From Rugalucina vietnamica (lineage: Eukaryota; Mollusca; Bivalvia; Lucinida; Lucinidae), in the NCBI GenBank assembly GCA_964017185.1, contig OZ024884.1:13369548-13433547 (forward strand): a stretch of DNA of 64,000 nt, given 5' to 3'. The translations under genes were made by a program, and so were the position numbers. The notes beneath the pieces were generated by a model, which saw only the letters and a program-made list of their open reading frames with translations, ran no database searches and was not told the DNA's origin. Below are positions 1 through 64,000 of this stretch, piece after piece (position 1 is the stretch's first letter; every line of letters starts with the position of its first letter).

Positions 1-905
1 AACTGCGCTATATACCAAAAACTCGATTCACAAAGTCTCGTGTTTGAAATTTGCATATTTCCAAGGGAGGCTATCCCGTCACAATACTTATTTTCTAACG
101 GGAAACCTGTGAGTTGAATCTTTTTACTGTATACCTCATGAGTAACCTATTTGCCAGTAATAAAGTAATACGTGTAGTCAAAGGTTTATAGCACCATCGA
201 AACAAATTAAGATGACCAAAGTCCTTTTGCATTGTTCTTTATCCGGACGTACACAGTGAAATTATAAATCGTTTAAAGATTTAAAGATCTATGGAAACCG
301 TTATAAACAAACAAAATCGACTCACCCGCGTTTTAGGTTTTACAGTTATGACGTATCTACTGCAAACTTTTAGATATTATTGCTTGTTTCAATGTGCAAC
401 GCTATCCCAAGTTTTAGAGTTCGCCTCTACAGATTGCATTTATTTACCGTTATTTACCTGCTCGTGCGAAAAATGGTATAGCCTTATTACCATGCATCTT
501 TGAATTATCAGTACTGTACTTTAAATAAACATTATGTTAACATGTTAACAAACCTATTTAAAATAATAAGCAGTACGTCCTTGATTTACAGTGGTTCTGG
601 ACTATGGCACAAGGATTGCAAAATAGAATGGAAATGAATTCCGTTCGAGTCTCGGACATATGACGCTAAATGTTCACATCTGGATGTTTATCCTACTTAC
701 GTCTAAAATAAACATTTGCTATCCTGGGGTGGGGGGTGGGGGGGGGGGGGTGCCAGTCTCTCAGCGTTCTACAACTGCAAGATGATAATGCTTCGAAAAC
801 AAATTTACCCAATTTTGCGTTGCCTTCAACGTATGTTCCTGGCGTTTAAAGTGAAATATGATTAATAAAGAGGAATTATGAATAACAATACTTATTATAA
901 TCAGT
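1..905. other. Unannotated AT-rich stretch
   Basis: I see no gene here. Short open frames occur on both strands but have no recognisable domain, signal peptide or splice pattern. The only structure is a G-rich run at about 721-750. Confidence 0.5.
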
Positions 906-910
906 CACCT

Positions 911-1108
911 TGTGAGAAAACCAACAATCTGCATATGCGAAAACAAAGACGCAGATCAGCGCCTTTGTTTCTCTACACGGATAGTACACTTCCTCTTCTT
1001 CTTAAATCCGAAATTTGAAGCTTCTAGCCTGCTTCTGTGACTATGCAGCCCGATTTGTGTCAGACCTGTTCGGAAACCACATTGTTGGTTTTCCCTCGAC
1101 GCGACTCT
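911..1108. mobile_element. MITE family B, copy 1
   Basis: This is a member of a family of about 240 bp found at least nine times in the window. Both ends read as versions of ATGAGCC..GCATGAGAAAACCAACA in inverted orientation. The interior holds a palindrome around 'GATCAGCTTCGCGG' and a conserved 'CTACACGGATAGTACA' block. The central palindrome of this copy is partly lost. No coding capacity. Confidence 0.7.
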
Positions 1109-1402
1109 AATAAAAAGGAATTATGATTGTCTATACGAATGTGTTTAGCCAAGACTGTTAGTCATAATGACGTTGCCTCTAACTTCTCAGAATCGGCGAG
1201 AAATTCGGTGAATCTTTGATTTCTTGTGCTTCTTGGACTAAGGCACACAGGGGACAGAAGAGAATGGTACAGCAGTCCCCGAGGGTGGTCCCTTCTATTC
1301 CGCTCGACTCGCGAATCTTGCCCCTGATGTTTAACCATTCGATGATGTTCAGAATTGGTATGAGGTAGGCGATACCTGTAAAATCAAAACATTTTTTTAG
1401 AA

Positions 1403-1403
<1 letters not shown>

Positions 1404-1451
<48 letters not shown>
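1404..1451. repeat. Poly(A) run
   Basis: An almost pure A tract of about 48 bp. It could be the tail of a retroposed sequence, but I recognise no element body attached to it. Confidence 0.8.
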
Positions 1452-1453
<2 letters not shown>

Positions 1454-1727
1454 GAGGGCGAATATCAGCACGTCCTTAAAGTTTTAGGTAGCGTAAAGAC
1501 TATATGCTGCTTTCTGTTTAGGCTAGGCCCAACCGAAGCATGTTAATACATATTAACTCTTACCTTGATGTTTGCGACAATTGTTGCTTTGGACGGGTAG
1601 TCAAAATTAAGAGCTTGCCCAACCCACAAGAAAACGTTTTTTATTTCAAGTTTGACCACAGAAACATCATTCCCATAACGAGGTACGACGAACAAAATCG
1701 AAATGTAAACGACCCGGATAACATAAT

Positions 1728-1966
1728 TTGAGCCGCCGCATGGGAAAACCAACATTCTGCATAGGCAAAAACAAAGGCGCAGATCAGCTTCGCAGTAACT
1801 GCGAAGCTGATCAGCGCCTTTGTTTTCGCTACACGGATAGTACAATTCGTCTACTTTCTAAATCCAAAATTTCCAGCCTCTCACCATCTTGTGCGACTGT
1901 ACAGCCCGGTTTGTGTCAGACCTGGTTGGAACCCAAATTGTTGGTTTTCTCATGCACAGGCTCATT
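1728..1966. mobile_element. MITE family B, copy 2 with perfect central palindrome
   Basis: Starts 'GAGCCGCCGCATGGG' and ends 'CATGCACAGGCTCAT', imperfect inverted termini. At about 1778-1818 a perfect palindrome (GCGCAGATCAGCTTCGCAG and its complement) forms the core. Same family as the copies at 9072, 10434, 30898, 31370, 54770 and 59397. Confidence 0.8.
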
Positions 1967-2046
1967 TAATTTTTGAGGATGTTCCATTGACTTGTAGTAT
2001 TACGCCTAAGGCAACGGCTATGGTCATTTCGGGACGCTGCCTCCAC

Positions 2047-2300
2047 ATTACGAAAACTTGCCCATGCAATATATGTAGAGATTTTTTAAGTTGTAAAAAA
2101 TGAAATTTTTTAGTAGAACTTTTTTTTGTTATTTTTCTTATTTTTGCTCAAAACATAGACTGAGGCGGTTCTAAGAGTACCCACAATCTATGTTTTGGAG
2201 CAAAAATAAGAAAAATATGTATACCCCTGCATACCCCAGTTTTGCTATATAAAAGTGGGGTTTAAGGGGGTATATATTGCACGGACATGTTTTCCTGATG
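2047..2300. mobile_element. MITE family A, copy 1
   Basis: This family has imperfect inverted ends ('ATTACGAAAACTTGCCCATG' at one end, the complement of 'CAGGAAAACATGTCCGTG' at the other) and an internal hairpin whose arms read 'CATAGATTGTGGGTAC' and its complement, with 'AACCGCCTC' between. Next to the hairpin is a conserved 'CCCAGTTTTGCTATATAAAA' block. This copy spans both ends. It is non-coding. Confidence 0.8.
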
Positions 2301-2754
2301 ATTTTAGAGGACTTTTATCCGTCATTGGGGATGTGATGACAACCAAATCTGCTTTGAGTAAATCAACCCAAAAAGCACTGTCGAACATTGGACACTTTGT
2401 ACATGCATGAGGCTTACTTGAAATAATCAGTATTTAGGTGGGTTTCCCTTTTTTGTTTAAAACATTAAACCACCGAGTACATCTTACAGCCATCTGTAAA
2501 TGCCAAACAGAGGCAATCACGTTTAAGCGTTTTGTAATTAGGAACTCGTACTTTTGATCTCGGATCCAATAAATCCGTTATTTTGGATCCGAGTTTTGAT
2601 ACAGATTATTATTTACCACATAATGCGCAACTTCCTTCACCAATCGCTTCCGCATTCTGACCAAAGGTCACACAGGGAACGAAATAGGCAATAATACAGA
2701 GGCCAAGGTCATCAAAACAGTTGAACAGTCCGTGTCGCCACTCTCCCTGGAACA

Positions 2755-2986
2755 GTATGCAATAAACAGAGATTTTTGTAGCTTTAAAAATTGAAATTTT
2801 TCAGCTGAAAAATTTTGATAATTATTTTTATTTTTGCTAAAAACATAGATTGTGAGTACACGTTAGAAATTGCATCGTCAAGGCGGTTCTAACGAGTACC
2901 CAATCTATGGTTTGGAACAAAACTATGAAAAATAGCATACCCCAGCTATCCCAGTTTTTCTATAATTGCACGGACATGTTATCATA
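2755..2986. mobile_element. MITE family A, copy 2
   Basis: Has the family A hairpin 'ATAGATTGTGAGTACACG' with the opposing 'GAGTACCCAATCTATG' and the 'GCACGGACATGTTATC' end. The first end is eroded. Confidence 0.75.
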
Positions 2987-3824
2987 ATTTGAGCAGTTGA
3001 AAACGACAGACTACACTACTGAGACTCACGTAGTATTGTATACATACAAACCGATAAATGATCGGTGACACACTTTGCAATTGAGCCGAAGATGAGGTTA
3101 GATCTTCGAGTTTTCACCAATAGCGTTTACTCTATTGACTGATAGATAGGTGCAGGCAATCCAGACATTGGACATGTATTGAAAGAAAGTAACATAAGAA
3201 ATCCCGGTTATTTCGTTTTCGCAAACACTTCAATGATATTGTGATAGAAGTTATGAGTGTCACTATAGGTTCATATGTAAATTACGGTCACAAAGAGATA
3301 AATCATCAAATCGAGTGGCTGCCTCAAAAAGTAGACATTGAGTTACCTAAACTGAGTTAAATACAAGTGCAAAATGCCGGAAATGCCAAATTACTGAGAG
3401 CACGGGATTTTAACCTCAACGCCAGCTTCTAAAGAGATCTATCTGGTCAAGGAATCACCATGATGGTCAAACATGTATCTTACGAAAACATAACGATAAA
3501 CATCGGTCCTACCCAAATTTACATTTCCTTGTGCACGTTAGATATAATATAAACACTTAAAACTTGTGAGTGAACAGCTGTTGAATACAGAGTAGCATAT
3601 AAAGTTATTGATTACATGTATTTACGTGTGCATTTCTTAAAAGTTAACTTGTTTACGCGATGTTTATTTTCTGGCAAGAATGAAAATGGATTAATACATA
3701 CCGACATGACTCCCTCAAACTGCGCAGTTGTAAACAACTTTAAAAATACTATATATTATATTGTTTCCGTTACATGAAAATTTATTATTTACTTCCGCAA
3801 TCGTTGAAAAGACAATTGAATAAA

Positions 3825-4040
3825 CATTACGAAAACTTGCCCATGCAATATACAGAGATTTTTAACTGTAAACGAGGGAAAAGTTCGTTGGGGGAAAATT
3901 ATAGTTTTGCTCAAAACATTGATTGTGGGCACTTGATAGAGGCGTTTTGACGAGTACCCACTAACTTTTTTTGGAACAAAAAATACAAAAAAAAAAAGTT
4001 AGGTAAAAGGGTTAATACATTTACACAGACATGTTATCGT
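3825..4040. mobile_element. MITE family A, copy 3
   Basis: Starts 'ATTACGAAAACTTGCCCATG' and ends 'CAGACATGTTATC'. The internal hairpin is degraded, and the 'TATATAAAAGTGGGG' block is missing. Confidence 0.7.
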
Positions 4041-4759
4041 GAATGCGTTATCAAGTAAGAAAATCGAAACCGACATATTGTGTCCTGTTTCGTAAGGAGT
4101 GGCAGGATTAGAAGTCGATTGAGTGGGTCAAGTCATGCAGGATTGGCTGTAACTGAAACGGCCTGTACATGTATCCACATCATGCTTTTGTCTTTAAAGA
4201 CGTAGCCCCTGAAGGAGCTACAATGTATATTGGTACCACTGTTTATTCGGTTAATGACCCCTAATGATCCTTAGATCAAAGGATCATCATAATGTTGTGA
4301 TTATCACATATCTCCATAGGGGGTAATAAAGAGGCCCCTTAAGGACAATACCTGTAGTTCCACTGTTTATTGGTTTTATGGTCCCTGATGACCTATGCAA
4401 TAAAACTGCCTCCATCTACAATAAATATTGATTTTTCCTGTTTTTGGCCCCTACCTGTATTCAGAGTCATTGTCAGGCCACTAGAAAATAGTGCCCTGTC
4501 CCTTATCTAATGACTCTCAGTAGACAGGGCAATAGGTCTTTAACGCTTTGATGAAAGCGGGTCCTGAATCTCAACATATTTGCAATACCCTACATAGTGC
4601 TATCTACAGTGTACAATGCTGACCGCTTGTCAATTTTTGTGGTATGCTCTTGTTTCCTTTCCTCATCTGAAACTTAATTCAAACAAATCAACTAGATCAG
4701 ATTCTAAAGTAATTTAAATTTCAAACCGTAATATACTCTTTGATATTATCATGGACTTC

Positions 4760-5022
4760 ATTCCGAAAACACGTCCATGTATTAAACAGAACTTGTTTTC
4801 TGAAAATTTTGCATTTTTGTTTAAATAATTTCCTTATCTTAGTTCAAAACATAGATTGTGGGTATACATGTAGAAGCGTTTCGCTGATGTGCTTCATACG
4901 GGTAACCACAATTTTGGAGGAAAAAATAGAGAATTAGGTATATGTATGTGCACCCCAGTTTTCACTCTGAATGCGGGTTTCAAGGTTTAATGGGCTATAT
5001 ATTTTTGCTGAAATGTTAACCG
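4760..5022. mobile_element. MITE family A, copy 4 (divergent)
   Basis: Has 'AAAACATAGATTGTGGGTAT' and the opposing 'ACCACAATTTTGGAGG', followed by 'ACCCCAGTTTTCACTCTGAA'. It is more diverged than its relatives, so presumably older. Confidence 0.6.
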
Positions 5023-7040
5023 TATGTTTGGTTTTCATTTTAACAATGGTTAAAAAAAATTAAATACATGAGCAATGAAATTAAAATTATTCTGAAATAT
5101 ACACAACTTTGATATGCTGAATCCGCAAGACCCTGCATAATGATCATATATACTTCATGTCTACGATATGCGTAAACATAATCATTAAAACCATGACATC
5201 TGTTTAAATATGTCTTGGTATCTTATAACATATTTGAAATTCTATAAATTATGTTTATCCATACATGTAACAGATGTACATCATATTGAAGTAATCAATA
5301 ACATTTGACTGATAGCCATCATAAAGCTCATCAGAAAAAAGCGTAAATTAAAATATGCATTCACAAACTAAAGTAAGTGTATATGGTGATCCAATTAATT
5401 AACAGTCATCCCCCCCTTCTCACTCCCACCCCCGTTTTATAAATCCGATTGTCTAATTCCAGTTCACTTCAGTGGTTACCACACAAAAATTCGGCTCCAA
5501 AACATAAATGGAACCACAACACGCCTTAGAACGATCAGTAAATATAAAATTACTGGCGGGGGAATTTGAGTTATTGCAAAATGATGTACATACATTAAAA
5601 TTACATTTTAAATTCAAAGGGCATTTTTTGACATCTACACGTAGACCAGGGCGCTTAAAATGCATTTAACCATTTTATTGTTTCATCCTAGTGTGCTCTA
5701 CAGTAAACTCATAAAAATGCAAGCCAATATCACCCCACTCACAGTGACAGTAAGAGTGCATTCTTAGTACATAATCACAGAATATCAAGTGATAGCAGGT
5801 ATGGTATCAACTCCTGGTTTTTCTATTCTCACTGTATTAAGTTTCCAAACGTACAAGTATGGGTGTTAAGAAAGTTGCTTTCGCAGTTTTACACATGGTT
5901 AAAAAATAATTTTTAAGTTTGATTTTTCTTTACAGGATTATAATTTAAGACATCACAAAACTATATAAAGTAAAGGGGTCAAAGTACCGAAATCGTATAT
6001 CGTAGCTCATAAAAATTCGTAATAACATTGACGAATACGAGATATGTAGTCATATAGGCATGGAACCCCCAAAACAGGAGGTGTGATCAGGTGTTCGCGA
6101 AGGGTGAGCATCACCTGCCCATTATAATGCACCCGCCATGTCCATATGACTGATTACAAAGCCGAGCAAATGAATATCTGGTAAGAAACGAATGTCCGGT
6201 AAGTGAAAGCCGCATTATTTATTGGCAATTGCGAATAAGTAGTCCAATTAAATGGCGAATAAGTAGACGTCCAATTAGGCTAAATTAATTAGACTATGGA
6301 AAATTTTTATGCATTGCTCTTGGCATGGCAAAGATATTTTCTAGTATACCCCCATTTTGGTGTAAACGTTCAAGGGTTAGAAAATGGGAGCCAGTGTTTG
6401 ATTATCATTTTGTTCATGATCAGGTATCTGATTTAAAACATGTTTGCTTTTATGTTTTCGTATACATCCAAATAAAAGTCTGGGTTTGTCATTTTTTAGT
6501 TTGCTCTTCATTTCATTTTACTTGTTATTATTGCAGCCGGTGTTGTGCCGTTCAAAGTCTCTAGATCTCCGTACATCAGCCAAATTGCAGATTATATTTT
6601 CCTTTCTGTCCTGTGAAATCAGCGACTCGGAGGATATCAGAAATTATAATCAGTTTAGATTCATTTTCAATCCAACGTTTAAAACATTTGGCTCTTTTAG
6701 GATAGTACTAGTCTTTCTTTCGACTATGCTACTGAAATGCAAAATAACAGCAATTTTCTTTGGTTCCTTGTAGCCAAATCCAAATGGTCGCTGAGGAAGC
6801 TTTAGTAGCAGAAACCGCGGGATTGTCCGCCCCTTTTCTCATGAATATGCTCACTCACTGCTCTTAAAGAAACGCAGTTTTTATTTTATTTGTACCGTCG
6901 CATGCCTAATTTCTAGGAATGGAATAATAAATCCATAGGCATGTATAGCTATAGATTGCATTATTCTGCCCCCTTGATTACATTTGTCACAACCAGCTAT
7001 ACGAGTTCATGCAATAAACGCTTACTGACTCCGCCTTGAC
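5023..7040. other. Mostly unannotated; short family C remnant
   Basis: No convincing gene. At about 5478-5570 is a remnant of interspersed family C ('AACGATCAGTAAATATAAAA', 'TACTGGCGGGG'). At 6775-6890 is a sequence related to 28290-28410 (shared phrases 'GAAACCGCGG', 'TTCTCAT', 'CACTGCTCTTAAAG'), so it is another low-copy repeat. Open frames at 6325-6773 have hydrophobic character but no domain I recognise. Confidence 0.4.
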
Positions 7041-7041
7041 T

Positions 7042-7045
<4 letters not shown>

Positions 7046-7103
<58 letters not shown>
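7046..7103. repeat. (CT)n microsatellite
   Basis: About 29 uninterrupted CT dinucleotides. Confidence 0.95.
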
Positions 7104-7109
<6 letters not shown>

Positions 7110-7723
7110 TTCTCTCTTTCAATGCCAGCAAGCATTGTAGTCATATTTTAATAGCCAAAATAACAAAAAATGGCATCGTTTTCCAACTTACACCTGTGCC
7201 AAAAAGCTAACTAAATCACAGTGTTCCTGACGCTGTGATGTCACTACTCAACTGTGCATGTAACCGTTACTTGACTGAGACTTGTTTTCAGGTCTTAAAT
7301 AACACGCTTTGAATATTTTCATTTGTCACAAGACTAGTATTTCTTTTTAAGAATGATTTGACTTATAGTTTTGTATATGCACAAGTTGTCTTGCGATTAT
7401 GTACATAACAAAACAACTTAAACTAATAAAGTTTCCAAAAGAAAAAAAACAATATATATACATGTATATTTCTTGTGACAGTGCTTATTGTAGTTTATTG
7501 TAGGATCATAAAGAAATCTGAGGAACTCTTGAGTAAATATATTAAAACCATTTTTGGGCTCTCTAAGGAACTGTATTTTTTAGTCTTGTTTTTGATCAGA
7601 CACTTTAAAAATTTACTGCTACCACTTGAGACATTAGCACTTGTGAAAAACAATAACAAATCACTTAATCACAAATAAAAAATGAAACAGGAATATCATC
7701 GAAATGAACTTATGTTTTTTTCC

Positions 7724-7991
7724 ATCATGAAAACATGCCCGTGTAATGTATACCCCTTGAACCCTAATTTTATATCGCAAAACTGGGGTATGCAGGGGCA
7801 TACCTATTTTTATTATTTTGCTCCAAAACATAAATTGTTGGTACTCGTTAGAACCGCCTCGTCTAACGTGTACCCACAATCTATGTTTTGAGCAAAAAAT
7901 AAGAAAAATTTCGAAATTGTTCAGCTGAAAATTTTCAATTTGTAAAGCTAAAAAAATCTCTGTATATTGCATGGCCAAAGTTTTTGTAATA
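7724..7991. mobile_element. MITE family A, copy 5 (reverse orientation)
   Basis: Reversed relative to copy 1: starts 'ATCATGAAAACATGCCCGTG' and ends 'TATTGCATGGCCAAAG'. Both hairpin arms ('CATAAATTGTTGGTACTCG' and 'GTACCCACAATCTATG') and the 'GCAAAACTGGGGTATGC' block are present. Confidence 0.8.
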
Positions 7992-8062
7992 AACATGTAC
8001 ATAAATCAGACGCATATTATTAAAGTACTTCAAACAAAATCGTTCTCATTTTTGACATAATC

Positions 8063-8303
8063 ATTACGAAAACTTGCCCATGTAATATATTGAAATTTTT
8101 TTTAACTTTAAAAATCAAAATTTTTCAGCTTGAAAAAATTGATATTTTTCTTATTACATAGATTGTGGTTCTAACGAGTACCCACAATCTATGTTTTGGA
8201 GCAAAAATAAGAAAAAATAGGTATACCCCTGCAAACCCCAGTTTTGCTATATAAAAGTGGGGTATAAGGGGGTATTTATTTCACGGACATGTTTTCCTGA
8301 TGA
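8063..8303. mobile_element. MITE family A, copy 6
   Basis: Nearly complete copy 'ATTACGAAAACTTGCCCATG' to 'GGACATGTTTTCCTGATG'. One hairpin arm is shortened. It lies about 70 bp from copy 5 in the opposite orientation, so the two form a loose inverted pair. Confidence 0.8.
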
Positions 8304-8467
8304 TGGCTGGCTGGCTGCACTGTTTTGTACTTTGATAAATGTAAGGACATTATATAATTTTAAATAGTTTTAGTACTGTAATAAAAGGCTTGAAAACCCA
8401 CAAAATCTTATACTACGTGCATTGAATGCAGTAAAAATGATGGTATTGGGGCCTGGGTATCTGGGTA

Positions 8468-8468
8468 T

Positions 8469-8513
<45 letters not shown>
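8468..8513. repeat. Poly(T) run
   Basis: Tract of more than 40 T. It creates long phenylalanine or lysine frames on the two strands, which are artefacts. Confidence 0.9.
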
Positions 8514-8515
<2 letters not shown>

Positions 8516-9071
8516 AACGTCAAGTGAAAAAGATAATTAGTTATACAAATAGTGTCCTGCCAAATATCACTCGTTTGCTTCTCGATAAGTCTTGTATTGG
8601 TAATATGTTTAGTTCCATATTCCAAAGGTACGAGAATCGTGCACAAACCAACGTCAAATTTTGCGTACTCGTTGTCCTTATTGTTCGAGCATTCAGAGAA
8701 GGGGTTTTGGCTTGTGACGCTTCCTTAGTTCGATCAAATAATAATAAAATATTCCTTAATTTACAAGGGGGTGCACCGTGCTTCTTATCTTTTGATCATG
8801 CGCAAATCACGATTGAGTTGCATCGTTAAAAACATCTTTTTCTACATGTCTTCAGTTCAGAAACACCCGCTGGTAAACTTGCGCATCCGTGCAGCCTGAT
8901 CATGATAAGCGACTGTGTTTGATGATGAAGGAGGACAAAACACTCGTTTCATCAGCCATCGCCAATTAAGCTAAAGACGTCGTTTGTTTGTATCAGATTT
9001 TGTTGGAAACCACAAAAAATAGTTTTGTTTTTTTCTGGACGAGACATATTTTTTACCCATACCATCAACTA

Positions 9072-9309
9072 CATGAGCCGTTGCACAAGAAAACCAACAA
9101 TTTGCATATGCGAAAACAAAGACGCAGATCAGCTGCGAAGTAACCGCGAAGCTGATCAGCGCCTTTGTTTTCGCTACACGGATAGTACAATTCCTCTTCT
9201 TCTTAAATCCGAAATTTCAAGTTTCCAGCCTGCTTCTGTGAATGTACAGGCTGGTTTGTGTCAGACCTGGTAAGAACCAAAATTTTGGTTTTCTCACGCA
9301 CATGCTCAT
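9072..9309. mobile_element. MITE family B, copy 3, abutting a promoter
   Basis: Complete family B copy: 'ATGAGCCGTTGCAC' at the left, 'CACGCACATGCTCAT' at the right, and a central palindrome near 9126-9165. Its right end touches the TATA-like element of the five-exon gene and lies 55 bp before the start codon. Confidence 0.8.
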
Positions 9310-9320
9310 ATATATAATAA
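9309..9320 (+). promoter_or_regulatory. Probable TATA box of the five-exon secreted-protein gene
   Basis: TATATATAATAA lies 44 bp before the predicted ATG. That leaves room for a transcription start near 9340 and a very short 5' UTR. It directly abuts the right end of a family B MITE, so the core promoter may partly derive from the insertion or its target site. Inferred from position only. Confidence 0.4.
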
Positions 9321-9363
9321 GCTGCGTTGAGCAGTTGCGCATAGTGCAAAGTACGTTGTGACG

Positions 9364-9424
9364 ATGTCGCCCTTAAAGTTCAGATTTCTCAGTTTGACAA
9401 TAATTTTATTCTTCAAGACAGCCG
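9364..9424 (+). CDS. Exon 1: signal peptide
   Basis: ATG at 9364 opens MSPLKFRFLSLTIILFFKTA, a basic N-terminus followed by a hydrophobic core and a small-residue end typical of a secretory signal. It runs into a strong donor (G|GTAAGT at 9425) in phase 1, the same phase as all later introns. The exon is too short to appear as an open reading frame of note. Confidence 0.7.
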
Positions 9425-12400
9425 GTAAGTTAACAACATTTTACAAACATTACGAAAGCATGCCCATGCAATACAGAGATTTTTTTAGCTTTAAAAATTG
9501 AAAATTTTCAGCTGAAAAAAAAATGATATTATATATATTTACATAGATTGTGGGTACACGTTAGAACCGCCTCGGGTACCATCACGTCAATCTATGTTTT
9601 GGAGCAAAAAAAAAAAAAAGGTATACCCTGCAAACTTTTTTTTTGCTACATAAAAGTGGGATATTATAAGGGGATATATATTACATGGACATGTTTTCCT
9701 GATGTATACGTGCTCGTACACCTCAAGTTATTTCATCCATTTTTAACTTTAAAAAAATGTATTTGTAAATTTTACCTAGGCCTGTCACCTCACATTTTAT
9801 TCATAAAAGAGCACATAGCATTAACCTAAAATTATTAACATGACAGACAAAAAGTCATAAAAAAGTGTTTTCGGCCTCTTGGCCTTTATCAAGAAACAAT
9901 ACTCGGGCTCTTCTTTTAATACATTACGTCTTGAAATAAGGTCTTTCACCATCTTGGAAAATTAGAAAAACTTTCAGAATAACTCTTCAAGATGGTGGAG
10001 AACCTTATTTCAAGATGTAATTTATTAAAAATAGAGAGTATTGTTTCTTGATGAAGGCCAAAAGGACGAAAATTGAAGAAAGAGTGATTTTAGAATTAAA
10101 GTGTAATAGTTAATTCTCTGTAGAATGTTAATTCAAGAGTCTAGTAAATAATTAAAAGCATAAAATAAAACTATAAGAAAAAACGACAAACTTACTAGTA
10201 ATTTGAAAATGAAAGAGAAAAACAAAAGACTGAATATTATTTTCAGATGCTGCTCTTGATGCTGCTTGTACTAATGGCGACGTTGATTGTGATGCCGTTA
10301 ATCACGAAAAATGTTCCACAGATGGCACCCCTGTCTGCATTTGTGATGGAGATGGTGGATACAAGAGAGGCCCAGTTACTACGGCTTCCTGTTTCCTGAG
10401 TATGTCCATTGAATTGTTTCATTAAAATTACCATATGAGCCTGTGCGTGACAAAATCAACAATTTGGGTTTCCAACCAGGTCCGACACAAGCCGGGCTGT
10501 ACAGTCACAAAAGATGGTTAATGGCTTGAAATTTTGGATTTAGAAAGTAGAGGAACTGTACTATCCTTGTAGCGAAAACAAAGGCGCTGATCAGCTTCGC
10601 GGTTACCGCGAAGCTGATCTGCGTCTTTGTTTTCGCCTATGCAGATTGTTGGTTTTCCCATGAGACGGCTCATATAAATGAAGTATTTCTTCGAAGTAGG
10701 CCACTTATAAAAAGTATCAACAATATTTGTTTTACAACAACTAATAAAGATTTATAATTCCAACTTTACTAATTTCCTACATTCTGATTGGTTGTTTGGA
10801 AGACTTTATACTTCGATAAAAGCAATGCGTAAGAATCCTTAGTTTTCACCTTAAAACGGCGCGACGTTACGTGATAACGTGACGTTTCTTCATAGAAACG
10901 TTGACGTCACCAAATCTAAACGTCATAAAAACTATGGATGAACACGATTTGAAGGCATTAAAATTTTTATTGATATGGACGCATTTTCTTTTAACAGAAC
11001 ATCGCACGGTAAGTGTTTTAATCTTCTTCTTGTGTGTTGTAATTTGAGGTTTGAATTTCTAATATTCCGAGCCCCAGTTCAAAATCGACATGTGTTTCTA
11101 TCGGCCCAGACGGCGATATTTTCTCCCAAAAGCATAATTTTGAAAGAAGGGGAGATGTTTTAAAGCTACCGCTTTGACAGCCTGCCTATAGCAAGTCAGT
11201 TATAGCTTCTATTTATTGCGAGAAGTGAATTTTATACTTTGGAAATTTTCAAGATGGCTGCCTCATGAAGATCCGTTTTGCTCTATTTTCCTTCCGCTGA
11301 CTGTAAAAAATTTAAATAGATGTAGACAAATGCAGTGTAATGAGACAAAGTTGGAATTATAAGGAATGAATTATTATTTTTGTTGATTTTATCGATGTGT
11401 AAACTCAGGCGAATCACTCACAAACTTTTTCATAAAGCCCTTCGGGCTTTATTTAGTTTGTGAGTGATTCGCCTGAGTTTACACATCGATAAAATCAACA
11501 AAAATAAAATTCATTCCTATAGTAAATATGGTCTGAATTCTGGTCGAGGACTACAAGGCGAACGTTATATTAGTCAGATTCTTAAGTCAGATAAATGGGT
11601 CCACACTCTAGGAATATTCCTGAAGACAATGCTTCAAAATGGACGATTTCCGAATTAAGATTCAGTCTGTGTTTTACTATCATTTCTTGGTGATGTATAC
11701 ACTGGTAATCGAGTGAACATGTAATGGTGTTGTTCTCTTTGTTATCTTTTTTTTTATATATCTAATTGCGTGTTCTGAAGATCCGGCTAGGTTCGATGTT
11801 TTCTTCATTTTATAGCTGTAAATTTGGGACAGACTTGCACTGCTGATGCGCACGACGAATGTAAACTTGGAGATGGTGGGACTGGTGCTATATGTTCAGC
11901 AGGTACAACACAGTGTGATTGTGACCAGGCGAATAAGTATGTTAAAGATGCTGGTACCTGCAAGAAAGGTGAGTGACACGGTTGTTTTAGAAAACGTCTT
12001 GAAATGACCATAACTGTTAATTGGGACGTAAACCACAAATGCAAATAAAAACAAACATACTTCACTTTCCCTCTTCTTGACATTCTTGGTTGCAGGCCAG
12101 GTCTTGTAGGGAAAATGGTTTTAACAAATTCAACCTTTCCCTTTGCACTATGTCATAATATATTCGAAGGAAAATACAATAGTCAGTAACTATGACAAGC
12201 CCCAAATTATCTTATCTTTACCCAGCCGTTTCACCTTGTTATATTTGCAAGGACAGTTTCTTTTAGTTGGCCTCCCAAGCCCCTCAAATATTTTTCTGTT
12301 GGCATTTTTGAGTACATTTTGGCATCCATGCCTAATGTGTACCTTAATGTGTAACAATACACGCTAGGGTAAGTCTGAAAATGCCCCAGAGTCCCAAAAA

Positions 12401-15400
12401 TAGGTCAAAGGTCAACTAAGTGCAAAATTTGAGATATTTCAACATCTTATATAGTATCTAATGAAATATTTTCATTTTTTTGTACAAAAAAGCCCCAAAT
12501 TACATCTAATGCATTTGTATGTTATAATCAGTAGTTACAATTGTTACAACAAAGTAATGCAGATTTAGGTCAAAGGTCACTTTAGTGCAAAAAAATGTTT
12601 ATTTTCATGCCCTTTTACTATTGTCTATATAAAAATCAGTGTCAGTGGTATTCTGATGGGGATTAAATTCTTTGAGGTACTTTTTATATCAATTATATAT
12701 AGGAGATGATCGTAGCAATCATTTGATACCAATTTCAGCTCTCTGCAGCTTTTAGTTACTGAGATATTGTCAATTTTATTGGTACACTCCCCTGCATTTG
12801 TCTGTGTGTTTTCTCTTATATATTAAGTTTTCTTAATTTCTTGCAACGGAATAGTCAGCTTGGTTATATATATTATTACATGTTTATACATTATTGTCAT
12901 AACAATTATTTGATACCAATTTCAGATCTCTAGGATTTATGGTTGCTGAGATATTAACGTTTCCGTTGGTATACCCCCTCTATTTTTCTGTGATTTTTAT
13001 CAAATATTTTAAGTTTTCATCAATATTCAAACAACAAGAAAGTCGAACTATTCATTTATCTTATCGCATGTTTATAGAACATTATCATAGCAATCATTTG
13101 ATATCAATTTCAGCTCTCTATGACTTTTGGTTGCTATATTATAAAACATTTTGTTGGTATACCCCATCCACTTTTCTGTGGGTTTTCACTAATAATTAAA
13201 GTTTTTATCAATATTCGAATAACAAGAAAGTCAGATTGTTTGTGTGTCTCACAACATGGTTATAGAATATTATCCTAGCAATCATTTGATACCAATTTCG
13301 GTTCTCTAGAGCTTTTGGTCACTGAGATATTAGCAGTTTTATTGGTATACCCCCTTCGTTTGCCAAGGATTTTTCTCTTATATTTTAAGTTTCCTTAAAT
13401 ACTTGAGAAACAAGAAAGTAAGCTTGTTTATATATCTCATCACATGATTATAGAATATTGTCATAGCAATCCTTTGATACCAATTTTAAGCTCTCTATCA
13501 CTTTTGGTTGCTGAGATATATACGTTACCGTTGATGCACCCCTCTATTTTTCTGAGATTATTATCTAATATTTAAAGTTCTCATCACTATTTCAACAACA
13601 AGAAAGTCAGATTATTTATGCCTCTTATCACACTATTATAGAACATTATTATAGCAATCATTTGATACCTATTTCAGCTCTATACAGCTTTTGGTCACTT
13701 AGATATTAGCAATTTTATTGGTATACCCTCTTCGTTTGGCAGTGATTTTTCTCCTATATCTTAAGTTTTCTTAAATATTTGAGAAATAAGAAAGTTAGCT
13801 TGTTTTTATACCTTATTACATGGTTATAGAATATTGACATAGCGATCATTTGATACCAATTTCTGCTCTCTATGGCTTTTGGTTGCTGAGATATATACGT
13901 TTCCGTTGGTATACCCCCTTTATTTTTCTGAGATTATTATCTAAAATTTTAAGTTCTCATCATTAATCCAACAACAAGAAAGTCAGATTATTTATGCGTC
14001 TTATTACACTATTATAGAACATTATTATAGCAATCATTTGATACCTATTTCAGCTCTCTAGAGCTTTTGGTCACTGAGATATTAGCAATTTTATTGGTAT
14101 ACCCCTTCGTTTGCCAGTGATTTTTCTCCTATATCTTAAGTTTTCAAGGAAGTCAGCTTGTTTATATACCGTATTACATTGTTATAGAATATTGTCATAG
14201 CAATCATTTGATACCAATTTGTGCTCTCTCTGGCTTTTGGTTGCTGAGATATAAACGTTTCTGTAGGTATAACCCCTCCATTTGCTGTGATTTTTCTCTA
14301 ATATTATAAGATTTCATCAATATTCGAACAAAACGAAAGTCTGAATATTTATATATCTTATTTCATGGTTTTAGAATGTTGTAATAGCAGTATTTGATAC
14401 CAATTTCTGCTCTCTATGGCTTTTGGTTGCTGAGCTATAAACATTTCTGTAGGTATACCCCCTCCATTGTTCTGTGATTTTTCTCTAATATTGAAAGTTC
14501 TCATCAAGATTTGAACCCCAAGAAAGTCAAATTCTTTCTGTATCTTATCACATTATTATAAACCATTATCATATCAATCATTTGATATAAATTTCAGCTC
14601 TCTAGATTTTTTGGTTGCTGAGATATAATCGATTTTGTTGGTAGACCCCCTTCATTTATCTGTTATTTTCTCTAATATATGAAGTTCTCTTTTATATTGA
14701 GCATTTTTATACCGTATATCTTATTACAAACCAAACTGGCACCCATGGGCATTTGTTCTAAGGGTGCAAGGTACATACTATAGATATCCAACCCTAAACC
14801 CTTCAAATGGCAAAAGATTTTCCCATTGTATATCTAGATTTTCGTCATTTTCATTAATATTCATGAAAATGCAAATGAGATCATTTTTATTTAGGCCCAT
14901 GAGTCATCAACAAATTTGTCAAATAGTATTATTGGTACAATAACAATAAGCCACAATGGTAGTTTAGGCATGATATTAGTTTTTATGGGATATTGATTTT
15001 GAATTGTTTCTTTTTATTCATTTTAATGTTTTAATGAAAATTCATGAATACACAAATTAGATATTTTCCATTACTTATCATAGGAAGAAAGGGCTATGTC
15101 TGAGCTTTACAATGAGACCAAGTTCAATGGTCTAGGATTACAAATAATTGAGATATCTTCAATTTTCTATGTGTATCCCCATTATAAAAACGCAAAAAAT
15201 GAATATTTAGGGTACTTTAATAGAACACAGTGTAAAACGCAAACGCTTTCAGTGGCAGAAAACAGGGTCTGATAGCTTTTTCAATGTACTTTAAGAAAAT
15301 CACAGTGTAGAAAATTCCCCCTGGGTGGAGGGGGTTTATGGGTAGCTAGAAGATTATTAGTTATCATAACAGGTTTTGATATTTTTGCACTCATATGACT

Positions 15401-18400
15401 TTTGACCTAATTATGTGACCCAGAGGCAGTTACAGACTTGGGAGATACCCGTATGAGTTTTAACACTTGTCAATGAATAAAATAAGCACATGTTGCCTTT
15501 AGTCAGTTCATGTTTGATTTAAGAAATACTTGATTATTGTAACGGATGTTTGTTATTTTGCACTCATTTGACTTTTGACCTAATTCTGTCACCCAGGAGC
15601 ATTTACAGTCTTGGCATCCACCTCTGTGTCTTTGGACACATGTCAAGGAATGACATGAGTACAAGTTACCTATAGTCAGTCCATTATTTTCCAAAACAAT
15701 AATGTTTATTTTCATTTTTACAGATTTTTGCTATTTTGCACTCGTTTGACCTTTGACCTTGTTCTGTGGCCCAGGGTCATTTACAGACTTGGCATCCACC
15801 CGTACGAGTTTGGGCACATGCCAAGGAATATTATGAGCATAGGTAGAATAATGTACTCAAAAATGCCAACAAAACCAAAACTAAGCCACTTTTTTGGATT
15901 TGAACTGCCAAGTATTTATAAATTTGGTCAGAAAGTGCATCAGTTGATCAATTTTACGCAGTTATCTGTCTTTTTCGCAAATCAACATTTTTGTAACAAG
16001 CTGATAAATTATTGAATTAGGGCTTTGATAAATAACATTGTTGAATAGAGGCTCAGTTGCATTCGACAAAATCTGAAAAAAAAAATCTTAGCAATATTCA
16101 GCCGCAGTTTCGTGAAATAACAGGTCAAAATTTCAGAATCTCGAGATTACCTCCCTTTCAATTAAAATAAGAACGAAAATCAGTGTATGTGCTCTGGCAA
16201 CACCATGAACGTTATTTTATTTTTTTTTCGTCTTGGGTTCACAACTTCATTACTGGTGATTTCTATTCAAATCTATCGAGGGGTTTTGAAGCAACAATAC
16301 AAATGAGATTTTACATGTATTTTCACTGACTTAAGTCCTTCAGTATATTATTTTTTCGATTCACAGGTAGACCAATAATCATGGTCCGCAATTTACACCT
16401 GTTACCTCACCTGAGCTTTAGAAAAGCCAAATGTCAAATTAATCCTTGTTCCTAAAAAGTTTCAAGGTAGTGCGGTGGCGTTGTTTTGTCCCATCGCACC
16501 ACTTCGAGAGTATTTATGACGCGTAGCTTGTATAAATAGCACAGCTATTCGATACAATGTATCATATAAGTACAATGTCTGACATACTGCGTTAAGGAGT
16601 CGACTCTTTGGCTCAGTGGTTAGAGCATTGGATTTCTGCCCCGCTGGTCCGGGTTCTGCCCCGGCGGTCAGGGTTCGAATCCCATCAGGGACGTGGAATT
16701 TTTTTTAAACTATGCATCATTTCTTAGTTACGAATTTTTATATTCGTAAGAGCGTAGTAGCAGAGTGTCGGACTCTGAATCGAGAGGTCCTGGGTTCGAT
16801 CCCCACAGGCGTCACCGTGTTGTGTCCTTGAGCAAGACTCACTAACTCCCTACAGTACTTGTTAAACCCAGGAAGAGTTGGCTCCGTCCCGACATGACTG
16901 AAAATTTTTTGACTGGGGCGTTAAGCCTCAATACAAACAAAACAAACAAATCAAAAGTTTAATTCTGCAGCGTCTTTTATCCAATTTCCAGAATTAAAGG
17001 AAAAAATCCACTATTTTCTAGTTAGATTATATACTCATCAAAAGAAGTTTTGCACCAATTAGATTTTTTTCATATTTTGAGTGACGCTTTGACTAACAAA
17101 TTTTAAACCAACATCTTTTGAATTTGCACTGTCTGAAAGAACTTAATAATGTTTGTTATGAGACCAAAAAAGTTGCGGAATCGCTTTTAAAGGGAACATA
17201 AAAAAACTTCTTCTATATCCTTCTTATTCTTTGTCTGCTGGTCTCATTTGTTCTTGGGACTTGTTTATCGAAAATTAAACCCAAATATTCCCATGGGACC
17301 GTATGTAAATGACAGCATTATTTTCTATTTTCATGTGAGAGTAGTCTCCCTTGGTGAAAAATTAACAAGTAGCCCAAGGGCAACGATCGCTCACCTGAGA
17401 GTCAACAAGGACAGTAACTGGACAAAGTGGTCGGATCTGTTCGAAATTCGAACTCATCCGAGATATTGTAATTATCCTTGTTACCTGCAAGAATGAAGAA
17501 GATCCACTGAAAAACAAAGATGCTAGGGTGGCCACAGCACAAAATATTGCTTTTTCAAACACTCAAGGGCAGATAACTCCGCAGTCAGAGGTTGGATCTG
17601 GTCCAAATTCGAACTGTAGTTATCCTTGTTACCTGCAAAAATGAAGAAGATCTACTGAAAAACAAAGATACCAGAGTGGCCACAACACAAAATATTAATT
17701 CTTTAAAACACTCAAGGGCAGATAACTCCACAGTCAGAGGTCGGATCTGGTCGAAATTCGAATTTATTCAAGATATTATGGATGTCCTTGTTACTTTCAA
17801 GAATAAAGAATATCCAAATAAAATGAAGGCGCAAGAGTGGCCACAACACTAAATATTGATTTTTCACACAGTCAAGGGCAGATAACTCTGCAGTCAGGGG
17901 TTGGATCTGGCTGAAATTCAAACTCATTTGAGATGGTATAACCATCCTTGTTACTTCCAAGTATGAAGAAGATCCGATTAAAATTGAAGGCGCTAGAGTG
18001 GCCACAACACAAAATAATGATTTTTCAAACACTCAAGGGCAGATTACTCCACAGTCAGAGGTCGGATCTAGCTGAAATTCGAACTCATCCGAGATATTAT
18101 AGTTGTCCTTGTTACCTGCAAGAATGAAGAAGATCCACTGAAAAATAATGGCGCTAGAGTGGCCACAACATTTTTCCATTATAAGTCTATGGGGATTTTT
18201 CCAGACGCTCAAGGGTAGCTAACTCCGCAATCTGAGGTCACACCTAGCCGAAATTCGAACTCATCCTAGATGTTATGGTTGGCCCTGTTATTCCCAAGAA
18301 TGAAGAAGATCCAATCAAAAATGAAGTTGCTAGAGTGGCCACATCATTTTCCCCATTATAACTCATTGGGAGCAATCTGTTGCCATGGAAACTAGAGTTC

Positions 18401-21400
18401 TGATCCGACCTGGTCCAAAACCTAATGCAACCTTTCCCCCTCCTACATGATGCTTTAGATAAAATTTGATCGCGATTGGCCTTGTTGTCTTAGAGATATT
18501 TAAGTTTAAAAATGTGAACGGACGTACGGACGGACGCACGCTCGGACGGACGGACGCACGGACGGACGGACGCACAGACGCCGGCTCGACTACTATACTA
18601 TAAGCTCACCTATACTTTGAGCCTTCAAAATAATTCACTAAGTTTTGACATTGACACAATAAGCTGTATACATGATTAAACATTGTTTTCAAATAATAAA
18701 TCATTTGTTTTACTTGTTTGTTCTGATGATATTTCAAATTTTCTATGTTCTTCTTTGACGTCATAGTGAAACTAATGAATATTCATGAGATAAAATGCAA
18801 AATTCAAATCAAGCTATCTCAGGAACCAGTCAAGATGATTTGGTGAGATTTTCTGCAATCAGTTTTTTTTCGTTAATGTCTACTATAGCTTTACAAAATC
18901 AAAACCTTAAGATATGACCTTTAAGAAAACATAAAAATTCCCATTTTCTGTAAATACTGTAAATTGGAAAATCGAAAAAATGCCATAAAAATGCCACAGT
19001 GTTAAGAACTCATTTTTGTTCCAAATTTACTCACGAGAGCTCCAAAGCAAATGATTAAGCCAAAAAAACAATCTAAAAAATCTCAACATTTGAGTACAAA
19101 TGCATTTTTTGACAAAATTGCAATTTTGAGAAAAAAAAAATCATTAATACTGGAGAAAAAGAGTAAAATCAAAATTAATTTCAATTTTTGATCTCTGTAA
19201 GATGTTTTGTCACCAAAACCTACCGCCTATTTTCTTTCTGTTTAAGGCGATATCATGTCAAAGATGAGTATGTTTGTGATATTCAGCTTTTCAAAAAGTC
19301 AGAATTTGGATGGGTTGAAAAGCAGTACCTCTAGTTAAACATTAAGGGATGTTGCATGCTGTGTTTGATGGAAAAACAACCCGTTTTATTAGAGAGATGA
19401 GTTACTAAGCTTTATCTGTTTATATGAGACTTAAAACAAAATCTCAAAAATCGTTATTTTGGGTCAAAATAGTGTTTTTTGTCCAAAAAATTCATTTTTT
19501 TTATTTTTATTAGCTCACCTGAGCTGAAGGCTCACATGTGAGCTTATAGTATACCCATGCTCCGGCGTCCGTCCGTCGACCGTCCGTCGTCCACCATTTG
19601 CAAAGATCTCCTCTAAAACCGCTTGGTCAATCAAAGCCAAATTTTATATGAAGCATCTATAGGTATATAATGTGTATTTAAGAAATCCAGGTCACATGAC
19701 CAAGATGACCGCCATGCCCATATATGGTAAAAACCCTTCAAAAATCTTCTTCTCCAGAACGGGTGGACCGATTTCAACGCAACTTGGCATGAAGCATTGA
19801 TGGCTCAAGGACTACAATGTGTAAATAAATCATGACCCTGTAACGACTTTGATCTATTTTACGGCAAGGTCAACATAGGTCGCCAATGATCCTGTGGTGA
19901 CCTTGACCTATTTTACGACAGGGTCTACATAGGTCGCCAATGCATTTGAATGGGGAAACTTAAAAAATGCTTTTTTAAGTGAAAGTCTTGCAGGAAATGG
20001 GCAGTAGGACTGAATATTAATGATTCTGAAAAGAATTGGAGCCCTGGGGCTCATCTGTCTCCACCCTGGGGCATTATACATGTATATTACCATAATATTC
20101 AAACATCTTCTCCTTTGAAAGTCCTTAGCCAATCAAAGCCAAATTTTATGTGAAGCATCTATAGAATGGGGGAATCAATGTATATATAAATAATCTAGTT
20201 CATATGACCAAGATGGCCGCCATGCCCATATATAGTGAAAAACCTTCAAAAATCTTCTACTCCAGAACAAGTGGACCGATTTTAAAGAACCTTGGCATGA
20301 ATCATCAATGGCTAAAGTACTACAATGTATATATAAATCATGGCCATACGGTGACCTTGACCTATTTTACGACAGGGTCACCATAGGTCGACAATGCATT
20401 TGAATGGGGAAATCTTTTAAAAAGTCATTTGAGGTGAAAATCTTGCAGGAAATAGGCAGTAGGACCGAATATTAATGATTCTGAAAAACAAATTGGACCC
20501 AAGGGCATACCTGGCCCCACCCCGGGGCTATATACATGTATACGAGTACGTATTACCATAATATTCAAACATCTTCTCCTCTGAAACCACTTGACCAATT
20601 AAAGCCAAATTTTATGTGACGCACCTACAGGATAGGGGAACCAATGTGTATATTAATAATCTAGGTCACATGAACAAGATGGCTGCTATGCCCATATATG
20701 TTAAAAACCCTTCAAAAGTCTTCTTCTCTAAAACCAATAGACAGATTTCCATGAAACTTGACGTTAAGCATTGATGGCTAAAATACTACAATGTATATAT
20801 AAATCACGACCCTGTAATGACCTTGACCCAGTATATGGCAAGGTCAACATGGGTTGCCCATGCATTTGAATGGGAAAAACTGTTACAATGTCATTTAGTT
20901 TAAACATATTTATTCTTTGTAATTAATACAGACATACACTATACATAATTATAAACAATACTAAGGATAGGAACGAAAGCATATAGCTTATAGAGTTCCG
21001 CTCCTTTAGAAATATTATTGAACTGTGATAGGTATGACAGAATGATCTCAGACAAAACAAGAACATACGTATTTTGGCAAGGAAAAATATTCTAATACAA
21101 CTAGAAAAAAAATCTGAGTGTTGAGACGGGAGTGCAGATAGATATGGGGACAGAGGGTGGGTCTAATGTTAAGTTAGATTTTGTGGCGTTGAATTGTTGT
21201 GCAATTGGAAACGTTTCGTATCCAGTATGTATTTATGCACGCATTCAAATACTTTCGTATTAGTTTCTACGCTAAGGAAAGGGGCACCGTATAATAGGAT
21301 CTGGAGAGATGGGTCCGTATATTGTCTTACTGTATTAATTAGTTCAATACGTTGCATGCGGTAAAATCTGCAGTGAAAAAAGAAATGCTGGTTGTTTTCA

Positions 21401-24400
21401 ATACTACCGCAACGGCATAATGGAGAGTCGGTTATGTTTCTATGGAAAAGATCAAGACTGAGCGAGCTACAGTTAGTGCGCAGTCTTGTGTGCAGGACTT
21501 GCGCCCTTCGTGAACCAGAATAGAAGTGTTTAGGAGTTTGAGTTTTCCTAGGTTTTAAGTTGCATTTGAAGGAGTTTACAGAGTCGCACTCTTTCACATT
21601 ATTTGATAAACTGTTCCAAGCTCTAACAGTAGAAGGTAAGAAGGAATAGAAATACTGTTTCGTCCTTGCATGAACTGTCTGAAGGGAATTAGAGTTACGG
21701 AGGTTATAACGAGATGTTGCTCCGACAGGTGGAGGAACTAAGGAGGAAAGATAATCTGGAGTTAACTGATTTTTCATCTTATAGAACAAAGTGAATTTGT
21801 GCGATTCTCTTCTTTCGCTAAGACTTTCCCAGTTTATTTCTTTTTTTAGAGCAGTAAGAGAGATAAGTTTAGTGGCACCGATGGCAGTCCTCCCCGCTTC
21901 ATTCTGAATCTTATCTAATTCATCCTTTTCATTCATCCTTTTCATAATCCGCACAGTTGTCCCAGATGACGTCACCAGCGCCATCTTCATGAAGTATTGT
22001 TTGACTTTGAAAGTGTTGGAATTGATAAAGTGTTTCATGGTAGACCACCAATCCTTGGAGCATAGTTTATGTGATTTGAGTTTTTCACTTAGTTGTTCAT
22101 GGAATGAATCTTTAGCTTTAAGTATAGCAGATATAACTTTATTGCGAATGTTTTTAAAATGATTCCCAGTGTTTGGCTAAGTTTGTCCTTCGTGCTTTTT
22201 TGTACGCTCGTTTGCGTTTACGAATGAGTGCTTTGATACTAGAGTTAATCCAAGGAGGTTCTGAAATTCTTATACAAACATTTCTGTTTGGAATGGACTC
22301 TCGAGCTATTGTTTCAACAGCTGAAAATATGTTATTAGAATAAATATTGATATCATCATGTTGTAGGTTTTCCCAGTTTATAGCAGAAGCTCGTTCTCTC
22401 ATGAGGTCTTAATCGCCTTGGTCATAATTCCATATATGACGTAAAAATGACTTACATTTATTCTTCGTAAATTTGAAAATTCCAAAAACCGGACAGTGGT
22501 AACGTACAGGTTGGTCAAGAAATGGGTCACTTACTCCACTGCTTAGCAAATGATCTTTGTTAGTGACGAGCAAAATGTCTATCAATGAAGAAGATTTCTC
22601 CGTAAAATGTGTCGGCTGGTCAATTGCTTGAGAAAGGGAAAACTGAGTACAAAGAGCGTCATTTTTTCTGGCTGAGTTTGGATTTATCATGTTTAAATTA
22701 AAGTCGCCTGTAATTATGACATCAGCTATGCCTGTGTCCATTGCTAGGCTAATCGAGTCCTCTATACTGGAAAGATAGTTTGCTGGAGAATCAGGAGGAC
22801 GGTAAAAGAGGCCAAATAAAACGCGTTGATTGTTATTTACAAGCTCTATCCAGATAGATTCAATACCCCTAATTTCAAGATCTTCCCTGCGTTTATATCT
22901 TAGTGTCTCCTTTACATACAGGATAACCCCGCCGCGATTATCATCTCTATCTTTCCGTTCTGGTTTAAAGTATGATGGGAAAACTAAGTCACCTGTATCG
23001 ATATGTGGACTGAGCCATGTTTCTGTAAAAGATAAAATATCGAAGCTTGATAATTCAGCGTGTAATATATCTAATTTGTTTAATATACTTTGTACGTTGT
23101 AGTGAACAAAAGATAAATTGTGTCATGTAGTCAAGCAACTAAGAAGTGACTATGACATACTCGATGTGGTATTAATTGAACTGTCAGACGAGGATGCTAA
23201 AGATGGACCAGGATTCGGGTGTATATCTCCCGAACAGATGAGGAGAACTGCCAACCAAGCAGCGATGACAAAGACAATTAAGCTGTGCACAAAAATAATG
23301 GAAAATTCCACATTTGTCTTTGACGATCTACCAGATATGGCTCGCTTCCTCATACCATGTTTAGGGACATAGTGATTATGGCTTGCTCTTTTACGAATGA
23401 AGAATAAAGTTGAGTAAACGTATACTACGTTAAACTGTATTTGGGCAAAGAATAATAGATTCTGAATGAGATTGAATTTGCACACGCGACGATATGTCTG
23501 CATGACTGCTGTCTTATTTCGATTTATTAAGTGCGTTACGTTATTGTCAAAAGTGATAGTAGAAATAAGACAAGGACAGTCATGCCAACGGTGATAGTTT
23601 TCGAAAGGTCCTCCCCAGTCAACTCAAGTATCTGCACTCCAATCACATCACCCAATACAAGACAAAGAGAAAATACTATCACATTTCAATAAAACTTTCA
23701 CTGCCAATATTTACATTCGCATTCCGCCATAAGCCACGTGATTAGTCATTTGAAGGGAAAAGCCGGCAAGAAATTGGCAAATGGACAGAATATTGATTAT
23801 TCTGAAAAAAAAAGAAAATGACCCAAGGGCTTCATCTGCCCTTGCACTGGGGTTTAATACCATAATATTCAAACTTGTTTATTGGTATATGCAGCAGATC
23901 TCAGGTGAGCGTTTACAGGACCATTGGTCCTCTCCCAAATTTTGGTGTTTTCAAAAACATGCATTTTGCACATTTTAACTTAATCTTTTCATTACAAATT
24001 ATTGCTTTGTTATTCACGAAGTCCAGTCCTTTAAAATGGTACTAAGTTTTCAAAGTTTATTTGAAAACGATCTATACTAAACATTATTTTAAAATGAGAA
24101 AAATATTCACTGGTGCAAAACTTCTTTTGATGAGTATATACTTAACCAAATTCCCAACGCACCTAGTAAGATTTTTGCCAATATTTCAAAAACGAATTGA
24201 CCAAAAAAGTTCAAATTCAAAACATGATAAGACACATCATTTTGAAATAATGTGATGAAATTTTATTGCGATCGGCGATTTCTGTCGATATTTATTGAGC
24301 TTTTTGTTAGCACACCCATGATTCGAAAAATCAGGAAATACGTATTAAAAACAACGGTAGTGTAAGGAAAGGGTAAATCGTACACAACATTATAAAAATG

Positions 24401-27400
24401 ATTTGCAGAACAATTTTATTGTGTGGTAGTGAGAATTACATCAATAATTCACTTACAAAGATTGAAATTTACTGCTTAAGTAAGTTCCAAAATGGGCAAA
24501 TAAACAGAATTTCGAATCTATCAGTTCAATTCATCTAAACAAATTAATGTCTAGTGTGTCCCCTATTAGCCTGCACCATCGCTAAACGGCGCTGTCGCAT
24601 GGATAGGATGTGATTTCCTATTACATTTTGTGGAATGTTAACCACTCAGCAACCAACACTTGCTCTAACTGGCGACGGGTTTGAGGATTTGCAGGAATTA
24701 CAAAACACTTTTAAGGGCTAAAACTGAGTCTTTGTACGAGTAAACGGACGGACGGACAGACAGGCTGACAGTGGAAACGAATTTCACTTTATGACAAAAT
24801 GGTTGCCTTTCAAACTTAAACTCGAATGATACCAAATGGTTGTGTTTAAGCAAGAAAAAATGGCACAATTAAGACTTCCTTTTTGCATTGACTTTAAACG
24901 TACCTGCGTAAAAGACGTAACCCCCTCAACTAAACCGATCGCTCCAGCCATTTTATCAACAGATAGACGAATCATTTTTATTGACTTCGATATGATACAT
25001 AACCAGGATTCCAATAAAAGTTTCAGAATGAGAAAAAGCTACATACCACAAGGAGCACGTGCAGAAAACATGTTTTTCATGATTTACTTATTGCACGATT
25101 CCGAGAGAAAATTTGCGTGAAATAACCTAGTAGGTGTGTGTAAATGCTTAAGAGACAAGCGTGTGCTAAATTTCAAAGTCAAATCTTTGACGAAAGTGAA
25201 GTTATTCAAATTTTAAAAGTAGTGCGTTGGCATTTTTGCCAAGTGTATAATGAATTTCTGCTATAATAGTAAAGAACATGACAAATGTTCTATCAAATGG
25301 TCACATGACATAAACCATTAGACAATGAGTTTTTTCCCTGGGCGAGACCAGTATTAGGAGATTGTTTGTTCCGGGTAGCGGTGAGGGCTGCAACATATTA
25401 TTGCCTGCGGGCTTGGCAAACGTTAATAACAATACTTGATTTTGTTTTCGTCTGGAAGTTTCTATAATGTGCTCATAACTTCTTAATTTTGTAATAATCA
25501 TAAAAATTTTTACTTAACTTCTGGACTCTATAAATTCTGGAAACAAAATAATAACATAAAGTGAAACAAATATTAATCAAGTATACTCCCCTTTGATTAT
25601 ACATATACAAGAAAAGGATTTGTGCAGAAAGCTAATATTATTAAAAATGTACAAGTAGGCAATGATCAGGAAAAGGCGCAATCAGATAGAACATTCCCAC
25701 TCCAAAAACCGAGGTGGGCAAAACCCAAAATGACAATTACATGTAGGAACTTATACTTAGAAAACATATCGTAAGCAGAGTGAGCAGCTATCACCCAGTA
25801 GGCGGCCACTCAGTTACCCGAACTTGATGTATACTATGTAAAACGTACATAAGGTTCAAACAGCTCAAAATTCGACTTCAAAACATAAGACAAATAGAAC
25901 CAAAGCAGAAGTATCGCATTTGAACGATCAGTTTTATAAAACTACTGGGGCTTAAACCGCGTTTACAGGGCCCTAACCTCACCTCCATCTTCTGTAGTGG
26001 TTCATAACATTTAGTTAGTTATTCGGTCCTCGTGGTGAATCTTTAGCTAGTAAATGAATCATATATATTCACAATATTTCCTCACAATAAGGAAATGTGT
26101 AAACATTTTTTGAAAAATGTTGTAGTTTTTGACCAAAACAGTTGGTTGGTACTAAGAGCTTCTTGAGTTAATGTAAGTGTTCAGGGTCAATGTCATTTCT
26201 TGACCTTGTTCAAATGACACTTACATGTTAAAATAAAACTTAATCATCTCAAACACCACTTGGAAAATCGAATCTAAATTGTATGTGGAGCGTCCTATGA
26301 AACGAGAAGAAATCAGAACGAAATGATATAGGTCAAATGACCAAGATAGTCGCCATGCCCGTTTGTGCTAGAACTATAAAATACATCTCTGGAACCGGTG
26401 AACCGGATCATCGAAACTTGGTATGTAGGATCGGGGTTTCTGATCCTATTATATATAAACCATGGGCTTTGTTTGACCTTAACCTATACTACAGCAAAGT
26501 CAAATTTAATAACAAAGCTTTTTCAATAGAGAAAAATGTAAACAATCATTTTTTTTTTCAGAAAATGTGGTAACGTTTGTTGAAAATTTGGTAGATACTT
26601 TCAGTTTAATACTGAGTTAATTAAGTTATATGAGTTATTAAGTTTAAGCTCATCTTTGCCAAAGATCATTTTCCAAGGACCATATCTCAAGTGAGCGTTC
26701 TCAGGACCATTGGTGCTCTGATTAATGTTTATCTCAATATGTGATGATTTACTTTTTCCTAGTTTTGAATCTAGCACATCATTAATCAAGCATGAAAACC
26801 AACAAAGTATATTAAAGACGGGTTGCGTTTTGTGATTGGTTTTGGCTATTTCTAGGAAGCAGAGTTCCTTAGCCTGACGTCTTTCTCCTGTAGGTATTTG
26901 AGCAGTTGACATTTTCTAGCATGTGCAATAAACCTGACCATCAGGGATCAATATAGTATTTTATTTATCTTATTTATCTTTTGCGGGGGGGGGGGGGGGG
27001 GCCGGTGTATTCAGAGTCATTGGCAGGTCACCACGTTTTATAGTGTCCCCCCCCCCTTATCATTGATCAGCTATTAAACCTCAATGAATAGGAATGCATG
27101 CCTCAAAACCGTGGAAATTATACATGTATCAGCCCTAGTAGCCTGAACAAGACCAACGTTTAGATAGGAAAGTGACTTTTGTAACTACATGTAGTACATT
27201 TGTATATGCAACATGTGCGATGCTTTATTTCTATCTTTAGATTATGGGAATACCAACAACCCGAAATGACACAATGTGACAGCTGTGAAAGAGAGCCGCT
27301 GCTACACTGCATGGTGTCACATCAACAGTAACGCTTGCGAACACATATTTTTAAATAATAAAATGTATGTGTTTTTCTGATGCTATTTCTAGGTTGTGGA

Positions 27401-30400
27401 AATCCCACCAACTCGACGGGATACATTGTCGCAGTTGGTCAGGGAGCAGCCGCTACACTCGAGGGTGCCACAGCTACAGTGGCATGTGCAACCGGTTATA
27501 CGGGCACGCCCGCCAACGTGACATGTGAGGCCAGCTTTACATGGACCACCCCATCTGGCTGTAGCTTGAGTAACGCAGGTGGCGTAGGTAAGCTGCGTAC
27601 AAATCTTGCAGTACATACTAGTATTTGTTACAGAAAGATTCAACTTCAGCTACAGCTTGCTCTAGAATAATGACATTGTTCCTTCAGTAAAATTTATATA
27701 ATAACAAATTCATTCTAGCAAAGGTTATTTTCCCCTTATAGTTTTGTTTTCATATTTTTCTTCGTTGCAAATGTTCATGATAATGCAATATGAGATTTTT
27801 ATATTGAGAGGTTGCATGGGCCTTTAACCTACAAGATTATTCGCCCTTGATCCGCCATCACACCAGGCAGGTTTCTGTGCACAATTTTAATTATTTTGCC
27901 ACCATAATTCTCAACATTTAATAAATAAATGTACTTGAGAATTTACATGTATGATACATTTTCATTGTGCATATGAAAATCAAATAATCGAGTTTTTGTT
28001 ATAAATTTCTTTAAGAGAAGGAAGGTATTTTGGCTCAAAGTTCATTAAACGTGTTGAAAATAATTAGCCTCTGTGTCTCCATCAAAAAAGATAACACATG
28101 GTGTGTAATGTCATCTGCAACCTCTCTATTAGGTTCACCGCCCTCCAAACTATTTTTAGTTTTTAAAGGTATTTCATTTCGGGTTGTGGGATATAATACT
28201 GCAAGCGATTGACCCAAAGTATGAACATAGCTACCACAGTAAGCTGCGTACGGTTAGCAATAATTGAATATCTATTGACCGTCTTCGGCTCCATGTTGCC
28301 AAGTCTAAAGGGTCACTGACGAGACTTCAATAGTCGAAACCGCGGTATGGCCCATCACCTTTCTCATTAATGTGTTCACTGCTCTTAAAGGATCTCAGTT
28401 TTATTTTTTATTTATTATTTATTATTTATCATATGCAGTGCTCCAGCTAGGATTTGAAAAGGGCAGGGCGGACTTATGCTGAAAAAGGCACTGTCCGCGC
28501 GCAGCAGTTAGCAAAAAGGGCACTTTTAGACCACGGCACTTCTTTAAAATAGCTTAAATTCCAAAAGCTTATAATCAACTTATTAGTTGTACTATAAATG
28601 ACTAATCCAACTATTCTTTACCGAGAAAATACTATTTGTTTCTTCTTTCTTTCTTTGTGTGTGCTGCAGGGTGTATTTTATCTTGATTATTGGACATTTG
28701 AATGGAAATATACCAAAAACCTTACAGTAGCCCTTGTCTTTAACTGTCTGCTGATAAACCTGACATTTCAAGAAGCCAGTCTACTCAAACATTTTTTAGT
28801 TGTGACAATTTTAGTTGTTTCTTTATTTCTTTTCATAAATGATTTCTCCAATTAAACCTGATATATTTAAGGATGTTCGCTGCCAATGAAAAAGTATTCA
28901 AACTTTTTTTCTAACCACTCTTTTTTGATTCCAAAATACAACACAAGACATTTGAAAACAAAATAAATATAGGGTAGTGTGCATTTTTGCAAGCTACATG
29001 CCTCTGAATGAGACCTCGGAGCACTATGTTTTAGATTTGGTAAAATTTATTTAATTTATAATTCTTTGAAACATACCTGTCTTGAACAAAAATGCACCTA
29101 GAATGCTTTCAAAAGTCATAATATTTACGTAGCGCTGACAATTTTGGACCAAAAGCATAGAAAAATTTGCAATTTTGAGTGGATGACAAAATTTTACGAT
29201 TCCTTGTCTAACCCTACCCCCATACTTGAAAAGTCGGAAAAAATCAATATTTTGAAATGTACCAAACACATATTTGTTGATTCAAACTTTTTCTTGTATT
29301 TTCACACAACATAGGACCTTGTAATATTGTTCGAATAAAAGAAAGAAAGCATGTAAGAGAGAACCAACAACTTGAAAATCGCCATTTTCGGCCTTTTTTC
29401 GTCTGTTTTGTTTCTAAAAGCCAATTTCATAAAACCACCTTAAATTGTAAAACCAGCACACCAAAGACACAAAGAATGACTTAGAAGACCATGTACACAT
29501 ACACTGCTGCTAAAATAAACATCGAACTAGTGCAATTAATTTGAAGATGTGTAATATTCAAGTTTAATCTACCCTACCCCCTAAATTTTACTGACAACTA
29601 AAATTTTCTGAAAAGTTGCAGAAAATGGGGTGAAAAAATGAAGTTTCTTAGATTGACAATTTTCATGGCTCATTTGATGCATATCATCAATATGTATCCA
29701 AATATAAAATATTAGGAAAATATCTGCAACCGTTTACGAGATATTCAAGAAAAGAAAAACCGGAAGTTCCGAAATGTCAAATGTTAGCAGCGAACATCCT
29801 TAATTCACAGTTCACTGGAAGTGGTGTCACCTGAGGCAATTATAATCAAAAATGTGTCAAAATAATTTTGAGTAATTATTGACAACAAACAAAGGATTAA
29901 GGAAGTCAACCATGCAATAATCACACTGCAACTGGAGCTGCACTTTTGGTTGCTCCAGCCTCAATCTTAAAAAAACTGTAACTTTCTTATTTTTTGTCCG
30001 ATTTTAATGATCTTTTTACCAAAATAAAGGGCAGGGTGCAAACTGCATAAAAAAAGGCACAACAAAAGGTGCTGGAAAAGGGCAACAGGGCGATGCGCCC
30101 TGCTAAATTATTCTAGCTGAAGCACTGTAATTTTATTATGATATCATAGTTTAACCATTCTTGAATATTTTGTTCAATAGTGTAATTTAATCAGCTGTCG
30201 TTTCGCCATACAATAGCCAAACTTCGGATGTAGTGAATTTTGAATAATCATTTTTCATTGTTGAGCTATTTTGGGGTGTCCCTAAACAGCGGAAAATACC
30301 GTCCTTGGATACTGGCTAACATCGTATTTTTACTGCACTTGCATGTGACCTGTAGCGTTCTCTTATCTGCTGAATGAGTCCACTAAGAGTTGTGAAGCAT

Positions 30401-30758
30401 ATAACATTCATCGTGTGTTTAAGTTGTTTTTGCACAAATAACACATGTATTAAATCACGTGCCCGCTACAAGTGCGGTTTTGTGAAATCCGCGGTTTTGT
30501 GAAATCCACGAGAAACATCCAAAAGTTCTGATACCATGGAAACGAAGCCGGTGATCCCCTATTTTTATTTCGATTTTAGACCAATGATACAATTATCTTG
30601 AAGCAGGCGAAGTTTCATGAAAATCATGTGCAGGAAGCAATAAGTAATGTTTCCATTAAAATCAAACATTTTTTATTTCTTTTTCAGGGGCTGGCATGAT
30701 TCGACAACAGTTCAGTCTCATTGTTCTGATCGGCGCGCTCTTCCGTGCATTAATGTGA
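9364..30758 (+). CDS. Five-exon gene: secreted EB/EGF-like plus sushi protein, probably GPI-anchored
   Basis: The exons are 9364-9424, 10247-10399, 11816-11968, 27393-27587 and 30688-30758. Each intron starts GT, ends AG and splits a codon after its first base (phase 1), the usual arrangement for shuffled extracellular modules. The joined frame is 633 nt, giving 210 residues. Residues 1-20 are a signal peptide, 22-71 and 73-122 are six-cysteine EB/EGF-like repeats, 124-187 is a sushi/CCP domain with four cysteines and a Trp before the last Cys, and 189-210 is a short linker followed by a hydrophobic tail. Small residues before that tail suggest GPI anchoring at the cell surface. Sushi domains commonly bind complement-like or other immune ligands, but no partner can be named. 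No orthologue is recognised. Exon boundaries are read by eye, and alternative exons inside intron 3 (15.4 kb) cannot be excluded. Confidence 0.72.
9449..9704. mobile_element. MITE family A, copy 7, in intron 1
   Basis: Starts 'ATTACGAAAGCATGCCCATG' and ends 'TGGACATGTTTTCCTGATG'. It begins only 24 bp after the donor of exon 1. The hairpin is partly eroded. Confidence 0.75.
9862..10072. repeat. Imperfect foldback element in intron 1
   Basis: The left arm includes 'GTCTTGAAATAAGGTCTTTC' and 'CAAGAAACAATACTC'. The right arm carries the complements 'GAACCTTATTTCAAGATG' and 'GAGTATTGTTTCTTGATG', with 'GGCCTTTATCAAG' and 'TGAAGGCCAAAAGG' at the outer ends. The arms are about 85 bp around a spacer of about 25 bp. 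It is a MITE-like foldback with no coding capacity. Confidence 0.75.
10247..10399 (+). CDS. Exon 2: first six-cysteine EB/EGF-like repeat
   Basis: Acceptor TTTTCAG, donor A|GTATGT. The 153-nt exon encodes AALDAACTNGDVDCDAVNHE and onward through 'CSTDGTPVCICDGDGGY' to 'ASCFL'. The spacing C..C..C..CxC..C with a GY before the last cysteine resembles EB/EGF-like modules. It has exactly the same length and phase as exon 3, so the two are tandem duplicates at the exon level. Confidence 0.72.
   Translation: MLLLMLLVLMATLIVMPLITKNVPQMAPLSAFVMEMVDTREAQLLRLPVS
10434..10677. mobile_element. MITE family B, copy 4, in intron 2
   Basis: Reverse-oriented copy beginning 'ATGAGCCTGTGCGTGAC' and ending 'CATGAGACGGCTCATA'. 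The central palindrome 'CTGATCAGCTTCGCGGTTAC' is complete. It starts 35 bp after the exon 2 donor. Confidence 0.8.
10748..11521. mobile_element. Non-autonomous element with internal foldback in intron 2
   Basis: 'TTATAATTCCAACTTT' at about 10754 recurs inverted at about 11345-11360. The right end continues into a near-perfect foldback at 11358-11521: arms of about 70 bp, both containing 'CGATGTGTAAACTCAGGCG' or its complement, around a loop that itself carries the small hairpin AAAGCCCTTCGGGCTTT. The left half has CATTCTGATTGG and a cluster of ACGT-containing sites (10860-10925). It has no coding capacity. Confidence 0.65.
11816..11968 (+). CDS. Exon 3: second six-cysteine EB/EGF-like repeat
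   Basis: Acceptor TTTTATAG, donor G|GTGAGT. The 153 nt encode VNLGQTCTADAHDECKLGDG, then 'AICSAGTTQCDCDQANKYV' and 'AGTCKKG'. It has six cysteines with the same order and spacing class as exon 2, including the CxC pair. Together the two repeats form the N-terminal half of the mature protein. Confidence 0.72.
12640..14720. repeat. Tandem array of about 188-bp units (about 11 copies)
   Basis: The phrase 'GCAATCATTTGATACCAATT' recurs at about 12714, 12903, 13091, 13279, 13467, 13656, 13845, 14033, 14203, 14389 and 14575. Each copy is followed by 'TTTCAGCTCTCTA', 'CTTTTGGTTGCTGAGATAT', 'GGTATACCCC' and 'AACAAGAAAGTCAG'. Units differ by scattered substitutions and small deletions, so the array is old. 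The unit is about nucleosome-repeat sized. Confidence 0.9.
15383..15850. repeat. Three tandem copies of a subterminal repeat of about 175 bp
   Basis: 'TTTTGCACTCATATGACTTT' at about 15385, 15555 and 15733 is each time followed by 'CAGACTTGG' or 'CAGTCTTGG' and 'CA..TGTCAAGGAAT'. The last copy is the one mirrored at 12283-12430, marking these as repeated ends of the composite element. Confidence 0.75.
16590..16700 (+). repeat. tRNA-like sequence with Pol III boxes (SINE head or tRNA relic)
   Basis: Contains an A-box-like 'TGGCTCAGTGGTTAGAGC' and a B box 'GGTTCGAATCCC', followed by a T8 run at about 16699 that could terminate Pol III. The middle holds a short internal duplication ('GCCCCGCTGGTCCGGGTTCT' and 'GCCCCGGCGGTCAGGGTTCG'). 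The acceptor stem does not pair, so it is not a functional tRNA gene. Confidence 0.55.
16742..16955 (+). mobile_element. tRNA-derived SINE
   Basis: The tRNA-like head has the B box GGTTCGATCCCC (about 16793). It is followed by the conserved SINE-body motif 'TTGTGTCCTTGAGCAAGACT' and a tail 'GACTGGGGCGTTAAGCC' ending in CAAA-type short repeats. A second member lies at about 60400-60560 on the other strand. Confidence 0.7.
17380..18375. repeat. Tandem repeat of 145-178-bp units (about six copies)
   Basis: 'AGAGTGGCCACAACAC' or a variant recurs at about 17529, 17673, 17838, 18000, 18160 and 18338. Each is accompanied by 'CTCAAGGGCAGATAACTCC', 'GAAATTCGAACTCATCCGAG' and 'CAAGAATGAAGAAGATCCA'. 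The units vary in length and have no coding meaning. Confidence 0.85.
18510..18625. repeat. (GGAC)n tract and inverted end of the GCTCACCTGAGC repeat
   Basis: GGAC/GCAC tetramers at 18520-18577 are followed by 'ACTATAAGCTCACCTATAC'. The complement of this block recurs at 19512-19600 ('GAAGGCTCACATGTGAGC', 'TTATAGTATACCCATGCTCC', then GTCC tetramers), so the segment 18626-19511 is flanked by inverted copies. Confidence 0.65.
19510..20896. repeat. Multi-copy 'CCAAGATGGCCGCCATG' repeat, three tandem units
   Basis: Starts with 'GCTCACCTGAGC' and GTCC tetramers. Units of about 465-510 bp carry 'CATGACCAAGATG.CCGCCATGCCCATATATGG'-type blocks at about 19698, 20208 and 20672, with 'TCTTCTCC', 'TTGGCATGAAGCAT' and 'GACCTTGACCTATTTTACG'. 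The third unit is split by the LINE at 20897-23744 and resumes at 23745-23940, ending 'CTCAGGTGAGCG'. Relatives lie at 26100-26715 and 38600-39020. Confidence 0.7.
21169..22038 (-). pseudogene. LINE ORF2 C-terminal region
   Basis: A 289-codon open frame. 'LDKIQNEAGRTAIGATKLIS', 'DYLSSLVPPPVGATSRYNLR' and 'SFLPSTVRAWNSLSNNVKEC' are characteristic of the tail after the RT in CR1/Jockey-type ORF2 proteins. 'CRCGSIENNQHFFFHCRFY' near the end is the Cys/His-rich C-terminal motif seen in such elements. The N-terminal part of this frame belongs to the pre-RT linker, so the frame crosses the deletion. Confidence 0.75.
22154..22402 (-). pseudogene. LINE ORF2 linker between endonuclease and RT
   Basis: Encodes 'PPWINSSIKALIRKRKRAYK', the W(I/L)...RKRxRxYKKA motif typical of the segment just upstream of the RT in non-LTR elements. 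It stops shortly before the linker resumes in another frame toward 22038, so a frame disruption lies here. Confidence 0.7.
22409..23100 (-). pseudogene. LINE endonuclease (AP-type) domain
   Basis: Read on the minus strand from about 23100 downward: 'VHYNVQSILNKLDIL', 'FTETWLSPHIDTG', 'GGVILYVKETLRYKRR', 'GLFYRPPDSP', 'DVIITGDFNLNMINPN' and 'SSLIDILLVTNKDHL'. These match, in order, the catalytic N, ETW, YRPP, GDFN and SLID motifs of the exonuclease-endonuclease-phosphatase fold. The catalytic residues seen are intact. Confidence 0.75.
23150..23503 (-). pseudogene. LINE ORF2 N-terminal leader with 2A-like motif
   Basis: A 117-codon frame. Residues 67-90 are strongly hydrophobic and are followed at 91-100 by SGDIHPNPGP (bases 23204-23233). 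This fits the D(V/I)xxNPGP pattern of 2A-type sequences, which in some non-LTR elements cause ribosome skipping near the N-terminus of ORF2. Here the usual Glu is His, so activity is uncertain. The endonuclease begins soon after, in a different frame. Confidence 0.6.
23952..25640. other. Unannotated intronic stretch
   Basis: Part of intron 3 of the five-exon gene. I see no recognisable domain or repeat family. A 94-codon frame at 24836-25120 has no recognisable features. Confidence 0.4.
25643..26062 (+). repeat. Interspersed family C, copy 1 (near full length)
   Basis: Starts 'AATGTACAAGTAGGCAATGA' and ends 'GGTCCTCGTGGTGAATC..TAGCTAG'. In between are 'CCCACTCCAAAAACCGAGG', 'GAACGATCAGT' and 'GTGGTTCATAACATTTAGTT'. 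The family is about 420 bp and occurs at least six times here in both orientations. It may be a SINE or an unclassified MITE. I see no clear tRNA head and no terminal inverted repeats. Confidence 0.7.
26100..26715. repeat. Relative of the GGCCGCC repeat family
   Basis: Has 'CAAATGACCAAGATAGTCGC', 'ATGCCCGTTTG', 'TGACCTTAACCTA' and the end 'CAAGTGAGCGTTCTCAGGAC'. It parallels 19510-23940 and 38600-39020. Confidence 0.6.
26983..27001. repeat. Poly(G) run
   Basis: About 19 G, with a matching C-rich run at 27047-27056. Confidence 0.9.
27239..27350 (+). pseudogene. Relict duplicate of the sushi exon
   Basis: 'ATTATGGGAATACCAACAAC' to 'CAGTAACGCTTGCGAACAC' aligns with the first part of exon 4 ('GTTGTGGAAATCCCACCAAC' to 'CTACAGTGGCATGTGCAACC'). 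Shared words include 'GCCGCT.CTACACT' and 'GGTGTCACA/GGTGCCACA'. The reading frame is lost, and it sits only about 40 bp before the intact exon. It is a decayed tandem exon copy of the host gene. Confidence 0.6.
27393..27587 (+). CDS. Exon 4: sushi (CCP) domain
   Basis: Acceptor TATTTCTAG, donor G|GTAAGC. It encodes CGNPTNSTGYIVAVGQGA, 'TATVACATGYTGTPANVTCE' and 'ASFTWTTPSGCSLSNAGGV'. The pattern C-x(n)-C-x-x-GY...C...W..P.C, with four cysteines, is that of a sushi domain at the usual length of about 60 residues. Phase 1 at both ends makes it a shufflable module. Overall base composition is richer in GC than its flanks. Confidence 0.75.
28436..30127. mobile_element. Element with CAGTGCTCCAGCTAG terminal inverted repeats (hAT-like), in intron 4
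   Basis: Left end 'CAGTGCTCCAGCTAGGATTT', right end the complement of 'CAGTGCTTCAGCTAGAATAA'. Next to both ends is a palindromic-type block ('GGGCAGGGCGGA' and 'GGGCGATGCGCCC'). CAGTG termini are typical of hAT elements. I do not see an 8-bp target duplication or a transposase, so the class is tentative. A second element is nested inside. Confidence 0.65.
28868..29803. mobile_element. Nested element with AAGGATGTTCGCTGC inverted ends
   Basis: 'TTAAGGATGTTCGCTGCC' at the left and 'GCAGCGAACATCCTTAA' at the right are inverted copies. The outer TTAA at both ends could be a piggyBac-type target duplication. There is no transposase frame. It is inserted in the hAT-like element at 28436-30127, so it is the younger of the two. 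Confidence 0.65.
30688..30758 (+). CDS. Exon 5: C-terminal hydrophobic tail (GPI-anchor type signal)
   Basis: Acceptor TTTTTCAG in phase 1. It encodes AGMIRQQFSLIVLIGALFRA followed by LM and TGA. Small residues (SNAGGVGAG across the splice) are followed by a short polar spacer and a hydrophobic run to the very C-terminus, with no cytoplasmic tail. This is the layout of a GPI-attachment signal. A single-pass membrane anchor is the alternative. Confidence 0.65.
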
Positions 30759-30763
30759 ATAAA
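30758..30763 (+). promoter_or_regulatory. Candidate polyadenylation signal overlapping the stop codon
   Basis: TGAATAAA: the AATAAA hexamer begins with the last base of the stop codon of the five-exon gene. If used, the 3' UTR would be only a few tens of bases. Inferred from sequence only. Confidence 0.4.
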
Positions 30764-30897
30764 GACAATAATATTGTATCTCCTTGCCGAAGTACCTCTG
30801 ACATGTATGGTACTTACTTAAGTATGACTACAAGTACTTCATAGGCTTTTGGTATGACAGAGGTAAATTGGTAGGTTGAAAGAGGTACAATGTACAA

Positions 30898-31132
30898 TGA
30901 TCCATGTTATGGGAAAACCAACAACGTGGTTTCCGAACAGGTCCGACACAAACAGAGCTGAACAAGCACAGAAGATTGTTAGAGGCTGCAAATTTTGGTT
31001 TTAGACAGTGGATGAAGTGTACTATCCGTGTAGCGAAAACAAAGACGCTGATCACTTTCACAGTTACTGCTAAATTGACCTGCGTCATTGGTTTTGCATA
31101 TGCAGATTATTGGTTTTCTCATAAGGTGGCTC
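30898..31132. mobile_element. MITE family B, copy 5
   Basis: Reverse-oriented, 'CATGTTATGGGAAAACCAAC' to 'GGTTTTCTCATAAGGTGGCT'. The central palindrome is weakened. It lies 140 bp after the stop of the five-exon gene. Confidence 0.7.
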
Positions 31133-31369
31133 CAATATTGTCATTACATCATAAATGAAAATACAACACCGAAAAACAACGAAAACACATTTTAGCATCC
31201 TATAAATATATTACTCAGACATGGCTTGCTAGACAACTATTTAATATTTTTTACGACGTGCAAACGTGCTCATGAAAGCTTGTTTTTGATAAAAGAAGTT
31301 AAAAGATGTGAGATATGTTCAAATAACATCTACATTAAATTGGATAGAATGTTTACCAGTAATATCAAG

Positions 31370-31601
31370 AGCCGCATCAAGAGAAAACAAACATTTTGCA
31401 TATGCAAAAACAAATTCGCAGATCAGTTTCTCAGTAACTGTGAAGCTGATCAGTGCCTTTGTTTTCGCTACAGGGATAGTACAATTCTTCTACTTTCTAA
31501 ATCCGATATATCCAGCCTTAAGCTGTCTTCTGTCGCTGTACAGTCCGGTTTGTGTCGGATCTGGTCGATAACCACATTTTGGTTTTCTCAAGAGCGCCTC
31601 A
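31370..31601. mobile_element. MITE family B, copy 6
   Basis: 'GAGCCGCATCAAGAGAAAAC' to 'GGTTTTCTCAAGAGCGCCTC', with 'CGCTACAGGGATAGTACAAT' inside. It is opposite in orientation to copy 5, about 240 bp away. Confidence 0.7.
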
Positions 31602-33170
31602 ATTATAGACTTTTAACTATTCAACATTCTGGATTTTTCCTGGTACTTTTTATACATTATGTATTGATGATCTGCTATGACTGTAAAACGAGCGGACAAG
31701 TTACTGTATCTGCTTTCTGAAAAGATGGTTTGAGACCTGGTGTTGCAAATGTATTTTAAAAATTTATGACCACACATGTTTACTACACAAAAGAGTGTTT
31801 TAAGTAAATTGACCGAATTTTGAACAGAATATCCTTTCAAATAAATGTCATCTCAAACCGCTTTTCCTGTTGTCATTGTACTCTGCAAATGTATTGAATC
31901 TTAAAGAAGCTTATTAAAGGCTAGCCTGGCATTCAGGCCATGTATTTAGGTATTTGTACCAGATAGTCTTCTTACTGAAAGGTACATGACCAATGAAGGG
32001 CTTTTACCATGTTACTTTATTACTTCCCCATAAGCTGAAATCTGACTTTGATGGTAAATAGTTGCATTCTAAATTTCATGAACGTTTCATTACTTTTAAT
32101 TGTTTGTCAAGTGATATTGCTTTATTTAGAGGACTGATACCAGTGCAATTAAAGAAATGTATTTTTAAACTATCACCTGTTTTCAACTTTGTTTGAATCC
32201 TTTGTAGGTTAAAAATATCGGCAGGAAATCCTTTCTAATGCATGTACGTGTACTAAATTGGCTAAGCGGCCACATCAATGCTGATTTATGCATATATTGA
32301 AAGAGCAGGTTTTCTGGTGACATTTCTTGTCTGATCGTACAGTATTGTCCGTTGTACAATTGGCCGAGCAGAAGGAAACCTTCTTTTTGTCACATTGCAG
32401 TTATTCTTTTAAACGTAGTATGGTAAACGAGTTCACTCTAGGCCCAAAGCACTTGGTTGTGTATAATGGCAATTATCACACACTTAGACCCAAATTTCGA
32501 GCGATAACATCAAGTCCGCCCTCTGGTTATCATGCATTTTGAATGGACAAAGGTTATCACGCCCGCATGCAACGTTGTCATGCGACGAAATACATGACGT
32601 CAAGAAATACGTGACGTTTTATGGCGCCGTTTTCTTATTTCTACACAGAACTCGACACTTTTTCGCATTTCTATATAAATTCGTTGAATAGAAGATTTTT
32701 AACATGTTATAAACAGATTACAGTATGGGCATTTTGGTAATCGCCCTTAATATCAATCCGCAACCATTATCAGCCCTGGAGCTTAAGTTCTCGGGCTTGA
32801 TAATGGAGTCTTGGGTTGATACTGCGGGCGATAACAAAAATTGTCCATGTGATTATCTCTGATTATTATGTACGCCTGTATTCGAATGCTTATAGGAAAA
32901 AGAAAGACAACTTTAATGAAATGGTTAACAGAAAAGGTCAATGTTAATTATGTCCTAAAACGTTAAATAAGAATTGCAAAATACAACTTATATGAGCCAA
33001 TTAGCTATTTGGAAAAAAAATTGTCAAATATGAGTACTATATTATACCATAATACAGTTAGGCAGCAGCATGTAACTGGTTGATGTAATAAAATCTTAAA
33101 TACGTTATAACAGTTTTGTTTTCCCAGTTCATATTATTGTCTGGGGCAATTAGTCATAAATAAACCAAAT
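31602..33170. other. Unannotated stretch with one foldback
   Basis: No gene seen. At about 32727-32850 is an imperfect foldback: 'TAATCGCCCTTAATATCAAT', 'CATTATCAGCCC', a short loop, then 'GGGCTTGATAATGG' and 'TGCGGGCGATAACAAAAAT'. ACGTCA-type sites at 32590-32620 resemble those near 10860-10925. Confidence 0.45.
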
Positions 33171-33174
33171 TATT

Positions 33175-34404
33175 TCATTTCAGGAATGTCAATATTAATA
33201 TAAGGGCAAGTAAAATGTTCCAAAATATTGACAGAAACATACATAACGTGTCAAATGCCTGAGACACGGATACCCAACACACATCGTTTCCAATAGTCGA
33301 TAGTACTTTGTCAGATGTTTGTTTACGATTGAGGTTTTCTTCGCCTTTCTTTCTTTCATGACAGCTAGTTTCATTGGAAATCGTCGCGTGACATGTCAGC
33401 CGACACAGCTGCCGATAAGCCCATGGCACGTGACTTTGAGTGCTTCTGTAGTATAGATTTAGTGACATAACAGTTGCCCAAATTGATAGCCCGCTGTACA
33501 TAAGCTGTATTGTGACATATATACTCAGTAAAGAAACCTCGTCCGATGATTCCGGAAACGAACTTGTTATGATAGTCAAGAAAACTGCCAGTGTCAGGAA
33601 TACAGATATGCATAAGGTTATCTTTTCTCCACTTTCCACTGGCAGTATAAAAACTGTAAGATTCAGAAGGGATATGCACACTAAGGGTAGTATTAGATTA
33701 ACTAGGTGGAAAATATATCTTCGTCTAACATTGAAAATAAATTTTACGTGACCCCATCCGGAAGGTAATTCCAAACGCTCGTAACTTGACGACTCTAAAT
33801 GCCACTCCGTAGACTTTTTAAACAAACCATAACTTATCCCTTCTTCATCTGTTGGGAAAGTAAGATTTAGCTTTGAGCTTGGATACCACCATGACTGCAA
33901 TTCGATTTCACACGAATGAGAGTCAAATGGAAAATATCGGATGCTTATATCACATGACACGGTAAATGTTTTGTACAACCAATAAGTTGTCTCACCATCC
34001 GATGCTAGTAAGACGTGTTTGTTTTTCTGTCGTAAGTCCAGTGGATCGCCTATAATATTAGCGACTTGCAGTTCAGGTAGCCAAATGTCGTCACATTTAG
34101 CAACTATTTTTTGAACACCAGAATAATTCTTTGGGTCCCATACTAGAAACTCGTTCTTCCATGTCAGTTCTAGATATCCGCTAACACTAAATGTTTGCCG
34201 TTTTTCGTCGAGATCTTCTATAGTCTGAAGTGTTAACTCAGTAAACACGTGGACGATGTCATTTGGGTTCCGAACGGGTAGAACAAGGGGATTAATTTTG
34301 TTGTTGAATAGATCCAAGTGCAAATCAAATTCATTCTTCGATGCTACTTCTGTTGATGCTAAAAGAAACCGCAAAGAAAACGTACACAGTATTATGAACT
34401 CCAT
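33175..34404 (-). CDS. Cys-loop ligand-gated ion channel subunit, nicotinic acetylcholine receptor type, single exon
   Basis: A complete 409-residue subunit of a pentameric cation channel at the plasma membrane. Signal peptide 1-17. In the extracellular ligand-binding domain are 'DDIWLPELQ' (105-113) and the 13-residue Cys loop C151-C165 (DISIRYFPFDSHS), followed by the conserved Trp pair at 172-173. Four membrane segments lie at about 231-254 (Pro240), 260-282, 291-318 and 384-408. The start of M2, SGEKITLCISVFL, carries the Glu that goes with cation selectivity. The M3-M4 loop is only about 65 residues. There is no vicinal CC pair in loop C, so it is not a classical alpha subunit. Length is near the lower end for the family. 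The absence of introns suggests retroposition, in a family known to be greatly expanded in bivalves. The ligand need not be acetylcholine. Confidence 0.9.
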   Translation of the reverse strand: MEFIILCTFSLRFLLASTEVASKNEFDLHLDLFNNKINPLVLPVRNPNDIVHVFTELTLQTIEDLDEKRQTFSVSGYLELTWKNEFLVWDPKNYSGVQKIVAKCDDIWLPELQVANIIGDPLDLRQKNKHVLLASDGETTYWLYKTFTVSCDISIRYFPFDSHSCEIELQSWWYPSSKLNLTFPTDEEGISYGLFKKSTEWHLESSSYERLELPSGWGHVKFIFNVRRRYIFHLVNLILPLVCISLLNLTVFILPVESGEKITLCISVFLTLAVFLTIITSSFPESSDEVSLLSIYVTIQLMYSGLSIWATVMSLNLYYRSTQSHVPWAYRQLCRLTCHATISNETSCHERKKGEENLNRKQTSDKVLSTIGNDVCWVSVSQAFDTLCMFLSIFWNILLALILILTFLK

Positions 34405-34938
34405 TTTAAATACAAATACGATATTATTCTAAAATTTAAGTCGTCGTTTAGGACACCGTGTTTTGCCAAAAACATCTTCCAGTCATGGCAAACTAGTACG
34501 ATTTCTTGTCGAATTGTACATGTTTAACTAAGCAAATCGTGGTTTATTAAGTATAAAAGTGAACAAAATTAAGTTTAATCGATAACACTTTCCAACGAAT
34601 GAGAATGGCATGACAGTCTAATCGAACATATACTATTATATAGAATGAAAATGAATATAATCGGTATCTTTTATCAAACACATACATACCTTTTTAATGG
34701 ACATTTAGTCAAAAGTCAACAAAAATAGGCAGATATTCCATTGTCCTCCATTAAAATAATGGTCAAGGTCATTAACGGTGTATACAAAGTATCACGCTTG
34801 ACATCCGTCCTAAAGTTATTTAATGTAGTTGAAAGAATAATTCTAGCCTTGAAGCCGAGCAATAGCAAAACCGTCAGTCGTGTGGTTTCGTATAAATTAG
34901 GAGAGGTAGTCTACCAACTCTTTGACTATTTACTTTGT

Positions 34939-35353
34939 ATTCATTGACTAGTTAGAGATTCACCACGAGGACCGAATAACTAACTAAATGTTATGAACCA
35001 CTGCAGAAGCTGAGGGTGAGGTTATGGCCATGTAAAACCGGTTTAAGCCCGCCAGTAACTTTGTGTTACTGATCGTTCCAAGTCGATACTTCTGTGGCGG
35101 TTCTTTTTGTTTTATGTCTTGGCGTATAATTTTTTTTTGTGCTGTTGGCGCCTTATGTATGTTTTCATATTTTTAGTTAAGTTAAGGTAACTGAGTGGCC
35201 ACCTATTGGGAAAATAGCTGCTCATTCGGCTTACGATAGGTTTCATGGTATAAGTACCTGATTGTTAGTTTGGTTTTTTCCCACCTCGGTTTTTGGAGTG
35301 GGAATCTTTTTCTGATTGCGCCTTTTCCTGATCTTTGCCTACTTGTACCTTTT
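34939..35353 (-). repeat. Interspersed family C, copy 2 (reverse)
   Basis: Read on the minus strand it runs from 'GGTACAAGTAGGCAAAGATC' to 'GAATCTCTAACTAGTCAATG'. It is near full length. It forms a head-to-head inverted pair with copy 3, separated by about 60 bp. Confidence 0.75.
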
Positions 35354-35415
35354 TCTTTGTTTATGGCCTTTATAATCATTGCTTTCTCCCTGCGACCCAA
35401 ATGTATGATCTTATA

Positions 35416-35775
35416 AAAAGGTACAAGTGGGCAACGATTAGGAAAAGGCACAATCAGAAAGAAATTCCCATCCCAAAAGCCGAGGTGGGAAAAACTAAAT
35501 TGGCATTCGGTACATATACTAAGAAAATATAAAGTGAACAGTAAACTTCCCAATAGGCGGTCACTCAGTTACCCGAACTTAAATAGGAATATAAAAACGT
35601 ATTTAAGGTTCATTCAGCAGAGAAATTCGACTCCAAAACATAAAACAAATTAAACCACAACAGAAGTATCGCCTTAGAACGATCAGTGAAATAAAATTAC
35701 TGGGGAGGGGGGGTTGAAATCGATTTTAAAGGCGCCTAACCTCTGCAAATCACAGTTTTCTATAAAACAAAAAAA
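35416..35775 (+). repeat. Interspersed family C, copy 3
   Basis: 'AAAGGTACAAGTGGGCAACG' through 'CCCATCCCAAAAGCCGAGG' and 'AGAACGATCAGTGAAATAAA'. The distal end is lost after about 35775. Confidence 0.7.
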
Positions 35776-36330
35776 GTGGGATTAATTTTACGGATGTTTT
35801 GCAGCGTAAACGTAGGACATGGTGAGCGATCTTTGGGCATCGTATTTGTAAATGATATATTTATTTGATATACGACAGGTGTTACCTGTATTTTGGGATA
35901 TTATTGGTATGTAAAAAAAAACGAATAAAAAATGCTGCGCAAAAGAATCTATTAAACAACACTCTTTAAATGCAGCTTAAAACTCTAAGATTTATATCTG
36001 TCTCTAAAAGTAGATGCTTCATCAACCAGGGCATTGATGACGTCACTCTACATGTTGTTCATTTCTTCCTCCATCATGCCGCCCATTTTTGCTGCAATAA
36101 ATGATAAATATAGTGCCTTTATGGTAATATGCAATGTTTTATAATTCTGGAGCCAGTTGTTCAAAACTCCCTTAGCTTAAGACCTGAACATGTAAAGTAA
36201 ATGCCGACTACATTAGCAAATACACTGTAAGTGTTATTTTTGTCGATAAAATGCGTGAATCTCAAAGGATTCTCGCATTTTATCAACAAACAATAACAGT
36301 GTATTTGTAATATTCATGTTTAGTTAATAA
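35776..36330. other. Unannotated stretch ending in a foldback
   Basis: No gene seen. At 36213-36312 a foldback has arms 'AAATACACTGTAAGTGTTAT' plus 'GATAAAATGCG', and the complement 'CGCATTTTATC' plus 'AATAACAGTGTATTTGTAA'. 'TGGAGCCAGTTGTTCAAAAC' at 36152 recurs inverted at about 38145, on the other side of the Penelope-like element. Confidence 0.5.
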
Positions 36331-36679
36331 ATGAAACAACACCAACACGAACTTAAGTCCAGTTTTAATTACATTTATCACTTTATCCAACGTTTCGCCA
36401 TCTTGGCTTCTTCAGGGATATAGTAAACAACTATATGACGTCGCGCACCGTAAAACGTAATGTGTGACAGCGCGCCACGTCAGATACGTAGTGAGAAACT
36501 AGCGGAAAAAATATACAATGTGACAGGGGCTAAAACAGTCCCGTAATTGTGAACGCAGCAGTTAAGCAAAAATTAAAAATCTTATACAGACAAAACTATT
36601 GGATCGTTTGATTCAAAAGTTCCTATAAAGTTGTTACACAAAAAAGTAATAATAGGAACAAACAATAGCTGCCTAACTG

Positions 36680-37447
36680 CTACTCAACATTGTACAACGA
36701 TTTGGAATTCATGCCTTTTGGGTACAGTGTATCAAGCTTATGTATCCAATAAGTTTCCTTACACAGGCGAGTCATTTCATCATTAACAACATCAATTGGA
36801 AGGAAACTGAAATCTGCGATAGAATGTGAATCTGAATTGAAATGTAAAGCAACGTTTGATGCATAGCTTTCACAATCATAATTGTTTATGTCAAATCTAT
36901 GACTATTCATGCGTTTGGAAACTTTTTGGTTAGTTTGACCAACATATTGCATGTTACAACGTTTACATTCAATCAGATAAATAACATTCTGAGACGTACA
37001 GTCAGTTGAAAATCGTAAGTTGAACGTGTTCTGAGTACAATTGCTAGTAAAAACATCAGTGTGGATTATATTCTTACAATGGGAGCATCTACGTCTGTCG
37101 CATGACTGAGAAAAATGACTTTCTCTATCCTTAAAAGAAGAATGTACTAGAAAATCACGCAAATTCTTTGGTCTTTTAAAAGCCAAAATAGGCTTATACT
37201 CGTGCACATACTTAACGCTACCTTTCTGTGAAAGTTGCAACAAATCCCAATATTTATTTATGATGAGGCCAATGTTAGGTAAAGACGGGTTATATTCTAC
37301 CACAAAAGGAATAAGGTTTTTGCTGCTGCTCTTCTCAGACGACTGGAGTGCCTGTTCTTGCGACAATGAAGAGATTTGATCAAGAGCATGATCAACAACA
37401 TTTGCTGGGTAATTACGCTCAAGAAAAATATCCCGAAGTTGGGACAC
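36680..37447 (-). pseudogene. Penelope-like element: GIY-YIG endonuclease region
   Basis: 255 open codons. Residues 116-124 have 'CDRRRCSHC', a cysteine cluster common just before the nuclease. The GIY-YIG core is at 154-185 (NVIYLIECKRCNMQYVGQT, then KVSKRMNSHRFD). 'LCKETYWIHKLDTLYPKGMN' at 228-247 supplies the catalytic Glu231 and the conserved end of the domain. The key residues are present. Distantly similar nucleases exist in other elements, but the upstream RT settles the family. Confidence 0.85.
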
Positions 37448-37706
37448 ACTTTCATCGACTTTATCATCATCAGATATTATTCTTCTGTACCGTTTACATT
37501 GACTAAATGGAATGCCGTTTTTGCACGATTTAGGGTGACATGAAGAATATTCTACGTACTGGTGAATATTTGTGGGTTTTACATAAAATCACAAAATCTA
37601 AACTGTCAGATTTTGAAACAGTTACATCAAGAAAATTTACTTTCTCTGATGAAACAGTATATGTAAATTTGATACTAGGATGAAAAGAATTTAGAGCATC
37701 TACAAA

Positions 37707-38105
37707 TCAATGTAAGCTCTCTAGAGAGTGATCCCATACCATAAAAATGTCATCCAAAAACCTCAACGATACACTAGGAAGAATGTCTCTACTTGCCAAG
37801 AATTGTTGTTCAAGCTTTCCCATAAATAATGAAGAGTACGCTGGAGCCATGGGACTCCCCATGGCGGTGCCCATCTTCTGCATGTAATTCTCTTTATTAA
37901 ATTGAAAATGGTTGTTTTCCAGAACTAACTCAACTAATTTAAGTATGCTCTCAACCGGCAAATCATTAGACGTACTAGCGTTATTAAGGAAAAACCTACA
38001 TGCGTCGAGACCATCTTTATGAGGAATATTAGTGTACAAGGATGAAACATCCAACGTGACCAAATATGATTTAGCATGCGCTAATTTGGCAGATTTAAGC
38101 TTCAT
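37707..38105 (-). pseudogene. Penelope-like element: reverse transcriptase fragment
   Basis: 132 open codons. LVTLDVSSLYTNIPHKDGL (15-33) has the first catalytic Asp, GTAMGSPMAPAYSSLFMGKL (79-98) is the Penelope-type fingers/palm motif, and LRFLDDIFMVWDHS (114-127) has the catalytic DD pair. This 'SLYTNIP...MGSPMAP...FLDDIF' combination distinguishes Penelope-like RTs from LINE and LTR RTs. Confidence 0.85.
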
Positions 38106-38333
38106 GTTTGAAATTTTAACGAATCGTTAACTAAAAACATTGTTAATTTTGAACAACTGGCTCCAGGACTTCCATAATACCACTTGTGCACCGTCTTGTA
38201 GAAGAACTTTGACAACAGACAGGTCTCGATCCTCCCGACAGAATGTGTCAACTCTTCAAACCAGAAACCATTTATGTTTAGTTAGAAATAGTAAATGAAT
38301 CAGTAAATTATTAATAGCGTTCATGTACATCAA

Positions 38334-38505
38334 AATGTACAAGTAGGCAATGATCAGGAAAAGCAAAATCAGAAAAAAAAATCCCACTCCACAAACCAAG
38401 GTGGGAAGAACCAAACTGACAACCAGGCACCCACGCCCAGAAAACACAATGCAAGCCGAGTGAGCAGACACCCACTGGGATTGACCTTTACCTATTGAAC
38501 GACTA
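38334..38505 (+). repeat. Interspersed family C, copy 4 (truncated)
   Basis: 'AATGTACAAGTAGGCAATGA' through 'CCCACTCCACAAACCAAGG' to 'GAGTGAGCAGACACCCA'. It is cut before the second half. Confidence 0.7.
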
Positions 38506-38526
38506 GTCAAAATTGGCCACATTAGT

Positions 38527-38527
38527 T

Positions 38528-38573
<46 letters not shown>
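38527..38573. repeat. Poly(T) run
   Basis: About 47 T in a row. Confidence 0.9.
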
Positions 38574-38574
<1 letters not shown>

Positions 38575-38599
38575 TTAATAGGAAAATGTATATACATTT

Positions 38600-39020
38600 T
38601 AGAAAGATTTGAAGCCTGTGACAAAAACAGTTGGTTGGTACAAGTAACTGTTTGAGTTTATGAATTTGTGTAAGTATTCAAGGTCTAGGTCATTTCTTGA
38701 CCTTGGTCAAATGACATTTACATATTAAAATAAAGCTTAATCATCTCTGACACCACGTGAGAAATCTAATCCAAACTGTATGTGGAGCCTCCCGGGAAAG
38801 GAGAACAAAAGAAACCGATCTAGGTCAAATGACCAAGACAGTCGCCATGCCCATTTACTGAGCTATTCGTGCTACAACTCTACAAACTCATCGTCTCTGG
38901 AACCGGTGAACCGATTAAACGAAACTTGGTACATGTATGTAGCATCGGGGACTCTGGTCCTATGATATATAAACCATGACCTTGGGTTGACCTTTACCTA
39001 TTCTACAACAAAGTCAAAGA
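38600..39020. repeat. Relative of the GGCCGCC repeat family
   Basis: Closely parallels 26100-26540: 'ACAGTTGGTTGGTAC', 'TCATTTCTTGACCTTGGTCA', 'AATGACCAAGACAGTCGCC' and 'TGACCTTTACCTATTCTAC'. 39020-39650 beyond it shows nothing I can name. Confidence 0.6.
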
Positions 39021-39654
39021 ATCAGTGACGTTCTTGGGGGTTTTATGCCTCGTTTTCAAAATATCATAACAATGTCTCAAAGGTTTTGGTGGTGTTATTT
39101 CATGATTAGGGCAAAAACCCAATGTATTTTGAACCTATAACTATTAAAAGTTTTGACTATTTCCTCCATATAGTGTAAAATGGCGATTATAGCGGGGGTG
39201 GGGGTCATTTCATATGTGAGAAAATTTTAATTTTTCGCTTTTCCTTGCTTGTAGTCCTTTAATTCCACTATTGTATCATATTTTGTGCATACAACACTGT
39301 GTAAAGTGCGATAATCATGCATAATGCCACTGAAATGAAATTGAAATATTACAACGTAAACATTTTGGCAGTTACCTGTATGATATTATTGTCTAAGTAC
39401 TACCAAACATTTACAAGGCACTGTTAACTCATAAGAAAACCTGCTATCTGTTATATGCAAAACCTTATACCCAGATCAGCGATGACCAGCCAGCTACTCA
39501 GAATTGTGTCTACTCATTAATTAACAAAACTTCAATCCAGCTTCTATGTCTTTCACAGCTTGATTAGAGTTCGATCGTAACCAAATACAGTTTCTCCAGA
39601 CACGGCCCATTGTGACAAAACTTGGTCACACTGAGCAACCTTGCATGAATATTT

Positions 39655-40368
39655 TAAGGATGGGAACGAATGGCAAATACATGTATGCTATTCGAATATT
39701 CGTATACATTATTCGAATGTATTCGAATATTCGGATAGAGAAATTGAGATTTCAACTCGGAGAGACGTACCCAAGGTGTGTGTGAGCGCTGTGAAGAACT
39801 TCCAAGCACGTGACGGCGTTGATGGCGGCATTTCAGAACTATGAAATGAATAATTTGGTTGTGAAAATTGGAAGAAACGCTAGAACCAAAATGATGCCAC
39901 GCTTCGTGATTGGCTGTATTTCAATTTATAATAATGTTTGCTTGGTTTGCTGTTTTACTGTAACACTGTCGCAATTCGTTCTGGGTAGCATCTTCTACTA
40001 ATCGCTTGTTTAAGGTGTCAATTACATGCACAATAAATCAAACGCAGACCGTTCACACCTTTCAAAAAACAAACTCGTCTGAGACAGGTAATGATCGACT
40101 TTCGACTAATTAAAGTAATTGTTAAAACAACAAAGTGTCAAACTGGCAAGGCAATTTGCAAGAATGATACATACCGACTTTCACGGAAAATTGCGTTAAG
40201 AGAGAAAGGCGCCGCGAGAATGAATGCGAATTTTAGGCAAAAACTCGAGAGAAAGAAGAATGAAAAATATGAACATGAAAAAATACGAATATTCGAATTC
40301 GGAAACGCATTCGAATATTCGTTAGAAATACGAATATTCGAATGTTCGAATATTCGTTCCCATCCTTA
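39655..40368. mobile_element. hAT-like MITE rich in CGAATATTCG, copy 1
   Basis: Ends are TAAGGATGGGAACGAAT at the left and ATTCGTTCCCATCCTTA at the right. Several copies of the palindrome CGAATATTCG lie next to both ends. It is about 714 bp and has no transposase. The TIR resembles those of known hAT families, but I do not see an 8-bp target duplication. Confidence 0.7.
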
Positions 40369-40875
40369 GGGATGTCAACGAATGCCGAAATTGGTGTTCG
40401 AATATTCGCATAGGATATTCGAATATATTCGAATATTCGAATGATATACACATCTATGCCCAATAGACCCATTACGATGACTTACTTGGTGGTACATGTA
40501 TTGAAAATATGAGGTACATGTGTATGCATGGTATCGTATTTGGGCTATACCAATGGTGCCATGTAAGAAAATCATCAAATTTTGCACAGAAAACTAGACA
40601 ATCTGGAGGTGTTTAATAATGACAAATCTCTGGGGTTCTGTCTGAGAAAGCAACGACACACCATTATTGTCAAGCCAAGATTAAGTTCTGCATGCATGTC
40701 GTTGATATCCGCCACCAAGAATGCTTAGGGTCTATTGTAGTCGTGTGGCCTACATGTACTTTGTGACCTTAAGGTTTGAGTTCTCAATCTATTCAGCCAT
40801 CTTAACATGACACAGCTCAAATTGTAGGACTTTCACACCTTAAAAACATTTATTGAAAGCACGCAATGCTTTCTT

Positions 40876-40942
40876 CTCAACTTGAATCAACAAAGTGTCA
40901 CTTGAATCAACAAAGTGTCACCTGAATCAACAAAGTGTCAAA
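40876..40942. repeat. Three tandem copies of a 21-bp unit
   Basis: (CTTGAATCAACAAAGTGTCA) and variants, three copies, within the left half of the split hAT-like MITE. Confidence 0.85.
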
Positions 40943-41042
40943 CTGTTAATTGAGCAATCTCAATTTGCAAGTGTGTCAAAATGATGACCATCTTGAATTA
41001 CACAACACTACATAGGGGGCACTTTGGACCCAAAACAGGAAA

Positions 41043-41308
41043 TGACTCAAGTGTTTTTCAAGTAGTTTTTCAAGTGGCGTATGACGTCATCGACGTCACG
41101 CGACGATGAGTCACGCGGTGAGTCATAAAGAGGTCAAGTACCGACGCCACGTCGGAGCCAATCAACGTCGGGCGTCGTATGAGTCATCGACATCACGCGA
41201 CCGTGAGTCATACCCTACCCACGCCACTTCAGAATAACGGTTATTTTGAAAACGTCCAATGAAAACTGACGCTAGTGGTAGCCGTTCGCGCTAGATTAAT
41301 ATGACTCA
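41043..41308. promoter_or_regulatory. Cluster of AP-1 and CRE-type sites, left end
   Basis: TGA(G/C)TCA occurs at 41043, 41107, 41119, 41180, 41204 and 41302, and TGACGTCA at 41082. That is seven bZIP-type sites in 266 bp. Part of the cluster (GAGTCATCGACATCACGCGA and following) is repeated inside the arm at about 43669. Function inferred. Confidence 0.55.
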
Positions 41309-41559
41309 CCAACGTTAAGTAACTGAGCCACTTGAAAGGATACAACCCAGGATTACAAAGTTGAAGTTTTCAAATCGGAGCATAGAAGGTAAGTTGTAGT
41401 GATTTCGTTACTACCAGTCAAACTCTTTGATCAGTATTCTTAGCTGTTGATATACATCGTATTCTTTTCTGTCCAAATTCTATTATCCTTTTCATTTCAA
41501 GTACTCATAAGTACCGTCCACTTGACTATTCTTCAAACGGGAATTAAAGCAATTTGAGT

Positions 41560-41780
41560 ATGGGCCACATCCTGAGAAAACAAAGCAGGAGTTTTGTACA
41601 TACACAAACAAAGAAGCAGATCATCTCTGCATGATCTGCGCAACTGATGAGCAGTTTTGATTTTGATCGCTACACGGATAATAAAAAGTTCCTCTGATAG
41701 CTAAATCAAGCTTCTAGCTATCTTCTGTGACTATATAGGCATTGAACCCTGTCAGAATATCCTGACACAGCCTGAGATAT
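41560..41780. mobile_element. Divergent MITE family B copy in the left arm
   Basis: 'CATCCTGAGAAAACAAAGCA', 'GCAGATCATCTCTGCATGAT' (palindromic core) and 'GCTACACGGATAATAAAAAG'. It is mirrored at about 56967-57187 in the right arm, so it was inside the element before the arms were duplicated. Confidence 0.55.
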
Positions 41781-43403
41781 TCAGTTTAAAGAAAAACGGT
41801 AATTTGAGTCCAACATTCTCATCAAGTCTACACAGCCGAATATGGTACCAAAGCATAGCAAGAGAGTGTCATTTGATTAAACGGTGACTGTGAGAACTTG
41901 TTTTGTCGAGCCCGGCCAAAATTTTCGATCGACACCAAGACAAACATACGGGAAGAAGAAGGAGTGGGGACCGAGCTCAGCCATTTGATTTGTCTTCGTT
42001 TACTGTCCATACCTACGACACTCAGTAGTCGACACCACAACGTATAGTATGGATACGGGACCATCCTTTGCGGTTACGGACCCGCTTGGTTATCAACGTC
42101 GACTAGAAACTTTTAGTGACTGGCAAGTGACAAAGTAGAATGTTTCGCCGGTCATGTCAGGCTTGCGGGTTGAAAAAAAAACACGTAGAACAAAAGATGG
42201 TCTGAACGAGGTTGGTATCTCAAATTAACCGGATGCGCATCAGCCAACACCATTTGTATGACTTGAATTTTTTCAAAGATGTTTACTTCGAGAGCTTGAC
42301 TGCAATTATTTCCTCTTTGCTATGAAATAGCGTTCCTGTCAACATTTTTTCAGTCATGTCTGGACGGAGGTATCGCCTGATATGTATTAACCAATATTCA
42401 GGGGAGCTTAACACATATTGTTCAAGGGTACTTACATGTACTTGTATTTCACACTAGACCACCGTTCTCCCAAACGCGATCATTTTTGCGTATTGAATAG
42501 GCAATCATCTTTGTAGTTTATATGCATCCGAAGTTTACGTTACACACTCACATTGACCTTGCCAGTTGAGCTCACACGTTTTGCAAGATGTCTACTTGCT
42601 CTAGACTCTTAAAGAACGCAATGTGAAAAGCGTGCTCATGTCTTATTTGACATGTTATAATCTCATTTAATATTGAAAACATACACATTTGCGGCAACGC
42701 CGTCGACAATTTTAGGCTCACCAATCCTTTTCCCTATGCTGCGCGCTCGTGATTTGCTCTGCTTTACAACTGACCTCCAAACAGTGATATATTACTCAAC
42801 AATTCACTACTAGAGCTGATCTATTTCTTAAATGTTTCCTCTGGACGAAAACGCTTATGCATAGGTGAGCACAAATGCTCATCTATAAAAAAATATATAA
42901 AAGTTGTTAGAAAAAAAAGAAACGTTTTTAAATTTTGCTCAGAACTGTAGTATGCCTTGGGCTTACGAGACAATATGCAGAGGAGAGAAAAAAACTCCAG
43001 CCGTAACATGTTTCAGAAGTTTCTATCTGGTCACGGAGAAATTCTTACTTACTTGAAATATTTTCTAGAGGAAACAGACTCACACGCAGAGTACCCATGG
43101 TTGTGTTGCTATTGAGGGGACTCAATTTGGGAAAGACGCCGATTGTGATCAATACGAATTTAGAAAACAAACAATAGCAAGTGACTTATTGCTAATCGAA
43201 CCAATGTGATGTCAAAGCAATGGACAATGGTTAGTCCCTTCTTCGTTTCACACGTCGGTTAAAAATGTTACTATCACGAGTACGTCGCTAAAAATGTTAT
43301 TCCTTACTACAAGACGATTTTCGAAGCCAGAGAAGCAGCGAATCGCTTATAACCAACCCGAAGTATTTTACAAACTCTCTTAGCCGCATTCGCTGTCACT
43401 GTG

Positions 43404-43407
<4 letters not shown>

Positions 43408-43454
<47 letters not shown>

Positions 43455-43455
43455 A
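43408..43455. repeat. (AAC)n microsatellite, left arm
   Basis: About 16 AAC units. The mirror (GTT)n in the right arm has the same length, 52176-52223, although such tracts normally change quickly. Confidence 0.95.
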
Positions 43456-44033
43456 TCCATTCATTTAAGACGCGTTTTTCATGGATATCATACCAGATCC
43501 TCATTTATACGGAATGAACTTGTTCAGAGACAGACTGTTGACTTTCCATAATTGGTTTAGACAGACGATTCCCGGCAAACAATCTCTGGCTCAAGCAAGA
43601 TTCTAGTAACTAGAAGAATGTGTTATTCTTGTCAGGAAGGCCAATTGTCAAACACATGACATAGCTTATGAGTCATCGACATCACGCGACCGTGAGTCAT
43701 ACCCTACCTACGCTACTTCAACGAATCGATCAGCGACTGCTTTTAGGACCTATTCCTAATAACGTCATGTTTGTTATATATATTGAACGCGACGGCGTAC
43801 GGTTGATTATTATTACTATCGATTCTGAACTGAAAACATTATGGAGAACGAGCAAGTGTTTTTCGAACTCGGAAATAACAGATACGTTAAAGTATGCGAA
43901 TAAATCTCGAACCAGTTCAGTTGTCTAGATCTTATAGACAGTGCCGTGGAGGAATACAAGAACTCAAAACCGGTGGGCTGCATGGTACACTTATACGGAA
44001 ACTATCATGTGTCTGTAAAAAAGTGGTTACCCT

Positions 44034-44273
44034 CTGGTAAACATACGACGCTGGTTTGTCCCCGACGGCTACGAGGAACTCATTCCGACGAAAACGGGCA
44101 TAGCGCTTACGTTTCTTCAATGGGAGAAACTGAAATCAGCCATGCTTCTCGTTGAGGAACTTCTCGACGGAAAATTGGACAAAGTCACACTGTGCGGAGA
44201 TTCTCATCAAAACCAGGAGGGGTCTATGGTGTGTTCTAAATGCAACCCGAACGGGTACATGAACTATTTTTGA
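44034..44273 (+). pseudogene. PC4-like (transcriptional coactivator p15) segment, left arm
   Basis: This frame contains 'LVNIRRWFVPDGYEELIPTK' and 'TGIALTFLQWEKLKSAMLLV', followed by a tail with 'LCGDSHQ' and 'CSKCNP'. It resembles the C-terminal half of the PC4 ssDNA-binding domain (xIRx(Y/W)....GE..P.K.GI.L...QW..L). PC4-family proteins bind single-stranded or melted DNA and affect transcription. Only this half is described. The unit is treated as a fossil inside the inverted-repeat element. Confidence 0.55.
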
Positions 44274-44280
44274 AACTTCA

Positions 44281-44826
44281 GTGACTGGTAACTGTGTTTT
44301 CTTAAATACGCCCATAGTTTTAAATGTTTCATGGACTCTTATTTATGTACTTTTTGTTGTATTTTGTGTGTTCAAGCGAGTTGTAAGATACTTTTACGCG
44401 GCTATTTGGTTTGGTGAGCTTAATTGCCATAGTAAAAAAATGGACCACATGTGTGAATATCGCCTTGGCCACCGGAAAGTGGCTACGAAGTACAACAGTG
44501 CAAAGACGCATGTTATACAGACTACTTACGTTTCGGTTCGAGAATGTTACCTCTGTGGGAAAATAAAACCAGAAACACCCGCCGATGAATTCGTTTCAAT
44601 CAGGACTAATGAGTGTTTTGACTTGATAATAAAATTCAGAATCATGGAAGAGGATGAAGTATTTAATGAACGACCACTTACTTGTAACTGGATGGACTTT
44701 ATTCCAATGTCTAAAAAAGAAGATCCGCTGTTTATACGGACAAGTAAAATTAAAGAGACAAACTGCCAATGTAAATCTTGTAGTTTCTTGAAGCTTTACG
44801 TTGACTTTGTAGAAATACAACGATAG
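44281..44826 (+). CDS. Open frame conserved in both arms, left copy (unknown function)
   Basis: A 181-codon open frame whose first ATG is at 44440, giving 128 residues (MDHMCEYRLGHRKVATKYNS onward). Upstream codons would encode a hydrophobic stretch but begin with GTG. The 128-residue part has a 'CYLCGKIKP' knuckle and a 'NCQCKSC' cluster near the C-terminus, possibly zinc-binding. The predicted protein is identical to the right-arm copy, and the base difference I noticed is synonymous. No family recognised. Confidence 0.45.
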   Translation: MTGNCVFLNTPIVLNVSWTLIYVLFVVFCVFKRVVRYFYAAIWFGELNCHSKKMDHMCEYRLGHRKVATKYNSAKTHVIQTTYVSVRECYLCGKIKPETPADEFVSIRTNECFDLIIKFRIMEEDEVFNERPLTCNWMDFIPMSKKEDPLFIRTSKIKETNCQCKSCSFLKLYVDFVEIQR

Positions 44827-45058
44827 AACAAATTTAATTGATACTTCATGTACATGTAAGCCTTGTATTTTGTTTGTCGTATATTTTAAGCGTGTATCGT
44901 GTATGTATAAATATATATCGTATGAATGAAGGTATTTCTAGTCTTGCTTACTGTTTACCCAATGCGCAAACAAGAAAATGACATGTCGAAAATACATTGT
45001 CTTTTTTTAGACAAGTCATATTTTTTGTCGCATGATCATCAACATATACATTAACCAT

Positions 45059-45277
45059 TCATTTTTTTTTCTCACAAACTCTCCGGACACCCAAGCCCGC
45101 TTCGTTTCCGTCTCGTTTTCTTCTCCTCACACAAATGCCCATCACGAGCTTATATAAACCCTTTTTTATAAACCTTAAAATACAGTTGCACTGTCTCACA
45201 TTATTTCTTGTTACTTTTGCGAAAGATGGATATTCTTCGACCATTCTTTCCTGAAAGTCCAGAGCTGAATTGCACAT
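45059..45277 (-). CDS. Small basic open frame, left arm
   Basis: 72 residues, ATG start, strongly basic C-terminal half (VMGICVRRRKRDGNEAG, ending CEKKK). The right-arm counterpart at 50350-50568 differs at one residue (Gln versus Lys). No known domain. It could be chance coding sequence. Confidence 0.25.
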   Translation of the reverse strand: MCNSALDFQERMVEEYPSFAKVTRNNVRQCNCILRFIKKGLYKLVMGICVRRRKRDGNEAGLGVRRVCEKKK

Positions 45278-45760
45278 CTAAGCGTACGCTGCCTCCTTCA
45301 CCAAAGTCAGGAACTCGCCATGGTGTGAGAGGACATGTTCCAACTAGAAGGCGAAGCTAGTGCTGCCGCTTATAAAGTGTTTCAAGTCCAGCTTATTGCC
45401 TTCGTCCTGACCCTATTTCTCATCAGAACTCATTAGTAAATTAAAATAGGCTTTGATTCATAATCGCAATACCACCAGCATGCGTTACTTATTGAATATA
45501 GTGTTAGAATCAGCACCAGGAAATGTCTGCTCGATTAGTCCACCCCTCTTTTTTGGACGTAGGAGAGATGATGATACCAATACGAAATATGTAGCCATAC
45601 AGGCATGGACCCCACCCCCTAAAAAAACAGGAGGTGTGATCAGGTGATCGCGAAAATGTGAACATCACCTGCCCATTATAATGCACCAGCCATGTCCATA
45701 TGACTGATTACAAAGCCGAGAAAATGGTAAGTAACGAATGTCCGGTAATTGAAAGCCTTA

Positions 45761-45924
45761 TTAATTATTGGCAATTGGCATAAGGTCAGTCACAAGTTTA
45801 GACGCGGCCACGCTGTAGGGATCATCAAGATCATGTTGTCTCCCATAGAACTTTTTAAGAGTTGACACAAGCTTTGTCCTGCGATATCCCTTTGACAACA
45901 ATTTGCTAGTGAGTAACTTTGATA
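45761..45924 (-). pseudogene. Retroelement C-terminal remnant at inner end of the left arm
   Basis: Encodes 'KLLTSKLLSKGYRRTKLVST' and 'LKKFYGRQHDLDDPY', the same sequence as in the right arm (49783-49946). The arm similarity stops inside this phrase, so the inverted repeat begins within a retroelement fragment. Confidence 0.65.
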
Positions 45925-46784
45925 TTAAACATGAATTACTTGTCTTTTGGGAAGTGTCGTTATCCCGCTGCGGCGTTATGCCCCTATCCCGCGGCGATTG
46001 CGGCGTTTTAACATCGTACCGCGTCGACGGGGATTGTTCAGTCGCGGTGACGATTGAAGCCATACCCGTGGCGTAAATAAACAATAGAGAAACTCGTGTT
46101 AAGAAATATAAAACATAGGTTACAATCTATAACATAAATAACAGAAAGCATGGTTGGCAAATATAAGTGAGGTGATTACAGTGCTAGATTTGACAGAACA
46201 AATAAAATGCTCAAGGCAAAGTTAACAGCCAAATAATATTCGGTTGGTCACAAATTCATAAACATAATCATTGTAAAACACTTGGTTAAATGAAAACCAA
46301 AACAGTGATTCAGCCTCGTACATTTTATCAATTAAGTTTTTTTTCTCGCCTGTTTTTTTTTTCTTTTTTTTTTTTTTAGTGGAATCTTTTTTTTTGATTA
46401 CGCTGCTTCCTGATCCTAGGACGTAGATCTTTAAAATCATTAAAATGTAACAGATTATCTTTCTGGAGTAAGCCAGTAGAAGAAAAAAAAACATACTTCA
46501 CATTGACCTGACTGCTTAGCAATGCAGTCAAGACGAGTCGTCATGTTGAGACACAGATATCATAAGCACTCTTACAGCGACAGAGTCAGTCAAAAATTAC
46601 CACAGAATTATGCAACTTATTCGCCACCGCGGGACGCCGCAATCGCCGCGGGATAGGGGCATAACGCCGCGGCGGGATAACGACACGCCGCCGCCTGCGG
46701 CGGCGGGAATACAACATACTGATGCCGCCTTCGGCGGCGTTGAATACGCCGCCGCCGCCGCCGCCGTCGCCGCCGCCGCCGCCT

Positions 46785-46818
<34 letters not shown>

Positions 46819-48250
46819 AGCGTAGAGTGTCCACCAGTTGGAAAATGGCTATTCACTCGATATGTTTTCCTTGTATCTAGTACAAGCTGTACGTGATTGT
46901 CAAATTAGTTTTGAGTGAGAATTTCTTTCGGATTGCGCCATTTACTGATTAGTGCTTACTTTTACCTTTTTAAAGTGACTTTATCGACGTGTGATGACCA
47001 TACTGTATTTATTTTCTTCGGTAAAATCTCTTGGTTGTACAGAACTGACCATACTGTATACAGAACTGACCATACTGTATTTATTTTCTTTGTTGTTGTT
47101 TGTTTGTTTGTTTGTTTCTTTTTTCTCGTAGAGTAGGATCCTACTGGAACTGCCAAAACACATAGGATGTGTTCGCCTTCTTTAGGCAAAATTTATCACT
47201 AGTTGACGTCTGATTACTGATCAACTACTTAGACCTGAGCCTGGCTAAGAAAAGTGACTTTAGTCCACTCATCCGCTCTAAAAAGACATAGTTATTATCC
47301 AAGAATCATTTGATGCACTTTTAGGGTGCTATGACATCCTCATGTAGACTAGAAGTCTCACGAAATTGAGGCAACGTCCATACATAATCTTGTTTGTCGA
47401 ATTTGTCGTAAAACAACAAATCAATCAAATAAGGCTTAGGACAGAAAAACGAAGCAGAAAATTGTTTAAAAGTTTTAATGAATACATAATAATGACGATA
47501 TGTATATAAAATAAAATGCATTCCGTTCATGTAAAAGCTGTTGGTGAAACACTGATTTGAGAATGGAAACATGAAGTGCCTTTGACACAATGAGTCAAAG
47601 AACATGTGGCATTGATGATGTGAAACACGTCAGGAAAGTGTTGCCATACTTCTAAATTATCATATCATCTAACGAACATTTCAATGAGCTAATATTTCAG
47701 GGGTCAGAAGGGATGATACTGATCTATCTTTACTATCAATATCAACATGATGATCTAATATCTAAGATCACGTGATTTCTAGACAGTCTTGTTTACAATG
47801 CAAGAAAGGCTAAAATAAAAAGGATAAACATAGCATTGACAATGGATGTCATATTTGTAGTATATACACAATGAAATGAGGGAAAATTGGATGCATAATA
47901 TACGATGAAACTGTAATTTTATCAGTCAGACTTGTTATGATCTTCATTTGAACCAAGCATTAGCAGGTAACTCGACTTGCAAGGCATATTATAGATGTCG
48001 AGAATGTAATCCGTAGATAGATAAAGCAAAACAAAAGGGCAGATTATTTACATGCGAAGAACAGTACTACAAATTTGTAAGGGTTACTTCAAAGAAAACC
48101 ACCTCTGTGTCATGGTCAGAGTAGAGGAAACGAGCAAGCCTGATTCAATGAATAAACGAAATGGGCTCAATTAAGTATATATTTTCGATTTTGAGTGCAG
48201 ACAAGATGACCAAATAGCCCAGGTAAGACGTTCCAACTGAGGAAAATCTA
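45925..48250. other. Centre of the inverted repeat: non-coding and repeat debris
   Basis: No gene seen. It includes inverted copies of a GC-rich block ('GCGGGATAGGGGCATAACGC' at about 46645 and its complement at about 45980). A degraded family C copy lies at 46826-46975 on the minus strand. Short tandem copies of 'CAGAACTGACCATACTGTAT' lie at 47036-47085. Confidence 0.5.
46741..46819. repeat. (CCG)n trinucleotide repeat
   Basis: About 26 CCG/GCC units with a few interruptions, preceded by more GC-rich palindromic sequence from 46623. It creates poly-Gly, poly-Arg and poly-Ala frames, which are artefacts. Confidence 0.95.
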
Positions 48251-48253
48251 CAT

Positions 48254-48457
48254 GTGGAACATTTGCACACGTGCCATATATCTGCCTCGTACCTAGATTG
48301 TTATCTTAATATTGACAATGGAAAGCTTATTACTAGGCTTGTTGTCAAGAGGGATGACTTCAATTTCCCAATAGTTAACTTTCCATTTATGAGTAGCAAT
48401 ATGCCATCAGCACCTGCTTACGGAGTATATGTCTCTCAGCTAGTTCGCTATGCTAAA
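48254..48457 (+). pseudogene. Retroelement ('KRDDFNFPIVNFPF' type) RT C-terminal fragment, first part
   Basis: 'ASYLDCYLNIDNGKLITRL', 'KRDDFNFPIVNFPFMSSN' and 'APAYGVYVSQLVRYAKK'. I recognise this as the segment after the RT core of a retroelement family widespread in invertebrates, perhaps a Naiad-type Penelope relative, but that label is unverified. It is interrupted by a family C insertion. It is a fossil fragment. Confidence 0.6.
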
Positions 48458-48874
48458 AAGGTACAAGTAGGCAAAGATCAGGAAAAGGCGCAATCAGAAA
48501 AAGATTCCCACTCCAAAAACCGAGGTTGGAAAAAACCAAACTAACAATCAGGTACTTATACCATGAAACATATCGTAAGCCGAATGAGCAGCTATTTTCC
48601 CAATAGGTGGCCACCCAGTTACCTTAACTTAACTAAAAATATGAAAACATACATAAGGCGCCAACAGCACAAAAAATTTTAAATACTAAGACATAAAACA
48701 AAAAGAACCACTACAGAAGTATCGACTTGGAACGATCAGTAACACAAAGTTACTGGCGGGCTTAAACCGGTTTTACTGGTACCTAACCTCACCCTCATCT
48801 TCTGCAGTGGTTCACAACATTTAGTTAGTTCTTCGGTCCTCGTCGTGAATCTCTAACTAGTCAATGAATCATTA
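48458..48874 (+). repeat. Interspersed family C, copy 5 (full length)
   Basis: Begins 'AAAGGTACAAGTAGGCAAAG' and ends 'GAATCTCTAACTAGTCAATG'. It is inserted in the retroelement fragment and therefore younger than it. Confidence 0.75.
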
Positions 48875-48889
48875 AGAACAAACAAATAA

Positions 48890-49640
48890 ATCATGATAAA
48901 CATCCTGATGAATCAAAAACCAGGACTCACAGATTCAGTAAGCTGCCCGACGATGGAGATCCCTGGGCGCCGAATAACCTACTAACTCCGGAGCAAAAGA
49001 AAAACACCAGTTGGACCCCGGTGGGCCAAGCAACAGACAAGAAGCTCCGGCCCCAACCAACTAAAATGAATAGCTTTAAGTCGGGGCCATCATAGAGTCT
49101 GACGCCCGACCCACCGGCGTGCAATTAAAGAAGGCAGCATAGTTATCAACCATGATTGGGTTAAAAACTAAGCATGCAGACTGTCGCATAACATTCAAGT
49201 TATAACCTATACGTCTGTAACGTGATATGATTTTTCCGAACTGAAGAGAAAAATCATTTATTCCTTTAAGTTTCTTTAATTTGTAAACCAAGTCACCATA
49301 AAATTCAGGTTCCGAAAGGCCCTCACTTAAAAGTGTCTTTAACCCAACATTATATTTGGAAATCAATTCATAGTGTCTACGATAAAATTTAGAAAAGGTT
49401 TTTCGAAGTTTATGATACCGATAGCCCTGTTGGAGAAGTTTTGCCGTTAAACATTTATTTCGAGCGTTGAAGTCTGTAACATGATTGCAGACTCTAGCAA
49501 ACCTAATAAGTTGCGAAATGTATACACCATAAGAAGCACGACGAGGAACGTCACCATCCAAAAAAGGAAAATTTACTATATCAAAATCAAAGTCATCGCG
49601 CTTATCATAAATTTTAGAAGAAACAAATCCATTTGCAAGA
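48890..49640 (-). pseudogene. Second retroelement C-terminal fragment, opposite orientation
   Basis: On the minus strand: 'KIYDKRDDFDFDIVNFPFLD', 'ASYGVYISQLIRFARVCNHV', 'AKLLQQGYRYHKLRKTFSKF', 'SACLVFNPIMVDNYAAFF' and 'CTPVGRASDSMMAPT'. It is the same family as the plus-strand fragment but a different copy, and extends further downstream. Fossil fragment. Confidence 0.65.
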
Positions 49641-49731
49641 AACAAATCCATTTGCAACCATCCATTAGAAGAAACAAATCCATTTGCAACAGAAAGCCGC
49701 AAATTTTAGAAGAAACAAATCCATTTACATC
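49612..49731. repeat. Short tandem array of GAAACAAATCCATTTGCA units
   Basis: The unit AGAAACAAATCCATTTGCA recurs four to five times with spacers, forming the junction between the minus-strand fragment and the resumed plus-strand fragment. Confidence 0.75.
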
Positions 49732-49745
49732 GTAGGAAGTTTGTC

Positions 49746-49946
49746 TTGGAAGCCTGCTGTAACTACGAAGACTTTGTTGATAGGGGGAAGTTACTCACCA
49801 GCAAATTGTTGTCAAAGGGATATCGCAGGACGAAGCTTGTGTCAACTCTTAAAAAGTTCTATGGGAGACAACATGATCTTGATGATCCCTACAGCGTGGC
49901 CGCGTCTAAACTTGTGACTGACCTTATGCCAATTGCCAATAATTAA
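49746..49946 (+). pseudogene. Retroelement C-terminal fragment, second part
   Basis: 'EACCNYEDFVDRGKLLTSK', 'LLSKGYRRTKLVSTLKKFYG' and 'KLVTDLMPIANN'. From 49783 onward it is part of the right arm of the giant inverted repeat. Confidence 0.6.
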
Positions 49947-50349
49947 TAAGGCTTTCAATTACCGGACATTCGTTACTTACCATTTTCTCGGCTTTGTAAT
50001 CAGTCATATGGACATGGCTGGTGCATTATAATGGGCAGGTGATGTTCACATTTTCGCGATCACCTGATCACACCTCCTGTTTTTTTAGGGGGTGGGGTCC
50101 ATGCCTGTATGGCTACATATTTCGTATTGGTATCATCATCTCTCCTACGTCCAAAAAAGAGGGGTGGACTAATCGAGCTATTTTAATTTACTAATGAGTT
50201 CTGATGAGAAATAGGGTCAGGACGAAGGCAATAAGCTGGACTTGAAACACTTTATAAGCGGCAGCACTAGCTTCGCCTTCTAGTTGGAACATGTCCTCTC
50301 ACACCATGGCGAGTTCCTGACTTTGGTGAAGGAGGCAGCGTACGCTTAG

Positions 50350-50568
50350 ATGTGCAATTCAGCTCTGGACTTTCAGGAAAGAATGGTCGAAGAATATCCA
50401 TCTTTCGCAAAAGTAACAAGAAATAATGTGAGAAAATGCAACTGTATTTTAAGGTTTATAAAAAAGGGTTTATATAAGCTCGTGATGGGCATTTGTGTGA
50501 GGAGAAGAAAACGAGACGGAAACGAAGCGGGCTTGGGTGTCCGGAGAGTTTGTGAGAAAAAAAAATGA
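50350..50568 (+). CDS. Small basic open frame, right arm
   Basis: Mirror of 45059-45277, one residue different. See that entry. Function unknown. Confidence 0.25.
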   Translation: MCNSALDFQERMVEEYPSFAKVTRNNVRKCNCILRFIKKGLYKLVMGICVRRRKRDGNEAGLGVRRVCEKKK

Positions 50569-50804
50569 ATGGTTAATGTATATGTTGATGATCATGCGAC
50601 AAAAAATATGACTTGTCTAAAAAAAGACAATGTATTTTCGACATGTCATTTTCTTGTTTGCGCATTGGGTAAACAGTAAGCAAGACTAGAAATACCTTCA
50701 TTCATTCATACGATATATATTTATACATACACGATACACGCTTAAAATATACGACAAACAAAATACAAGGCTTACATGTACATGAAGTATCAATTAAATT
50801 TGTT

Positions 50805-51350
50805 CTATCGTTGTATTTCTACAAAGTCAACGTAAAGCTTCAAGAAACTACAAGATTTACATTGGCAGTTTGTCTCTTTAATTTTACTTGTCCGTATAAA
50901 CAGCGGATCTTCTTTTTTAGACATTGGAATAAAGTCCATCCAGTTACAAGTAAGTGGTCGTTCATTAAATACTTCATCCTCTTCCATGATTCTGAATTTT
51001 ATTATCAAGTCAAAACACTCATTAGTCCTGATTGAAACGAATTCATCGGCGGGTGTTTCTGGTTTTATTTTCCCACAGAGGTAACATTCTCGAACCGAAA
51101 CGTAAGTAGTCTGTATAACATGCGTCTTTGCGCTGTTGTACTTCGTAGCCACTTTCCGGTGGCCAAGGCGATATTCACACATGTGGTCCATTTTTTTACT
51201 ATGGCAATTAAGCTCACCAAACCAAATAGCCGCGTAAAAGTATCTTACAACTCGCTTGAACACACAAAATACAACAAAAAGTACATAAATAAGAGTCCAT
51301 GAAACATTTAAAACTATGGGCGTATTTAAGAAAACACAGTTACCAGTCAC
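50805..51350 (-). CDS. Open frame conserved in both arms, right copy (unknown function)
   Basis: Mirror of 44281-44826 with an identical 181-codon translation. The first ATG gives the same 128-residue protein with the CYLC and NCQCKSC clusters. Having two open copies fits either recent duplication or constraint. Confidence 0.45.
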   Translation of the reverse strand: MTGNCVFLNTPIVLNVSWTLIYVLFVVFCVFKRVVRYFYAAIWFGELNCHSKKMDHMCEYRLGHRKVATKYNSAKTHVIQTTYVSVRECYLCGKIKPETPADEFVSIRTNECFDLIIKFRIMEEDEVFNERPLTCNWMDFIPMSKKEDPLFIRTSKIKETNCQCKSCSFLKLYVDFVEIQR

Positions 51351-51357
51351 TGAAGTT

Positions 51358-51597
51358 TCAAAAATAGTTCATGTACCCGTTCGGGTTGCATTCAGAACAC
51401 ACCATAGACCCCTCCTGGTTTTGATGAGAATCTCCGCACAGTGTGACTTTGTCCAATTTTCCGTCGAGAAGTTCCTCAACGAGAAGCATGGCTGATTTCA
51501 GTTTCTCCCATTGAAGAAACGTAAGCGCTATGCCCGTTTTCGTCGGAATGAGTTCCTCGTAGCCGTCGGGGACAAACCAGCGTCGTATGTTTACCAG
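51358..51597 (-). pseudogene. PC4-like segment, right arm
   Basis: Mirror of 44034-44273. The same 'IRRWFVPDGYEELIPTK' and 'GIALTFLQWEKLK' phrases are seen. It lies just downstream of the same conserved neighbour frame, in the same relative order as in the left arm. Confidence 0.55.
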
Positions 51598-52175
51598 AGG
51601 GTAACCACTTTTTTACAGACACGTGATAGTTTCCGTATAAGTGTACCATGCAGCCCACCGGTTTTGAGTTCTTGTATTCCTCCACGGCACTGTCTATAAG
51701 ATCTAGACAACTGAACTGGTTCGAGATTTATTCGCATACTTTAACGTATCTGTTATTTCCGAGTTCGAAAAACACTTGCTCGTTCTCCATAATGTTTTCA
51801 GTTCAGAATCGATAGTAATAATAATCAACCGTACGCCGTCGCGTTCAATATATATAACAAACATGACGTCATTATGAATAGGTCCTAAAAGCAGTCGCTG
51901 ATCGATTCGTTGAAGTAGCGTAGGTAGGGTATGGCTCACGGTCGCGTGATGTCGATGACTCATAAGCTATGTCATGTGTTTGACAATTGGCCTTCCTGAC
52001 AAGAATAACACATTCTTCTAGTTACTAGAATCTTGCTTGAGCCAGAGATTGTTTGCCGGGAATCGTCTGTCTAAACCAATTATGGAAAGTCAACAGTCTG
52101 TCTCTGAACAAGTTCATTCCGTATAAATGAGGATCTGGTATGATATCCATGAAAAACGCGTATTAAATGAATGGA

Positions 52176-52176
52176 T

Positions 52177-52223
<47 letters not shown>
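52176..52223. repeat. (GTT)n microsatellite, right arm
   Basis: Mirror of the (AAC)n tract at 43408-43455, with the same number of units as far as I can count. Confidence 0.95.
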
Positions 52224-52227
<4 letters not shown>

Positions 52228-54585
52228 CACAGTGACAGCGAATGCGGCTAAGAGAGTTTGTAAAATACTTCGGGTTGGTTATAAGCGATTCGCTGCTTCT
52301 CTGGCTTCGAAAATCGTCTTGTAGTAAGGAATAACATTTTTAGCGACGTACTCGTGATAGTAACATTTTTAACCGACGTGTGAAACGAAGAAGGGACTAA
52401 CCATTGTCCATTGCTTTGACATCACATTGGTTCGATTAGCAATAAGTCACTTGCTATTGTGTGTTTTCTGACTTCGTATTGATCACAATCGGCGTCTTTC
52501 CCAAATTGAGTCCCCTCAATAGCAACACAACCATGGGTACTCTGCGTGTGAGTCTGTTTCCTCTAGAAAATATTTCAAGTAAGTAAGAATTTCTCCGTGA
52601 CCAGATAGAAACTTCTGAAACATGTTACGGCTGGAGTTTTTTTCTCTCCTCTGCATATTGTCTCGTAAGCCCAAGGCATACTACAGTTCTGAGCAAAATT
52701 TAAAAACGTTTCTTTTTTTCTAACAACTTTTATATATTTTTTTTATAGATGAGCATTTGTGCTCACCTATGCATAAGCGTTTTCGTCCAGAGGAAACATT
52801 TAAGAAATAGATCAGCTCTAGTAGTGAATTGTTGAGTAATATATCACTGTTTGGAGGTCAGTTGTAAAGCAGAGCAAATCACGAGCGCGCAGCATAGGGA
52901 AAAGGATTGGTGAGCCTAAAATTGTCGACGGCGTTGCCGCAAATGTGTATGTTTTCAATATTAAATGAGATTATAACATGTCAAATAAGACATGAGCACG
53001 CTTTTCACATTGCGTTCTTTAAGAGTCTAGAGCAAGTAGACATCTTGCAAAACGTGTGAGCTCCACTGGCAAGGTCAATGTGAGTGTGTAACGTAAACTT
53101 CGGATGCATATAAACTACAAAGATGATTGCCTATTCAATACGCAAAAATGATCGCGTTTGGGAGAACGGTGGTCTAGTGTGAAATACAAGTACATGTAAG
53201 TACCCTTGAACAATATGTGTTAAGCTCCCCTGAATATTGGTTAACACATATCAGGCGATACCCATGGGGTACTTTAGTCGTACTAGCACTTCTACAGGTA
53301 TTGGCCAATAAATTGTATAAAACATATAGGGAAAAAATATTTAACACTTCATAACTTTCTTATTTCTTATGATATTTTTATATCACGAACGGCGTTAGAA
53401 AGTATAATTCTTTATCTTTACCATAGGTTTTAAATTTTTGACGTAGCACTATTATAAAATGGTCTGTTTGAGGACGGCCGTCTTGTTGTACGCAATTTAA
53501 TTAAATATATAGCAAAATTTCCGTAAAACGCGGTTAATTACGCCTAGGTACATTACTTCAGCAACAATTTTAAGCTATAATTTTACATAAATGTTAGGCG
53601 TCACAAACGGTCCAATTTAGTACAAATATTATATTTTAATCTGGTGTATTTTTTATTTTTGTAGCTCAACGATAAATTGGTCTGTTTGAGCAAGGACCAA
53701 AAAAATAATAAATATTATTTTCTATCTGGAATTTCCGTGGGTATCCGTAAAATGCACCGATAAGACCCGACTTAATTTCCAGGTATTAATGCCGTGGGCG
53801 AAGATTATCGCTCTAATATGAAAATGAAATGTATTTGATGACTGAGGGTGTAATAAAGAATTTTATATGAATAAATTAATAGGCTTAAGTTTAGAGAGTG
53901 ATATTTTGCGGAAATAAAACATTAAACTTTACCATATTTTGTTCTCCTTTTTCGGCAGTAGATGCTGAATTGAAAACACAGATGTCAATTCGCTCATGAT
54001 TGCATAATGTCAATTAGTAATGACGCTGTGTTAAATTCGCAATCAAGTTCTACTCATTTTATTTATCATTTTATTTTTATGAGAATCTTTTTTATAATTA
54101 TTTCGTGAGGTATTTGTATTTTTCTTTTGATGCTGTAATCCGCAACAGGACGAGTGCTCGATATCTGCCATTCAAAGTCAATCCAAACAAAATAACAGCT
54201 TTTATTAGCTTTAATTAAAGAACAAAAACATCAAACATAAACGTTTAAAGCGATCATCGCCTGAACAACTGAATCCCGACAACAATTAAAGAAATGTACA
54301 TGTAATCCATTTAACTTAAGTATTTCACACATACTAGAGAATTGTAATTGAGCAAACCGAACGAGTTTAATTACTCATTTACCGAAAGCGGTGCATGGTG
54401 ATGACACTGTGCCATAACACATTATGCATGCCTTATTTAACCAAGGTGAAGAATTCAAAGATATTTAAAATCTATTTTTTAATATCTTTCTCAAAGCATT
54501 TTGACACGAAACAAAAACATTTAATCATTATACATCTATAGTAGTAGAGAAGACTCCTACATTTATCAACCTAAATATGTGTAAA

Positions 54586-54617
54586 TACGCATTCATTCAT
54601 TCATTCATTCATTCATT

Positions 54618-54669
<52 letters not shown>

Positions 54670-54690
54670 TTTTTCTTTCATTTCTTTCTA
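54586..54690. repeat. (CATT)n and (CTTT)n compound microsatellite
   Basis: About seven CATT units followed by about twenty CTTT units. Confidence 0.95.
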
Positions 54691-54769
54691 TCTGTCTTTC
54701 TTCTTATATGCGATATATGAAATTCTTGACGACAAAGAAATAATTTGAGATAATTCTCAATGAAAATGG

Positions 54770-54966
54770 CAAGTTCCTGCGTCTTTGTTTTCGCTTCATA
54801 GACAGAAAATTCCTCTTTTTCTTAAATACGAAGCTTCATAGATAGCAAATTCCTCTTCTTCTTAAATACGAAATTTCAAACTTCTAGCCTGCTTCTGTGA
54901 CTGTACAGGCTGGCTTGTGCCTGACCTGGTCTGAAACCAAACTTGTTTTCTCATGCGAAGGCTCAT
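54770..54966. mobile_element. MITE family B, copy 8 (one end lost)
   Basis: 'CCTGCGTCTTTGTTTTCGCT' through 'TTGTTTTCTCATGCGAAGGC'. A 30-40-bp internal piece ('AAATTCCTCTT..CTTAAATACGAA') is duplicated. Confidence 0.65.
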
Positions 54967-55131
54967 TTGGTATTTTATTCTTGTACATGAGATTGTTTCT
55001 TGGCCTACCTTAGAAAATAAACCGTTTGCATTATTGAGGCGTGTCAGGTTTACACCGCATGGTGCTTTAACAAAAAATGTAGTTTAATTAAACATGGAAT
55101 TTCGTTTTAAGAATCTAGATCTCTATATGCA

Positions 55132-55326
55132 GACTTGGCTAAGAGTAGCCTGCCTGATATGCAGAATCAGTTTTGTCTGTCAAAACAGCTTTCCTATGAC
55201 GCTGCCAAATTATCATGTGAGAATGTTTTTATAAGAAGCGTGACTTTAATACCTTGCGGCGACAGCCTAAATACGCTGGATGTCAGGTGTAATCCTTTTA
55301 ACTACCTTATAATCACCAAAGCGTGA
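55132..55326 (+). other. Possible terminal exon with four cysteines (weak)
   Basis: After an acceptor-like 'CTCTATATGCAG', an open frame encodes LAKSSLPDMQNQFCLSKQL to 'CNPFNYLIITKA' and a stop. There is no ATG. The cysteine spacing looks extracellular, but no partner exon or family is recognised. Confidence 0.2.
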
Positions 55327-55932
55327 AAACCTACTTTCTGGTCGGCATTTCTGACCATGTCAGACAAAGACCGGATTGGTTATCATTAAAACTGTATCAA
55401 GGTTGAACTGCATACTTGGGTCTTATGGAAAATGGTGTTTCAGGGCTGTGCAGGTCATCACCGCCCTTACACCGCCCTTACACCACCCGTTTGAGTATAG
55501 AAGTGAAGAATTTAATTCGATATATATAGACTGTGAATATCTAAGTTTTTTTTACCCAGCGAAAATGTATAAATATTCTAAATTCATTTATTTGGCACGA
55601 ATTACATTTAATTTCTATATAAAGAAAAACGAATTTATTTAATATTTTATGTGTGTCTTTCACATTCGGATCCTGATAGCCTTCTAAATTTATTTTTAAC
55701 AATATGATTACTACTGCGCAAATATTTTCAAAAGGGGAACAACACGTTTATTCTCCATATAAGGTTACAAACAACTTATGAAGTCTATTAAAATAATAAA
55801 TGCAGGTTCTTAAATCATCTTGAAAATGCATCTGCAAGACGAATGATTTGTTTACGTTGGTTCTCTGTTATATCCTGTATAAAATCATCCGAAGTGACAT
55901 GGGGGTAGCAGATGAATACCCCCGGTCCCTGC

Positions 55933-56128
55933 ATTACGAAAACTTGCCCATGCAATATACAGAGATTTATTTTAGCTATAAAAATTGAAAATTTTCATCT
56001 GAAAAAAATTGAATTTTTTCTTATTTTTGCTCAAAACATAGATTGTGGGTGCACGTTAGAACCGCCTCACCGAGGCCCACAATCTATACCCATGCATACC
56101 CCAGTTTTGCTATATAAAAGTGGGGTTC
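55933..56128. mobile_element. MITE family A, copy 8 (truncated)
   Basis: 'ATTACGAAAACTTGCCCATG' to 'TTTTGCTATATAAAAGTGGG'. The last 40 bp of the family are missing. Confidence 0.75.
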
Positions 56129-57438
56129 AACTGCGCTTAATTAAAATCAAGTTTTCACGCAGAGAAAGCTGCAGAGAAAGCTTTTAAAATAAAGCGATGA
56201 AATCTCAACTGTCCCCAGGCAACACTGACATTACCTGGACAGATTAGCCGAATGATAATCGAATATCGCCGGCCAATATCGGATATTATCGGAAAGACTC
56301 CGTAAATTTACCTGAGCGCTAGTAAAATCGATTGCTTGCTTATGTGCCTATATTGAAATACGACTATTGTCCCGGTTGTCCGTCCAGACATGACTGAAAA
56401 AATGTTGACAGGAACGCTATTTCATAGCAAAGAGGAAATAATTGCAGTCAAGCTCTCGAAGTAAACATCTTTGAAAAAATTCAAGTCATACAAATGGTGT
56501 TGGCTGATGCGCATCCGGTTAATTTGAGATACCAACCTCGTTCAGACCATCTTTTGTTCTACGTGTTTTTTTTTCAACCCGCAAGCCTGACATGACCGGC
56601 GAAACATTCTACTTTGTCACTTGCCAGTCACTAAAAGTTTCTAGTCGACGTTGATAACCAAGCGGGTCCGTAACCGCAAAGGATGGTCCCGTATCCATAC
56701 TATACGCTGTGGTGTCGACTACTGAGTGTCGTAGGTATGGACAGTAAACGAAGACCAATCAAATGGCTGAGCTCGGTCCCCACTCCTTCTTCTTCCCGTA
56801 TGTTTGTCTTGGTGTCGATCGAAAATTTTGGCCGGGCTCGACAAAACAAGTTCTCACAGTCACCGTTTAATCAAATGACACTCTCTTGCTATGCTTTGGT
56901 ACCATATTCGGCTGTGTAGACTTGATGAGAATGTTGGACTCAAATTACCGTTTTTCTTTAAACTGAATATCTCAGGCTGTGTCAGGATATTCTGACAGGG
57001 TTCAATGCCTATATAGTCACAGAAGATAGCTAGAAGCTTGATTTAGCTATCAGAGGAACTTTTTATTATCCGTGTAGCGATCAAAATCAAAACTGCTCAT
57101 CAGTTGCGCAGATCATGCAGAGATGATCTGCTTCTTTGTTTGTGTATGTACAAAACTCCTGCTTTGTTTTCTCAGGATGTGGCCCATACTCAAATTGCTT
57201 TAATTCCCGTTTGAAGAATAGTCAAGTGGACGGTACTTATGAGTACTTGAAATGAAAAGGATAATAGAATTTGGACAGAAAAGAATACGATGTATATCAA
57301 CAGCTAAGAATACTGATCAAAGAGTTTGACTGGTAGTAAAGAAATCACTACAACTTACCTTCTATGCTCCGATTTGAAAACTTCAACTTTGTAATCCTGG
57401 GTTGTATCCTTTCAAGTGGCTCAGTTACTTAACGTTGG

Positions 57439-57704
57439 TGAGTCATATTAATCCAGCGCGAACGGCTACCACTAGCGTCAGTTTTCATTGGACGTTTTCA
57501 AAATAACCGTTATTCTGAAGTGGCGTGGGTAGGGTATGACTCACGGTCGCGTGATGTCGATGACTCATACGACGCCCGACGTTGATTGGCTCCGACGTGG
57601 CGTCGGTACTTGACCTCTTTATGACTCACCGCGTGACTCATCGTCGCGTGACGTCGATGACGTCATACGCCACTTGAAAAACCACTTGAAAACCACTTGA
57701 GTCA
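57439..57704. promoter_or_regulatory. Cluster of AP-1 and CRE-type sites, right end
   Basis: Mirror of 41043-41308. The TGAGTCA at 57439 is the mirror of the 41302 site. Having the cluster at both ends means any transcription it drives would point in opposite directions. Confidence 0.55.
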
Positions 57705-58487
57705 TTTCCTGTTTTGGGTCCAAAGTGCCCCCTATGTAGTCTCAACAGACAAGCAGGATTACTGGTCATATTATTTCTCGACTTTAGGCCTTAAATTTGA
57801 GTCCTCCTTTGAACTGATATATGACAATTATTGCAGGTTAGAAAATTATGCGAATATTCGAATCCAGAAATCGCATTCGAATATTCGTATGAAATGCGAA
57901 TATTCGAACATTCGAATATTCGTTGACATCCCTACTCTAAACCCAAACCGCGTTTCCTGTCATTGTACTGCAAATGTATTTAATATTGTAGTATGACTTT
58001 CGTTTTTTTTCCTTTGAAGTTTTTGTAATATTAAGTCCAATACAAGTGAATATCAAAGGAGGCTTGTCTACATATTAATACTTTGCGGAAGGAGACGGAA
58101 TGAAAACTCTTAACTTCCTGATATTGGAAGTTACAGTACGGATCTGTCAACTGGTATGTTGTCATACTACAAGTTAGTTAAAGACCTCACCGCTCAGAAA
58201 AATAAGTAAAAAACAGCTTGTCTTCGACTCGCTTAATTTTACTTATTTTTTTCTACTCGGTAGCTTTCACAAAATCCCTTTGTTGTAGTCACAGTTAGGT
58301 TTTATTCTCGATGACGTTGAAGAAAACAGCTTTAGAGAAGAATTCAGCGAACAAATTTCTATGGACAAAAATTGTGAATGGTCTTAAGACTCACGATACT
58401 ATGTTTAATTTTATGCGCCAGTTTACCTATAAATCAGTTTTAATAAATGATGATCGATATAAAGTGTTGCGTTATTAAAGTCCGCCA

Positions 58488-58800
58488 GTATATAGCAAAA
58501 AATAGGGTTTGCAGGGGTATACCTATTTTTTTTCTTATTTTTGTTCCAAAACATAGATAGGCGGTTCTAACGTTAACGTGTTGGGTACAATCTATGTTTT
58601 GATATCAAAATTAAGGAACGGGAGGCATTGAAGACTGACTTGGCCTAAAAGGCGTGGTTTCAATCCTACCAAGGGACCCAGCAAATGTTAATGCAGCAGA
58701 AAGAGCATGTTTGATTGTTATTTTTGATCAAAAATATAGATTGTTGGTTTTGGGGAGACGGTTCTAACGTGCAGCCACAATCTATGTGTTAACCTAAATA
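58488..58800. mobile_element. Two partial MITE family A remnants
   Basis: 58488-58620 has 'GGGTTTGCAGGGGTATACC' and 'AAAACATAGATAGGCGG'. 58735-58795 has the hairpin 'ATAGATTGTTGGTTTTGGGG' with 'CAGCCACAATCTATG'. Both are heavily decayed. Confidence 0.6.
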
Positions 58801-58869
58801 AAACAAATATGTTAAAACATCCTACTTACCATTTAAAATTTTATATAGTCATTTTTTCTGTCTATATCA

Positions 58870-59148
58870 TGAACATGTTATCGTTCCAAGGCGATATTTC
58901 TGTTGTGGTTCTAATTGTTTTTGTTTTGGTGTTGAATGTTTGTGCTGTTTGCACCCTATGTACGTTAGGTTCGAGTAACTGAGTGACCTCCTATTAGGAA
59001 ACAGCTGCTTCCTCGTCTGTATGATATGTTTTCTTCGTATAAGTACCTAATTGTCAATTTAGTTTTTCCCACCATCGGTTTTGGTGTGGGAATTTTATCT
59101 GACCGAACCATTGTCTGATCATTGCCTACTTTTACCTTTTTGTAATGC
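58870..59148 (-). repeat. Interspersed family C, copy 6 (truncated)
   Basis: On the minus strand: 'AAAAAGGTAAAAGTAGGCAA' through 'CACACCAAAACCGATGG' to 'GGAACGATAACATG'. Confidence 0.65.
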
Positions 59149-59396
59149 ATGTTTCTCCAGCGTAGGCTGATTTGATATTGTGGGTCTCAGTACTTCAGGG
59201 TAGGGCGTGACGATTGGACGGGGACCCCAAGGTTCCAGTAACGAGATGCTGTTACAACGTTACATCATGGCCGTGAGCACGACCGGCGATTATTAAAAAG
59301 TAATTTTGAATATACAAGTACCTTGATTAAGTAATATATCCTTTTCTATAAACAAATATCCTTTTATGCTCGATGTTAAATGCATTGTCAATGAAA

Positions 59397-59640
59397 TGAG
59401 CCGCATCATGTTTCATGAGAACACCACTATTTTGCATATACGAAAACAAAGTTTACTTGGAAGCTGATTAGCGCTACCTGGATAGTACGATTCCTCTTTT
59501 TCCTAAAACCGAAATGTCTAGCCATATTCTGTGCTTGTACAGCTTGGGTTTTGTCGGACAATATTCTGTGCTTGTACAGCTCGGGTTTTGTCAGACCTGT
59601 TCGAAAACCTCATTGTTTGTTTTTTCATGACACGGCTCAT
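59397..59640. mobile_element. MITE family B, copy 9
   Basis: 'ATGAGCCGCATCATGTTTCA' to 'TTTTTCATGACACGGCTCAT'. Ends are well kept. The phrase 'ATTCTGTGCTTGTACAGCT' is tandemly duplicated. Confidence 0.75.
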
Positions 59641-60399
59641 ATGTTTGTTGAAATACATGAAATCTCAATAAACAATATATAGTGCAATGTCTTTGACCCC
59701 GAAGGGTTACCTTTAAACTTCCTATAGCAAATGCACTGTTTGTCAAAGGTCAAGTGAAACTGTCAAAGTATCGCAGTATAGCACGTGGATCCCGTTACTG
59801 ACACGATGGGACACAAAAAAAATCATCAGGCATATATGCGAAATATGGATTTAAATGTTGCACTTTGGCTGGCAACCTGTACTCACTATGGGTTAGATGG
59901 GCGGGTGAGAAATGTATTATGGAAGCTGAACAAAACACTTTTTCTTCTCAGTCTTTTTGGATCTTCTTGTTCTTCACAAGTTATGTCAGACGCAAGGTGT
60001 GGAACTTTTACCGATGACCGTCCACCGATAGCCAATAGCTGCTCAGTGTTCTATCCGCATTAATGTAAGTATAATTTTCTTATTTTTAATGGTGGCTCTT
60101 TGGTTCTGATAACAACAGGCCGAGTTCATATTCCCCGATCCAAAATTTAATTGGATCTGAGCCTAGATGGACGTTAAATGGAAAATATGTTCATACACAT
60201 TATTTTAATGTACAAATATGAACACGAATGTTTATCAACATCAAATCAGTTTCAAAAGCAACAACGACAGCAACAAAACACATATAAATAATAATAATAA
60301 TAATAATAATAAACGCTTCAAATCTAACTTTGAGAGCTACTCCATGACAAACCAACATGCTTACTAGTTTAATTTGAGGATTAACGTTCAGATCAGCAT

Positions 60400-60560
60400 T
60401 TTTGACATGTCAGGACTGACCCAACATTTCTTGGGTATTACATGTACTTGCAACCAGTACAATGTGAAGATACTGCGGTGTTTTGCTCAAGGACACAATC
60501 CAGCGCCAGTAGGGTTTGAACACATGGCCTATCGATTCGCAGTCCTGTATGGTGTACCAG
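60400..60560 (-). mobile_element. tRNA-derived SINE, second copy
   Basis: On the minus strand: a B-box-like 'TGTTCAAACCCTACTGGCG' followed by 'TTGTGTCCTTGAGCAAAACA', the same body motif as at 16742-16955. Confidence 0.55.
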
Positions 60561-60589
60561 AAGGGTCAAAACCACCGGTAGCAGTCCAC

Positions 60590-60838
60590 TGGTAAATTTT
60601 TACCAGTGCACTGCTAAATTTTACCAGTGCACTGCTATATTTTACCAGTGCACTGCCAAATTTTACCAGTCCACTGATAAATTTACCAGTCCACTGATAA
60701 AATTTAGCAGTGCACTGGTATATTTACCAGTCCACTGATAAAATTTAGCAGTGCACTGGTAAATTTACCGGTCCACTGATAAAATTTAGCAGTGCACTGG
60801 TAAAATCGGTGACTTTGTATTTTACCAGTGCACTGCCA
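60590..60838. repeat. Self-complementary tandem array of CAGTGCACTG units
   Basis: About a dozen copies of (T)ACCAGT(G/C)CACTG(G/C/A)TA(A)AATTT at about 23-28-bp spacing. Many units contain the perfect palindrome CAGTGCACTG. The first half reads mostly TTTTACCAGTGCACTGC and the second half AAATTTAGCAGTGCACTGG, so the whole array can also fold on itself. Confidence 0.85.
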
Positions 60839-61002
60839 TCTAAGGGTATTTTCTTCATCCAATCAAAATACAGCTTCTATCTCGTTATCGGTATCGATTT
60901 ACCTGTGCATATTTGACAGTTGTAATCATGGTGTGTAACCGCACATAGTCGCAAATACGAATAGGCCTACAGGAATTACGAGTTACTATGCCTTCGACCT
61001 TT

Positions 61003-61044
<42 letters not shown>

Positions 61045-61060
61045 TTTATTTATTTATACA
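61003..61060. repeat. (ATTT)n microsatellite
   Basis: About a dozen ATTT units. Confidence 0.95.
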
Positions 61061-61479
61061 TATACGCTGTGTAGTATGGACGCATTATGTTTCTTGTCCG
61101 TATGATAAAACACACATTTACAAATAGGAAACTTATCAAGGCTGATTTTCGTTATATCTACCGTAGCTTCGTCTGCTCTTGTCTTTATTTGGAATCCAAA
61201 TCCAAATTTCGGATATACACACGTATGTTATTTGTAGATTTGTTTGCTGATTTAACGCAGAGAAAGTGATATTTCTAATGATCGCTTTTATATGTTAAAC
61301 TCTGTCCTGCGCTGTGCCTCTGCACCACTGTGCTCCTTATCGCACTGCATGAAAACCTCGATTTACGCGAATTTACAAACATATGCAAATATTTGGTAAA
61401 TTTATGGAATTACATGCGCTAATCATTTACAACGGTTTCTTCATAAAAGTAAATGTATCAAAAATTTACTGGTGCTTGC

Positions 61480-62985
61480 ATATTAATAAAATACTTGGCA
61501 AATGTTGAGTCGAAATTTGCTGGGAATTTACATGACAGGTAAATGTTGCGATGAATTTGACTTTTATTTTCTTGCGTTGTTTTGCATGTGTAAATATTGA
61601 CATTTGCAATTAGTTTACATATCCTATGTGTGCCTTTAGCTTGCCGCATTTACCAAGGCATGCATATCATTGAAATGTCAATATTTGATACCTGATTTAC
61701 GTATCTTCCGTAAATGCGAATGTTTGTCTCTTTTGCTAACGTTGTTTACATGTCCAAAGACTGGCATTAGCAATCATTTTGCATACCCTATGTGTGCCTT
61801 TAGCTTGCCGCATTTACAATGGTATGTATACTATTGGCTATGCCTAAGTTTGATAGCTGATTTACGTATCTTCTGTAAACGTAAATATTTGTTTCGTTTG
61901 GTTGCGTTTTTGTGCATGTTCAAAGACTGGCATTTGCAATCATTTTGCATACCTTATGTGTGCCTTTGGCTTGCCGCATTTACAATGATATGTATAATAT
62001 TGGCTATGCCAATATTTGATTACTTATTTACGTATCTTCCGTAAACGTTAATCTTTGTTGCTTTTGATTGCGTTGTTGTATTGTTCAAAGACTGGCATAA
62101 GCAATCATTTTGCACACCCTATGTATGCCTTTAGCTTGCCGCATTTACAGTGGTATGTATACTATTGGCTATGCCTAAATGATAGCTGATTTACGTATCT
62201 TCTGTAAACGTAAATATTTGTTTCGTTTGGTTGCGTTTTTGTACAGTTTCAAAGACTGGCATTTGCAATCATTTTGCATACCCTATGTATGCCTTTAGCT
62301 TGCCGCATTTACAATGGTATGTATAATATTGGCTATGCCAATATTTGATTACTTATTTACGTATCTTCCGTAAACGTTAATCTTTGTTTCTTTTGATTGC
62401 GTTGTTGTACATGTTAAAAGACTGGCATTTCCAATCATTTTGCAGACCTTATGCATGCCTTTAGCTTGCCGCATTTAAAATTGTATGTATACATCTAGCT
62501 ATGTCAATATTTGATGGCTGATTTACGTATCTTCCGCAAACATTAATGTGTGTTTCGTTTGGTTGCGCTGTTGTACATGTTCAAAAACTGACATTAGCAA
62601 TCTTTTGCATACCTTATGTATGCCTTTAGTTTGCATCATTGACAATGGTATGTATAATACTGGCTATGGCAATATTTGATAGCTGATTTACGAATCTTCC
62701 GTAAACGTTAATGTTTGTTTTGTTGGTTGTTTTGCTGTGCATGTTCAAAGTCTGGCATTAGCATTCGTTTTGCATACTTTGTGTATGCCTTTAGCTTACC
62801 GCATTTACAATGATATGTGTATTACTGAGTAAGCCAATATTTACTGATTCACGTATCTTCTGTAAACGTGAATGTTTATTTCGTTTGGTTGCGTTGTTGT
62901 ACATGTTCAAAGACTGGCATTTGCACTCTTTTTGCACCCCTTACGTATACATATATACTGCTGCATTTACAATGGTACATGTATA
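61480..62985. repeat. Tandem array of about 165-bp units (about nine copies) with dimeric higher-order pattern
   Basis: 'GCTTGCCGCATTTAC' or a variant recurs at about 61642, 61808, 61972, 62139, 62302, 62467, 62631, 62799 and 62952. Other shared words are 'TTTACGTATCTTC', 'GTAAACGT', 'TGGTTGCGTT', 'CAAAGACTGGCAT' and 'CCTATGTGTGCCTTTAG'. Units starting at 61808 and 62139 are nearly identical to each other, as are those at 61972 and 62302, so part of the array evolved as 330-bp dimers. The outer units are the most diverged. Confidence 0.9.
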
Positions 62986-63342
62986 ATTTTTGGTAACTAG
63001 TAATCGCACTATACCACAGATTGATTTAAAACAGAAATTGTATTTTGAAATAACAATACACCGGTTACGCCTTGATCACATTGTAAAGATACATCTTCAA
63101 CATACAGCGTTTTACAGAATCAAATTTATGCCACTGACTGTTAAATTTGCAATATCGCTCGAGAATCAGGGTGTGTTTTCAGCATGTGAAAGAACGTGTA
63201 ATCCATAAATTACATAAGCGTAGTACGAGGGGTATGCGGGGAATATACAAAAATAATACTCATGCTAGGCCAGATGACACACCGACATCAGATTGCATGC
63301 CTGTTACTGAATATTCTTAAACCACCCTAAAGAAAGGCCGGT

Positions 63343-63510
63343 ATGATTAAACATAAATTGATCGTATACGTATTTTTCTTGCTATTGTTGTCTCATATAC
63401 AGTGTCAGTTTTGCTTTTGTTTAGCACGTATTGGTAATGCAATGGCTTTTAAATGTACAAAACAACATATACATGTAGCTGATATAATTACTTCATTTTC
63501 ATTTAGGTGG
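63343..63510 (+). CDS. Possible first exon of a secreted protein (weak)
   Basis: ATG followed by IKHKLIVYVFFLLLLSHIQC, a near-ideal signal peptide with a likely cleavage before QFC, then a cysteine-containing stretch. The frame runs on into a MITE, so the true exon would have to end by splicing before about 63518. No downstream exon is visible before the window ends. It could be chance. Confidence 0.3.
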
Positions 63511-63517
63511 CGTTCGG

Positions 63518-63728
63518 TTCGGATAATAAGTCCGTGCAATGAATACCCATTAAACCCCACTTTTTACAGTAAAACTGAGGTATGCAGGGGTATACTCTTT
63601 GGTCCAAAACATAGATTGTGGAGCCGCCTAGGCGAGGCGGTTTTAAAGTGTACCCATGATCTATGATTTGAGCAATAATATTACTAATATAAGTTTTTCT
63701 GATGCTATTTTCAATTTTTACAGCTGAC
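63518..63728. mobile_element. MITE family A, copy 11 (reverse orientation)
   Basis: 'ATAAGTCCGTGCAATGAATA', 'AAAACTGAGGTATGCAGGGG' and 'AAAACATAGATTGTGGAGCC' with the opposing 'GTACCCATGATCTATG'. Confidence 0.7.
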
Positions 63729-64000
63729 AAAAACAATCTGTACGTTTTCGTTATTGCTACAAACACGTAACACAAATATTAATTACCAGTTATACATAAC
63801 TAAAATGTACTGAAATACAATATGTCCAATATTGGTCGCTGAAATATTGCACAATTGGCCATTGATCCTTTAAAGCTGACAAACTAAGCTGCATATGTAA
63901 AAGCCGACTGGCTTACTGTGGGGAACTGGACGCTCGGTCGGTAAACATGCTGTGAAACCAGCTTAAGGTGCAAGATTATAGTTCCTGTGATAACCGTGAG

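Follow-up and report, generated by a model that had tools for sequence, protein, structure and literature searches.

What kind of element occupies 41007..57740 of the window (the whole 64,000-nucleotide stretch of Rugalucina vietnamica DNA analysed), and how did it come to be a palindrome? An earlier sequence-only reading had placed this large inverted repeat in no recognised family. Our analysis indicates that it is probably a Polinton-derived, non-autonomous, mobile inverted dimer. The unusual part is the palindromic build, not the family.

Architecture of the inverted repeat

The left arm runs inwards from a Polinton-type terminus over 4,913 bp (41007..45919, + strand), and the right arm is its reverse complement (49788..57740, − strand). 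A 3,116-bp insert (53263..56378) extends the right arm to 7,953 bp; this insert has no evident target duplication and is missing both from the left arm and at the matching place in a relative on C17. With this insert left out, the two arms of ~4.9 kb were 0.46% apart (22 substitutions over 4,832 aligned bases), and their alignment contained 86 gap columns. The paired blocks are 41007-42368/56379-57740, 42369-42893/52738-53262, 42912-44930/50701-52719, 44900-45449/50178-50727 and 45529-45919/49788-50178. Reverse-complement 30-mers numbered 8,376 in the window and 0 in each of five base shuffles, indicating that the palindrome is beyond chance. The near identity of the arms and their defined outer ends are as originally described. 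The inverted repeat is real, but its arms are not uniform: the insert lies in the right arm only, and the inner part of the left arm lacks ~2 kb that a second copy, on C7, has.

The centre (45920..49787) is unpaired in the window copy. It includes a GC-rich segment (45954..46686) edged by a 53-bp inverted repeat (98%); the C7 copy has the same segment in its own centre. A high-copy repeat inserted into the centre (48458..49749) is absent from the C7 copy. Within the arm lies a fragment of a high-copy retroelement-like repeat (45529..45919, − strand), presumably RT-like, whose relatives gave no Pfam match.

Termini, target site and further copies

The terminal module (ACTACATAGGGGGCACTTTGG..., 41007..41347, + strand) is common, whole or in part, to other copies of the family. 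The element is flanked by CACAAC on the left (41001..41006) and CTCAAC on the right (57741..57746), which match at five of six bases. It has entered a host repeat (40367..57934) with TAGGGATGTCAACGAA inverted ends, which we take to be hAT-like. An uninterrupted paralogous copy of this host repeat on C17 holds a lone CTCAAC, to which the left duplication was compared, and thus provides a paralogous empty site. Some 0.75 kb separates this empty site from a diverged fragment of an arm belonging to the same family, a coincidence for which we have no explanation.

The 20-base terminus was detected at 11 places with up to two mismatches, two of them the window's own, compared with two places for the reversed control. 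Two further complete elements have the same end on both sides (0-1 mismatch in 20 bases), inverted and bordered by 6-bp duplications matching at all six positions: C7:24734091-24784041 (TATTTT) and C2:63444686-63451528 (C2b; TGCAGC). The possible 6-bp target duplication noted earlier is supported by these two elements and by the empty site. The same reading had proposed searching the genome for further copies with the same ends and for an empty site, and both were found. Its suggestion of a large palindromic mobile element is thus upheld by the shared ends, the target duplication, the paralogous empty site and the other copies; the single locus with variable ends that it had set against this idea was not what we observed.

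The ends of the window family (ACTACATAGGGG) resemble those of a full Polinton (ACTACTAAGGGG), and the duplications are of equal length. The end stretch ACTAC(A/T)(A/T)AGGGG is common to the window element and a fuller Polinton on C1. The conserved end motif of the window element differs from the (AGT)2 and (AG)3 motifs of vertebrate Mavericks.

Gene remnants and fuller Polintons of the same genome

A broken PC4-type gene, with pieces in different frames, was identified at 43841..44270 (+ strand), and its piece at 44019-44270 matched Pfam PC4 (PF02229, E 5.8e-9). The C1 Polinton has a PC4 gene without introns, which this piece also matched (33% over 83 aa, E 6e-14), as it did pieces of the PC4 gene in the C11 Polinton. 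ORF2 (P0001), which follows at 44440..44826 (+ strand), is intact, encodes 128 aa and belongs to no known family; its second copy lies in the right arm (50808..51191, − strand). ORF2 had no match in Pfam or PHROGs and no relative in viral_contigs, and its single-sequence structure prediction was unusable (mean pLDDT 29.4). In the sister copy C2a, a broken ORF2 homologue adjoins an integrase piece. At 45158..45485, in antisense (− strand), lies the 3' end of what we take, from gene order, to be a Polinton capsid-type gene; comparison of this frame with the PDB gave nothing meaningful, nor did any database match support the capsid label.

A frame-broken polB remnant was detected at 47602..48300 (+ strand), and the C7 copy has most of it in each arm. 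The polB searches returned no match in the window, where this broken remnant is the only polB, and the integrase search returned no window match for a retroviral-type integrase. Neither an intact polB nor an intact integrase was found in the element. Frames of at least 45 aa in the left arm and centre were inspected by eye, and seven frames were covered by the Pfam scan; no other transposase was recognised by eye among them. Recognition of the PC4 gene, of the capsid-type end and of polB led us to drop our working view of the arms as cargo of no known kind; the polB remnant also led us to broaden the view of the arm as a Polinton left end only. Protein-coding cargo rather than transposase, as first described, is accurate insofar as the cargo consists of broken Polinton genes and one small intact ORF of no known family.

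The C1 Polinton is 20,392 bp long, with ends ACTACTAAGGGGGG, a CATCAG duplication (6/6), TIRs of ~0.25 kb and PC4 and TBP genes near one end. Both it and the C11 Polinton carry rve+chromo integrases. Judged by sequence (33% for the PC4 piece), the C1 Polinton is a distant reference for the window element. The Polintons nearest to the polB remnant have polB and integrase on opposite strands, unlike C1, so the arm as a whole may not be colinear with C1. In L023, a protease-type frame matched the ASFV S273R cysteine protease (8.2e-6), and another frame, which we presumed to be a packaging ATPase, had no match, Pfam included. The presence of PC4 and TBP genes in these fuller relatives hints that such Polintons bring their own general transcription factors; no confirmed TBP relative emerged from viral_contigs. 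The sister copy C2b holds polB pieces. The longer of these (370 aa) and the C2a integrase piece were named by matches to long Polinton frames, and neither had its own Pfam match to polB or integrase.

Because of its ends, the 6-bp duplications and the gene remnants (PC4, capsid-type 3' end and polB, with an integrase piece in a sister copy), we assign the element to Polinton/Maverick descent, which replaces the earlier verdict of no recognised family. It further resembles Polintons/Mavericks in its inverted ends and in having fuller relatives in the same genome, and differs from them in being palindromic. Intact vertebrate Mavericks have TIRs of 46-1,447 bp according to PMC8097293; the 4.9-kb TIRs of the window element lie outside this range and exceed the longest value given there more than three-fold. 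Because of this TIR length and the polB and integrase results, we class it as a Polinton-derived non-autonomous element and not as a Polinton.

Arm homogeneity within and between copies

The second palindromic copy (C7) has the central segment and inner order in common with the window copy. Its arms are longer than 4.9 kb, and it carries inserts of 31.8 kb and 3.2 kb, each in one arm only. Arm divergence was 0.35-0.48% within a copy, compared with 1.7-3.8% between the two copies. A four-way alignment of the arms comprised 4,011 ungapped columns in two blocks. Of these, 82 split the copies with both arms agreeing, none paired arms of different copies, and 31 were singletons. The arms differed at 18 columns within the window copy and 13 within the C7 copy, and at 63-68 plus 29-35 between copies. 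Since arms are alike within copies and different between them, they must have been equalised or remade. No single-arm (non-palindromic) progenitor of the subfamily was found.

Proposed origin and alternative explanations

A Polinton that had lost internal parts, leaving the terminus, PC4, ORF2, capsid-type 3' end and polB remnant in this order, would have been doubled to give an inverted dimer whose two sides both end outwards in the same terminus; this dimer would then move as a unit. Its replication and insertion were likely provided in trans by the polB and integrase of fuller Polintons in the same genome. With modest confidence, we favour an origin of the palindrome through snap-back or panhandle (fold-back) copying in the course of protein-primed replication. 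The arms could well have been equalised at, or shortly before, each insertion through hairpin repair or recopying, much as LTRs are born equal. More tentatively, a Polinton lineage may have yielded a self-propagating palindromic replicon that exploits intact Polintons in the manner of a defective interfering genome; equalisation of its arms would accompany every replication, and arm divergence would date insertions as it does for LTRs. Among protein-primed viruses, laboratory stocks are known to contain defective genomes that are palindromic. With transposable palindromes resident in a genome, one could study from sequence how they form, spread in trans and homogenise their arms. The element also has a bearing on the question of free linear replication in Polintons, of which a snap-back palindrome would be a footprint.

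The palindrome was read from the assembled sequence, in which near-identical arms are a well-known source of misassembly. However, 22 substitutions and a one-arm insert distinguish the arms, and the second palindromic copy elsewhere, the 6-bp duplications and the paralogous empty site contradict an assembly artefact or a one-off, in-place inverted duplication of host DNA, to which we assign next to no probability. If the element were instead a DNA transposon from another superfamily, foldback-like with long TIRs, and had captured Polinton fragments, the missing intact integrase would be accounted for, and long TIRs are possible in other superfamilies. We consider this highly improbable, as the ends and duplication length are Polinton-like, another copy with these ends carries polB pieces, and no other transposase was recognised by eye among the frames of the left arm and centre.

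Two further explanations each concern one step of the Polinton-derived origin. A linear progenitor might have folded back separately for each copy, always at the same short, GC-rich inverted repeat, with arms alike because each palindrome is young; Polinton descent would be unaffected. The within-copy agreement and the lack of cross-pattern columns fit such independent doubling, and the central 53-bp inverted repeat could direct the fold-back. Nevertheless, we regard it as rather unlikely. A single palindromic ancestor is favoured by the central segment and inner order that both copies share and by the layout of the window copy, which resembles that of C7 with ~2 kb deleted on one side; in addition, no linear progenitor was found. 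Chromosomal gene conversion after insertion, as in sex-chromosome palindromes, would give the same arm pattern with nothing special about replication. The small distance between the window arms is consistent with this, and long near-identical inverted repeats are known conversion substrates. Yet the similar arm divergence in both copies, together with the large one-arm inserts left unerased in each, speaks tentatively against it, and we judge conversion unlikely.

Comparison with known systems

SYREC-type symmetric defective genomes of adenoviruses, which are protein-primed linear replicons, have one viral end duplicated and inverted around a non-repeated centre. The layout of the window element fits this description, but the element is a genomic insertion with flanking target duplications and moves as one unit, and its fold-back origin is one that we infer. 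Foldback elements are likewise mobile with long inverted repeats, but their transposases, ends and target duplications differ from those of the window element, and their TIRs are internally repetitive, whereas those described here are mostly gene-bearing DNA with Polinton-like ends. The linear invertron plasmids pAL2-1 and kalilo of fungi are terminal-protein-primed and have long inverted repeats at their integration sites, possibly racquet or panhandle products (PMC1864894). Those repeats consist of flanking mtDNA, whereas the ones described here belong to the element itself. Teratorn (PMC6431247) is also mobile with long inverted repeats, but has another transposase and different ends and target duplications.

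Structure and insertion site of the element

We compared the window (G000:C16:13369548-13433547, in a genome of ~1.09 Gb that is eukaryotic in size and content) with itself and recovered the giant inverted repeat described in the sequence-only reading. Its left arm spans 41007-45919 and its right arm 49788-57740, the latter interrupted by a 3,116-bp insert (53263-56378) without a left-arm counterpart. After removal of this insert, the arms differed by 22 substitutions over 4,832 aligned bases. The element contained 8,376 30-base inverted matches, versus none in each of five base shuffles. The right-arm insert itself has no evident target duplication. Elsewhere in the window, long tandem arrays that repeat every 188/376 and 166/495 bases occupy 12698-14689 and 61572-62987.

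The left flank of the element is CACAAC and its right flank CTCAAC; the element lies within a host repeat with inverted ends (TAGGGATGTCAACGAA) at 40367 and 57934. An uninterrupted copy of this host repeat on C17 reads GAATTA-CTCAAC-AGACAAG, with CTCAAC present once. This paralogous empty site, of the kind that the earlier reading had proposed to look for, supports its suggestion of an insertion with a 6-bp target duplication; the CACAAC/CTCAAC mismatch would then come from a single subsequent change on the left side or from variation among host repeats. Oddly, the C17 site (in L005, the stretch C17:27909000-27914000) has a diverged arm fragment of this Polinton family ~0.75 kb away, which may be coincidence or shared history.

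Gene remnants and family assignment

The left arm carries a PC4-type gene with broken frames. One piece (44019-44270) matched Pfam PC4 (E 5.8e-9), the PC4 gene of a Polinton on C1 (E 6e-14) and two pieces on C11 (E 2e-9 and 1.6e-7). It is followed by ORF2 (44440-44826), an intact 128-aa frame of no known family, and by an antisense stretch from 45158, for which the DNA search lists 13 further loci matching at 81-87%. An integrase match lay 2.9-3.8 kb away at 11 of these 13 loci and 8.3 kb away at the C3 locus, while none was nearby, among those listed, at the C6 locus. At an example on C4 (L023), the matching stretch is the end of a frame located between an rve+chromo integrase and a cysteine-protease-type frame that matched ASFV S273R (8.2e-6). 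We label this frame capsid-type from its place in the gene order; it had no meaningful match in Pfam or PDB.

In the centre of the element, ~47602-48300 (+ strand) has broken frames and shares 74-75% identity with the polB of C9 and C11 Polintons; the same polB piece occurs in both arms of a second palindromic copy on C7. In a smaller complete element on C2 (C2b), a polB piece matched PF03175 just under the Pfam cut-off (E 2.2e-5), and a 370-aa polB piece without a Pfam match was 46-49% identical to long polB frames including that of C1. Another sister copy, C2a, has a broken ORF2 homologue adjoining a piece that matched the C1 integrase at 41% identity and did not itself match Pfam rve.

Judged by these sequence similarities, the window element is Polinton-derived. 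The PC4 gene, the capsid-type end, the polB remnant and the C1 relative thus replace the earlier view that it belongs to no recognised family. As polB and integrase searches found no intact copy of either gene in it, we do not file it as a Polinton. A ~54-bp cassette with TGAGTCA-type motifs was also observed upstream of the PC4 gene (43667-43720); other copies match it in their terminal module, and it recurs by eye at ~41183-41233 in the element's own terminus, and looks promoter-like.

Other copies sharing the terminus

A genome search with the 20-base end ACTACATAGGGGGCACTTTG gave 11 places at ≤2 mismatches, including two in the window, and such copy numbers are lower bounds because only the best candidates are scored. 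The reversed control gave two places, so some two-mismatch matches may be due to chance. Both inverted ends and a 6-bp duplication were found in three elements: the window element, the C7 copy (C7:24734091-24784041; TATTTT, 6/6) and C2b (C2:63444686-63451528; 6.8 kb; TGCAGC, 6/6; one mismatch in the 20-base end), whose arms are ~1.75 kb long and ~96% identical. The search for further copies with the same ends, also proposed earlier, was therefore positive. The C7 copy reaches ~50 kb because its arms hold 31.8-kb and 3.2-kb inserts. Single ends were present on C11 (two), at C2:4107015 and at C7:54751498, with a more diverged one on C17; a match on C5 is doubtful.

The 31.8-kb insert (C7:24749918-24781742) lies in the right arm of that copy and is another giant element. 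It has inverted ends of 490 bp (CACGGGGACCCAACTG...), inverted repeat arrays near both ends and a 5-bp duplication (AATAA), and the slices examined held one frame of at least 130 aa (136 aa). Inside the end of another copy (L007, C7:54749199-54749579), a GNAT acetyltransferase-like frame (PF00583, E 0.0027, below cut-off) is possibly variable cargo near Polinton ends.

Comparison of the two palindromic copies

The window element and the C7 copy share a central segment, and their inner order is equal once the C7 copy is flipped. Relative to the C7 copy, the window element lacks ~2 kb of inner left arm and carries an acquired 1.3-kb repeat insertion (48458-49749). In this central insertion, a retroelement-like frame has an Rfam SECIS_1 match (39 bits; gathering 35) at its 3' end (49034-49101, - strand).

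We aligned all four arms as two blocks, corresponding to 41007-43306 and 43524-45449 in the left arm of the window element; the innermost 470 bases were omitted, as was the stretch between the blocks with its low-complexity run. Dropping gapped columns (281 and 458) left 4,011 ungapped columns. Of these, 82 separated the window element from the C7 copy with both arms agreeing and 31 were singletons; in no column did arms from different copies pair. Arm divergence was 0.35-0.48% within a copy versus 1.7-3.8% between copies. If the arms of one inherited palindrome had diverged freely, the within-copy difference should equal or exceed that between copies. The reverse pattern implies that, before or at each insertion, the arms were equalised or the palindrome was remade, or else that the arms were converted later. 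The two copies have PC4 divided into the same pair of frames and so share an ancestor in which PC4 was already broken, which is compatible with help in trans. No direct linear progenitor of the palindromic element was found in this genome.

Possible origin of the palindrome

The Polinton polymerase is established as protein-primed (PMC6431247). A displaced strand might fold back near its far end and then be copied, which would yield an inverted dimer with the same terminus outward on both sides. Symmetric defective genomes of this layout are known for adenovirus, although our literature search found no paper on them. The dimer ends would stay recognisable to an integrase, allowing insertion with a 6-bp duplication. 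Possible racquet or panhandle intermediates have been invoked for the long inverted repeats seen where fungal invertron plasmids integrate (PMC1864894). In intact vertebrate Mavericks, TIR length ranges from 46 to 1,447 bp (PMC8097293). Palindromic Polintons, and PC4 or TBP genes of Polintons, were not described in the accessible text of the open-access literature searched, which is weak evidence of absence.

A full relative on C1 and TATA-binding-protein genes

The C1 Polinton (C1:53564310-53584701; 20,392 bp) has ends ACTACTAAGGGGGG, TIRs of ~0.25 kb and a perfect CATCAG duplication. Integrase, capsid-type and protease-type frames were read in L025, a stretch of C1, and the polB frame is 1,339 aa long. 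The capsid-side end carries PC4 and a TATA-binding-protein (TBP) gene. No second PC4 match was found in the right-end stretch examined, which leaves out 53573001-53579999, and the TBP search listed no second place within this Polinton.

Intronless TBP genes are carried by Polintons of this genome at 11 loci (e.g. L025:745-1266, L024:3783-4316, C2:16254449 and C16:34722678). The two genes read matched Pfam TBP at E 1.3e-26 and 2e-27. These loci comprise 24 TBP matches, each locus <12 kb from an integrase or polB match; the count excludes five matches on C4 and C5, taken as host-gene exons. In one paper matching both Polinton and TATA-binding protein, the TBP genes belong to mirusvirus-like elements.
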